DNA of 38,516 bases from Oscillospiraceae bacterium (lineage in GTDB: Bacteria; Bacillota; Clostridia; Oscillospirales; Oscillospiraceae), in assembly GCA_017482385.1 (NCBI GenBank), contig JAFUNI010000019.1, forward strand, positions 1 to 38,516, in the 5' to 3' direction. Below, one piece after another: positions 1 to 38,516 of this stretch. Each line of letters opens with the position of its first letter. Position 1 is the stretch's first letter. A program made the position numbers and the translations under genes. The notes beneath the pieces are model-generated. The model had not been told where the DNA came from, made no database searches, and saw only the letters and a list, made by a program, of their open reading frames with translations.

Positions 1-710
1 GGTGTCTTATCCCGGAGCAGGTGATCGACCTTCAATACTGCCTTGTAGGTCTCAGGCGAGAACTCTTTGATATACTGAAAGTAGTAATTCCGGTGAAAGG
101 GGCAAAAGGGACAGGCGCTTGCCTTGGTGTCCATACCCCATTTCTCCAATATGTAAGCATAGCAGTCCGGGCGTTCCCAGTGCATATCTACAAGTGGGAA
201 GGAATTAACAAAGAGCTTATTGGGATTGTTGTTGCAGCGCCGTTTTTCTTCGTAGCTGAAGCCCATGTGCATTGTATGTGCTTTCAGATCTTTGTCCTGA
301 AGCTTCTGACCTTTTTTATAGCCAAGCAACTCCCAACGGACAAACCGGGATATTTCCTCCACTTTGTAATCTATGGTGCAGAACCGGGGCATTTTGGATT
401 TATGACCGTCCTCGCTCAGGGTCCACCAGGGAATACTGATGGTGCGCCTCTCACCAAAGTTTTCAAGAAAATCCTGATACAGAAAGGTATCCAGGATCTT
501 GAAATACATTCCAGCATCTTCACAGGCTTTCTTGGTAAACTCCAGCTGCTTATAAACCCAGGGGGCTTCCAATCCCAGATTGCAGTAGATCACGGCATCG
601 TACACCGGGACAAGAGGCCAGGGTGGTTTATCCTTTGCTTTGGCATTTTCGCAGCTCATAAGCGCAAGTGCCGTGGACTGCATGCCGGCTCCGTAGGATA
701 GTATCTGCAT
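1..710 (-). CDS. PP-loop ATPase, PAPS-reductase-like (C-terminus cut by window edge)
   Basis: The frame opens at ATG 710 after GGAGG with 7 nt spacing and runs for 236 codons off the left edge, so the C-terminus is missing. The protein begins MQILSYGAGMQSTALALMS. SYGAGMQST is the modified P-loop (SGGxxS type) of the adenine-nucleotide alpha-hydrolase fold found in PAPS reductases and related adenylating enzymes. A CPFCPFH cluster near residue 205 and Cys residues earlier could bind metal. Family members reduce or transfer sulfur or activate substrates with ATP; mobile-element homologues are mostly uncharacterised, so the substrate is unknown. It is the last visible gene of the small-gene cluster and follows a 410-residue Cys-rich protein after 15 nt. 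Fold assignment is good; function is inferred. Confidence 0.75.
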   Translation of the reverse strand, partial: MQILSYGAGMQSTALALMSCENAKAKDKPPWPLVPVYDAVIYCNLGLEAPWVYKQLEFTKKACEDAGMYFKILDTFLYQDFLENFGERRTISIPWWTLSEDGHKSKMPRFCTIDYKVEEISRFVRWELLGYKKGQKLQDKDLKAHTMHMGFSYEEKRRCNNNPNKLFVNSFPLVDMHWERPDCYAYILEKWGMDTKASACPFCPFHRNYYFQYIKEFSPETYKAVLKVDHLLRDKT

Positions 711-725
711 AAACTATCCTCCCTG

Positions 726-1958
726 TTAAGCCGGCCGAGGAGCATCCTTTGCTTTTATCGGAATATCACTCATATGCGTTTCAACCTTTCTTTCTGTATT
801 TGGGTTGGGGATGCCAACATTGTCGGCATCCCATAGATTCATTTGATCGTCTTTTGGCGGTGGCAGGAGCGATTTCCGGTACTCCTGTTCCGCCTGTTTA
901 ATTTCTAAGGATGAAAGATGTTTGCGGGCACGGATTTGGTCAGAGGTACTTAGTCCTTCAAAACCGTTCGTGCGGATCAGCTTCTTGAACCGTTCCTCAC
1001 GCCGCTTTTGTGATTCCTTGCGACGGGCACTCTTGGCAGCTTTATTCTGCTTGATAAGATCCGATTGATGATAAACCGTTATGCCGGCAGACACATCCTG
1101 CAAATCTTGCAGAAGATCTCTTGACTCCCGCTTTTCATAGCGCAGGTTAATAACCTCCACAGTTCCGCCAAAGTAGCAGAAGGAGTGGTTTTGCAGGTAA
1201 ACGGTACTTTGAATCCATCTTCGACCGTACTTTACAACAGCCTCACAGATGGTCTCAGACGCCCGTAAATGCTTAATGCCTTTGGTTATGGTGCAGATCG
1301 TTTCATCCGGCATAAAACCCTGTCCGACTTGAATATGGCTTTTCTTCAAGTCGTAATAGACGTTGGCTTTCTTTTCAGAAACAGGTTTATCCAGAATGGA
1401 GCAGTAACCGCAGTTATACCTTGCACAGATATTAGGATCATAGTGGATATACCATCTCTTTTCGCTGCGGTTGAAATGGCACTGGTGCCTGCAGGCGCGA
1501 CCTTTATGCTGCAGCAGGAACGCATCCCATAAGGCATCTTCTTCGCGCTCATTGGCATCCAGCACCTTTTCAATACTGTTTTCGTAATCCCACGGTATAT
1601 CTGTCCGACACACACTGCAATGCTTGATTTCCCCAGCACAGGATTTGTAATTATAAACATATTGACCCCTGAGCAGGGGATGGCGCATAGGACAGTCCCG
1701 AAGTGAGAAGTAAGGACAGTTAATAACGGGATTATCGTTTTCCACCATCCAGTGAACACCCATATAGGCCATATTATCTATGACCTTAGTGCCCTTGACC
1801 AACATTCCACAAGGGGTAAGGAATACAAATTTACGAAATACGCTTTCTTTGTATTCCCAGCCGCCGTAAAAGTCATTCCAGGGACGGAAGCCTTCCGGTG
1901 TCTGATCCTTTGTCCAGCCTGCTGCAAGCAGTTCCTTGGTTATCTTTGTCAGTTCCAT
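726..1958 (-). CDS. Cys-rich hypothetical protein (410 aa)
   Basis: I do not recognise this protein. It has many cysteines in pairs in the first half (for example CSVCRTD, and a CARYNCGYC cluster near residue 180), consistent with metal-binding ribbons. A strongly basic helical stretch rich in K, R and E lies around residues 305-330, and the tail is hydrophilic. No signal peptide or membrane segment is seen. The start ATG 1958 lies 3 nt after the stop of the preceding gene and lacks a clear Shine-Dalgarno, suggesting translational coupling. It sits between a small Cys protein and the PP-loop ATPase. A nucleic-acid-associated role is only a guess from the Cys and basic content. Confidence 0.75.
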   Translation of the reverse strand: MELTKITKELLAAGWTKDQTPEGFRPWNDFYGGWEYKESVFRKFVFLTPCGMLVKGTKVIDNMAYMGVHWMVENDNPVINCPYFSLRDCPMRHPLLRGQYVYNYKSCAGEIKHCSVCRTDIPWDYENSIEKVLDANEREEDALWDAFLLQHKGRACRHQCHFNRSEKRWYIHYDPNICARYNCGYCSILDKPVSEKKANVYYDLKKSHIQVGQGFMPDETICTITKGIKHLRASETICEAVVKYGRRWIQSTVYLQNHSFCYFGGTVEVINLRYEKRESRDLLQDLQDVSAGITVYHQSDLIKQNKAAKSARRKESQKRREERFKKLIRTNGFEGLSTSDQIRARKHLSSLEIKQAEQEYRKSLLPPPKDDQMNLWDADNVGIPNPNTERKVETHMSDIPIKAKDAPRPA

Positions 1959-1961
1959 AGG

Positions 1962-2189
1962 CTAAATACCGGGGCAGGGGATCAGCCCAAAGTGATCCTG
2001 CAGTGTGTCTCTCAGTTCCTGGACGGTAACATCGTATTCTCTGGCAATACAGTTCTCGCAAACGATGTACTTATACCCCAAGGCACGACTGCACCGTTTA
2101 TCCCAGGAATTGACTTCACCGCTGCAGCTGTTGCAATCTACATCTGCTAACCAATGAATTTTTAAGGGATTGGAATACTGGCCGTCCAT
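1962..2189 (-). CDS. Small zinc-ribbon-like hypothetical protein (75 aa)
   Basis: This short acidic protein has four cysteines in two pairs, DCNSCSG and VCENC, about 25 residues apart, typical of a small zinc ribbon. ATG 2189 is chosen because GGGGTGAG lies just upstream. A GTG at 2198 in the same frame would give a 78-residue form overlapping the previous gene. It starts 1 nt after the stop of the 101-residue gene, implying translational coupling. The function is unknown. Confidence 0.6.
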   Translation of the reverse strand: MDGQYSNPLKIHWLADVDCNSCSGEVNSWDKRCSRALGYKYIVCENCIAREYDVTVQELRDTLQDHFGLIPCPGI

Positions 2190-2190
2190 A

Positions 2191-2496
2191 TCACTCACCC
2201 CATATAATTTGCGGAACTACTTTTCTGCACTTACCGTTTTCAAAGATCCATTTCCAGGCTTCCTGACCTTCGCCGCTGAAAAGAATAAAACTCTTATCAC
2301 GGACATATGGGGCAATCTCCTGGAATATGGGATAATCGTTTCCGATAGGGCAGTGGCTCATTTCGATCCCGGTGATATTTCCTTCGGGATCTAACTGAAG
2401 CTGATAGGGAAGCCGCTGTAGCTTTGCCAACACACGGCCGGTATTCTCAGTGGAAACATAGAAACTGCTCTTGCTGATGGAAGCATAATAACTCAT
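2191..2496 (-). CDS. Hypothetical protein (101 aa)
   Basis: This is a small soluble protein with no recognised domain. It begins MSYYASISKSSF and ends in IIWGE. It resembles the short mixed alpha/beta proteins common in the accessory regions of Clostridia conjugative elements. The start ATG 2496 follows GAGAGG at about 9 nt, and the SD overlaps the end of the 107-residue gene 4 nt upstream. Function cannot be assigned. Confidence 0.65.
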   Translation of the reverse strand: MSYYASISKSSFYVSTENTGRVLAKLQRLPYQLQLDPEGNITGIEMSHCPIGNDYPIFQEIAPYVRDKSFILFSGEGQEAWKWIFENGKCRKVVPQIIWGE

Positions 2497-2500
2497 TAGA

Positions 2501-2824
2501 TCATTTCCTCTCTTTCTTGATTACAGTACCTGCTTCGTCCAGCCAATAATACCAGATATCCTTATTGCCGAAATCTCGTCTGCCCATAGCTTTATGTCTG
2601 GCGACCTTATCCTGGTCTGTCACGATATAGCCTTCGCCCTCAATAACAATCTTGTTATTGGGGCCTTGTTTTACATAGTAGAAGGCTGCATTGTTGTTAT
2701 CTGAGCAGGGGAAAGGATGTATCACCAAACGGAACTCACCGCCAATGTTGATATCGAAATCCTTGTCTGACACATAGCAGGTTCTATGTGGCTGCAGCTT
2801 TGAAATCAAAAAGGTGCATTTCAT
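2501..2824 (-). CDS. Hypothetical protein (107 aa)
   Basis: A small soluble protein predicted to be rich in beta strands, beginning MKCTFLISKL and ending in a basic tail (KKERK). There is no signal peptide or membrane segment. The start ATG 2824 has GGAGG 6 nt upstream. It lies 12 nt after a 298-residue unknown gene in the same cluster. No family recognised. Confidence 0.65.
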   Translation of the reverse strand: MKCTFLISKLQPHRTCYVSDKDFDINIGGEFRLVIHPFPCSDNNNAAFYYVKQGPNNKIVIEGEGYIVTDQDKVARHKAMGRRDFGNKDIWYYWLDEAGTVIKKERK

Positions 2825-2836
2825 AAGCAGCCTCCG

Positions 2837-3733
2837 TCATTCTGCTTCATCCCAGCGGGCTTCATTCCAGTCGATAAGGCAATAATCCTTTGTGAGGATC
2901 TGGGCATAGGTTACTGTTGCATCCGGTCCAAGATTGATTTGCCGCGCGATTTTCTGAAACAATTCTGCAGTAGATCTTGCAGCCACAACTAAGCCACGCT
3001 GCTGTACAAAGGGAACCTGCACAACGACACTGAAATAGGTCAGGGGGCCTTGCAGATAATTCTGTGTGATGGATTTACAGATTCCGCGGCCTTCATCCAG
3101 GCTACCCTCTACACACTGTTCCAACAAAGCAATACGTTCCATAATTTGCTCGTAAGGAGTGTTTCTGGGCAGAACTGCCTTGCGTACAACTTCTCGTTCA
3201 AAGGAGGGGTGATTCTCCAGCTGTTCGACGATTTCTTCAACCAGGTCATCAGACAGCTCGATTTCATCCTCGGAGGTTACGCATTGACGAATGAGTGCAG
3301 GAAGCTCCGGCAATTTCCGGGAAACCTCCAGTAACACCATATCATCAATTCCAAGCACGCGAAGAGCTCGATGGTCTTCCTCACTCCAGGATCTGCCGGT
3401 ATCAAAGTGTTTGCCACAGGCAAGCCATTTCTTCAGATGCTCTCTTTCGTTGGGGTACAGCTCAGAGAGGGTGTGGTTGGCAATCACAATGTCTGTCCAA
3501 CCGGCATCAGCTATGTCGATATAGTTTTCAAAGCCCTCGATTTTGCCATCCCATTGACGCAGTGCATTCGTAGCCGCAAGAATTGCATCTGACCAGATGC
3601 CTACATACTTTGCGGGATTCTTTTCCGGATCGGTGAAAATGTCTTCCAGAAATACACCGGCTTCTGTCTCATAGATCTTGAGCCAGTAAGGACCATGTTC
3701 TGCTTTGATGCTGATTTGAGACAATATATTCAT
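2837..3733 (-). CDS. Hypothetical acidic protein (298 aa)
   Basis: An acidic soluble protein. The central part (about residues 60-120) resembles the antirestriction/DUF6329-like or LPD-type small domains found in mobile elements, but I cannot name a family with confidence. The last third contains a motif-poor alpha/beta region ending in two Trp-containing segments (LIDWNEARWDEAE). The start ATG overlaps the previous stop in an ATGA arrangement, and GGAGG lies 7 nt before the ATG, inside the upstream gene, so the two genes are probably translationally coupled. Function unknown. Confidence 0.65.
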   Translation of the reverse strand: MNILSQISIKAEHGPYWLKIYETEAGVFLEDIFTDPEKNPAKYVGIWSDAILAATNALRQWDGKIEGFENYIDIADAGWTDIVIANHTLSELYPNEREHLKKWLACGKHFDTGRSWSEEDHRALRVLGIDDMVLLEVSRKLPELPALIRQCVTSEDEIELSDDLVEEIVEQLENHPSFEREVVRKAVLPRNTPYEQIMERIALLEQCVEGSLDEGRGICKSITQNYLQGPLTYFSVVVQVPFVQQRGLVVAARSTAELFQKIARQINLGPDATVTYAQILTKDYCLIDWNEARWDEAE

Positions 3734-4146
3734 TTTGATTCCTCCAATTGTGATTTACTCCGTGATGCCATAACCAGTGCTTCTTCGCCCACACCATCAT
3801 CACGGGTTGATTTTTTCTTTTGTTTCATACACTTACGCAAAGCCTTTTCGTAGTCATACCCGATGCACTTTTGCAGCTTATCTGCGATCTGCCGTAACTT
3901 CTTTGCCTGTGACTCATAGCTGATTCTATGGAGGCCGGTAAGATCCCATTGATCACATACCAGTTCCATAAGGGAAGCGTAATTCATAATGGCACATACG
4001 ATCTTGCAGATATCACCGTAGCAGGTATGTACTGCCACAAAGCCGCCTACAGTGAAAACATGAAGGTCAGCTTCTGTTTTCAGCAGTTCATCCAATGCTT
4101 CCTGAGTAGAAAATACTTCCTCGAAGGCTTCTTTTGGGTAATCCAT
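3730..4146 (-). CDS. Hypothetical protein (138 aa)
   Basis: A soluble, mostly helical protein with a hydrophobic core (about residues 30-60) and a highly basic Lys/Arg-rich segment (MKQKKKSTR) near residue 110. No recognised domain. The ATG 4146 lies 2 nt after the preceding stop, with GAGG within the end of that gene. It overlaps the next gene by 4 nt. The basic tail could contact nucleic acid, but this is speculation. Confidence 0.65.
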   Translation of the reverse strand: MDYPKEAFEEVFSTQEALDELLKTEADLHVFTVGGFVAVHTCYGDICKIVCAIMNYASLMELVCDQWDLTGLHRISYESQAKKLRQIADKLQKCIGYDYEKALRKCMKQKKKSTRDDGVGEEALVMASRSKSQLEESK

Positions 4147-4148
4147 AC

Positions 4149-4739
4149 TCAGACCTCGTGACCGGCAGCCCTTGCCGATTCCTTTAACTGCTCAACGGTT
4201 GTACCCTCGGACAGCACATCTACAAAGTAATTGTAGACATCAAAGGCATCATAGGACGCCAAAGGTACAGGTTCAGGCCTTTTCTTACACTGCTGAATAG
4301 GGACCAAGTGGGGTAAAATCTTCTGGCACAGGTCCCGGTCAGTACAATGATTGATAAAGCCTCCGATGGTATCCAAAATCTGAACATCAAATTTATCAGA
4401 CAGGATCATCTTATAGCAATCGTACTGATGGGCGCCGAGATAGTTAGCAATATTCTCCGGGGTCATCGTCATAAGAAACACTGCAGGGGGTTCATTGCTC
4501 TTTTTATAGAAGTAGGTGTAGCCGTAATTTCCGGTTTTCAATATGCTTTCGATAGTATGTACTTCACCAACCGTTAGCGGGGGTAGGAACATATCATCAG
4601 CATCTCCTTCCACCGGGGCAAGCTGGGTCAACAGTTTTCCGGGATAGGCGTTGTCCTTTTGCTCGCCCATCACACCCAACACTTCACGTGCAGCCTCTTC
4701 CATAAGGTCAAACTGGTTATCCGCGTCTGTTCTTATCAT
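4149..4739 (-). CDS. Hypothetical protein (196 aa)
   Basis: A soluble protein starting MIRTDADNQFDLMEEAAREVLG. It contains conserved-looking aromatic stretches (GNYGYTYFYKKS) and a C-terminal helical part. I do not recognise the family. The start ATG 4739 is preceded by AAAGGAAAACAG. It lies in the run of small accessory genes downstream of the helicase-methyltransferase; its role there is unknown. Confidence 0.65.
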   Translation of the reverse strand: MIRTDADNQFDLMEEAAREVLGVMGEQKDNAYPGKLLTQLAPVEGDADDMFLPPLTVGEVHTIESILKTGNYGYTYFYKKSNEPPAVFLMTMTPENIANYLGAHQYDCYKMILSDKFDVQILDTIGGFINHCTDRDLCQKILPHLVPIQQCKKRPEPVPLASYDAFDVYNYFVDVLSEGTTVEQLKESARAAGHEV

Positions 4740-4757
4740 AATTCTGTTTTCCTTTCG

Positions 4758-5000
4758 TTATCTGAGTTCTTCATTTGGTTTCAGCCTGGGCAGCAGAAAC
4801 ATTTGCAGCAGTGCTCCAAGCTCTTTCAGTTCTTCCCATTGCCTTGGGGCATAGGTTTTGTAGTATCTTTTTCGCCCGGCAGCCCTGTGGAGAAATTCCT
4901 GTACTCGCCAAGCCGCTAAGAATTCTCTGTGGCTAAGATCGAATATTCGCAGGTCATAAAAGCCGGGGTAGGGCGTGTAATCCTTCTTTTTCCGTTTCAT
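4758..5000 (-). CDS. Small basic hypothetical protein (80 aa)
   Basis: A very basic small protein beginning MKRKKKDYTPYPGFYDLR, with further Arg/Lys clusters mid-protein and a LLPRLKPNEELR tail. Upstream codons remain open, but ATG 5000 is chosen because AGAGG lies about 8 nt upstream and the upstream in-frame part overlaps the previous gene. The basic character suggests a nucleic-acid or membrane-surface contact; no function is claimed. Confidence 0.55.
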   Translation of the reverse strand: MKRKKKDYTPYPGFYDLRIFDLSHREFLAAWRVQEFLHRAAGRKRYYKTYAPRQWEELKELGALLQMFLLPRLKPNEELR

Positions 5001-5011
5001 ATCGGACACCT

Positions 5012-5218
5012 CTATTTTGACAGATCCCGTGAGATCGGCAGATTGTTCTCGTGCAGCACACTGGTGCCACGCCACTCATATTGGCAGTGATAGCCGATCA
5101 GCGAGCCTGTCAGCTTATGGGTAGCTTCATCAGCGTTCTTTGCCCAGACCTGCAGGTTAAATGTTGACTTGGATTTTTTATGCCGTAATCCAACCTGATA
5201 TAAGTGTTCCTTTGCCAT
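5012..5218 (-). CDS. Small hypothetical protein (68 aa)
   Basis: A 68-residue soluble protein beginning MAKEHLYQVGLRHKKSKST, predicted mainly beta. The open frame extends upstream, but the ATG at 5218 has GAGGAGG directly before it (about 5 nt spacing), whereas upstream codons lie inside the previous gene. No recognised domain. Confidence 0.6.
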   Translation of the reverse strand: MAKEHLYQVGLRHKKSKSTFNLQVWAKNADEATHKLTGSLIGYHCQYEWRGTSVLHENNLPISRDLSK

Positions 5219-5231
5219 AGATTCCTCCTCA

Positions 5232-5708
5232 TTATCCGAACCGGCATTCAAATACAGACCCAAAATAGTAGGGAGTATCCAACAACGCTGTACGGATAAA
5301 TGCATCCATGGTAATGGGCTCATCGCTGTCCACCATAACATAGGTGTTCAGCACTCGTTCATAGCTGCTTTCTAGGTCATACATTAGGTTGTGGAGACTT
5401 CCGTTTTCCCGTATGAAATCTTCCTTTGGAAGCACTACAAGCTTTATCGCTGCACGCAGAAATTCCAAATACTGTTCTTTGAAATAAAGCTCCGGTGCCT
5501 CAGTTTTGAGAATGAAACGATTGGAATCACAGTTTCCGTATTTATTCGTCTTCATCCACTTTTTGAAGTCCTGCAGCGCATAGGCACGATCTTCCACAGA
5601 CCGTACATCTGACAGAGGAAGATTTGCAAAGTACAATACCTCTATTGCAGTAGCCAGCCTGTCCGATGTAAAAGGTTCCGTAGATACTTGAAAAATATTG
5701 TTATACAT
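5232..5708 (-). CDS. Hypothetical protein (158 aa)
   Basis: A soluble, predicted mixed alpha/beta protein starting MYNNIFQVSTEPF. No membrane segment, signal peptide or known catalytic motif is visible. The start ATG 5708 is preceded by GAGGAGG at about 5 nt. It lies 15 nt after the 165-residue gene and 13 nt before the 68-residue gene, in the same tight cluster. Function unknown. Confidence 0.65.
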   Translation of the reverse strand: MYNNIFQVSTEPFTSDRLATAIEVLYFANLPLSDVRSVEDRAYALQDFKKWMKTNKYGNCDSNRFILKTEAPELYFKEQYLEFLRAAIKLVVLPKEDFIRENGSLHNLMYDLESSYERVLNTYVMVDSDEPITMDAFIRTALLDTPYYFGSVFECRFG

Positions 5709-5723
5709 AGTTTCCTCCTCGTA

Positions 5724-6221
5724 TTAGGGATCAATAAAGACTTCATAGCGAAGGATCATTTCACCCCGTACAGAATAATCCAATACCTTATCCTTTTCCG
5801 GACAGTATTTCTTTCCACGAATCTTGTTCATACCGTCCATCCAGGGGCAGGTAGAGGAAGCAAAATAGTCTTTTCGCATACCGTAGGAATTTCCAAAGGG
5901 ATTCTTCTGATAATAAGCAGTCTCTTTGCTGAGCCAGGTGTTCAACACAAACCTTTCTTCCTCTGTGGGAGGCCGATAGCCTGCCCGGTAAAAGGTCAGC
6001 GTTTTACCGTCATACTCAACGAGCTTTGCAGAATCTGTGTAGAGGGTAGATTCCTTGCCATTGAGTTCCAGCACCAAACCAACAGAATTGGCACGGAATA
6101 CCTTTCTGACACCCCGCATTTCGCGAGGGATATCGTTCCCGGTCTTACCGAATCTCCAAAGAAGCATAACAGACATTCTGCCGCTGTCGGCATCACGTTT
6201 GAGCTGAGTTAATGTTGCCAT
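5724..6221 (-). CDS. Hypothetical protein (165 aa)
   Basis: The protein begins MATLTQLKRDADSGRMSVML and contains a segment LNGKESTLYTDSAKLVEYDGKT that looks like a small beta-barrel, followed by a helical part. Upstream codons are open for another 42 residues, but ATG 6221 is preferred because AGGAGG sits 6 nt before it. It is the first of the small genes after the helicase-methyltransferase (76 nt gap). No family assigned; the arrangement suggests an accessory protein expressed with the DNA-processing module. Confidence 0.65.
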   Translation of the reverse strand: MATLTQLKRDADSGRMSVMLLWRFGKTGNDIPREMRGVRKVFRANSVGLVLELNGKESTLYTDSAKLVEYDGKTLTFYRAGYRPPTEEERFVLNTWLSKETAYYQKNPFGNSYGMRKDYFASSTCPWMDGMNKIRGKKYCPEKDKVLDYSVRGEMILRYEVFIDP

Positions 6222-6297
6222 ACTGTTCCTCCTGTATAGTAATAAGACTGGGGCAGGGGAGCCTGCCGCCAGTCCATTGTGATACATTTTCCGCACT

Positions 6298-9200
6298 CTA
6301 TGCGACGAGCTGTTCGCCCCATCGAATGTGGAATTTTCCTTCCTCATCCTGCTCCCTCTGCATCAGTGCGGAAAGCAGATCGAAATTGACATCGAATTCT
6401 TCATAGATGGAATCCAAGTCTGTGTCCTGACCCTTCATAAAGAGGTTAAGCTTTTCCTTGCACAAGACCATCTGCATCTGATTGGATTCGATGCTGCCTA
6501 GATAAGTCAAGAAGAAGATATACTTCAATTCTGTGGAGGTGTACCGAACAAAACGCATATAAAACTGACTCATACCTGAGTTGTTGTAATGCAGTTCCGG
6601 TATCAGGACCTTATTCACAAATTCAAAGTTGACACTGCTTGGCAGACTTTGCTGTGTGCAAAGCAGAATACCGTTTCCGCTTTCTTTCAATTTGTTCTTC
6701 AAGGCACGACGCTTTGCAAAGCTGGTGGTAGCTCCCGTAACAACAAATAAAGGTCTGTCCGGAAGGAGCTCCTTAAAAGCTTTCACATAGGAATCCAAAA
6801 CCACTTTATGTCGTACACCGATTGCCACACATTCATCCGGCCAACTTGCAACCATTTCTACCGCTGTAAGGATCTTTACTGGAATGTCTCCGGAATACTC
6901 TTTCAGAGAATCCGGTGCCGCACTGATACGAAGCAGTAGTTGGATCTGCTGAATCAATTTCAGAGAGGAATCCTTACGACTGTTTCCCGTGGAGCGGAAA
7001 TAATTACTCCTCATAGTATGGAACTCTTTCATAGCAGTTTCATAAACTGCCCGTTCTTCGTCCGGAAATTCTAAGGGAACCTGACGTAGTCTGCGAATAT
7101 CCTTACCTGTTACTTCACGAAAGGTCCGGGTAATTACAGTCTTTGAAAGAATATCATCCAGCACAGAGGCGTTGTAGATGTCTTGGGTCCGTTTTCCAAT
7201 ACCGAATACTGTGATCCGTTCCGGCAGGTGAGAAGCTGAAAACAGCGAATATCCTCGCTTGTAGGCAGGGATCGGCATTCCGTAATAGGGATTATCCTTT
7301 GTCTCTAATTCATCCTGATCGTCCTCAGACCGTTTATAGATATAAGCGTTCCAGGATATCATGTTGATGGAGTTGTTGTACAGCAGCTCCAGCTGAGGCG
7401 CAAACTCTGAGATGTTATTTCTGGTGGATGTACCTGTAGTCAGCAGTTTAGCATAGCACCTTCGGAAGCAGGACAGCACCGACTTACACCGGGCACTGTC
7501 CGCATTGGAGATCTCGTCACTTTCGTCCAGAATAAATTGCACCTTCTGGTTGAGCAGGCGCATCTTCCGGGCAAGCTGCTTTTTGAATATACTGACCTTA
7601 TTAAGGGTCATTATGACAAAATCGCCACGCCTGACTTTATCCAGATCACTAAGCCGTTCCACAAACACATAGGGTATGTTGTAGATCTTCAGCACTTCAT
7701 CCCAGTTGTTCCGAATAGAGATCGCGGAGGATACCACCCAGGTGCTGTGAACGTGCTGATGCTGCATACGGTACATACCGGTTGTGATGGCCGCCAGTGT
7801 CTTGCCACTGCCTTGTTCCCACTGGAGCAGGGTATAGCGCTTTTGCAGGACCAGGTTTACATCGTGCTTCTGAACGCCATTTAGCCGTATGGTTTCCTCA
7901 TTGAGAGAATCCCAAATGGTGAAATCATTAAGCCAGTTTCCAATCGCAGGATCTTCCTGCATTTGAGAAAAGGGCATATTCTGAATCACATACTCCCGGC
8001 GTTTTCTGCGAAGCATCTTTTGGTACCCCTTGAATCTGTCCGGTTCGTTGTCCAGAACGGCCTGATAAACAGGGATGGGTCTTTTCATTTCCTCCGTCAA
8101 CAGCTTCCGCATAGCGGCGCTGTAAGCCTTGTAGACGAATCTGCCGTCTTGGTGTACCAAGGACAGCTTATCTACCTCCGGCTTGCGGTTCTGCTGTTGC
8201 AATGCCCGACGCAGGTATGTAAGGACCTTTCGTTCAGTCAGTTTCTTTCTATCCCATTCCTCCTGGGTCATGGAATCCGGCTTTTGCTGTGTGTAGAAGG
8301 TATGCACATATTCACAGCACCGTCCGTATTTCTCCCTTGTGGCAGGATGGACTTTGATCTGATACAGCTTCTTTTGAACTTCATACTGGAACTCCTTGGA
8401 GGAAGAGTGGGTCCTCGCAAGCTCTAAAAGCACGTGGGCGCTGTTCTTCTCCAGATTCGCCTTGGGGAGCATCAGGATCTTCTCAAAGGTCTGCTTTACG
8501 GCAGCCTTTAGATCGAAGTGCTTTTCCAATGCAAAGGTTTCTTCCGTTTGATACTTGTGGGGCTTCCAATCCGGTGCGCTACACTTTTTCTGCCAGAACT
8601 GCACTTTGGTCGCAAAGCTGGCTACACCCAAGTGAGAAAAGGCATTCTCCGGAAGCGTGACCTGCCCAAGAAACGAAAAATGGCTTTCCATCAGCTTGAT
8701 CTTCTTATTATCCAGAAAAGCATCTGACAGGAAGGATTTCGGTACCAGGATTGCCATAATGCCCAGCGGTTTCAGCAGCTCGGCCGCTTTTACACAGTAG
8801 TAAAACTGTGATTCCATATCCTCATTACCTTCAATCGTCCACTTCAGGTTAAATGGGGGATTGCCGACCACATAATCGAACCGGACACCGGGTTGGTAAT
8901 TCCGGATGTCTTTCCATTCAATATGGGCAGCAGGGTAGAGGTGCCGGGCAACCTTGAATGCCTTGATATCCAGCTCGCACCCGTAAATACATTCTTCTGA
9001 GGGAACAAAGTTGAAGAAGCTTCCAATACCGCAGGTCAAATCCGCTACGGTATCTCCTGCAGACAGCTTCAGACTGGAAACGATATACTCGCACAGCTTG
9101 GGAGGGGTGAAAAACTGCCCGTTTTCCGCTTCCTTTTTTGCCTCGCTGTAAGTGTGATAGTTATCAAAGTCTTTTCGCTCCAGACCGTGCAGACCGCCAT

Positions 9201-9342
9201 CACCGGTGTAGGCATTGTACATATCCTCCTGGGTGATGCCGTTTACTTCCGCGTTGCCGCTGTCGATCAGGTAGAGTACCTTTTCGTTTATCTCACCGCG
9301 CTGTTCTTTTGGAATCTGTTCACCGTAAAACGCATATTTCAT
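6298..9342 (-). CDS. DNA adenine methyltransferase-helicase fusion (1014 aa)
   Basis: The N-terminal third carries N6-adenine methyltransferase motifs: QFFTPP (about 76-81, as in type I M subunits), DLTCGIGSFF (101-110, SAM-binding motif I) and NPPF (161-164, catalytic motif IV). The C-terminal half is a superfamily 2 helicase: QGSGKT (about 508-513, Walker A), LDESDE (about 605, DExx box) and a motif VI-like Q-x3-R-x2-R near residue 955. Fusions of this kind occur in mobile elements and phages (DarB-type antirestriction) and in restriction systems; no nuclease domain is visible, so self-protection or a replication role is more likely than cutting. ATG 9342 is chosen for GGAGG 8 nt upstream; that SD overlaps the end of the DUF4942-like gene. 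Domain calls are solid; biological role is inferred. Confidence 0.9.
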   Translation of the reverse strand: MKYAFYGEQIPKEQRGEINEKVLYLIDSGNAEVNGITQEDMYNAYTGDGGLHGLERKDFDNYHTYSEAKKEAENGQFFTPPKLCEYIVSSLKLSAGDTVADLTCGIGSFFNFVPSEECIYGCELDIKAFKVARHLYPAAHIEWKDIRNYQPGVRFDYVVGNPPFNLKWTIEGNEDMESQFYYCVKAAELLKPLGIMAILVPKSFLSDAFLDNKKIKLMESHFSFLGQVTLPENAFSHLGVASFATKVQFWQKKCSAPDWKPHKYQTEETFALEKHFDLKAAVKQTFEKILMLPKANLEKNSAHVLLELARTHSSSKEFQYEVQKKLYQIKVHPATREKYGRCCEYVHTFYTQQKPDSMTQEEWDRKKLTERKVLTYLRRALQQQNRKPEVDKLSLVHQDGRFVYKAYSAAMRKLLTEEMKRPIPVYQAVLDNEPDRFKGYQKMLRRKRREYVIQNMPFSQMQEDPAIGNWLNDFTIWDSLNEETIRLNGVQKHDVNLVLQKRYTLLQWEQGSGKTLAAITTGMYRMQHQHVHSTWVVSSAISIRNNWDEVLKIYNIPYVFVERLSDLDKVRRGDFVIMTLNKVSIFKKQLARKMRLLNQKVQFILDESDEISNADSARCKSVLSCFRRCYAKLLTTGTSTRNNISEFAPQLELLYNNSINMISWNAYIYKRSEDDQDELETKDNPYYGMPIPAYKRGYSLFSASHLPERITVFGIGKRTQDIYNASVLDDILSKTVITRTFREVTGKDIRRLRQVPLEFPDEERAVYETAMKEFHTMRSNYFRSTGNSRKDSSLKLIQQIQLLLRISAAPDSLKEYSGDIPVKILTAVEMVASWPDECVAIGVRHKVVLDSYVKAFKELLPDRPLFVVTGATTSFAKRRALKNKLKESGNGILLCTQQSLPSSVNFEFVNKVLIPELHYNNSGMSQFYMRFVRYTSTELKYIFFLTYLGSIESNQMQMVLCKEKLNLFMKGQDTDLDSIYEEFDVNFDLLSALMQREQDEEGKFHIRWGEQLVA

Positions 9343-9356
9343 ATCAGTTACCTCCG

Positions 9357-10229
9357 TCACGGTCTTGTGCGCAGATAGACTTCTATGAACTTAATGGCAT
9401 GGGCTTCCTCAGTGAAGCGAATATCCATTCTACCGTTGCGGAAGATGCGCATTTTCTTGATCTTTGTGCAATCCTCAAACTCAAAGGAATCCTCGTAAAG
9501 CCTATAGGTGTTGATAATCCTGCCAAGCTCACCAGGGTATATGCCGATCTTTCCTGTTTCAAAATGGGCAAGGCCCTTGAGAAAGGTTTTACTGGAATCG
9601 GGCAGTGTGCGGTCATAATTGACAGCGCTGCTGAACTGTACAGTGTGGGTTTTCCGCTCGTAGCTGGGTTTGTTGAACCGCCATACGGCATTGTGGCACT
9701 GTTGTTTCAGGTAAAACTCTGCCTGTTCCCAAAGATCTCGGCCATCTGTCTGGTTGAAGATCTGCTCAATGATCTGCTGGTAATCAAGCGTAAGGTTCAA
9801 CATCTGCTCGTTATACTGGATCATTTCTTCCTCGTAACCATTGCGCCATCTTTCGCCCGGTTGCTTCGGCAGCAGGGCAGTTTCAATATCACCTTCGTCC
9901 AGAACAATGTGATAGATCTCTTCAAAATGCCGCACGATGCTGTGAATGAAGCCAGTATGGGTTTTCCGGATCTGCTTTTCTATGTCTCGCACGGAGATCG
10001 TCAGATTGCTGTGATCCGAAAGGTACATTGTATGATTGTTTTCCCCTATGGAGGCTAACAGCTGCTTTTGAGACTCCAGCATGGTTTCCCAGTAGAATTG
10101 CAGCTCCTGCAGAGAGGAACGGGCGTCATCGTAAGCAGATTGATGGGCCTTACAGAATTTCTTATCTTCTGCAGAGATCCGTTCATCCGCTTTGATTTCT
10201 ACCTTGGCGAATTTTTCAAGAAGGCTCAT
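9357..10229 (-). CDS. DUF4942-like protein (290 aa)
   Basis: A mostly helical, acidic soluble protein. The end of the protein (MRIFRNGRMDIRF near residue 265) matches the pattern of DUF4942 proteins, which have a C-terminal FKNGx-hydrophobic-F signature and are often encoded next to adenine methyltransferases in mobile elements. Here the methyltransferase-helicase follows after 14 nt, consistent with a functional pair. ATG 10229 is preceded by GGAGG with TATCA spacing, and that SD lies inside a 14-codon leader ORF. No catalytic residues can be named. The family call is tentative. Confidence 0.65.
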   Translation of the reverse strand: MSLLEKFAKVEIKADERISAEDKKFCKAHQSAYDDARSSLQELQFYWETMLESQKQLLASIGENNHTMYLSDHSNLTISVRDIEKQIRKTHTGFIHSIVRHFEEIYHIVLDEGDIETALLPKQPGERWRNGYEEEMIQYNEQMLNLTLDYQQIIEQIFNQTDGRDLWEQAEFYLKQQCHNAVWRFNKPSYERKTHTVQFSSAVNYDRTLPDSSKTFLKGLAHFETGKIGIYPGELGRIINTYRLYEDSFEFEDCTKIKKMRIFRNGRMDIRFTEEAHAIKFIEVYLRTRP

Positions 10230-10260
10230 TGATACCTCCTATCTCTGTTTCGTTTTTCAT
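10216..10260 (-). CDS. 14-aa leader peptide overlapping the DUF4942-like gene start
   Basis: A tiny frame, MKNETEIGGINEPS then TGA, starts at ATG 10260 with GGAGG (10267-10271) 6 nt upstream, a near-optimal initiation site. It reads straight through the SD and start codon of the DUF4942-like gene in another frame and stops 12 nt inside it. This arrangement would couple translation of the downstream gene to ribosomes on the leader. Whether the peptide itself has a function is unknown. Confidence 0.45.
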   Translation of the reverse strand: MKNETEIGGINEPS

Positions 10261-10280
10261 ATATTTCCTCCAATAAGAAA

Positions 10281-10309
10281 GCTGTGGCAAACACGGGGTC
10301 TGCCACAGC
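10281..10309 (-). terminator. Stem-loop upstream of the DUF4942-like gene
   Basis: A perfect 9-bp inverted repeat (GCTGTGGCA / TGCCACAGC) with an 11-nt loop. On the transcribed strand it is followed by TTTCTTATT, so it may act as a weak intrinsic terminator or attenuator between the 80-residue gene and the leader ORF/DUF4942-like gene. Confidence 0.55.
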
Positions 10310-10321
10310 CGGGTACATATT

Positions 10322-10365
10322 GGACAGATTTGTACTGTCCTTAAAGCTTGTTCACCGTCCTTAAA
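10322..10365. promoter_or_regulatory. Inverted repeat and two 20-bp-phased direct repeats
   Basis: GGACAG / CTGTCC (10322-10327 and 10335-10340) form a 6-bp inverted repeat with a 7-nt spacer. Overlapping it, GTCCTTAAA occurs twice (10337-10345 and 10357-10365), exactly 20 bp apart, about two helical turns. This is the look of a regulator-binding site upstream of the DUF4942-like/methyltransferase genes. No canonical promoter is clear beside it. Confidence 0.4.
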
Positions 10366-10367
10366 CA

Positions 10368-10610
10368 TTATGCGGCAAGGGGCAGGGGAGCCTGCATTGC
10401 AGCAGTTGCAAAGGGGTAAGGCGAAAAGGACAGGTGATAATGGGCATCCTGTGTCTCAAAGTGAATGTAGTCACTTGTACACTGGTGCAGGGCAATTACG
10501 GGAAAGGTGCGGTACAGGGTACCGTTTTTGGTAAGTACCGCGCTCTTCCCAACGCAAATGGGTCGAACAGGTCTGCTATTCAGGTTCTCGGTTCGTTTGA
10601 CCGCTTTCAT
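10368..10610 (-). CDS. Small hypothetical protein (80 aa)
   Basis: A short protein beginning MKAVKRTENLNSRPVRPICVG, with a basic N-terminus and a histidine-rich middle/C-terminal part (DYIHFETQDAHYHLSF). It does not match a family I can name. ATG 10610 has GGAGG about 10 nt upstream, immediately after the stop of the sigma-like gene, so the two are probably co-transcribed. Confidence 0.6.
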   Translation of the reverse strand: MKAVKRTENLNSRPVRPICVGKSAVLTKNGTLYRTFPVIALHQCTSDYIHFETQDAHYHLSFSPYPFATAAMQAPLPLAA

Positions 10611-10625
10611 TCGGATCGTCCCTCC

Positions 10626-11168
10626 TTATTCATAATCATAGCAAAGCTGTTTCAGTGCGCTGCAGGCAAGATCCAATACATGCCGGACGCACTTCATCGT
10701 GACATTATGGCTTTTGGCAATTTCCCGGATATCGTACCCGTCACTGCGCATACGGACCATTTGCATTTGTTCCTTGGTGATCATTCCGGCCAGCTCGTGA
10801 AGCAGGAGCTGTGTTTCAAGTTCTGCCATCACGTCATGCCCATAGGGTACGCTGTGTTCCAACGGCAGCCCACCGGCATACAAACCGGAATGGATGCTGA
10901 TTACATCTGCTGTTCTCATTTTTCTACCCTGTGTTCTTAAATGGTTTGATAATGCTCCACGCATCTCTTTCCACGCCATCGTAGAAAATGAATACTGGCA
11001 CATATCCGGGCGGGAGAAAAACTTCTTTACAGCCTTCAAATATCCGAAGATAACTACATCGTAGAATTCATCCTCGGGCAGATGGTTTTCATTCAGGAAC
11101 TTCAAAACCAGTCCGTGATTCTCTGCGGCAAAGGTTCCTTGTTCCGGTGTCAAAGGTATGTCACTCAT
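10626..11168 (-). CDS. Sigma-70-like regulator (180 aa)
   Basis: The N-terminal half (about 35-85) resembles sigma region 2: a helical segment DEFYDVVIFGYLKAVKKF followed by SFSTMAWKEMRGALSNHLR. The C-terminal part contains a helix-turn-helix like region 4 (YDIREIAKSHNVTMKCVRHVLDLACSAL, split over residues 145-175). Family members redirect RNA polymerase or act as sigma-like regulators of mobile-element operons. ATG 11168 is preceded by AGGAGG. This is one of two sigma-like genes in the window; the other is at 16.9-17.5 kb. Promoter specificity is unknown. Confidence 0.75.
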   Translation of the reverse strand: MSDIPLTPEQGTFAAENHGLVLKFLNENHLPEDEFYDVVIFGYLKAVKKFFSRPDMCQYSFSTMAWKEMRGALSNHLRTQGRKMRTADVISIHSGLYAGGLPLEHSVPYGHDVMAELETQLLLHELAGMITKEQMQMVRMRSDGYDIREIAKSHNVTMKCVRHVLDLACSALKQLCYDYE

Positions 11169-11193
11169 AATGATTCCTCCTGATTAATTTGAG

Positions 11194-11227
11194 AAGGACC
11201 ACCCCCGGCAAGCCGAAGGTGGTCCTT
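11194..11227. terminator. Strong stem-loop between the zinc-ribbon gene and the sigma-like gene
   Basis: A perfect 10-bp inverted repeat (AAGGACCACC / GGTGGTCCTT) encloses a further CGGC-AA-GCCG stem. There is no T-run on either strand, so it is better read as an attenuator, processing site or transcript-stabilising hairpin than a classic terminator. A smaller inverted repeat (GGTAC / GTACC) lies at 11237-11253. Confidence 0.5.
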
Positions 11228-11260
11228 GTTACATACGGTACTGACTATGTACCTTGATTC

Positions 11261-12103
11261 TTAGTCGGGCAGAGCATCCCGCTCACCGTCAATGGTGGGG
11301 GTGATGGTGAAGCTGTCACCGGTGGACAGAGGCAGTTCATTGCCACCACTGATTTCGCACACATCATCGTACTGTTCCTCTGCTGCCTTTTCGCGCTGCT
11401 CCATAATCAGTTTCAGCTGATCCTTGAAGTTTGCGGCATAGGCCTTTACCTGCTGCAGCTTCTCACCGGAGAAGTCAGCAACACGGCGGAAGGTAGCAAC
11501 GCTGTAATCTTCCTTGCCGTTGTTCTCCTGCTTCAGACCGATGCGCACAATGCTGCCGTAGGGGGCACGACGGCGCAGAGCAAAAGCTTTGCTGTAGAAA
11601 TCCTTGAAAGGCTTGATGCTTGTGGGCGGCAGATTGATCTGAATAGGCAGATACTCGCCGCTGCGGAGCAGGTAAATGACACGCATATTCTTACATGCCT
11701 TTCCTGCGCCCTTGGCTGCAGTACCGTAGGTATTCAGCTGACAGGTAGCGCAGGGACCACCGGGATCACCGATACCTACCTTGCCATCGTAGGAGCTGCA
11801 CAAAGGCTTGTTGTCCTCATCATCATTGCTCTCAGGCCAGTAGGCGCAGTGGGCGTGGTGATGCAGGATAACACCTTCAAGCGTTGTCGCACTTTCAGGA
11901 TTGTCCGGATCGTCAGTGGGGATCTCGAAGAACTTACCGCCGCCGCTGGGAATCTTGATACGGGTGAAGGACATAGACAGGCCATCCATATCCTCCGCAA
12001 GTTCCTCAGCAGTGAAATCACAACTTTCCACCATGGCAGGCAGTGCAAAGGCCATATCGGGGGTTGTGGGCTGGGTCATCATACCGTTGTTCTGTTCGTA
12101 CAT
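11261..12103 (-). CDS. Zinc-ribbon protein, possible ssDNA-binding protein (280 aa)
   Basis: The middle of this acidic protein contains spaced Cys and His residues: HHHAHCAYWP, PLCSSYDGK and GPCATCQLN followed by GKACKNMRVIYLL (about 78-145), a plausible zinc site embedded in a beta-rich domain. Such Cys-containing proteins with acidic tails next to DNA-processing genes occur in phages and ICEs and are sometimes ssDNA-binding proteins; I cannot prove this here. The C-terminus is acidic. ATG 12103 has GGAGG about 8 nt upstream. It follows the DUF932 gene after 28 nt. Confidence 0.65.
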   Translation of the reverse strand: MYEQNNGMMTQPTTPDMAFALPAMVESCDFTAEELAEDMDGLSMSFTRIKIPSGGGKFFEIPTDDPDNPESATTLEGVILHHHAHCAYWPESNDDEDNKPLCSSYDGKVGIGDPGGPCATCQLNTYGTAAKGAGKACKNMRVIYLLRSGEYLPIQINLPPTSIKPFKDFYSKAFALRRRAPYGSIVRIGLKQENNGKEDYSVATFRRVADFSGEKLQQVKAYAANFKDQLKLIMEQREKAAEEQYDDVCEISGGNELPLSTGDSFTITPTIDGERDALPD

Positions 12104-12131
12104 AATATTACCTCCAAAATTTGTTTCATTA

Positions 12132-13202
12132 TTAAGCTGCTGCTTGATTGATGTGCTTCCAGATGCGCGGATGCATCGTCAGGATCTTGTAGCCGACACC
12201 TTCCAGTTCTGTGGAACGGTCATAGCTTTCAACATCCTGGGCGTACCGTGTCACGGCATTGGACAGGCCGTAAAGCGACAGATCTTTTCCTTCGATAAGA
12301 TGCTGCAGAACGCCACCGCGCTCATCTTCCGTGATACCAAATTCTTTGCCGGTAAGCTGGATCAGATTTGGAATATCCTCTGTATTCAGCTTTGCTTCCC
12401 GTGCATTGCGCATAATGTCAATGACCTTATCAAACCGGGTCTGATCCACCGCTGCATATACGGTGTCGCGGATCTGCTTGACAAATGCGGTATCAATGGC
12501 ATCAATGGTATCCTGCTCATACAGTTCAAAGTTACCGTCCAGACTGTTGGTTTTGCCGATGTGGTACTTTCGGGCCTTGGCATCGTTGACAACCATACCG
12601 TTGCTGCACACCAGGCGATACACCAAAGGCTGGATCAAAACAGATCCCTGTCCAACCTCACTGTTGCTGATAATAACACCGGACTGAACAATATCGCCGG
12701 GTACCACCTCTGCCTGCAAGCGGGGATTTACCACCTTGATGTACATACGGCTGTCTGTGATCTGGCAGCTTTCAAAGATGGCACCATCAATCTGCTGTAA
12801 AGCAGGCAGTACGATTTCTGCAATGTGCATATTGTCTATACGTCGGTAACGGTTGCTCAGAAATGCTCGGGCAGTACCGAACAGTGTACGGACGAGACGC
12901 TGGGCCGGATCCCTGTGCAGCCACTCATTCAAATTGTGAGCAAGCAGGGCAGGGTGTTCCGTGAGCATCTTGTTGTAGTATGCTGCCGGCACTTCGGTAA
13001 AGGTTCCCAGCTGCTGATGGGCAATGGAATTGACCTCCAAAGGCTCCAGAGGAGCCATGGAATTATCGTGCAACTGTAAGTAGACCTGATCACCGAAGGT
13101 TTCAAACTGCATCGAACCTGTGTTAACAAGGAAGTCCTGTTTCGCTTCATTTTGGCGGTGCAGCTCTATCGCAAGCTGCTGTAGAGTCAAACCCGCTTTC
13201 AT
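12132..13202 (-). CDS. DUF932 domain protein (356 aa)
   Basis: The protein matches the DUF932/phage-plasmid-like family: an N-terminal segment ending in AYYNKMLTEHPALLAHNLNEW, the RTLFGTARAFLSNRYRRIDN core, and a later YRLVCSNGMVV segment. The family is widespread in phages, plasmids and conjugative elements next to ssb and recombination genes, and its biochemical role is not established. ATG 13202 is preceded by AAAGGAG at about 10 nt. No membrane segments. Its place between ssb and the zinc-ribbon protein suits a role in DNA processing in the recipient. Confidence 0.8.
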   Translation of the reverse strand: MKAGLTLQQLAIELHRQNEAKQDFLVNTGSMQFETFGDQVYLQLHDNSMAPLEPLEVNSIAHQQLGTFTEVPAAYYNKMLTEHPALLAHNLNEWLHRDPAQRLVRTLFGTARAFLSNRYRRIDNMHIAEIVLPALQQIDGAIFESCQITDSRMYIKVVNPRLQAEVVPGDIVQSGVIISNSEVGQGSVLIQPLVYRLVCSNGMVVNDAKARKYHIGKTNSLDGNFELYEQDTIDAIDTAFVKQIRDTVYAAVDQTRFDKVIDIMRNAREAKLNTEDIPNLIQLTGKEFGITEDERGGVLQHLIEGKDLSLYGLSNAVTRYAQDVESYDRSTELEGVGYKILTMHPRIWKHINQAAA

Positions 13203-13241
13203 TCGTACTTACGCTCCTTTCTTCTGTGTTGAAACATAGAC

Positions 13242-14057
13242 TTACCAAGTAAGCTGGATACCGTTGGAAACGATCTGCGCAGCCATACCCTCGCTCTGTA
13301 GAACCTTAATGAGCTGGGGCCAGTACACCTTTGCCGGAAAACTGGAAAGATGCTCCCGGGGCGTTTCTTCTTCACCCTGGTCGATCAGCACATCGCCATC
13401 TTCACGGATGGTCAGTGTGGTGATGCCACGGGAATGAAGATCCGCAATGGTAGTTTCAAGAACCTTTCTTGCCTGCAGTTCATACCAGATCTGCGTATTT
13501 ACGGGTTGCTGGTTAGGAGGCAGTTTTTCCTCTCCGTCGTCAGCTCCGTTCACCTTTTCCAAAGGAACGGATTTCACCATACTGCAGCTGATATTGCCAC
13601 GCTTGTCGATCTTCACATCTGCGTGGTCGTATTCCTCCGCGCCGTAGACACGGATGCGGCCAATACCGCCATTAAGGATCAGCTGGGCGGGATTCTTTTC
13701 ACACCATTCCCAGGTCGCGTCTTGATAAATGCTTCTGAGATAGCCGGTGATCCGAAGATTCACATGACACAGCAGAAGCTGAGTTCCACCTTCACCTTCC
13801 GCAGGGTGAAGGTTGTTTTGTTGGGAAGTGCCATGGCCCTCCCGGTACAGTGCGTTCATTCTGGCCTTTCGCATCTGTTTCTTCTTTGCCTGTTTGATAA
13901 ACGGCATAAGAAGGAAGAGAATGACCCAGGCTCCCCAAATGGCAAAAACACCCAAGAGGAGCCAGATCTGTGCGTCACCTCGCACAAATGCTAAAACCGC
14001 AATTACGGCACCGATCAGGATAGAGACACTTGACCAAATAGATTTTTCGCTTTTCAT
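13242..14057 (-). CDS. Membrane-anchored hypothetical protein (271 aa)
   Basis: Two hydrophobic segments at about residues 10-27 and 31-53 place the N-terminus in the membrane, followed by a basic stretch (KQAKKKQMRKARM) and a large soluble domain presumed cytoplasmic. No catalytic motif is recognised. ATG 14057 has AAAGGA about 11 nt upstream. It lies just after the ssb terminator, so it depends on read-through or an undetected promoter. Confidence 0.65.
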   Translation of the reverse strand: MKSEKSIWSSVSILIGAVIAVLAFVRGDAQIWLLLGVFAIWGAWVILFLLMPFIKQAKKKQMRKARMNALYREGHGTSQQNNLHPAEGEGGTQLLLCHVNLRITGYLRSIYQDATWEWCEKNPAQLILNGGIGRIRVYGAEEYDHADVKIDKRGNISCSMVKSVPLEKVNGADDGEEKLPPNQQPVNTQIWYELQARKVLETTIADLHSRGITTLTIREDGDVLIDQGEEETPREHLSSFPAKVYWPQLIKVLQSEGMAAQIVSNGIQLTW

Positions 14058-14093
14058 TCGTAGTACAGTCCTTTCATAATAAATTGCGCGGAA

Positions 14094-14156
14094 AACAAAA
14101 AAAGAGGAACCGCACCGGTTTCAGATCATTCTGATAAACCAGTACGGTTCCTCTTT
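14094..14156 (-). terminator. Intrinsic terminator downstream of ssb
   Basis: A perfect 12-bp inverted repeat (AAAGAGGAACCG at 14101-14112 and CGGTTCCTCTTT at 14145-14156), with additional pairing in the loop, is followed on the transcribed strand by a T7 run. It lies 17 nt after the ssb stop codon, making ssb potentially monocistronic. Confidence 0.85.
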
Positions 14157-14172
14157 GACCGGAAGTGATTGA

Positions 14173-14577
14173 TCACTCCGGGAGCTGCATTCGGTCTCCG
14201 TCCAACACCTCCGGCGTCGGTTCCGGTTCTACCGGTGCAGCAGTGTCCTTGTCAGCTTCCTGCCGTTCAGCTCGGCGGCGGGGGATATAACCAAAATCGC
14301 TGCAATAGATCTTCAGCATTTGTGTCTTTTCCCGTCCGTGCTTTGCGGTACTGTCCACCAGTTCCAGAGAACCGGTGACCCATATCAGGCTGCCTTTTCT
14401 GACACCAAGCCGTTCCAAGCGGGCTACAAGATTGCCCCATGCCCAGACCTGATGGGTCTGATAACGGCCTTTGCCTACTTGCTCTGTTATTTCAAAGCTT
14501 ACATAGGCGGTTTCCTTCTGACTTTGCTTAAACTGAAGATCAGCTTTCACATAGCCAATGACTTGGATCTGCGCCAT
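14173..14577 (-). CDS. ssb: Single-stranded DNA-binding protein (134 aa)
   Basis: A small SSB with the OB-fold start MAQIQVIGYV, the conserved FEI and QVWAWG-type segments, and GSLIWVTGSLELV near residue 85. It would coat the transferred strand or replication intermediates. The C-terminal tail is acidic/proline-rich and ends DGDRMQLPE, without the usual terminal DDDIPF-type Phe, so docking of host repair proteins may be altered. ATG 14577 follows AAAGGAG with 4 nt spacing. It has a consensus promoter, a structured 180-nt leader and a strong terminator, so it appears separately controlled. Confidence 0.9.
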   Translation of the reverse strand: MAQIQVIGYVKADLQFKQSQKETAYVSFEITEQVGKGRYQTHQVWAWGNLVARLERLGVRKGSLIWVTGSLELVDSTAKHGREKTQMLKIYCSDFGYIPRRRAERQEADKDTAAPVEPEPTPEVLDGDRMQLPE

Positions 14578-14612
14578 TACACTCCTTTCTGCCGCAGGTC
14601 GAATATCTATAT

Positions 14613-14658
14613 AAAAAGGTCAGTGGCAGGCCCGACTGGGCGCAATAATGCCACTGAC
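14613..14658 (-). terminator. Terminator-like attenuator in the ssb leader
   Basis: A perfect 10-bp inverted repeat (GTCAGTGGCA / TGCCACTGAC, 14619-14628 and 14649-14658) with a secondary GC stem in its loop. On the transcribed strand it is followed by CTTTTT. It sits between the promoter and the ssb ribosome binding site, so it should cause premature termination unless an alternative structure or antiterminator intervenes. Confidence 0.7.
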
Positions 14659-14707
14659 ACATACGTACAAACTTAACAACGTGTGCAATGTGGAAAGGAT
14701 ACCACGA

Positions 14708-14739
14708 ATGAACGAAACCGTTCATATCCCATACGGGAT
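14708..14739. promoter_or_regulatory. Two tandem short inverted repeats in the ssb leader
   Basis: ATGAACG-AAAC-CGTTCAT (14708-14725) is directly followed by ATCCC-ATAC-GGGAT (14726-14739). Both are perfect small hairpins just downstream of the predicted transcription start (near 14758). They could be RNA structures of the leader, an operator, or part of an origin; the sequence alone does not decide. Confidence 0.45.
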
Positions 14740-14764
14740 GCGCACAAAAATCAATTACACCTAA

Positions 14765-14793
14765 AGTATAACACTCTATCTTGTGGTTGTCAA
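14765..14793 (-). promoter_or_regulatory. Consensus sigma-70 promoter for ssb
   Basis: On the minus strand TTGACA (14793-14788) and TATACT (14770-14765) are separated by exactly 17 nt, with an AT-rich stretch upstream that could be an UP element. Predicted start is near 14758, giving a leader of about 180 nt before ssb. A 6-bp inverted repeat ATACAA-GATG-TTGTAT at 14833-14848 lies upstream. Confidence 0.8.
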
Positions 14794-14855
14794 GTATCAA
14801 AACACAATATATAGTTATCCGCTGCGGCCAATATACAAGATGTTGTATCTCTATC

Positions 14856-15470
14856 TCAGCAAGGATAGGGAATACCGTGCATAAAACAGTAATATTCGTT
14901 CTTGATATAGAACACAAAGGTGATTGCATCCGGCCTTCCGTAGTTCCAAATGAATTTATAAGAATCTCCGTTGCCGTCGACACCATAGGCACCCAAATAC
15001 GAGCGGGAAAAGTTACCATTCCTGCACCAAAGGCGAATATCCTTATATTCGTCTTCGGTAATTACCTCCTGACTGACAATGCGAAGAATATCTTCATCAT
15101 CTATCAAGCGGTGTGTAAGATAATGGATGTACAGATCATCCGGTAAACCGAGCGCTTGTTGATAGGTAAGGGGAGTAGGATTGGATGCCCACCATCTAGT
15201 CACTTCCTGAAAGGATCGCAGATTAGGAACCTTTCTTGTTTGACGCAAACACTTGATATATGCTGCGGATTCTTCCTTGGAAAGTGTAGACGGTATTGGG
15301 CTCTGCAAGACAATGTTATTCTGACAGGTGAATGCGATCTTCTCTCCACATTCATCCTGTAAGATAATTGTATCCCGTCGTAAAGGAATTTGAACGAAAT
15401 GTGCAAGATCAAATTGCTTACTAAGATATTGCTGAATTTGGAACAACTCAACTGTGAATGGCTTATACAA
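14856..15470 (-). CDS. Hypothetical protein (204 aa, TTG start)
   Basis: A soluble protein with no domain I recognise; it has a Trp-rich middle (VTRWWASNP) and an aromatic C-terminal third. TTG 15470 (LYKPFTVELF) is preferred because GGAGG lies 9 nt upstream. An ATG at 15530 gives a 224-residue form but has no ribosome binding site and its first 20 residues are a frame-shifted reading of the preceding small ORF. The start overlaps the end of that small ORF by 8 nt, suggesting coupling. Its C-terminus lies close to the ssb promoter. Confidence 0.6.
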   Translation of the reverse strand: MYKPFTVELFQIQQYLSKQFDLAHFVQIPLRRDTIILQDECGEKIAFTCQNNIVLQSPIPSTLSKEESAAYIKCLRQTRKVPNLRSFQEVTRWWASNPTPLTYQQALGLPDDLYIHYLTHRLIDDEDILRIVSQEVITEDEYKDIRLWCRNGNFSRSYLGAYGVDGNGDSYKFIWNYGRPDAITFVFYIKNEYYCFMHGIPYPC

Positions 15471-15627
15471 AAGTAGATTCCTCCTTCTCACAAGGATTTC
15501 TAGGTTTCTTACTATCTTCTTCGTTTTCATTTTGCTGCGCTGCCTTCAGTAGTTCGGAATATCATGGAGAGTCCTTCGCGATTACTGTTATTTCAGGCTT
15601 TACATACGGTTTTTTCTGTGGATACAT
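15463..15627 (-). pseudogene. 54-codon small ORF with an in-frame UGA
   Basis: ATG 15627 follows AGGAGG with 7 nt spacing, an excellent initiation site. It encodes MYPQKKPYVKPEITVIAKDSP, then TGA (15562-15564), and then continues in the same frame with YSELLKAAQQNENEED and a further 16 codons to TAA at 15463-15465. The part after the UGA still looks like protein and ends exactly at the start of the next gene. UGG (Trp) or UAU/UUU would restore a 54-residue peptide. Either this is a recent nonsense mutation, a sequencing error, or a read-through site; the element uses UGA as an ordinary stop elsewhere. Confidence 0.6.
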
Positions 15628-15680
15628 AAAGTTACCTCCTGTTTTTTTTGATTACATAAAAGAAATAAGGTATGTATCCA

Positions 15681-16178
15681 CTATTTCTGCAAGCATTCAG
15701 ATATTTCTCTTTCGATATACTCAGGATCGATCTGCTCCAAGCCGATCAGCGTATCCGACCGCATTGCCGCGTCTAATCGTTCATTACCAGTATTCTCCGG
15801 CAAGGCTCCCTGGAAATACAATCGATAGTATAATCCGTCTTTGATACCGGCCTTTCTATCGAGCAGTAGTGTTGTTTCCACACCATTGCTGTCCGTTAGG
15901 ATCACCTTTCGGATTCGGAGAGGGGAGTAGCTCTTAGGAATATGGCAATAACCGGAGAGCACATGATAGTGCTCCCCGGCAGCGCAGTTCCAAAACGAAA
16001 TTGTTTTATAGGCGCACATAAGTAGAATAATAGCTCCAAGCATCATCATAGTGCGGTCATTTGAAACTAAGAATACGACGGTGGCAACAGTTCCACATCC
16101 AAGACCGGTCAATGCTGTCAGCAAGATCTTTCTGCGAAACACGCCGGGAAAGTGTTTCCATTTTTCCATTCTGTTCAC
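15681..16178 (-). CDS. Small membrane protein (165 aa)
   Basis: Two adjacent hydrophobic segments (about residues 18-38 and 44-62) suggest a membrane hairpin, followed by a soluble C-terminal domain of about 100 residues. GTG 16178 overlaps the previous stop (GTGA); an ATG at 16169 with AGGG upstream is an alternative start giving 162 residues. No family recognised. It is probably translationally coupled to the 231-residue gene. Confidence 0.6.
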   Translation of the reverse strand: MNRMEKWKHFPGVFRRKILLTALTGLGCGTVATVVFLVSNDRTMMMLGAIILLMCAYKTISFWNCAAGEHYHVLSGYCHIPKSYSPLRIRKVILTDSNGVETTLLLDRKAGIKDGLYYRLYFQGALPENTGNERLDAAMRSDTLIGLEQIDPEYIEREISECLQK

Positions 16179-16870
16179 GCCCTATCGAAAATAAGCTGCT
16201 GACTAACATAGAGGTTTGCAATTGCCTCCAGCGCATCCTGGCAGCAACGATAACCTTTTACTGTCTGACAGATGTTATCGCTGGTTGTTTCGCTGTCTGT
16301 ATATACAGCATCCATTAGGCCATATTCGTTTCGGATATTCTTGATTCCTTTTTCCATACAGCAAATAACTTCTGCAGTGGAGATCATAGCCTGCTTTGCA
16401 AGCTTGAGAATCTGCTTTTCACTTTCGGTGTGAGAGAAGGTACTGAAAAGCCTTTTGGCACCACCAAGAGATGCCCTTCCTTGCAGGGCAAGTTTAATTA
16501 CCACATACAATCTCAGTACAATTCTTCCTCTGGCCGGGATCAAGTACATTGAGGATAGCAAATCGTACAGAGCGTCGTACTTTGTTTCGCCGCTGCCACA
16601 TACCAAAAGGCCTCGCACGAGCAAACGATTCGTGCAGTCCTGCCAGCTCCGGTCATTGTGATAACCTGCTTCAGCTGCGCTGGCAGCATAGAATTTACCG
16701 ATTTCCTCCCACCAGCAGATTCGCCAATTGGAGTTGATCCAGATCATAAATTCCTGGGGATCGACCAGGTATTCTCTGTTGCCCAGAATAATGACAGGAT
16801 AGGTTTGACCTTCACTGTCCCGTTTATGTACAAATCTGCCTGCGGCAGTATATAATTTCATCTCTGACAT
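16175..16870 (-). CDS. Hypothetical protein (231 aa)
   Basis: A soluble protein with a beta-rich, Trp-containing N-terminal part (about 1-65) resembling a small ligand- or peptide-binding domain, and a helical C-terminal part including Cys pairs (EVICCMEKG, YRCCQDA). No recognised motif. ATG 16870 has GAGG about 7 nt upstream. It lies 18 nt after the sigma factor gene, so it may belong to its regulon or operon. Confidence 0.6.
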   Translation of the reverse strand: MSEMKLYTAAGRFVHKRDSEGQTYPVIILGNREYLVDPQEFMIWINSNWRICWWEEIGKFYAASAAEAGYHNDRSWQDCTNRLLVRGLLVCGSGETKYDALYDLLSSMYLIPARGRIVLRLYVVIKLALQGRASLGGAKRLFSTFSHTESEKQILKLAKQAMISTAEVICCMEKGIKNIRNEYGLMDAVYTDSETTSDNICQTVKGYRCCQDALEAIANLYVSQQLIFDRA

Positions 16871-16888
16871 AGTTTTACCTCATTTTGC

Positions 16889-17464
16889 TTAAAGGATGGT
16901 TTGTCTGAATTCCGGATTTCGGCGCAATGCGGACTTAGCCTTAGATATCCATGCACCAATATGGGAGGGAGGAACCTGCATGGCATTTGCAATCTCCGAA
17001 ATACTCATACCTTGAACTTTCCATGACAATGCCTCAATGCCACGCTTTGTAGTCCCATTGTATTGCTGTGCATAGAAAGATAGCAGGTCTAATAGCTCAA
17101 TCAGTTCTACCCGCTGGGCAAACGTGTCTGCTTGATAATGATTCTCCGGTAAAGGATAAGGATTATCTTGTTCATCCGTCATTAAGGTAGAAAATCTGCT
17201 TTCATATTGATACACTTTACGGCAGTGGGAAATGAGACCGTTGTAGATGACCTTCCTTGCGTATGGCTCGAAAGGTCCGGAGTCGGGGTCATAAGAAACC
17301 GCTGCCCGGCACAGTAATAAATAGCCTTCCTGCAACAGCTCTTCATTCCCAAGTCCATAAACCGACTCATTTTTTTGGATTCTGGTTCGAACTACCTGAG
17401 ACACCAGATGCAGGTGATCTAAAACCGTCTGCTGGTGAGCAGGGGAGAGTGTCATATTCTTCAT
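16889..17464 (-). CDS. Sigma-70 family factor (191 aa)
   Basis: Region 2 is recognisable at about residues 35-85 (NEELLQEGYLLLCRAAVSYD followed by FEPYARKVIYNGLISHCRK), and region 4 near the C-terminus contains a helix-turn-helix (MSISEIANAMQVPPSHIGAW, about 150-170). It should recruit RNA polymerase to element promoters. ATG 17464 overlaps the stop of the DUF3268-type gene by 1 nt (ATGA) with GAGG upstream, so they are coupled. An upstream in-frame extension (18 codons) overlaps that gene and is rejected. It is positioned between the surface module and the ssb module, a sensible place for a switch. Confidence 0.85.
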   Translation of the reverse strand: MKNMTLSPAHQQTVLDHLHLVSQVVRTRIQKNESVYGLGNEELLQEGYLLLCRAAVSYDPDSGPFEPYARKVIYNGLISHCRKVYQYESRFSTLMTDEQDNPYPLPENHYQADTFAQRVELIELLDLLSFYAQQYNGTTKRGIEALSWKVQGMSISEIANAMQVPPSHIGAWISKAKSALRRNPEFRQTIL

Positions 17465-17883
17465 CAGGACGCACCTCGCATCCTGTTTCTTTTTGATATT
17501 GCTGCCTCTTTTCGGCAAAGCGTAATTACACGGTCACACTGTTCTTCTGAAAACATACCGATATGGGTTCTCTGCTGATCCAGTCCCATTTTGCCCTCCA
17601 GCCAGATATAGGAAGCCCACTTGTCGGTGTGGCTTGCTTTTCGGTATGCCTGCAATGCTTTGTGCGCCAGAATTCGCTTGTGACGGAGAGCTCCGTTTGC
17701 CATCGTTCCCATCGGACGCAGATCTTCCAGATGCGCCATTACATAGGAATCACAAGTTGGCCAATTGGAACACACATACAAAAAGCGGTTCGGCTCCCGG
17801 TTTTTTGCTCCGAAAACCTTATTTGCGGACCGAAGTATCGCTTGGGATCCACAGTAGGGGCACTGGACCTGATAATTCTTCAA
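17464..17883 (-). CDS. DUF3268-type zinc-finger protein (139 aa)
   Basis: The N-terminal half has two Cys pairs, CPYC (8-11) and VCSNWPTC (about 37-44), with a sequence typical of the DUF3268 zinc-finger-containing domain seen in Firmicutes mobile elements. The C-terminal half is helical and basic. The family resembles topoisomerase-type zinc ribbons, so nucleic-acid binding is plausible but not shown. ATG 17883 is preceded by GGAGG with about 9 nt spacing. It is translationally coupled to the sigma factor. Confidence 0.8.
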   Translation of the reverse strand: MKNYQVQCPYCGSQAILRSANKVFGAKNREPNRFLYVCSNWPTCDSYVMAHLEDLRPMGTMANGALRHKRILAHKALQAYRKASHTDKWASYIWLEGKMGLDQQRTHIGMFSEEQCDRVITLCRKEAAISKRNRMRGAS

Positions 17884-17922
17884 TTATTTCACCTCCTGTT
17901 TCAGCATTGACGGTTATTGTTC

Positions 17923-18273
17923 TCAAAATTTACAAGAGCCTGCTGCAGCATTACTGTGAACCAGTAATGGACAGTCTTGTAAGGATGATAAATGCCACTG
18001 CAGGTAAAGTGCATAGCTGTTCTCAACCGCCTGCCGGGAAAGATGTCCACAGCACTCGTCAGGATCAATAGAATCCTTAGTAATATTCCGATACCGTTCC
18101 ACGGAGAGAATGTAGGGTGTGCCATCTGAATTGGCAGTCATGAGAAACCCTTCACAGCAGGGATTGTGTCCGTATGGACAGGTTCTGCAATCGCAGGAAA
18201 TGAAGATTGCGTTTCTCCAATTTCCCTTTGTTGCCTTTAGAAACGGGTATATCGCGCAGTTGTTTTGTGTCAA
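17923..18273 (-). CDS. Cys-rich small protein (116 aa, TTG start)
   Basis: A cluster of cysteines (SCDCRTCPYGHNPCCEG) at about residues 28-45 and ECCGH further on indicates a metal site. No known family. TTG 18273 is chosen because GGAGG lies 8 nt upstream; ATG 18288 in the same frame would have GGAGG as its own codons 2-3 and is unlikely. The downstream DUF3268-type gene starts 39 nt later. Function unknown. Confidence 0.6.
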   Translation of the reverse strand: MTQNNCAIYPFLKATKGNWRNAIFISCDCRTCPYGHNPCCEGFLMTANSDGTPYILSVERYRNITKDSIDPDECCGHLSRQAVENSYALYLQWHLSSLQDCPLLVHSNAAAGSCKF

Positions 18274-18317
18274 TGCTTCTACCTCCATTAAAGTACAAAT
18301 CAAAAACCAAAAATTTT

Positions 18318-18345
18318 AAGACCGGCCGCCGAAACGGTTGGTCTT
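18318..18345 (-). terminator. Stem-loop in AT-rich spacer after the sortase genes
   Basis: AAGACC / GGTCTT arms (18318-18323 and 18340-18345) with inner CCG/CGG pairing, followed on the transcribed strand by AAAATTTTT. It lies in a 248-base spacer (18274-18521) that is notably AT-rich and otherwise holds no convincing gene. It may be a weak terminator separating the surface module from the regulatory genes. A possible promoter (TTGAAT, 17 nt, TTTAAT) upstream of it is too weak to assert. Confidence 0.45.
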
Positions 18346-18521
18346 ACTATAAAAAGTTTCTGATTTTGATAATAATTTGCTTTTTGGGCATTAAATCTCA
18401 TATGAAAAAGTTATTCAAAAAAATTTTTCTTTTTTAAATATCCAGGAACGCTACATGTTCAATAACAGTAGTGATCAAGTTGCTGTTCCGGCTCACACTT
18501 TCACGCAGACTGTGGCATAAA

Positions 18522-19277
18522 TTAACTCGTCCGCTCGCAGTAAATAACATATCTTTGCTTACCGCCTGATGCGTATGGGTGGCAAGTGATAAGCGTAACC
18601 ATATCCTTGCCTTCTTGAATCAAAACCTTTTCTACATCATTGGGAGCAATGATGTCGGTATCTACTACGATGTAAGTCAGTTCCTCCCACAGATTGGTAA
18701 TGATAACTTTATCTCCGATATTCAAATCCGGAACGTAACGGAAATAGGATGCTCCGCTATATCCCCGATGTCCGGCTATAACAGCGTTGGTATTGATACC
18801 GCCGATGGGGATGCTGGTTTGCGAGAGTTGTGCTGCTCCGGCTGCAAGGTGGCTGTTGGTAGCACCAAGATAGATCGGCATCGTCAGATCCAGCGCAGGA
18901 ATTGTTATCACTCCAAAGATTTCATCATTCAAGCCAAAATCTCCGAGTGTAAAAGAAGGTTGGGTATAAGACCAGGGATCGGATAAGCCTGCTTGCTTGT
19001 TGGTCCATAACGATTCATTGTAGGCATTCATTTCCTCCCATAGTTCCGGGTGCTCTCTTGGCGGCTGTGTAGGCTCTGTTGGAGCAGTGGGATCTTCTGT
19101 CTCAGTTGGTTCCGTCTGCTTTGCCTCCGTTTCACGCAGATTTAAGAACTCCTCGGCTTCGTGTTGTAATTGGCATTCCACAACAATGTTTTGAATAATG
19201 GGAAAGGCGCAGATGGCAAAGCCAACGAGAAATACAGCCACCATAATGAAAATCAAAATGCCTTTAATTACGCGCAC
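18522..19277 (-). CDS. Sortase, class C-like, with DPW lid (251 aa)
   Basis: A transpeptidase that joins LPxTG-type surface proteins or pilin subunits. Residues: N-terminal membrane anchor (about 4-28), Thr/Pro/Glu-rich spacer (50-75), a DPW lid motif (100-102) typical of pilin-polymerising class C enzymes, catalytic His170 in AGHRG, Cys232 in LITCHPY and Arg242. There is no C-terminal membrane segment. GTG 19277 is the likely start, with AGGAGG 7 nt upstream; it overlaps the end of the other sortase by 14 nt, so expression is coupled. It may polymerise the pilin or be the housekeeping-type anchor. Confidence 0.88.
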   Translation of the reverse strand: MRVIKGILIFIMVAVFLVGFAICAFPIIQNIVVECQLQHEAEEFLNLRETEAKQTEPTETEDPTAPTEPTQPPREHPELWEEMNAYNESLWTNKQAGLSDPWSYTQPSFTLGDFGLNDEIFGVITIPALDLTMPIYLGATNSHLAAGAAQLSQTSIPIGGINTNAVIAGHRGYSGASYFRYVPDLNIGDKVIITNLWEELTYIVVDTDIIAPNDVEKVLIQEGKDMVTLITCHPYASGGKQRYVIYCERTS

Positions 19278-20133
19278 GGTGCCACCTCCTGTAAATCCAG
19301 AATCCCAGAGCAGCAAGACCCAAGACACCGGCAACACCGAGACTGATATACAAACCTTTTAGATATTCCTGCTCCCAAGTGGATGCCGGCTTTTCTTCCG
19401 GTGGAGTCTCCTTTACGATTTCCTCAGCTTCTTCATAGGGGATGCGGGATCCTCTCACAAGCAGCCTATGGGTGTTGACACCAAAAGGAGTGCAGGTGAT
19501 CAAAGTGCAATAGTCCATGCCGGATTCGATTCCCAGGTAAGTTGTATCGTGAGGCAGTACTGTTTTGATTTGATCGACCTGATATGCGAGTTTTTCACCT
19601 AACACCTCCAGATAAAACACATCTCCTTTTGACAGCTGGTCTAAATCTGAAAACATACGCTGAGATGCCATTCCGGAATGTCCTGTCAAGACCGTATGTG
19701 TGCTGCAGCCACCGACAGGCAGGGAAGTGCCTAACAAATGTCCGATTCCATACTCCAATGTTTTATCTTCTGTTCCATGAAAAATGGGAAGATTGACACT
19801 GATTGAGGGAATCTCTACATAGCCCATAATACCGTTTCCAGCAATATTAAGCTGATTCTTATAGTCCTCGGATGCCCACAAGAGTGCATCCTTAGAAAAG
19901 CTTTCTGTGAGCTGTATATTATTGGCTATGGCTTCGTTGTACGCAACAGCCAAAGCCTTTGCGGTTTCTTTTTCTGTATTATCGGCCTGCGCCACCTGTT
20001 CACGGAAATTCGTATGGATTTCCGACTGGTGCTGCTCGTTATACATAGTGCTGATGATTGGGTAGAGCATAATAACTATTGCCATAAGAAATGTAATAAC
20101 AGCAATACAGATCAGTAACAGTTTCTTTTTCAT
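19264..20133 (-). CDS. Class C sortase (289 aa)
   Basis: A pilus-type sortase: N-terminal membrane segment (about 6-29), catalytic His152 in TGHSG, Cys214 in TLITCTPFG, Arg223 in THRLLVRG, and a second membrane segment near the C-terminus (about 258-280), the class C layout. No clear DPx lid is seen (the corresponding stretch reads LLWASEDY). Class C sortases build isopeptide-linked pili on the outer face of the membrane. ATG 20133 has AAAGGAG 8 nt upstream; upstream in-frame codons are rejected for lack of SD. Likely substrates are the LPQTG pilin directly upstream and the LPETG adhesin. Confidence 0.9.
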   Translation of the reverse strand: MKKKLLLICIAVITFLMAIVIMLYPIISTMYNEQHQSEIHTNFREQVAQADNTEKETAKALAVAYNEAIANNIQLTESFSKDALLWASEDYKNQLNIAGNGIMGYVEIPSISVNLPIFHGTEDKTLEYGIGHLLGTSLPVGGCSTHTVLTGHSGMASQRMFSDLDQLSKGDVFYLEVLGEKLAYQVDQIKTVLPHDTTYLGIESGMDYCTLITCTPFGVNTHRLLVRGSRIPYEEAEEIVKETPPEEKPASTWEQEYLKGLYISLGVAGVLGLAALGFWIYRRWHRARN

Positions 20134-20154
20134 ATCTGCAACTCCTTTGGGAAA

Positions 20155-20176
20155 CCCCGGGGCGTGCACCCCGGGG
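20155..20176 (-). terminator. GC-rich stem-loop between pilin and sortase
   Basis: Two copies of CCCCGGGG (20155-20162 and 20169-20176) flank a 6-nt loop, giving a very stable hairpin followed by TTTCCC on the transcribed strand. Its position just after the pilin stop suggests partial termination or 3'-end protection that keeps pilin in excess over sortase. Confidence 0.65.
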
Positions 20177-20184
20177 CATATGTT

Positions 20185-22410
20185 TTACTGCTGTACGGAT
20201 TCCTTCTTATTCTTCTTGGATGCAAGAAGAATGACGACCAGGGCACCGGCCATCATGGTGACGCCAATCACGCCGTACATCCATACGCCGTTATCACCAG
20301 TCTGAGGCAGGTCGAAGCCCTTGGTGTTAACAATGGTCAGAGGTGCCAGGGCATTGGCAGAATCGCCGTCGTCCACCATGTTGACATCGTTATAGTCAAC
20401 AATCGCGTAGGCTGTCAGGAAGTAATGCTCCAGATAATCCTGGGGGATGCCAGTCAGGTGCAGATCGTAGCCGCCATCAGCATCAATAAGAGACATGGGC
20501 TGTGCATTACCATAGCAGTAGTGGGGGTCGTTCTGGAGAACACCCAAAACATCCTTGGTGTAAATATCGCAGATGCGGTCGTAGTTCTCTTCTACATAGA
20601 TATCAACATAGACTTTGTCTTTCAGAAGGGTATAGCCATTGGCAGTTTCCACTTCGAACAGACTCCAGTAGTCGTCTTCCATGCCTTTGATCACTACCTT
20701 ACCGAACTGCCCATCGACAGTAACAGGGTAGAAGATGGTTGCATCGGCTTCCTCAGTGACGTGGCCGGTAACATAATAGATGCCGGTTTCTTCATCACGC
20801 TTTGCAGTCAGCCAGTAACCGTCGTTGTCGTTGAAGATCTTGAACTTGACGTGCTTGAACATATCCATTTCAGTTGCGGACTCGGAATCCAGATCGCTGA
20901 ACAGCTTTGTCAGATCCAGGCCGAAGCTAAATACGTGGCAATCATCAATGAGGGTATCGTAGTATTCGGAGGAAGTGCGCTTCCAGGTCAGTACGACCTC
21001 ATTACAGTTGCCGTTTTCTCCGTAGATAAAGCTTGCATCAGAATTGATCGTTGCGGAGTATGTAATGCGCATGGTGTAGTTGGAGTAGCTGGCAAAGAGC
21101 TTACCGTTGACATTCTCAGCGTTGCCATTGATCTCTTCCAGACCAATATCAGTAACATCAATCGTCATATGACGGTCATCGGAGGAATAGGTCACGGTAA
21201 AGCGGCCATCGTCCTGCAGCCAGGTAGCTACTTTATCGGTGCAGTCCTCATCTGTAAAGATCTCGATCTTAACATCCTTCAGGGACTTGTTATAGGAGAT
21301 GCCTTCGCTGATGGTGTCATAAAAATTCCAAGTACAGATACTTGTGGCATTAGAAGTAATGGTGGGAATGCCGCTGATGATCTGGTACTCAAGGACATCA
21401 CCTGCGGATGCGGTGGCGTTATGTGCAAAGCCGTCATAAATATTGTCGGAACCTTCGTTCTTGCCGGTGTCCTTTTGTGCCTCCCTAATTTCCTTACGGA
21501 GCGAAGGTATGCCAGTATTATTTTTCGGGTAGACGACTACATCATAGTTCCAGAAGTGTCCACCTTCGGGAGATGCGGAGTTGGAATCACCAGAAACGGT
21601 ACTCATCGGAAGGCTGATAAAGAACGGAGCTGTCGAACTTGTCACCATTTCCGGGCACGCGGATTCGACACAGAGCCAAAGGCCCAGATCGAGATCCCGC
21701 CGAATGGTCTTTCCGTTTTCGTTCGTCTTATCCATGACAATGGCTTCATTGCTTGCAGCAACATAAGCTTCCAGTGCGTCCTTAACAGTGGTTGCGTTAT
21801 CTTCCAAAGCGTCTGATAAAGCCTTGTTCAGCACATCAGACTGATAGTACCAGTAGTTATCAGAGCTGTCGCCTGCAGCCAAAGGTACAGCAGAATCACG
21901 CTCTGCCATCATATCGGCATTCTCATACCGGCCTTCGCCATTAGGCAGACCGATTGCGGCCAGCAGGTCGGCGGCCTTTTCTTTATGGAACCCATAAAGT
22001 ACCATTGTCAGGTTATAATCGGGGTGCTGATCGTTAGCACTTTCAGAGAAGGTAACAATGTCAGCCACACGCAGGATGGTAAACTCGACACCCTTCAGCG
22101 CATAGCCATTGGAGTTCTGGCCGTTGCCCAGGGGATGATCAGGATTACCATTGGCATCACCCTCACGGACGGTTTCGCCCAATACTTCCTCTACATAGCT
22201 CTCACGCCAGCCGGTGGAGATGAAGGAATCTTCGTCCCAAACACCGTCTTTGTAGGCGTTGGTCCAGTCAAACTTCCAAATTGTCAGGGATGCCTTGGCA
22301 TCTTCGTCGATCATGCAGTCCTCCGCCTCAGCGGCAAATGCTGCGGGAACACAGGTAAGCACCAAAACCAGTGCCAAACACAGGGAAAACAACTTTTTCA
22401 GTTTTTTCAT
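20185..22410 (-). CDS. Major pilin / SpaA-type LPQTG surface protein (741 aa)
   Basis: A secreted wall-anchored protein: signal peptide (about 1-27, ending FAA), a pilin-motif candidate with Lys in VVVYPKN (about residue 293), an E-box-like FEVETANGYTLLKDK near residue 605, and a C-terminal sorting signal LPQTG (701-705), hydrophobic span and KKNKK tail. These are the marks of a backbone pilin cross-linked through a Lys by a class C sortase. ATG 22410 is used, with GAAAGGAAAG upstream; a TTG six codons earlier is less likely. It is followed by two sortases and preceded by a terminator, so it may have partly independent expression. Isopeptide residues are inferred. Confidence 0.88.
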   Translation of the reverse strand: MKKLKKLFSLCLALVLVLTCVPAAFAAEAEDCMIDEDAKASLTIWKFDWTNAYKDGVWDEDSFISTGWRESYVEEVLGETVREGDANGNPDHPLGNGQNSNGYALKGVEFTILRVADIVTFSESANDQHPDYNLTMVLYGFHKEKAADLLAAIGLPNGEGRYENADMMAERDSAVPLAAGDSSDNYWYYQSDVLNKALSDALEDNATTVKDALEAYVAASNEAIVMDKTNENGKTIRRDLDLGLWLCVESACPEMVTSSTAPFFISLPMSTVSGDSNSASPEGGHFWNYDVVVYPKNNTGIPSLRKEIREAQKDTGKNEGSDNIYDGFAHNATASAGDVLEYQIISGIPTITSNATSICTWNFYDTISEGISYNKSLKDVKIEIFTDEDCTDKVATWLQDDGRFTVTYSSDDRHMTIDVTDIGLEEINGNAENVNGKLFASYSNYTMRITYSATINSDASFIYGENGNCNEVVLTWKRTSSEYYDTLIDDCHVFSFGLDLTKLFSDLDSESATEMDMFKHVKFKIFNDNDGYWLTAKRDEETGIYYVTGHVTEEADATIFYPVTVDGQFGKVVIKGMEDDYWSLFEVETANGYTLLKDKVYVDIYVEENYDRICDIYTKDVLGVLQNDPHYCYGNAQPMSLIDADGGYDLHLTGIPQDYLEHYFLTAYAIVDYNDVNMVDDGDSANALAPLTIVNTKGFDLPQTGDNGVWMYGVIGVTMMAGALVVILLASKKNKKESVQQ

Positions 22411-22463
22411 TAGATTCTTTCCTTTCAAAAGAAATAGTTTTGTTATTGAATTTCAAATGGAAA

Positions 22464-22489
22464 CAAAAAACCAGGGACTTTACCCCTGG
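22464..22489 (-). terminator. Intrinsic terminator between adhesin and pilin genes
   Basis: CCAGGG / CCCTGG arms (22471-22476 and 22484-22489) with a short loop, followed on the transcribed strand by TTTTTTGTTT. It lies 22 nt after the adhesin stop, so only part of the transcription should continue into the pilin gene unless a promoter lies in 22411-22463; none is clear. Confidence 0.8.
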
Positions 22490-22511
22490 CATGACACTTT
22501 GCTATATTCAG

Positions 22512-25500
22512 TTAATGGACTCGCTTCCGCAAGCAAACCAACGCACCGGCACAAAGAGCAAGACAGATCACAATGCAGACAGGCATAAGCATGATAGACT
22601 TGGAGCCGGTTTCCGGTAAAGAATAGCTGTGGTTGTTCACCACCCGCAGTGTAACAGTCAGATCTTCAACCGGCAAATCACCCTCATAGGCAGGTCCGTT
22701 GAGCAGCATATAGCCCTCCGGGGCCTCCAGTTCCAAAATTCGGTAATACAGGGTGGGGTAGAGGTTGTCCCAAGAGATCAGACCGTTATCCGGAGATACC
22801 AGGGTACCATCTACTACATCCACATTGGAGCATCCGCCCTTAACCACAACAGAGGAATCGGAATAGAATACAGGACTCCAGGTGATACCGTCTTCGCTCC
22901 ACTGGAGTACAAATTTCGCACCAGCAAGCGGTTCGCCGTGAACATCTACCTTTTGTACAGAAATCTTACCGGGCCGCAGGGCATTGGTAAAGGTTACTTC
23001 TGCAGTCTCACCAGCTTTAACGGTAATGATCTGCGAAATTCCGGATATACATTGCCAAAGACTGTTCTCTTCCAATACCTCAGATATTTGGTACTGACCC
23101 GGTTCGAGGTCATATAGGATAGTTCCATCTGCGCCGGTTGTAACGGTGGTAATGAACTCCGTTTGTGTATCATTTACGCGACTGATAGTAAAGGTCCAGC
23201 CTTCCACAGTGCCAGCCTCCGGGTTAGCCAACGACTTAATGATCTTTGCTTTTCCAATCCACTGGTTATGGAAGGACACTTCTACAGTTTCTCCAGCTTT
23301 TACCGTAATGTTCTTAGGCTCTGTATCACAGTACCAATAGGGATCATTCTTATCGGATTCGATAATTTTGTAGTTGCCAGGCTGAAGATCTGCAACAATC
23401 GTTCCAGTACTGTCTGTTACATAGGTACCGATTTTATTATTGCTGGCATCATAGATAGTAAACTCCCAGCCTTCAACCTTGCCTCCGTTGGTTGCGGTTT
23501 TAACAATTCTTGCTTTACCGATCCATTGGTTGGTGAAAGTTACCTTTGCTGTTTCGCCAGCTTTGACTGTTACAGTCTTAGAGGGCTGCGGATCATTGTG
23601 CCAGTAGGGGTACACACCATCCGTTTCGATTACGGTGAATTGTCCGGGTTCAAGGTCCAAGGTGATGATGCCAGTGGCATCTGTGACATAATTGCCAATC
23701 ACATTTCCAGCGGCATCCTTTACAGTGAAGTGCCAGCCAGAGACGCTTCCGCCATTAGTCGCAGTCTTGACGATCTGTGCCTTACCTTTCCACTGATTGG
23801 TGAAGGTTACTGTTGCGGTCTCGTTTGCTTTTACTGTAACGGTTTTGGTGGGTTGGGGATCATTATGCCAGTATTCGTACACGCCGTCCGTCTCCGTCAC
23901 GCTGAATGTGCCTGGTTTGAGATTTAGGGTAATTACGCCAGAGCTGTCCGTGACATAATTGCCAATCACATTTCCCGCAGAATCCTTTACAGAAAAATGC
24001 CAGCCGGCCACAGAACCACCATTTGTCGCAGTCTTGACAATTTTCGCAACACCCAAAGTCAGCTTATTGTAAAACGAAATTGATGCTGCTTGGCCAGCGA
24101 CAATTGTTACTGCTTGTGGATTTTTACTGTCGCAGGCGTATAACTTAGCAATATCAGGATTTGTGTGACCAATTTCCTTTACCCATACCTGTCCGGCAGT
24201 GAGATTAGGGATAGATAGGTTTCCATTCACATCTGAGGTATGCGGACCAGAAATTAACTGTGTACAGTTTTGATCAGCATAGATATTAAATTGCCAACCA
24301 GCCACATTTTTTCCGTCCTCTGTTGTTTTCTTCAAGCTTAACGATCCGTTCGAGGCTTTTAACTTGAAGTAGGCAGGAACGGGGTCACTGGCAGGAATCG
24401 AAACCTTGATACATACCTGTTTACTCTTGTCGTACTGGTTATACCATACTTCGTACAAGGAAGATGCAGCGTCGGGGAGAGTAGCAGTCGCACTTTGGAC
24501 TCCAGTAGGAATTGCACCGTTAGCAGTAATTGTTAGGTTATTACCATTCTTACTATAAGAAACTCCACCGGTTCCAGTGAAAGTAAATCGCCCTAAGACA
24601 CCATTTGTATCCGTTACAGTAGTACTGGTTCCGGCTAGCTGTATCTCAGGAGCAGTGGCCGCAAAATCTCCTGCGAAGCTTGGGATCGTGTTATGCAACT
24701 GTAAATCACTGATAATGGAGTTGTACGCATACAGGAAGTGATCCACTGTCCCATCTTCGCTCATACAAACACCTTTAGACTTATCAAGCCAATAGGTACT
24801 GTTAAGCTTGTAAGGAGGAGTCGGCTCACGCAAACCCTGAACAAGCTCCCAAATGATAGCCTGTGTTGCAAAACGATAGCCAATATTAGGGTTATGCAAA
24901 TTCCATTTGCTGGTTTCGTTAATGCCCCAGTTTGTGTCCCATAGCTTGGTGGGGGCACCATACAGCAACACGAGGGCAATTGCAGTTCGCTGATCTGCGC
25001 TAAAGCCATACCAAATGGACTCACCGTGGGTATTGCCACTGCCATCAATGGGTAGATCGCCTACACCTGCATGACCACTGCCTATACTAAAGGATTTTTT
25101 ATTTTCCAAGCAGTATATCATATTCATGTAATCCCAGGGAGACGCCCCATCTTCATCGGCATAGTGGAAACCCTGACGAGTACCATCGGTACACGGAAAA
25201 TCCATCCAGTCGCAGTTACGAAGTGTTGCTGTCTTCTTGACCGACCGTGTGGTGGCTTTGAAAGTGCTAATAGGTTCTAGCGTAACATTACCTGCCTGAA
25301 GCTGATTGCTGGTAAAACCCGCTTCTACAAGAATTGGGTCTATCGTTCCATCGTATTCATCAGGGGGCGGTTCAGTACTTTCCTCCACGCCTGTTGGTTC
25401 GGTCTGTTCCAATTGATCGCTTGCATTCACTGTTGGCTCTGTGGTGCCGATTTCATCATCAATCTCTGCTGCATAGGCAGCAGGCATTATAGAGAGAAGC

Positions 25501-25544
25501 ATCATAAAAGCTAAAAAGAACACAAGCAGTCGTTTGAATTTCAT
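22512..25544 (-). CDS. Thioester-domain (TIE-type) adhesin with Cna-B repeats, LPETG anchor (1010 aa)
   Basis: Order of parts: signal peptide (1-26); acidic Thr/Glu/Pro spacer; thioester domain with the paired motifs YCLE (Cys145) and TQAIIWE (Gln228), the residues that form an internal Cys-Gln thioester able to bond covalently to host or partner surfaces; a linker; six Cna-B-like domains (about 395-920), of which the middle three are near-identical; a sorting signal LPETG with hydrophobic span and RKRVH tail. Such proteins are pilus-tip or surface adhesins. ATG 25544 has GGAGG 8 nt upstream. It is preceded by a lipoprotein and followed by a pilin and sortases. Partner specificity is unknown. 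Confidence 0.9.
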   Translation of the reverse strand: MKFKRLLVFFLAFMMLLSIMPAAYAAEIDDEIGTTEPTVNASDQLEQTEPTGVEESTEPPPDEYDGTIDPILVEAGFTSNQLQAGNVTLEPISTFKATTRSVKKTATLRNCDWMDFPCTDGTRQGFHYADEDGASPWDYMNMIYCLENKKSFSIGSGHAGVGDLPIDGSGNTHGESIWYGFSADQRTAIALVLLYGAPTKLWDTNWGINETSKWNLHNPNIGYRFATQAIIWELVQGLREPTPPYKLNSTYWLDKSKGVCMSEDGTVDHFLYAYNSIISDLQLHNTIPSFAGDFAATAPEIQLAGTSTTVTDTNGVLGRFTFTGTGGVSYSKNGNNLTITANGAIPTGVQSATATLPDAASSLYEVWYNQYDKSKQVCIKVSIPASDPVPAYFKLKASNGSLSLKKTTEDGKNVAGWQFNIYADQNCTQLISGPHTSDVNGNLSIPNLTAGQVWVKEIGHTNPDIAKLYACDSKNPQAVTIVAGQAASISFYNKLTLGVAKIVKTATNGGSVAGWHFSVKDSAGNVIGNYVTDSSGVITLNLKPGTFSVTETDGVYEYWHNDPQPTKTVTVKANETATVTFTNQWKGKAQIVKTATNGGSVSGWHFTVKDAAGNVIGNYVTDATGIITLDLEPGQFTVIETDGVYPYWHNDPQPSKTVTVKAGETAKVTFTNQWIGKARIVKTATNGGKVEGWEFTIYDASNNKIGTYVTDSTGTIVADLQPGNYKIIESDKNDPYWYCDTEPKNITVKAGETVEVSFHNQWIGKAKIIKSLANPEAGTVEGWTFTISRVNDTQTEFITTVTTGADGTILYDLEPGQYQISEVLEENSLWQCISGISQIITVKAGETAEVTFTNALRPGKISVQKVDVHGEPLAGAKFVLQWSEDGITWSPVFYSDSSVVVKGGCSNVDVVDGTLVSPDNGLISWDNLYPTLYYRILELEAPEGYMLLNGPAYEGDLPVEDLTVTLRVVNNHSYSLPETGSKSIMLMPVCIVICLALCAGALVCLRKRVH
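22980..24050 (-). repeat. Tandem Cna-B-like repeat array inside the adhesin gene
   Basis: The unit is about 264 bases (88 residues) and begins with A-[KQR]-I-[VI]-K-T/S followed by GWxF, and ends with TVKAxETxxVxFxN. Units starting near 24050, 23783, 23516 and 23250 are clear; the first three are nearly identical (TATNGGSVxGWHF and NDPQPxKTVTV). A more diverged unit precedes and another follows. Such arrays change copy number by recombination and act as rigid stalks. Confidence 0.8.
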
Positions 25545-25565
25545 ATCAAAGACCTCCTAAAACAC

Positions 25566-25596
25566 GAGGAGCCTCGTTACATAAACGAGGCTCCTC
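25566..25596 (-). terminator. Perfect 13-bp stem-loop between lipoprotein and adhesin genes
   Basis: GAGGAGCCTCGTT (25566-25578), loop ACATA, AACGAGGCTCCTC (25584-25596). On the transcribed strand it is followed by GTGTTTTAG and then the adhesin SD. It probably acts as an attenuator, or protects the lipoprotein transcript end. Confidence 0.65.
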
Positions 25597-25621
25597 ACTA
25601 TTCGAATGTTGTACCACAAAA

Positions 25622-26410
25622 TTATCCGTAGAAGACATAAATGTAGTACCAGTTTCCGAGTTCATCCGTATGGCTATATTCAACCACACAATTCACTCGA
25701 ACCAACCCATAAATACTCTCTACCAAAGTTGGAGAAAAGCCCTCAGCAAAACGGCTGTTGAGCTGATTCTTTGTAGCGGATACCAAATCCTTCGCTGCAG
25801 AAGTGCCTGCATCATTTGATTTGATAGGTCTGTAGTCGGGACTGTAATATCCAGAATTGCCTTTGTTTAGACTTCCATCAATTACGAAACCTAATGACAC
25901 TGCATAGGAATTAGCTTGGGCAGCAATTACTGAAGCATCAACATTCTCAGGTGGATTATCTGTATCGTCCGGTTTCGTCTCAGCAGGTGGTACAGGATCC
26001 GTTTCCTGTGGTATTGTAGGATCTGTATTTGTCGGCTGAGTAACAGACGGTACTGTTTCTTCCTGCAATGTTTCCGTGGGAGTAGTAGGTTGAGAGGTAT
26101 TTATGGTCGGCTCAGTCTCCTTCGGTTCTGTCTGCTTGGGGGGAGAATCTTCCTTGTCACTTGTAACAGTTCCAGAAGGCTGTGTTGCTTCTGTTGGTTC
26201 AGAAGTATCACTGGACGGTATTTTGTCCTGTCCGAAAGGTTCTCTGGTTTCATCGTATCCACCTGTTTCTGCAGGAGCAGTGGTAGCCGTAGTTTTGCTC
26301 GTAGTTGGTGGTGTAGTTGTAGGATTGCCGATGGTTTCAGAACCGTTTCCTGCTGTACAAGCGGACAGGAAGATACAAAGCCCAAGGATTAGGGCAAGAG
26401 ACTTTTTCAT
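25622..26410 (-). CDS. Lipoprotein with long Thr/Pro/Glu linker (262 aa)
   Basis: A lipobox LSAC gives lipidation at Cys18 after a short hydrophobic signal. Residues about 25-170 are a low-complexity linker rich in T, P and E that could span the cell wall. The C-terminal about 90 residues form a folded domain (AQANSYAVSLGF at its start, YYIYVFYG at its end) of unknown function. ATG 26410 is used because AAAGGAG lies about 9 nt upstream; the longer open frame begins without SD. It lies directly upstream of the adhesin, suggesting a surface partner of the adhesin-pilus system. Confidence 0.8.
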   Translation of the reverse strand: MKKSLALILGLCIFLSACTAGNGSETIGNPTTTPPTTSKTTATTAPAETGGYDETREPFGQDKIPSSDTSEPTEATQPSGTVTSDKEDSPPKQTEPKETEPTINTSQPTTPTETLQEETVPSVTQPTNTDPTIPQETDPVPPAETKPDDTDNPPENVDASVIAAQANSYAVSLGFVIDGSLNKGNSGYYSPDYRPIKSNDAGTSAAKDLVSATKNQLNSRFAEGFSPTLVESIYGLVRVNCVVEYSHTDELGNWYYIYVFYG

Positions 26411-26515
26411 GTGATCTATCTCCTTTCTGTGAAATGGTCTCATATTATCCATACGAATGAGAAGACCGTTTTTCAACAGAAGTGCAAAATTTCTCTCAAA
26501 GAGTGGGTTTCTGCA

Positions 26516-27838
26516 TCACAGATTCTGACGGATCACACGGGTAATAATGCCTACTGCAACGCCACGATCTTCATCCAACCGGGTAACAACGAAGCTAACA
26601 TCATCTTTTTTACCCGGTGTACGGAAGTCATAGCAGGAATGAGCAATGGCATTGACGCCGTTGGAAAGCCGGATGAAGACAACACCCTTGTGGATATCGG
26701 TTACCTTGCCAGCGTATTTACTTTGGACCTTGCATTTACGCAAATTCTCCAGCGTATTGTCCTGGGTAACGCTGCGGACGTCGGCTACCACCTTTATCGT
26801 TTCTACCGAGTCACGCTTGACACTTTGGATACGAACAAGGACATTATCACCGATAGAATAATACTCCCGGGCATCTCCGATCCAGTACCAGGCAAGATCC
26901 TTTGCAACGATGGAGCATTCCACGCCAAAGATCTCAACGCGGATTCCTTTTTCTGCAACAGCAATCACTCGCGCCTGTACCAGCCGGCCTTCATGGATTC
27001 GATGGATACCGTTAACATCCAGATCCATGTAGAAGGTCTGCCGTTTTTTCAGCATTGCTTCTTTACGGCTTGCGACAACGGCACGGGTTTTAGAGTCGAT
27101 ACCCCGCACAATAAAATCGATCTCTGCGCCAAGCATCTTACTCAGCAGCTTGTGCTTCCGGGTCATAAACTCTTCATATGCCTTACCGGATACACCCGAA
27201 TTGGGCTCGATCATCATTTCCTTCAAAGGAATTACAACACGGAAACCCTTATAATCCACAATGATGATTGTTTTGTTATTCTCCATCTGTTCAACGCCGC
27301 CAAGCTGGCCAGTGAGGATCTTTCGGGTGCGGTAGGCATTATGGATCTCGTGCCAAATGAAATCGTCACGGTCACTCTTTGTTTCTACCTCACCACGAAC
27401 CTCAAGGGTCAGAATGGAAGCATTGGGTGTTCTTGATGCAGTGGAACGGGAAACAGGTGGTGGAGGAGGCAATAGTGCTTCATCCATATCATCCATCAAT
27501 GAATCCAACGCTTCATCATCCAGCATTACAGGAGATTCTGCTGCTTCCTCCGCATCTTCCGTAATCGTCTCCTCAGAAGTGTCCGTTTCGTCCGGAGCCG
27601 GTTCCGCTTCAACCTTCTTCTTACGGCTTGCGCGTTTAGGCTTCGTGGTCGTAGGTGCCGGAGTTTCGGGTACATCCTCTGTGGATACAGGATCATTGGG
27701 CGGTGTATCCTCATCATCGAGGAATACGGAAATATCATCTTCGGGGGGCACTGCTGCAGCGGGAATCGGTTCATCGAGTACTCCATTTTCTTCGGGGGTG
27801 GGGATATTGTCTTCGGTAAAATCGTTTGCTTTGGACAT
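26516..27838 (-). CDS. S1-like RNA-binding-domain protein (440 aa)
   Basis: The N-terminal about 150 residues are acidic/proline-rich and disordered, with a basic KPKRASRKKKVE patch and a PPPPP run. The middle and C-terminal parts contain S1-like OB-fold segments: HEGRLVQARVIAVAEKGIRVEIFG and YAGKVTDIHKGVVFIRLSNG are typical first strands. Proteins of this type are regular members of Clostridia conjugation operons, role unproven. ATG 27838 lies 13 nt after GGAGG; a TTG 12 nt upstream is too near the SD. It lies between VirD4 and the surface module. Confidence 0.75.
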   Translation of the reverse strand: MSKANDFTEDNIPTPEENGVLDEPIPAAAVPPEDDISVFLDDEDTPPNDPVSTEDVPETPAPTTTKPKRASRKKKVEAEPAPDETDTSEETITEDAEEAAESPVMLDDEALDSLMDDMDEALLPPPPPVSRSTASRTPNASILTLEVRGEVETKSDRDDFIWHEIHNAYRTRKILTGQLGGVEQMENNKTIIIVDYKGFRVVIPLKEMMIEPNSGVSGKAYEEFMTRKHKLLSKMLGAEIDFIVRGIDSKTRAVVASRKEAMLKKRQTFYMDLDVNGIHRIHEGRLVQARVIAVAEKGIRVEIFGVECSIVAKDLAWYWIGDAREYYSIGDNVLVRIQSVKRDSVETIKVVADVRSVTQDNTLENLRKCKVQSKYAGKVTDIHKGVVFIRLSNGVNAIAHSCYDFRTPGKKDDVSFVVTRLDEDRGVAVGIITRVIRQNL

Positions 27839-27865
27839 ATAGGTTATCAATCCTCCTTATTAGTG

Positions 27866-29854
27866 TTATGCCATCAATGAATTTTTATCGACGGCTATGA
27901 TCTCTCCGTCATTATCCGGAATATCCGGAGTAGGGGGCGGAGGCGGCGGTGGAGCAGAAACCGCATCTTTCGGTTTTTCCTTCGGGGTTTTTGGAGCTGT
28001 GGGCTTCTTTTTCGGCGGTTTCTTCTTCGCAGGTGGTTTAGGTGGTGGTTCGCTAAGCATATCCTTGCCTGTTTCCATTTCCTTTTGCCGCCACTGTGGG
28101 ACATAGCTGGATGCCTTACAGGATTTAAGCTTTCCAGCCTCCGGGTGTCTGGAGTAATCAAACTTTTGCACCTTCAGCGGTTTATGCCCGCGAATAATAA
28201 CAAGGGCCTGATCGTTTGGTAGCCGCATCACTTCATCCTGAGTCAGCACCGGACGCTTACCCACACCGCTGGTCTCACGAAATTCCGGTGTGTAGTTGGA
28301 TATACGCCAGGAACCAAGCTGCTTGGACTTGCTGGACACCGCTACGCTGGCAAGACCTGTTCTCTCTGAAACAAGAGAGGCCGTTAATGGATCTGAGCAA
28401 CCAAGAAACAATGTGGAATCACAGTTGCCCAGAATCTCCTGCCACAGGTTATAGGGATATCTGTTTTGCAGGCCGGCAAGGTTTTGGAATACACAGGACA
28501 TAGAAATGTTTCTTGACCGGATCACACTTAAACGGCGGGCAAGGTCAGGGATCGTACCGCAGGCCGTCAGCTCTTCACCGAGGATATGTACCGGCACTGG
28601 AAGTCTGCCGCCCTCGCAGTTCTTATCCGCATAGCGAACAAGCTTGATAAATACGAAGGAGACAAATAGGGAAGCCAGAAAATCAAAGGTACTGTCCTGA
28701 TCGCTTGTGATCAGAAAATATGCACAAGGTTGCTTTCCCGGCAGCTCCAATTCAATTTCATCGGCTGCGGTAATCTTCTTGATAAGATCTGCCTGGAAAA
28801 CTTGAAGCCGGCTGCCCAAGCCGATGATAACACCGCTACGCACCGTATCAGAAGCCTGCTTGAACAGGGTGAACGGTGCTTTTGCCGGATGGTTATTCGG
28901 CAGAACCTCAAACAAGCTGTTCAGCTCGTTCTCGGACTGGAGTGTGAGTAGTCGGTATACCTGGCCCATATTCCTATGTTCCGGTGGATAGCATCTGTCA
29001 GTATAGAGAACCAACGCTTTCAGCAAGTTCATTTCCGCGCTGTCCCAGAAGTGATCGCCCTTGGCTCCGCTGGTGTTCTTGATAATGACATCAACGAATA
29101 GCTGCGCCATCAGCTCCTGACCGTCAACCTCCGCAAGGCAATTCCAGGAATCGGAGTTTTCCGGCTGGACAAGGTTGAACATCTTTACGATATAACCTTT
29201 CTTGCGAAGATACTCACTGGTCTTCTCATAAAGCTCGCTCTTGGGATCGCAGATGATGAGAGATTCGCCGCCTTCCAATGTGTCCGGATTCATGCCGGCA
29301 GCACCTTGCAAAATACGGTTGACACAAAAAGCTCGGGTTTTCTTGGAACCACTTGCGCCGTATACTGCAATATTGCTGTTGAGCATCGTTTTCTCTGGGA
29401 TGCATACAGCTTTTCCGTCCAGCAAACCGAGGACAATACCTTTATGCTTTCGCAGATCCGGAACCAGTTCCAATACCTCTGCCATTTCCTTGCGGTCCAT
29501 CCAGCCGGATGTTCCGTAAGTTCCTTTGGAGGAATAAGTAAAGTTCCGATCTCGGTCATACTCACCTGTATCGCTGTATCCCATTCGCATGACCATCACC
29601 AAAAGAACGACGAGCAGCAAAATACAGGCACCAATACCGATCAGACCTTCCGGAATCCGGAAGGCTGCGCGGATACAGGTTAAGAAATCGGGCGATGCCG
29701 AAAGGGGAGAAGTCCCGTCCCCGGGAGAAGCTCCGCTTCGCTGCCACTGGTTGTAGTTGTAAATGAACTGTGAAATATATCCACCTGCGTAAAGGGTTGC
29801 CAAGATAGCCAGCGGCGCTGCTATCAGGATCTTAATGACTTTGCTTTTTTTGAT
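27866..29854 (-). CDS. virD4: VirD4/TraG-type coupling ATPase (about 662 aa; probable AUC start)
   Basis: The membrane ATPase that feeds DNA-relaxase complexes to the channel. Two membrane segments (about 8-30 and 72-95), Walker A as GASGSKKTR (about 164-172), a Walker B region reading HILGEELTACG (about 418-428), and the RSRNISMSCVFQNLAGLQ segment typical of the family; the tail (about 590-660) is Pro/Lys-rich. The usual Walker B Asp is Gly here. The only standard in-frame start is TTG 29947, which lacks an SD and would overlap the upstream gene by 116 nt. AUC 29854 lies 8 nt after AAGGGAG and gives the expected short cytoplasmic start (KKSKVIKIL), so I favour it. It overlaps the upstream gene by 23 nt. 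Confidence 0.85.
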   Translation of the reverse strand: MKKSKVIKILIAAPLAILATLYAGGYISQFIYNYNQWQRSGASPGDGTSPLSASPDFLTCIRAAFRIPEGLIGIGACILLLVVLLVMVMRMGYSDTGEYDRDRNFTYSSKGTYGTSGWMDRKEMAEVLELVPDLRKHKGIVLGLLDGKAVCIPEKTMLNSNIAVYGASGSKKTRAFCVNRILQGAAGMNPDTLEGGESLIICDPKSELYEKTSEYLRKKGYIVKMFNLVQPENSDSWNCLAEVDGQELMAQLFVDVIIKNTSGAKGDHFWDSAEMNLLKALVLYTDRCYPPEHRNMGQVYRLLTLQSENELNSLFEVLPNNHPAKAPFTLFKQASDTVRSGVIIGLGSRLQVFQADLIKKITAADEIELELPGKQPCAYFLITSDQDSTFDFLASLFVSFVFIKLVRYADKNCEGGRLPVPVHILGEELTACGTIPDLARRLSVIRSRNISMSCVFQNLAGLQNRYPYNLWQEILGNCDSTLFLGCSDPLTASLVSERTGLASVAVSSKSKQLGSWRISNYTPEFRETSGVGKRPVLTQDEVMRLPNDQALVIIRGHKPLKVQKFDYSRHPEAGKLKSCKASSYVPQWRQKEMETGKDMLSEPPPKPPAKKKPPKKKPTAPKTPKEKPKDAVSAPPPPPPPTPDIPDNDGEIIAVDKNSLMA

Positions 29855-30973
29855 TAAAAAAACTCCCTTCGAACTTATCAAAACGAATTGCTTGAATTTG
29901 GACCCTGCTTCCGCAAAAGCTTCGCAGAGCTTCGCTTTGAAAGTCAAAGCAAATCAGCGTGCCGCTTTTTTGGTGAAGTTCCAGACCGTTACAGAACCGG
30001 TTTATTCTCGGCATATCCAACAGATACCCAAATAGGACGGGATTCCCATCCCGGTCAATTGCATCGTTTACGATTGACAATCCGGGTTGCCCCGGTTTTA
30101 ATCCTTGGGTAAGAACACTGTCCAATGCAGCGCGCTTCGCTTTGCTGCATAAGAGCTTCAGAAGAACCTCTCCATAATGGTCATTGGTCAGATAATAAAA
30201 ATGCTCGTAGCTTCCGTCCCGAAGGAAGAAGCAACGGGCGTTGCTGTCAGACGAAGTCAGGATATCGGAAAAAAGGGCAAGCCCTTTTCCAATCATCAGT
30301 CCCGAAACCTGTTCTGCCTTGTACTGTGTACTCAGCCTTTCGTAACACACCGTACTGGTCAACAGGGCTTTCGCCCTCTGTTCCGCCCGGTAGTCCATTT
30401 TGGCTAATCCGTATCCGCCGTTGTAGGTAAGATACACACCGTCCACGGTCAGAAGTGCTCCCGCAATTCTGGAACCGCTTATTTTGATGGTCTCCATTCC
30501 CATTTGCTTGATCTCACGGGAAGTGTAAAAGGCAGACCCGGATAATGTGCTGACCGCACATCCATCCGGAGAAAAGACATCCGGTTTTAGGTCTCTGTAC
30601 ACAGGTATATCTGCCTCCATCATAAGCACATACATTTCTGCCAACCTATGCAATCTTAACCGACGCACAAGCTCACTTTTGAGTAGGTTAGTTTCTGCAT
30701 TTCCCGAAAGATAGAGGTCAAATCTATCTGGGTTTTGAACCAGAAGAAAGTCCTTTGCTTTCTTGGACAGGCGATAGCCTTTTACTTTATCTTTGAAATA
30801 CAGACGCAGTAGGTTGTCTGATTTTAGCAGGCGTATGACATTATCCAGATAGTTGGTACTGGTATGTAGTCTTGGCAGTATTTCTGTTGGTAGTTCACCG
30901 CAAATAGCAGTCAGCTCCATCAACCGGTAGGCTAATGTGTCCCGACTGGGGAAGGTGCTTTTTGCAGCCCCAT
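29832..30973 (-). CDS. Winged-helix accessory conjugation protein, start requires a -1 shift
   Basis: The long frame gives a soluble protein whose first about 75 residues (ELTAICGELPTEILPRL to KGYRLSKKAKDFL) read as a winged-helix DNA-binding domain, followed by a large alpha/beta domain; it resembles the Replic_Relax-type proteins of Firmicutes elements. A strong GGAGG with 7 nt spacing leads to ATG 30973 (MGLQK), which is in another frame and hits TAG after 13 codons. A -1 shift on the A5 run at 30963-30959 (or one extra A) would give MGLQKSTFPSRDTLAYRLMEL and a 380-residue protein. In-frame TTG 30923 or ATG 30920 are the fallback starts but lack an SD. It lies just upstream of virD4. Confidence 0.65.
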
Positions 30974-30990
30974 AACATCACCTCCAAAGC

Positions 30991-31136
30991 TGCAATTTCT
31001 ACCGGGGGTACTAAAGACCACGGTAAAATTTTCGATTGTGCGGCACGAAAAATACCTTGTGCCACTAAGGTTTTTTAGCTCTGCGCCTATGTTGGAAAAA
31101 ACCGCACCTGAGCCGGGTAAAATCCAACATTGTTTT
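30991..31136 (-). other. Intergenic leader with hairpins upstream of the winged-helix gene
   Basis: About 146 bases without a convincing gene. An 8-bp perfect inverted repeat, ATGTTGGA / TCCAACAT (31089-31096 and 31123-31130), encloses a smaller CCG..CGG stem followed by T6 on the transcribed strand. A second imperfect stem (GTGGCAC / GTGCCGC) lies near 31030-31065. Together they resemble an attenuator or regulatory RNA inside the conjugation operon. Confidence 0.4.
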
Positions 31137-31778
31137 TTAGGCTTTTTGACGCTCTGAGAGCCATTCCGGGAACCGCTTTTTAGGCATAACAAAGACCTTG
31201 GTTTCGTCGGTTTCTCCCGGCTCGGCAGTATGGTGAACATCACAGAGCAAACTGTTGTCGTCCACCATTGCGTGCAGTGCAATCACATCCAGAATCTGCT
31301 TCTGCTGCAGGTTGTCATAGTCAAAATACTTCCGTGATGCACAGCCAGATTGAAACACATGAACAAAGCAAACAGAGCATTCCCGAAACCTGGGGATCGG
31401 GAGTGCTCTGTTGAATTGCTCCAATGCAGCATTCAAAGGATCAAGGAAAAACTGGTTGCTGTACCTGCCCCTTTTCTTGGGCAGCAAGCAGGGGAGAGCT
31501 ACTTCTAAAATTCCGTCCCCAAAGGCGATTCTTACACCTTGGGAACTTGCCGCTTTTCCTAAGTATGCAGCCTTGGGAATGGTACCAGAATCGTAAAGGA
31601 TCTGCCTTAAAATACATGCTGCTTTTTCAGCCTGCAGCGCTGTTTCTGTGCTGATCGCTTCAAACTTTTCTGGGAACCGTTTGCCATCCAAGGTCTCCAT
31701 GCTGCCGATCTGTGCATCCATAATATGCAGCAGTTCACGGACTCGGTGTAATCGTATTTGCATTGCGTTTAGATCCAT
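31137..31778 (-). CDS. DUF6100-like conjugation-operon protein (213 aa)
   Basis: A soluble protein starting MDLNAMQIRLHRVRELLHIMDAQ, a coiled-coil-like N-terminal helix (1-60), then a beta-rich domain (about 85-170) with a Cys-containing CSVCFVHVF segment and a ECS motif. It resembles the DUF6100 proteins found between VirB4 and VirD4 in Clostridia elements; the assignment is from memory and tentative. ATG 31778 has GGAAAGG about 8 nt upstream, and the gene lies 5 nt after its neighbour. No enzymatic motif. Confidence 0.65.
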   Translation of the reverse strand: MDLNAMQIRLHRVRELLHIMDAQIGSMETLDGKRFPEKFEAISTETALQAEKAACILRQILYDSGTIPKAAYLGKAASSQGVRIAFGDGILEVALPCLLPKKRGRYSNQFFLDPLNAALEQFNRALPIPRFRECSVCFVHVFQSGCASRKYFDYDNLQQKQILDVIALHAMVDDNSLLCDVHHTAEPGETDETKVFVMPKKRFPEWLSERQKA

Positions 31779-31783
31779 TTTTA

Positions 31784-32314
31784 TCAGCCTTTCCGTAGTT
31801 GGTAATACCGGACGGTGCCGGATTTATCGACTGTACAGTAGCCGGCAATGGAGGGAAAATCCAGAGCAGAGATCTGTTCCGGTGTATCGACAAGTACAAT
31901 ACGACGGCTGCATCCCTCCTTCATTCGCTGTACTGCCTGGGAGACCAAAGCTTCCTGACCCTGCATTGTACAGATGATTTCGTATTCCTCGCCCTCCGCA
32001 AAGAAGACGATCTTTACTGGAAAATCACTGGCAGAGTGGTACTCTACACGGTCAAGAAAGTCAAGAAGCACCCATACAGCCTTTATCAAAGAATGATCCT
32101 TGGTTTTGAAATGTGTACCACTGGTGAAGTAGCTGCTGTCTGCTTCCCGCCGTATGCGACCCTGCTTGGTTAGCTGGGTCAACAGCGTCTTAATGTGATC
32201 TTCCTTACCGGGATGGAAACGAAATAATTGTTGTTCCAAAATGCCGGGATACATAGATATTTCCTGTAGCAATTGGGCAGCTTCGTTTCCAAAGATCTCT
32301 GCTCTGGTGTAGAT
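31784..32314 (-). CDS. DUF5697-like winged-helix protein (about 176 aa; probable AUC start)
   Basis: The N-terminal about 65 residues (LLQEISMYPGILEQQLFRFHPG then LLTQLTKQGRIRRE) read as a winged helix; the rest is an alpha/beta domain. It resembles the DUF5697 family of Clostridia conjugation operons (tentative). The frame is open from a TGA at 32325 and contains no standard start near the SD. AUC 32314 lies 9 nt after GGGAGG and would add YTRAEIFGNEAAQ, which looks coding. Fallbacks are TTG 32272 (no SD) and ATG 32254 (weak AGGA). An out-of-frame ATG at 32321 is only 2 nt from the SD. Confidence 0.7.
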   Translation of the reverse strand: MYTRAEIFGNEAAQLLQEISMYPGILEQQLFRFHPGKEDHIKTLLTQLTKQGRIRREADSSYFTSGTHFKTKDHSLIKAVWVLLDFLDRVEYHSASDFPVKIVFFAEGEEYEIICTMQGQEALVSQAVQRMKEGCSRRIVLVDTPEQISALDFPSIAGYCTVDKSGTVRYYQLRKG

Positions 32315-32349
32315 AGGGCATCACCTCCCTTCAAAGAAATTTAGACAGG

Positions 32350-35208
32350 TCAGCTTGCACAGCTTTCCTGCCTAAGACGGTCTACGATGGATTTGAGTTC
32401 TCTGCGGTCAGTTGTGATCAATTCTCGCTCCAGAGGGCTTGCTTTGAACTCGACCATGACATTGTTATTGTTGGTGCTGATCAGACCGTTGCCCCGTTCA
32501 AAATGGGTAATTTCCAGCACCTCAGCATCCGACAGATGTAAGGTGGATTGGACACGAAGTGCTTCATCGTCTTCCAAATTCAGAATGATTTTTGTCTTGG
32601 AATTGTTGATAATACCTTTTCCAAAACGGCCATCATCCAGATTAAAGAAGTCGTTCAAGTCCTGGCTGGCAAACACAGCGGAACCGCCGAAACCACGAAT
32701 GGTCTTTGCGATTTCAAGCAGAAAATCGCCTGCCAGTCGGGTGCCTGTGGCACCTGCGCCGGAAAGAAGCTGCCAGCACTCGTCGATAAATATGGCCTTT
32801 TCCTCAGTTCTGTCCTGTTTCGCACGGTCCCAAACGAAGTCCAGAGCCACGAACATACCAATGGTCAGCAGGTCACCGGTCAGGGATGAAATGTCCAGAA
32901 CGGTGTACTTGTTATCCAGAGAAACATTGGTCTGCTGGTTAAAGGAACGGGCAGAACCGTTTACCAGGCGATTGAGAATGTTGGCCATTCGCTGCGTGCT
33001 TTTTGCCTTCGTAAGCAGCTCATACAGATCACCTAACACCGGCATCTGTCGGTACTGACCGGGATTATACGGATCTTCCAGAGATTCGTTATCGTGGGTA
33101 ATACCCTTGGCGTTATAGGTGCGGATCATAGCTTCATCCAAAAGTTGTCGTTCCTCGTGGGTCATATCAGGGATCAACAGAGAGAAAAAGATGTGCAGCT
33201 GCTGAATCTTCTGAGCCAGTTTAGACAGTTGAATTCTGCCGCCATCCAGTAAATCATTTGCTGTTTGATCCACCTGCCGGATCTCCATAACATTGATACA
33301 ATGTGGGCTGGCAGGGGAGATCTGAATGAACTCACCGCCAACATTTGAACAAGCACGGTGGAACTCATGGCCCTTCAAAGGAGCAATGATAAATATGGGG
33401 ATACCTTTCCGACGCATACGCAGCGCCATAAGCTGCATTGTGAAGGTCTTGCCTGCGCCACTGGTACCAAGAATCGCCATATTCGCGTTCTTGTACACCG
33501 CACTATTAAAGATATCCACGATGATAAGGGAGCTGTTGTACTTGTTGACACCAAGCAAAATGCCGTTATTATCACACATCTCATAACTGGTAAATGGGTA
33601 GCAGCTTGCGGCGCCGCTGGTAAGTAAATTCCGCTTGCTGCGCTCATACAGACGCTTCTCCATATTCACTAAGGGCAGGGAAGAGAGGAATGCCTGCTCC
33701 TGCCGGAAGTGGCAGTTTACAATGTGCATATCCTGGGAAAGGAGCAATTTTCTCATTTCGCTGACTTTCCATTCCAACTCCTCTTCATTAGGAGCAGTAA
33801 TGGTAATCAGCAGGTTAAGATAATAGAAATCCTCGTTATTGGATAGGCCATCTTTGAGGTAATAGCCGCCACGGATCGCATTATCGATCTCGTCAAAGTC
33901 CGTATTGGTATCATTAGCGTCTTTCAGCTTGGAACGGTTGATACGGAGCTGTTGACCGACAGATTGAATGATTCGTTCCTTCGGCTGACGGGTGAGAAAC
34001 ATATCCATGTCCACACCGTCACCGGCATTGACGATCAGGCTTAACCAACCTGCGGGAACCTTCGTTTTGTACCCATCAGATGGTACAAGCAGATAGGCAT
34101 AATACAGACCGTCAATACAGATGTACCTTCCGTGCATAAAGTCAATATTCCGGGGAGAAAAGAACTCACCTACAGGGATATCCTCAATGGACATTCCTTT
34201 AACAAAGCGCTGTGCGGCGATTTCCTTCACACGGATGGGAAGGGGCTTTACAGCGCTTTCATTTCTGCAAAGGAGGTTGTATAGTACATCCACAACGAAC
34301 TCGTTTTCATTATCCGGGACGACGACTTTATTGCCACATTGACGCAAGTAATTGGATGCTGTATGAACCGCCGTTTGTATGGCTGTGATGGCATCGCTTT
34401 CCTCGCTGCGCCGGGTATTGCTCCACGGCTCATACTCGAAGATTAGGAAAAAGCGGCGTGTGACAGCCTCTCTGGAGCTAATCTGCTGAACGAATTGCAG
34501 GTAGTCCTCCTGCATCAGCCGGCAGTGCTCATTGGTTTCTGTTTCCATTTCTTTGCGTACTGTTTGCATATGCAGATTGATATCTGCACGGCGAGTAAGC
34601 ACTTTGAACTGTACCCGAACGGGACAAATCTTCAGGTAGGAAACGAAAGAGTAGATGATATTACGCTGCTCCCGTCCGCTTCTAAGCAGAAAGTTGATGG
34701 GGATTACCTCCAGAATCTTCACATAACGGTGATCCTTTGTATATACGATTCCATTCTCCACCTTGGAGATAGGAATGTACTCAGACACCAGATTGATTGT
34801 GGAGTGCTGTTCCTCTGAGGCAGGAGCTTCACCATCCGCTTCCTGCTTTCGCTTTTTTGTCCTTTTCCCGGCAGCCATTGCTTTACGCTTACGCTTTTCC
34901 GGTGCCACATCTGTCACTACTCTGCGGTTTTTGAGATACTTAACAAAGACGATTAAGAATGAGGAAAGGCTTTCACCGCCAATTCCCATCAGCGCAAAGA
35001 GTGCAGCGGGCAAAGCAGTCAGGCAAAGAATGATAACCTTTGCGGTTACACCAAATGGAAGCAGAAATATAACCGGCACCCCGATGACCACTGCCAGGAT
35101 ACCGGCCTCAATTACATTTCTGACCTTAAACAATCCACCGAGGAAGGTACTGGAACCTATGAAATTCGGTGGGATTGTGTAAAGGTCGTGGTCGTTCTGA
35201 TTGTTCAT
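32350..35208 (-). CDS. virB4: PrgI-VirB4 fusion conjugation ATPase (952 aa)
   Basis: The main motor of the mating channel. The N-terminal about 95 residues (YTIPPNFIG, then two membrane segments near 27-48 and 52-72) match PrgI-type proteins that are usually separate genes just before virB4; here they are fused through a basic linker (KRKRKAMAAGKRTKKRKQ, about 98-120). The VirB4 part has Walker A GTSGAGKT (about 580-587), Walker B AIFIDECWQ (about 802-810) and a late FGGSAVFASQDL segment typical of the family. ATG 35208 is chosen because GCGAGG lies about 5 nt upstream; GTG 35214 is two codons earlier. It follows the wall hydrolase gene by 32 nt. Confidence 0.9.
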   Translation of the reverse strand: MNNQNDHDLYTIPPNFIGSSTFLGGLFKVRNVIEAGILAVVIGVPVIFLLPFGVTAKVIILCLTALPAALFALMGIGGESLSSFLIVFVKYLKNRRVVTDVAPEKRKRKAMAAGKRTKKRKQEADGEAPASEEQHSTINLVSEYIPISKVENGIVYTKDHRYVKILEVIPINFLLRSGREQRNIIYSFVSYLKICPVRVQFKVLTRRADINLHMQTVRKEMETETNEHCRLMQEDYLQFVQQISSREAVTRRFFLIFEYEPWSNTRRSEESDAITAIQTAVHTASNYLRQCGNKVVVPDNENEFVVDVLYNLLCRNESAVKPLPIRVKEIAAQRFVKGMSIEDIPVGEFFSPRNIDFMHGRYICIDGLYYAYLLVPSDGYKTKVPAGWLSLIVNAGDGVDMDMFLTRQPKERIIQSVGQQLRINRSKLKDANDTNTDFDEIDNAIRGGYYLKDGLSNNEDFYYLNLLITITAPNEEELEWKVSEMRKLLLSQDMHIVNCHFRQEQAFLSSLPLVNMEKRLYERSKRNLLTSGAASCYPFTSYEMCDNNGILLGVNKYNSSLIIVDIFNSAVYKNANMAILGTSGAGKTFTMQLMALRMRRKGIPIFIIAPLKGHEFHRACSNVGGEFIQISPASPHCINVMEIRQVDQTANDLLDGGRIQLSKLAQKIQQLHIFFSLLIPDMTHEERQLLDEAMIRTYNAKGITHDNESLEDPYNPGQYRQMPVLGDLYELLTKAKSTQRMANILNRLVNGSARSFNQQTNVSLDNKYTVLDISSLTGDLLTIGMFVALDFVWDRAKQDRTEEKAIFIDECWQLLSGAGATGTRLAGDFLLEIAKTIRGFGGSAVFASQDLNDFFNLDDGRFGKGIINNSKTKIILNLEDDEALRVQSTLHLSDAEVLEITHFERGNGLISTNNNNVMVEFKASPLERELITTDRRELKSIVDRLRQESCAS

Positions 35209-35240
35209 TGACACCTCGCTTTACTTAGGATAACACCTGA

Positions 35241-36653
35241 TTACTCCGAATAGGTGATATATGGAATTTTCAGCCAGTGTGTCCACCGACCGTCAGATAG
35301 ATTTGTTTTCACGACACCGTACCGGGTTCCCATTGCTTCAATTACCATACCATCACCGATATATATACCGATGTGGCCGGCGTGCCAAACTGCAAGGCCA
35401 GGGATCTCCGGAATGGTACCAATTGTGCCTTTTTCGGTTGCGTTGTAGTACATGGAATCCGCACCAATATCGGGCATACCGTTTGTGCCGTAACCAACCT
35501 CCAGTGTTTCTACATTCAGCCAGCTATAGCCCTTGATAAGGCCAACACAGTCAGCTGTGCGGCCGCCGAGCCAGTTAGCCTCAATAAAGTCAGAGTAACC
35601 GCCGACTTCATCAGGATACTGCTCCAGCTTGTAGGCATATAGGTCAGAATCAAAGACACTTCCGTAAGTACCCCATACATAACCCCAGTGACGACTTTCC
35701 GCTTCGATGGCCCATTGCACCAAGTCCAAATTGTTCTTGGTGGAGGGGTCTTTATAGCCGGAAATATCAATGGTCGTATCTCTGGCAAAGGCGGAATTTA
35801 CTGTACCCGCAAATCGCTCATCCTGCATAAACAGATTTAGGTTGCTTGCGTAGTTTTTGGCAAGCTCCCGCTGTTCGTCTGTCAGCGCAAAGACTTGATC
35901 TGCAAAATGAGCTTCTCCGGTAAAGGAGATCCTGTATATCCGCCATACCTCTTCCACATTGGTGACTTCTCCTGTTTCAGGATCGGTCTGGGTCAGAGGT
36001 ACTGCTTCACCGGTTTCTGGATCTGTGGTCATAACGACCTTGGATTCCTCAGTAACGGTGTATGTGTACAGCAAATCCATATGCGAGCGAATCATTTGTG
36101 ATAGATCATCTATGGATACGCTGGCGTAATCGTCCCCCTTTGAAGCACAGTACATAGACACCAACTGATTGGCGTCAAAAAGCATACTCGTAGCATAAGG
36201 GTTAATCACCTCAATCTGATCCGCATCTGAAGAATCGAAATCCGATTGTATCTGTGATACCGTATTTGCCAGCGCTTCCGCTAAGATCGCGTCCACAGCA
36301 TCGGCTATCTGGGTTGTAGAATCCAGCAGGGCAGTGCCACTGTTGATGATAGGATTATTTGGATCAGCAGGGGAGTAGGCATCGCCAAGACCGCCGAAGA
36401 TAAGACTTGGCAGCATCATTATGTAGATGATAGGCAGCATAAGCACAACGGTGGCCGCAATCAGAATCTTAGTAATGATCTTGCGGTTTTCCCACACCGC
36501 ACTGGCAATGGCACCGTATACACCGCCTGCAGCCGCACCTTTTGCAATCTTGGCAATCGCCTTGCCGGTTTTAACTGCACCTCTGACAGCTTGGGCGGTA
36601 GAGGCACTTTTCTCAAGGACCTCAGAAGCACCGCTTTTCTGTTCGTCGGCCAT
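35241..36653 (-). CDS. NlpC/P60 cell-wall hydrolase of the conjugation system (470 aa)
   Basis: A VirB1-like enzyme that opens peptidoglycan for the mating channel. One membrane segment (about 60-85) anchors the protein; a long extracellular middle follows. The C-terminal about 150 residues are an NlpC/P60 domain: WGYVWGTYG, the nucleophile in RTADCVGLIKG (Cys about 366) and the His in HAGHIGIYIGDG. It matches the CD1108-type proteins of Clostridia elements (from memory). ATG 36653 directly abuts the TAA of the preceding gene, with AAAGGA 10 nt upstream, so the two are coupled. Confidence 0.88.
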   Translation of the reverse strand: MADEQKSGASEVLEKSASTAQAVRGAVKTGKAIAKIAKGAAAGGVYGAIASAVWENRKIITKILIAATVVLMLPIIYIMMLPSLIFGGLGDAYSPADPNNPIINSGTALLDSTTQIADAVDAILAEALANTVSQIQSDFDSSDADQIEVINPYATSMLFDANQLVSMYCASKGDDYASVSIDDLSQMIRSHMDLLYTYTVTEESKVVMTTDPETGEAVPLTQTDPETGEVTNVEEVWRIYRISFTGEAHFADQVFALTDEQRELAKNYASNLNLFMQDERFAGTVNSAFARDTTIDISGYKDPSTKNNLDLVQWAIEAESRHWGYVWGTYGSVFDSDLYAYKLEQYPDEVGGYSDFIEANWLGGRTADCVGLIKGYSWLNVETLEVGYGTNGMPDIGADSMYYNATEKGTIGTIPEIPGLAVWHAGHIGIYIGDGMVIEAMGTRYGVVKTNLSDGRWTHWLKIPYITYSE

Positions 36654-37607
36654 TTACAGCTTGTCCTTTCTGCGGGGTACAGGTGGAAGTTTCTTGGTGA
36701 TGGATTCCAGGTATGCAACAGACCCGTCCGGTGCCTTATAGGGTGTTTTCTCCACTGCATCAGCAGCATACTGTTTATACCACTCATTTCCGTCAGCAGA
36801 GTAAACTTTGCTGTATTCACCCTCTGGAGCAGTGTACTGTGCTGTAGAGTACATTCCAAAGGCGATACCTTCCGGATGCTCTTCGGATGTTTCTACACCG
36901 GTGATTCGTCCACCGCCGATCTCCACATTGGAGAAGCTGGGAACACCATCGGTGCCGGGTTCCATGCCCGCATATCCCATATAGGATTGCAGGGCTTCCT
37001 CAGCTTTTGCGCCGGTAATAGAACCCATAGAGCTGATGTTTCCGGTTGCGACTGTGCCGATTACATTGTTTGCAAAGTTTCCACCTTTAGCAACGGACGA
37101 AGCATATACTCGGCCGCCAATGCCACCTGATGTTCCTGATCCCGGACCGGAGGAAGGCGCAGTAGTGGATTGAATCGCCCCTCTTGTAACACTGCGGCTA
37201 ACCACGCCAGCAAGTCCGCCAGACATAAATCCACCGGACGAACCGCCACCGGAGCCACCACCTCCTCCAGAACCTCCGCCACCGCCACCTCTGCCGCCGC
37301 CAGCAAAACCTCTGACAACACCGGCACCTCTGGCAGCGATCAATGCTTCAGCCATAAGAGAACCGCCTGTATGACCAACATTGATACCCAATGCGGACAT
37401 AAAGGAGTCGATCTTCTGAGAGACCTTCAGAAAGGCAAGGGCGCATAGGAACCATACCAACACATTTCCGGCAACACCCTCTTTACCAATCACAGCGACC
37501 TGGGCTTCCACTTCTGCTTCTGTTACAGCCAGAGCAGGTTGACAGATAGCGCATAAAATCGCGATAACGGATAGACCGGTGTAAAACAGTCTTTTCATTC
37601 TTTTCAT
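36654..37607 (-). CDS. Gly-rich membrane protein of the conjugation channel (317 aa)
   Basis: A signal peptide or first membrane segment (about 8-27, ending ALA) is followed by a second hydrophobic segment (about 46-64), then a Gly-rich stretch (about 104-130, runs of G with S) and a polar C-terminal half. No enzymatic motif. The position between the TrbL-like protein and the wall hydrolase, and the Gly-rich tail, suggest it is a partner of the channel; it could functionally correspond to the hydrophilic tail of longer TrbL proteins. ATG 37607 has AAAGGAGG about 9 nt upstream. Confidence 0.75.
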   Translation of the reverse strand: MKRMKRLFYTGLSVIAILCAICQPALAVTEAEVEAQVAVIGKEGVAGNVLVWFLCALAFLKVSQKIDSFMSALGINVGHTGGSLMAEALIAARGAGVVRGFAGGGRGGGGGGSGGGGGSGGGSSGGFMSGGLAGVVSRSVTRGAIQSTTAPSSGPGSGTSGGIGGRVYASSVAKGGNFANNVIGTVATGNISSMGSITGAKAEEALQSYMGYAGMEPGTDGVPSFSNVEIGGGRITGVETSEEHPEGIAFGMYSTAQYTAPEGEYSKVYSADGNEWYKQYAADAVEKTPYKAPDGSVAYLESITKKLPPVPRRKDKL

Positions 37608-37622
37608 TACAACAGTCCTCCT

Positions 37623-38333
37623 TTAGATAGATAACGGGTTGGAAATAAATGCACCGACCATCGAAGTAAACAGGCGCAGGCACCAGGCGTTCATTACGAG
37701 CAGAAATACCTGACCGCCGAACATACGGCACCATGATTTGAAAATGTTGGAGGTGCTTTGTGACGCTCCCATAGCAAAGGCAACGGGAGAGGTATAGACC
37801 AAAACACCTAACAGTACATATCTCTCTGCCGCTTCAAACAGCAGTTTGATATAGTTCCAGGCAAGGATCAGTACAAGAATCAGTGAGATAAGGGATACTG
37901 TACCGCTGGCACATACACCCACGATGGTAAGAATCACGGAATTGAAATTCGCAAAGTTCAGCGGAGGCAGCTCCGAATTCATTATCCAGCGGTAGGGTGT
38001 ACCGCCAATTTTGAGAACGATACTTACAATATCGTCAGAGAAGTAGGCCAGCAGAATGAATAGTACCGAACGCAGGCTCAGCTTCACAGGATCTTCCGCT
38101 TCAATTCCGGCAACAGCTCCATAATTTTTAAAGAGCTGCCAAACCCAGTTCAGCAGGATCAATCCGATTGCCAGTCCTACGAAGATATTGTACATTGTTT
38201 CCGCCGCAGGAAAATATCGCAGAAATACGGTCATATCACAGCCCAGAGCACCCAATACCGAGGTTGTAATCAGATCAAGACCGTTCATTACCTGCTGTGC
38301 GATCCACTCTACTATGCCATCTAAAATACCGAT
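37623..38333 (-). CDS. TrbL/VirB6-like channel protein (about 236 aa; probable AUC start)
   Basis: A polytopic protein with about five or six hydrophobic segments, a conserved-looking LITTSVLGALGCDMTVFLRYF start and a EAAERYVLLGVLVYTSPVAFAMGAS segment; it matches TrbL/VirB6-like inner-membrane channel proteins of Clostridia elements. The first standard start, ATG 38288 (MNGLDL), has only a weak SD. Upstream codons GILDGIVEWIAQQV look coding and run back to AUC 38333, which is 7 nt after AAGGAG. A GTG overlapping the SD is out of frame. I favour AUC. Confidence 0.8.
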   Translation of the reverse strand: MGILDGIVEWIAQQVMNGLDLITTSVLGALGCDMTVFLRYFPAAETMYNIFVGLAIGLILLNWVWQLFKNYGAVAGIEAEDPVKLSLRSVLFILLAYFSDDIVSIVLKIGGTPYRWIMNSELPPLNFANFNSVILTIVGVCASGTVSLISLILVLILAWNYIKLLFEAAERYVLLGVLVYTSPVAFAMGASQSTSNIFKSWCRMFGGQVFLLVMNAWCLRLFTSMVGAFISNPLSI

Positions 38334-38366
38334 AGGATCACTCCTTCCGTAGCGGCTTTAGCTTAA

Positions 38367-38516
38367 TTAGCCGGTCCACTTGCCGTCGGCAAAGAAAGGA
38401 GTAACGTAAGCCATAATGAAGCCTAAACCGTTCAGAACGGCCCATGTAATGACAATCCGCTTCAGCCATGCACGGCTTTCGTCCACGGTACGGCCATTTC
38501 TGGAGAAGTTCATCAT
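38367..38516 (-). CDS. Small membrane protein (49 aa, at window edge)
   Basis: A short protein, MMNFSRNGRTVDESRAWLKR followed by one hydrophobic segment (about 21-42, containing WAVLNGLGFIMAY) and a short polar end. Its ATG lies exactly at the window edge, so the gene may start there or extend further right. It precedes the TrbL-like gene by 33 nt, the place usually taken by small pilin-like or Maff2-type proteins in conjugation operons, but the sequence does not clearly match either. Confidence 0.65.
   Translation of the reverse strand: MMNFSRNGRTVDESRAWLKRIVITWAVLNGLGFIMAYVTPFFADGKWTG

What the first reader, a model, noticed from the sequence alone, without database searches (positions are those of the whole stretch)
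29852..38333. Three conjugation genes appear to start with AUC after strong ribosome binding sites
Seen: virD4 (AUC 29854-29852, 8 nt after AAGGGAG), the DUF5697-like gene (AUC 32314-32312, 9 nt after GGGAGG) and the TrbL-like gene (AUC 38333-38331, 7 nt after AAGGAG). In each, the frame has no AUG/GUG/UUG at a usable distance from the SD, the codons just after the AUC look coding, and the next standard start is far away or without a good SD. Known: AUC is a very weak but possible bacterial initiator. Inferred: weak initiation would keep channel and coupling proteins scarce, or reflects an unusual initiation mode of this element. Three cases in one operon at optimal spacing argue against chance.
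Basis: partly seen in the sequence, partly recalled or inferred. Interest (0 to 1): 0.7.

Follow-up and report, generated by a model that had tools for sequence, protein, structure and literature searches.

The report
Conjugation coupling-protein gene avoids AUG start
In a family of gene-transfer elements of gut bacteria, the gene for the protein that feeds DNA into the transfer channel almost never starts with the normal start signal but keeps a weak one behind a very strong ribosome-binding site, which probably holds the protein at a low level.

Summary
In detail: all three AUC codons sit where stated, 7-9 nt after a strong SD. A relative from another assembly (95.2% DNA identity) keeps all three. 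The cases are not alike. In virD4 the odd start is old and conserved: of 72 family members (window included), 64 use AUA (48), AUC (10), GUA (3) or UUA (3); 6 use UUG/GUG/CUG; 2 have AUG only at a stretched SD spacing; none has AUG at the normal place. Neighbour genes in the same loci mostly use AUG/GUG/UUG. On the same tree, comparable A/G third positions change 9.4 times on average and each shows G somewhere, so AUG seems selected against. In trbL and the DUF5697 gene, homologues start with AUG/GUG at the same codon: AUC there is a lineage change. infC, the known IF3-controlled gene, shows AUC/AUU/AUA at its start in 31 of 31 loci read from the host's family. Best reading: strong SD plus near-cognate codon throttles the coupling protein and probably makes it IF3-sensitive (not measured). 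Extra: the gene before virD4 lacks an in-frame start in many elements; in 26 loci an out-of-frame AUG/UUG is always followed by GGR, suggesting a -1 slip at codon 2.

The parts
27866..29854 (-). virD4 (VirD4/TraG coupling protein, CD1115 family), read from AUC 29854-29852
   Evidence: NCBIfam NF045973 395.5 bits against cut-off 250; Pfam T4SS-DNA_transf; codons 2-60 under purifying selection among homologues
29863..29869 (-). SD AAGGGAG of virD4, 8 nt before AUC
   Evidence: sequence; spacing 8-9 nt in most homologues
29832..30974 (-). gene before virD4 (unknown function), in-frame stretch after its SD; its stop lies 20 nt into virD4
   Evidence: homologues in 65 of 68 loci; no Pfam match; AlphaFold model mean pLDDT 88.6, no PDB match at E 0.001 or better
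30971..30973 (-). out-of-frame AUG followed by GGG, 7 nt after SD: proposed start with a -1 slip at codon 2
   Evidence: sequence; NTG-GGR in 26 of 26 loci of this frame offset
30981..30985 (-). SD GGAGG of the gene before virD4
   Evidence: sequence
31137..31778 (-). DUF6100 gene
   Evidence: Pfam PF19595; homologues start UUG 39, GUG 12, AUG 3, other 1 of 55
31784..32314 (-). DUF5697 gene, AUC start 32314-32312
   Evidence: Pfam PF18954; homologues AUG 32, GUG 20, UUG 2, AUC 2, AUA 2, other 1 of 59
32324..32329 (-). SD GGGAGG of the DUF5697 gene
   Evidence: sequence
32350..35208 (-). VirB4-like ATPase, AUG start
   Evidence: NCBIfam/Pfam matches, NF045971 below its own cut-off; start read
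37623..38333 (-).
   Evidence: no Pfam/NCBIfam match; homologues AUG 37, GUG 9, AUC 1 of 47
38341..38346 (-). SD AAGGAG of the TrbL-like gene
   Evidence: sequence
26516..27838 (-). S1-domain protein gene right after virD4
   Evidence: Pfam S1 9.9e-13; tblastn match in 62 of 68 loci; start AUG read

Best explanation
virD4 of this element family is translated from a near-cognate start codon (AUC here; AUA in most relatives) placed about 8 nt after a very strong, little-structured SD. Selection keeps AUG out of this place. The pairing of a strong SD with a poor start codon works as a fixed throttle on the coupling protein, and because IF3 rejects such codons it probably also ties VirD4 synthesis to the ratio of IF3 to ribosomes, as for infC. 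Ribosomes probably arrive by coupling: the previous gene ends close to the virD4 start. Shown: position, conservation, absence of AUG, coding N-terminus, SD strength, overlap. Inferred: low output, coupling, IF3 sensitivity, benefit to the element. The AUCs of trbL and the DUF5697 gene are the same device acquired recently in this lineage, or tolerated weak starts.
For: 72 family members: AUA 48, AUC 10, GUA 3, UUA 3, UUG 4, GUG 1, CUG 1, and 2 with AUG only two codons later, 14 nt from AGGAGG; at least 12 changes of start codon on a quick tree, never to AUG in the normal place (41 distinct contexts). Controls on the same tree: 35 conserved Lys/Glu/Gln columns show 9.4 A/G changes on average, none with zero, none without G. 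Neighbour genes in the same loci are mostly standard. 59 of 72 have no AUG/GUG/UUG at the site or upstream to the in-frame stop; in 27 of these the first downstream one is at codon 50 or later. pN/pS 0.37 for codons 2-16 and 0.27 for 2-60 over 348 pairs. Of 7 genes compared, virD4 has the strongest mean SD duplex (-15.58; next DUF5697 -15.29) and the weakest local folding (-6.26; next -6.96): first in both, by small margins. The stop of the previous gene lies -5 to +20 nt from the start in 68 of 73 loci; in the other 5 the script overshot. Positive control: infC shows AUC 17, AUU 8, AUA 6 at its conserved start in 31 of 31 loci read (counted by hand). Precedents: S. aureus infC, ccpN, cvfC1 (PMC13009471, passages); Streptomyces sigR (PMC5472188, passages).
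Against: No expression, proteomic or ribosome-profiling data. In most xUA homologues the start overlaps the stop of the previous gene, which constrains the same bases. The SD also encodes the end of that gene in many relatives. Loci are related by descent, so the effective sample is well below 72. The rarest start assignments (CUG in L049, UUA and GUA loci) rest on SD spacing and the lack of other codons. In the wider CD1115 family (about 30% identity, 30 loci looked at by eye) most have an in-frame AUG near the N-terminus, so this is not a general need of coupling proteins.
Confidence: 0.8

Rival explanations
1. The odd codon is forced by the overlapping stop codon of the previous gene (AUAG, AUAA, GUAG, UUAG); the start is weak only as a by-product.
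For: In nearly all xUA loci the upstream stop UAG/UAA starts at the second base of the start codon.
Against: 15 loci read AUAA, where A to G gives AUGA and keeps a stop, yet none is AUG. L045 (AUA) and L121 (UUA) have no overlapping stop, nor do the 10 AUC loci.
Confidence: 0.1
2. virD4 has no start of its own and is made by programmed frameshifting out of the previous gene; the SD is a frameshift stimulator.
For: SD shortly before the junction; in one group of loci the junction reads U UUC CCA UAG, a heptamer of slippery form (contexts, by eye).
Against: The previous gene lies in frame +1 in 63 loci and +2 in 10, so no one shift serves all; the heptamer is absent from other groups; a shift would not explain the absence of AUG.
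Confidence: 0.05
3. virD4 starts at a downstream AUG/GUG/UUG, as annotated in public records.
For: PGAP places the Vescimonas virD4 start at a GUG 17 codons further on; the one annotated record I looked at.
Against: 27 of 72 have no standard codon before codon 50, which would cut off the hydrophobic N-terminus; codons 2-60 are under purifying selection; the SD is set about 8 nt from the odd codon.
Confidence: 0.04
4. The three AUCs are mutational decay or assembly error in a dying element.
For: trbL and DUF5697 homologues mostly have AUG/GUG there.
Against: Twin at 95.2% identity keeps all three, with 0 non-synonymous changes in trbL and DUF5697; frames intact.
Confidence: 0.04

Closest known systems
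infC (IF3) with AUU/AUC/AUA start, autoregulated
   Same: near-cognate AUH start after a strong SD, conserved over a family (31 of 31 loci read here)
   Different: infC makes the discriminating factor itself; virD4 has no shown link to IF3 and also uses UUA and GUA
Staphylococcus aureus ccpN (AUA) and cvfC1 (AUU) (PMC13009471, passages read)
   Same: conserved near-cognate start with extended SD; authors measured about 10% of AUG output in poor medium
   Different: not reported there for conjugation genes (word searches of that paper for mobile, conjugat, transposon: 0); here a conjugation gene in an overlapping operon
Streptomyces sigR with GUC start, IF3-repressed (PMC5472188, passages read)
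   Same: rare start sets stoichiometry in an operon and was misannotated
   Different: another codon; sigma factor, not coupling protein
VirD4-like conjugal transfer protein, CD1115 family (NF045973)
   Same: protein family of this virD4
   Different: of 30 distant members looked at by eye most have an in-frame AUG near the N-terminus, 9 of them with a strong SD at normal spacing; L209 looks AUA-started
dnaX / IS-element -1 frameshifting with SD stimulator (PMC5009743, passages read)
   Same: for the gene before virD4: a G_GGA_AAA-like site just after an SD; the review lists G_GGA_AAG as shift-prone and one IS element whose SD both initiates and stimulates
   Different: here the slip would be at codon 2

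Membership tests
Conserved near-cognate start attenuator (infC/ccpN/sigR type), virD4 | start codon other than AUG/GUG/UUG at normal spacing from a strong SD | tested here: met
   64 of 72 family members, plus one CUG; spacing
Conserved near-cognate start attenuator, virD4 | conserved through divergence, AUG absent | tested here: met
Conserved near-cognate start attenuator, virD4 | codons right after it are coding | tested here: met
   pN/pS 0.37 (codons 2-16)
Conserved near-cognate start attenuator, virD4 | lower output than AUG, and IF3 dependence | not testable with these tools
   needs reporters
Conserved near-cognate start attenuator, trbL and DUF5697 | conserved through divergence | tested here: not met
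   trbL 46 of 47 and DUF5697 54 of 59 standard; AUC kept in the twin (both genes); other cases: DUF5697 AUC in L108 and AUA in L088/L127, trbL AUA in L022
Programmed frameshift, virD4 | constant frame relation and slippery site | tested here: not met
   +1 in 63, +2 in 10
Programmed -1 frameshift, gene before virD4 | constant frame relation and slippery codon | tested here: met
   26 of 26 loci of offset 2 have GGR as codon 2, against 3 of 27 in-frame loci and 1 of 3 of the other offset; few independent lineages
Programmed -1 frameshift, gene before virD4 | shifted product made | not testable with these tools
   needs reporter or proteomics
VirD4 CD1115 family | score over NF045973 cut-off | tested here: met
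   395.5 against 250

The most novel reading that the evidence does not exclude
The element couples DNA transfer to the host's initiation fidelity: VirD4 is made only when IF3 is scarce relative to ribosomes (as for infC), and the gene before it is held down by a second device, a start codon whose own SD pulls the ribosome back one base at codon 2 (NTG-GGR), so that the two genes at the coupling step are gated by ribosome state rather than by a promoter.
Probability: 0.25. Interest if true: 0.8.

Novelty: new variant of a known kind. Interest (0 to 1): 0.62.

Why it matters
It would give a large conserved set of natural non-NUG starts outside infC (the largest I know of, from recall), including UUA and GUA, in a gene that decides when a mobile element transfers. 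It predicts that public annotation of these coupling proteins is often truncated, that start-codon choice sets the stoichiometry of a transfer machine, and that conjugation may respond to IF3. All are testable with reporters and proteomics. The paper searches aimed at it (listings only) showed no report of it; most subscription papers are not held.

Tried and rejected
Rejected: frameshift origin of virD4; overlap constraint as sole cause; assembly error; element-borne tRNA (no tRNA in the window; of 15 loci scanned only L072 and L075 hold any, Tyr/His/Glu/Lys and in L075 Ser, 4 kb or more past the end of virD4); host-wide relaxed starts: in 18 host stretches, 270 frames of at least 120 codons, 111 with an SD before a standard start, 115 without strong SD, 44 with SD-like matches before other codons only, mostly inside genes; I saw no convincing AUA/AUC/AUU start by eye, two doubtful ones in L147 and L157. 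This test is coarse. A viral-contig scan gave no relative. The structure of the gene before virD4 gave a good model but no PDB match at E 0.001 or better; the best hits are small winged-helix regulators over about 70 residues, so its function stays open. Paper PMC11497404 (passages) had nothing on AUA/AUC as start codons. Rows dropped before the 72 count: of 79 loci, L115, L126, L138 (best match does not reach the N-terminus), L112 (no SD, N-terminus not like the rest), L128, L133, L135 (open frame under 1,500 nt; their starts read UUA, AUA and UUG). In the infC control, L164 has an in-frame UUG one codon before its AUA and L168 reads AUA AUU in tandem; I counted them as AUA and AUU.
Full report
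What is in the sequence. The window is contig C11 bases 1-38516 of a 2.39 Mb genome in 35 contigs. A minus-strand conjugation operon runs TrbL-like gene, two unnamed genes, VirB4-like ATPase, DUF5697, DUF6100, an unnamed gene of about 363-380 aa, virD4, an S1-domain gene. The three AUCs are exactly where reported, 7 (TrbL-like), 9 (DUF5697) and 8 nt (virD4) after strong SD sequences. Twin locus L071 from another assembly, 95.2% identical over 19,088 bases, keeps all three AUCs. Non-synonymous codon differences between the two: none in trbL or DUF5697, 7 in virD4, against 12, 6 and 42 synonymous.

Homologues split the finding. I fetched 68 loci from GTDB species genomes with virD4 as query and read the aligned start codons wherever the N-terminus aligned. 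At trbL 46 of 47 are standard (AUG 37, GUG 9; the exception is the twin), at DUF5697 54 of 59, at DUF6100 54 of 55 (UUG 39, GUG 12, AUG 3), at two further genes 44 of 47 and 41 of 48. Most of the 10 exceptions at the last two have an AUG within about three codons, that is, alignment offsets. Other rare cases exist: DUF5697 AUA in L088 and L127, AUC in L108, trbL AUA in L022.

virD4 is different. With the window's own copy, eight order-level loci from other genomes and two plasmid loci added, 79 loci were looked at and 72 could be used (the seven dropped are named in Tried and rejected). Starts: AUA 48, AUC 10, UUG 4, GUA 3, UUA 3, GUG 1, CUG 1, and two (L086, L118) with AUG only two codons later, 14 nt from AGGAGG. 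AUG at the normal spacing: 0 of 72. The tree (quick method) needs at least 12 changes between these states. There are 41 distinct sequence contexts. As a yardstick, on the same tree 35 conserved Lys, Glu or Gln codons change their third base between A and G 9.4 times on average (range 1-16); no such column is free of change and none lacks G, also within the 48 AUA loci alone (33 columns). AUA to AUG is that same A to G step. I conclude that AUG is selected against. For comparison, a study of start-codon switches reports 61,358 reconstructed AUG starts of which 363 went to GUG, 113 to UUG, 2 to CUG and 1 to AUU (PMC5622118, passages).

The odd codon is the start. In 59 of 72 there is no AUG/GUG/UUG at the site or upstream as far as the in-frame stop, and in 27 of these the next one downstream is at codon 50 or later. 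pN/pS is 0.37 for codons 2-16, 0.31 for 2-30, 0.27 for 2-60, against 0.12 for 61-150 and 0.057 for 151-500 (348 pairs): weaker constraint, but coding. The SD lies at a nearly fixed distance. PGAP starts the Vescimonas virD4 17 codons after its GUA.

Rivals tested. The upstream stop overlaps nearly all xUA starts, but 15 AUAA loci could become AUGA and did not, and the 10 AUC loci, L045 and L121 have no overlap. A frameshift from the upstream gene fails because its frame is +1 in 63 loci and +2 in 10. Host-wide looseness is not seen in 321 kb of host DNA, though that test was coarse. No tRNA gene lies in the window.

How it most likely works. infC is the known gene with AUH starts that IF3 represses. 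In the host's family 56 of 61 genomes had an IF3 match; in the 31 loci I read, the host's own included, the conserved start shows AUC 17, AUU 8, AUA 6 after a GGAGG-type SD (hand count; L164 also has an in-frame UUG one codon earlier). The host itself has AUA. virD4 shares this design. In S. aureus, AUA/AUU starts with extended SDs gave about 10% of AUG output in poor medium, up to 30% for ccpN in rich medium (PMC13009471, passages); sigR with GUC is repressed by IF3 (PMC5472188, passages). By analogy VirD4 should be scarce and IF3-sensitive. That is inference; nothing was measured.

The gene before virD4. Its protein ends FEKFERRFFP in the consensus, so its last codons carry the virD4 SD in many relatives. 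At its own start, of 73 loci read, 34 have a standard in-frame start after the SD, 10 a near-cognate one (AUA, AUC, AUU, CUG), 3 no clear SD, and 26 neither. A second scan, written differently, returned 56 loci: 27 in frame, 3 with offset 1, and 26 whose SD-spaced AUG or UUG is out of frame by the same offset, needing a -1 shift. In these 26, codon 2 is GGR in 26 of 26 (UUG GGA 22, AUG GGG 4, the window and its twin included), against 3 of 27 in-frame loci and 1 of 3 with offset 1. The two sets of 26 differ by L099 (offset 1, does not fit) and L083 (which also has an in-frame AUU). In L088 and L127 the AUG frame stops after two codons. A review lists G_GGA_AAG as shift-prone and one SD that both initiates and stimulates in an IS element (PMC5009743, passages). 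I read this as a likely -1 slip at codon 2 driven by the initiating SD. By the virD4 tree the independent lineages are about four or five. The alternative, in-frame CUU or UAU as start, seems less likely.

Verdict. Observation confirmed; interpretation right in kind for virD4, wrong as an element-wide mode. The conserved absence of AUG in a coupling-protein gene is new to me and did not appear in the listings of the paper searches aimed at it: a new variant of a known kind of control.

Noticed in passing
window 30971-30985 (minus strand) and 25 homologous loci: Gene before virD4 appears to start out of frame with NTG-GGR after the SD and to need a -1 slip at codon 2 (26 loci, the window's own copy among them).
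   Followed up: partly
window 26516-27838 (minus strand): An S1-domain protein gene follows virD4, with tblastn matches in 62 of 68 loci; S1 helps initiation in bacteria (recalled), so a link to the weak starts is possible but untested.
   Followed up: no
window 18522-25544 (minus strand): Downstream of virD4 lie SpaA-type pilin genes and two sortases; the Vescimonas plasmid locus L139 has a like arrangement.
   Followed up: no
window 31137-31778 (minus strand): DUF6100 homologues also rarely use AUG: UUG 39, GUG 12, AUG 3 of 55; the window's own open frame begins with AUG at 31778.
   Followed up: no
window 31060-31160 (minus strand): A gap with an inverted repeat (ATGTTGG ... CCAACAT) lies about the end of the DUF6100 gene, before the next gene; possible terminator or regulatory hairpin (by eye).
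   Followed up: no
L139 9938-9989: Public annotation starts virD4 17 codons late because the start is GUA.
   Followed up: yes
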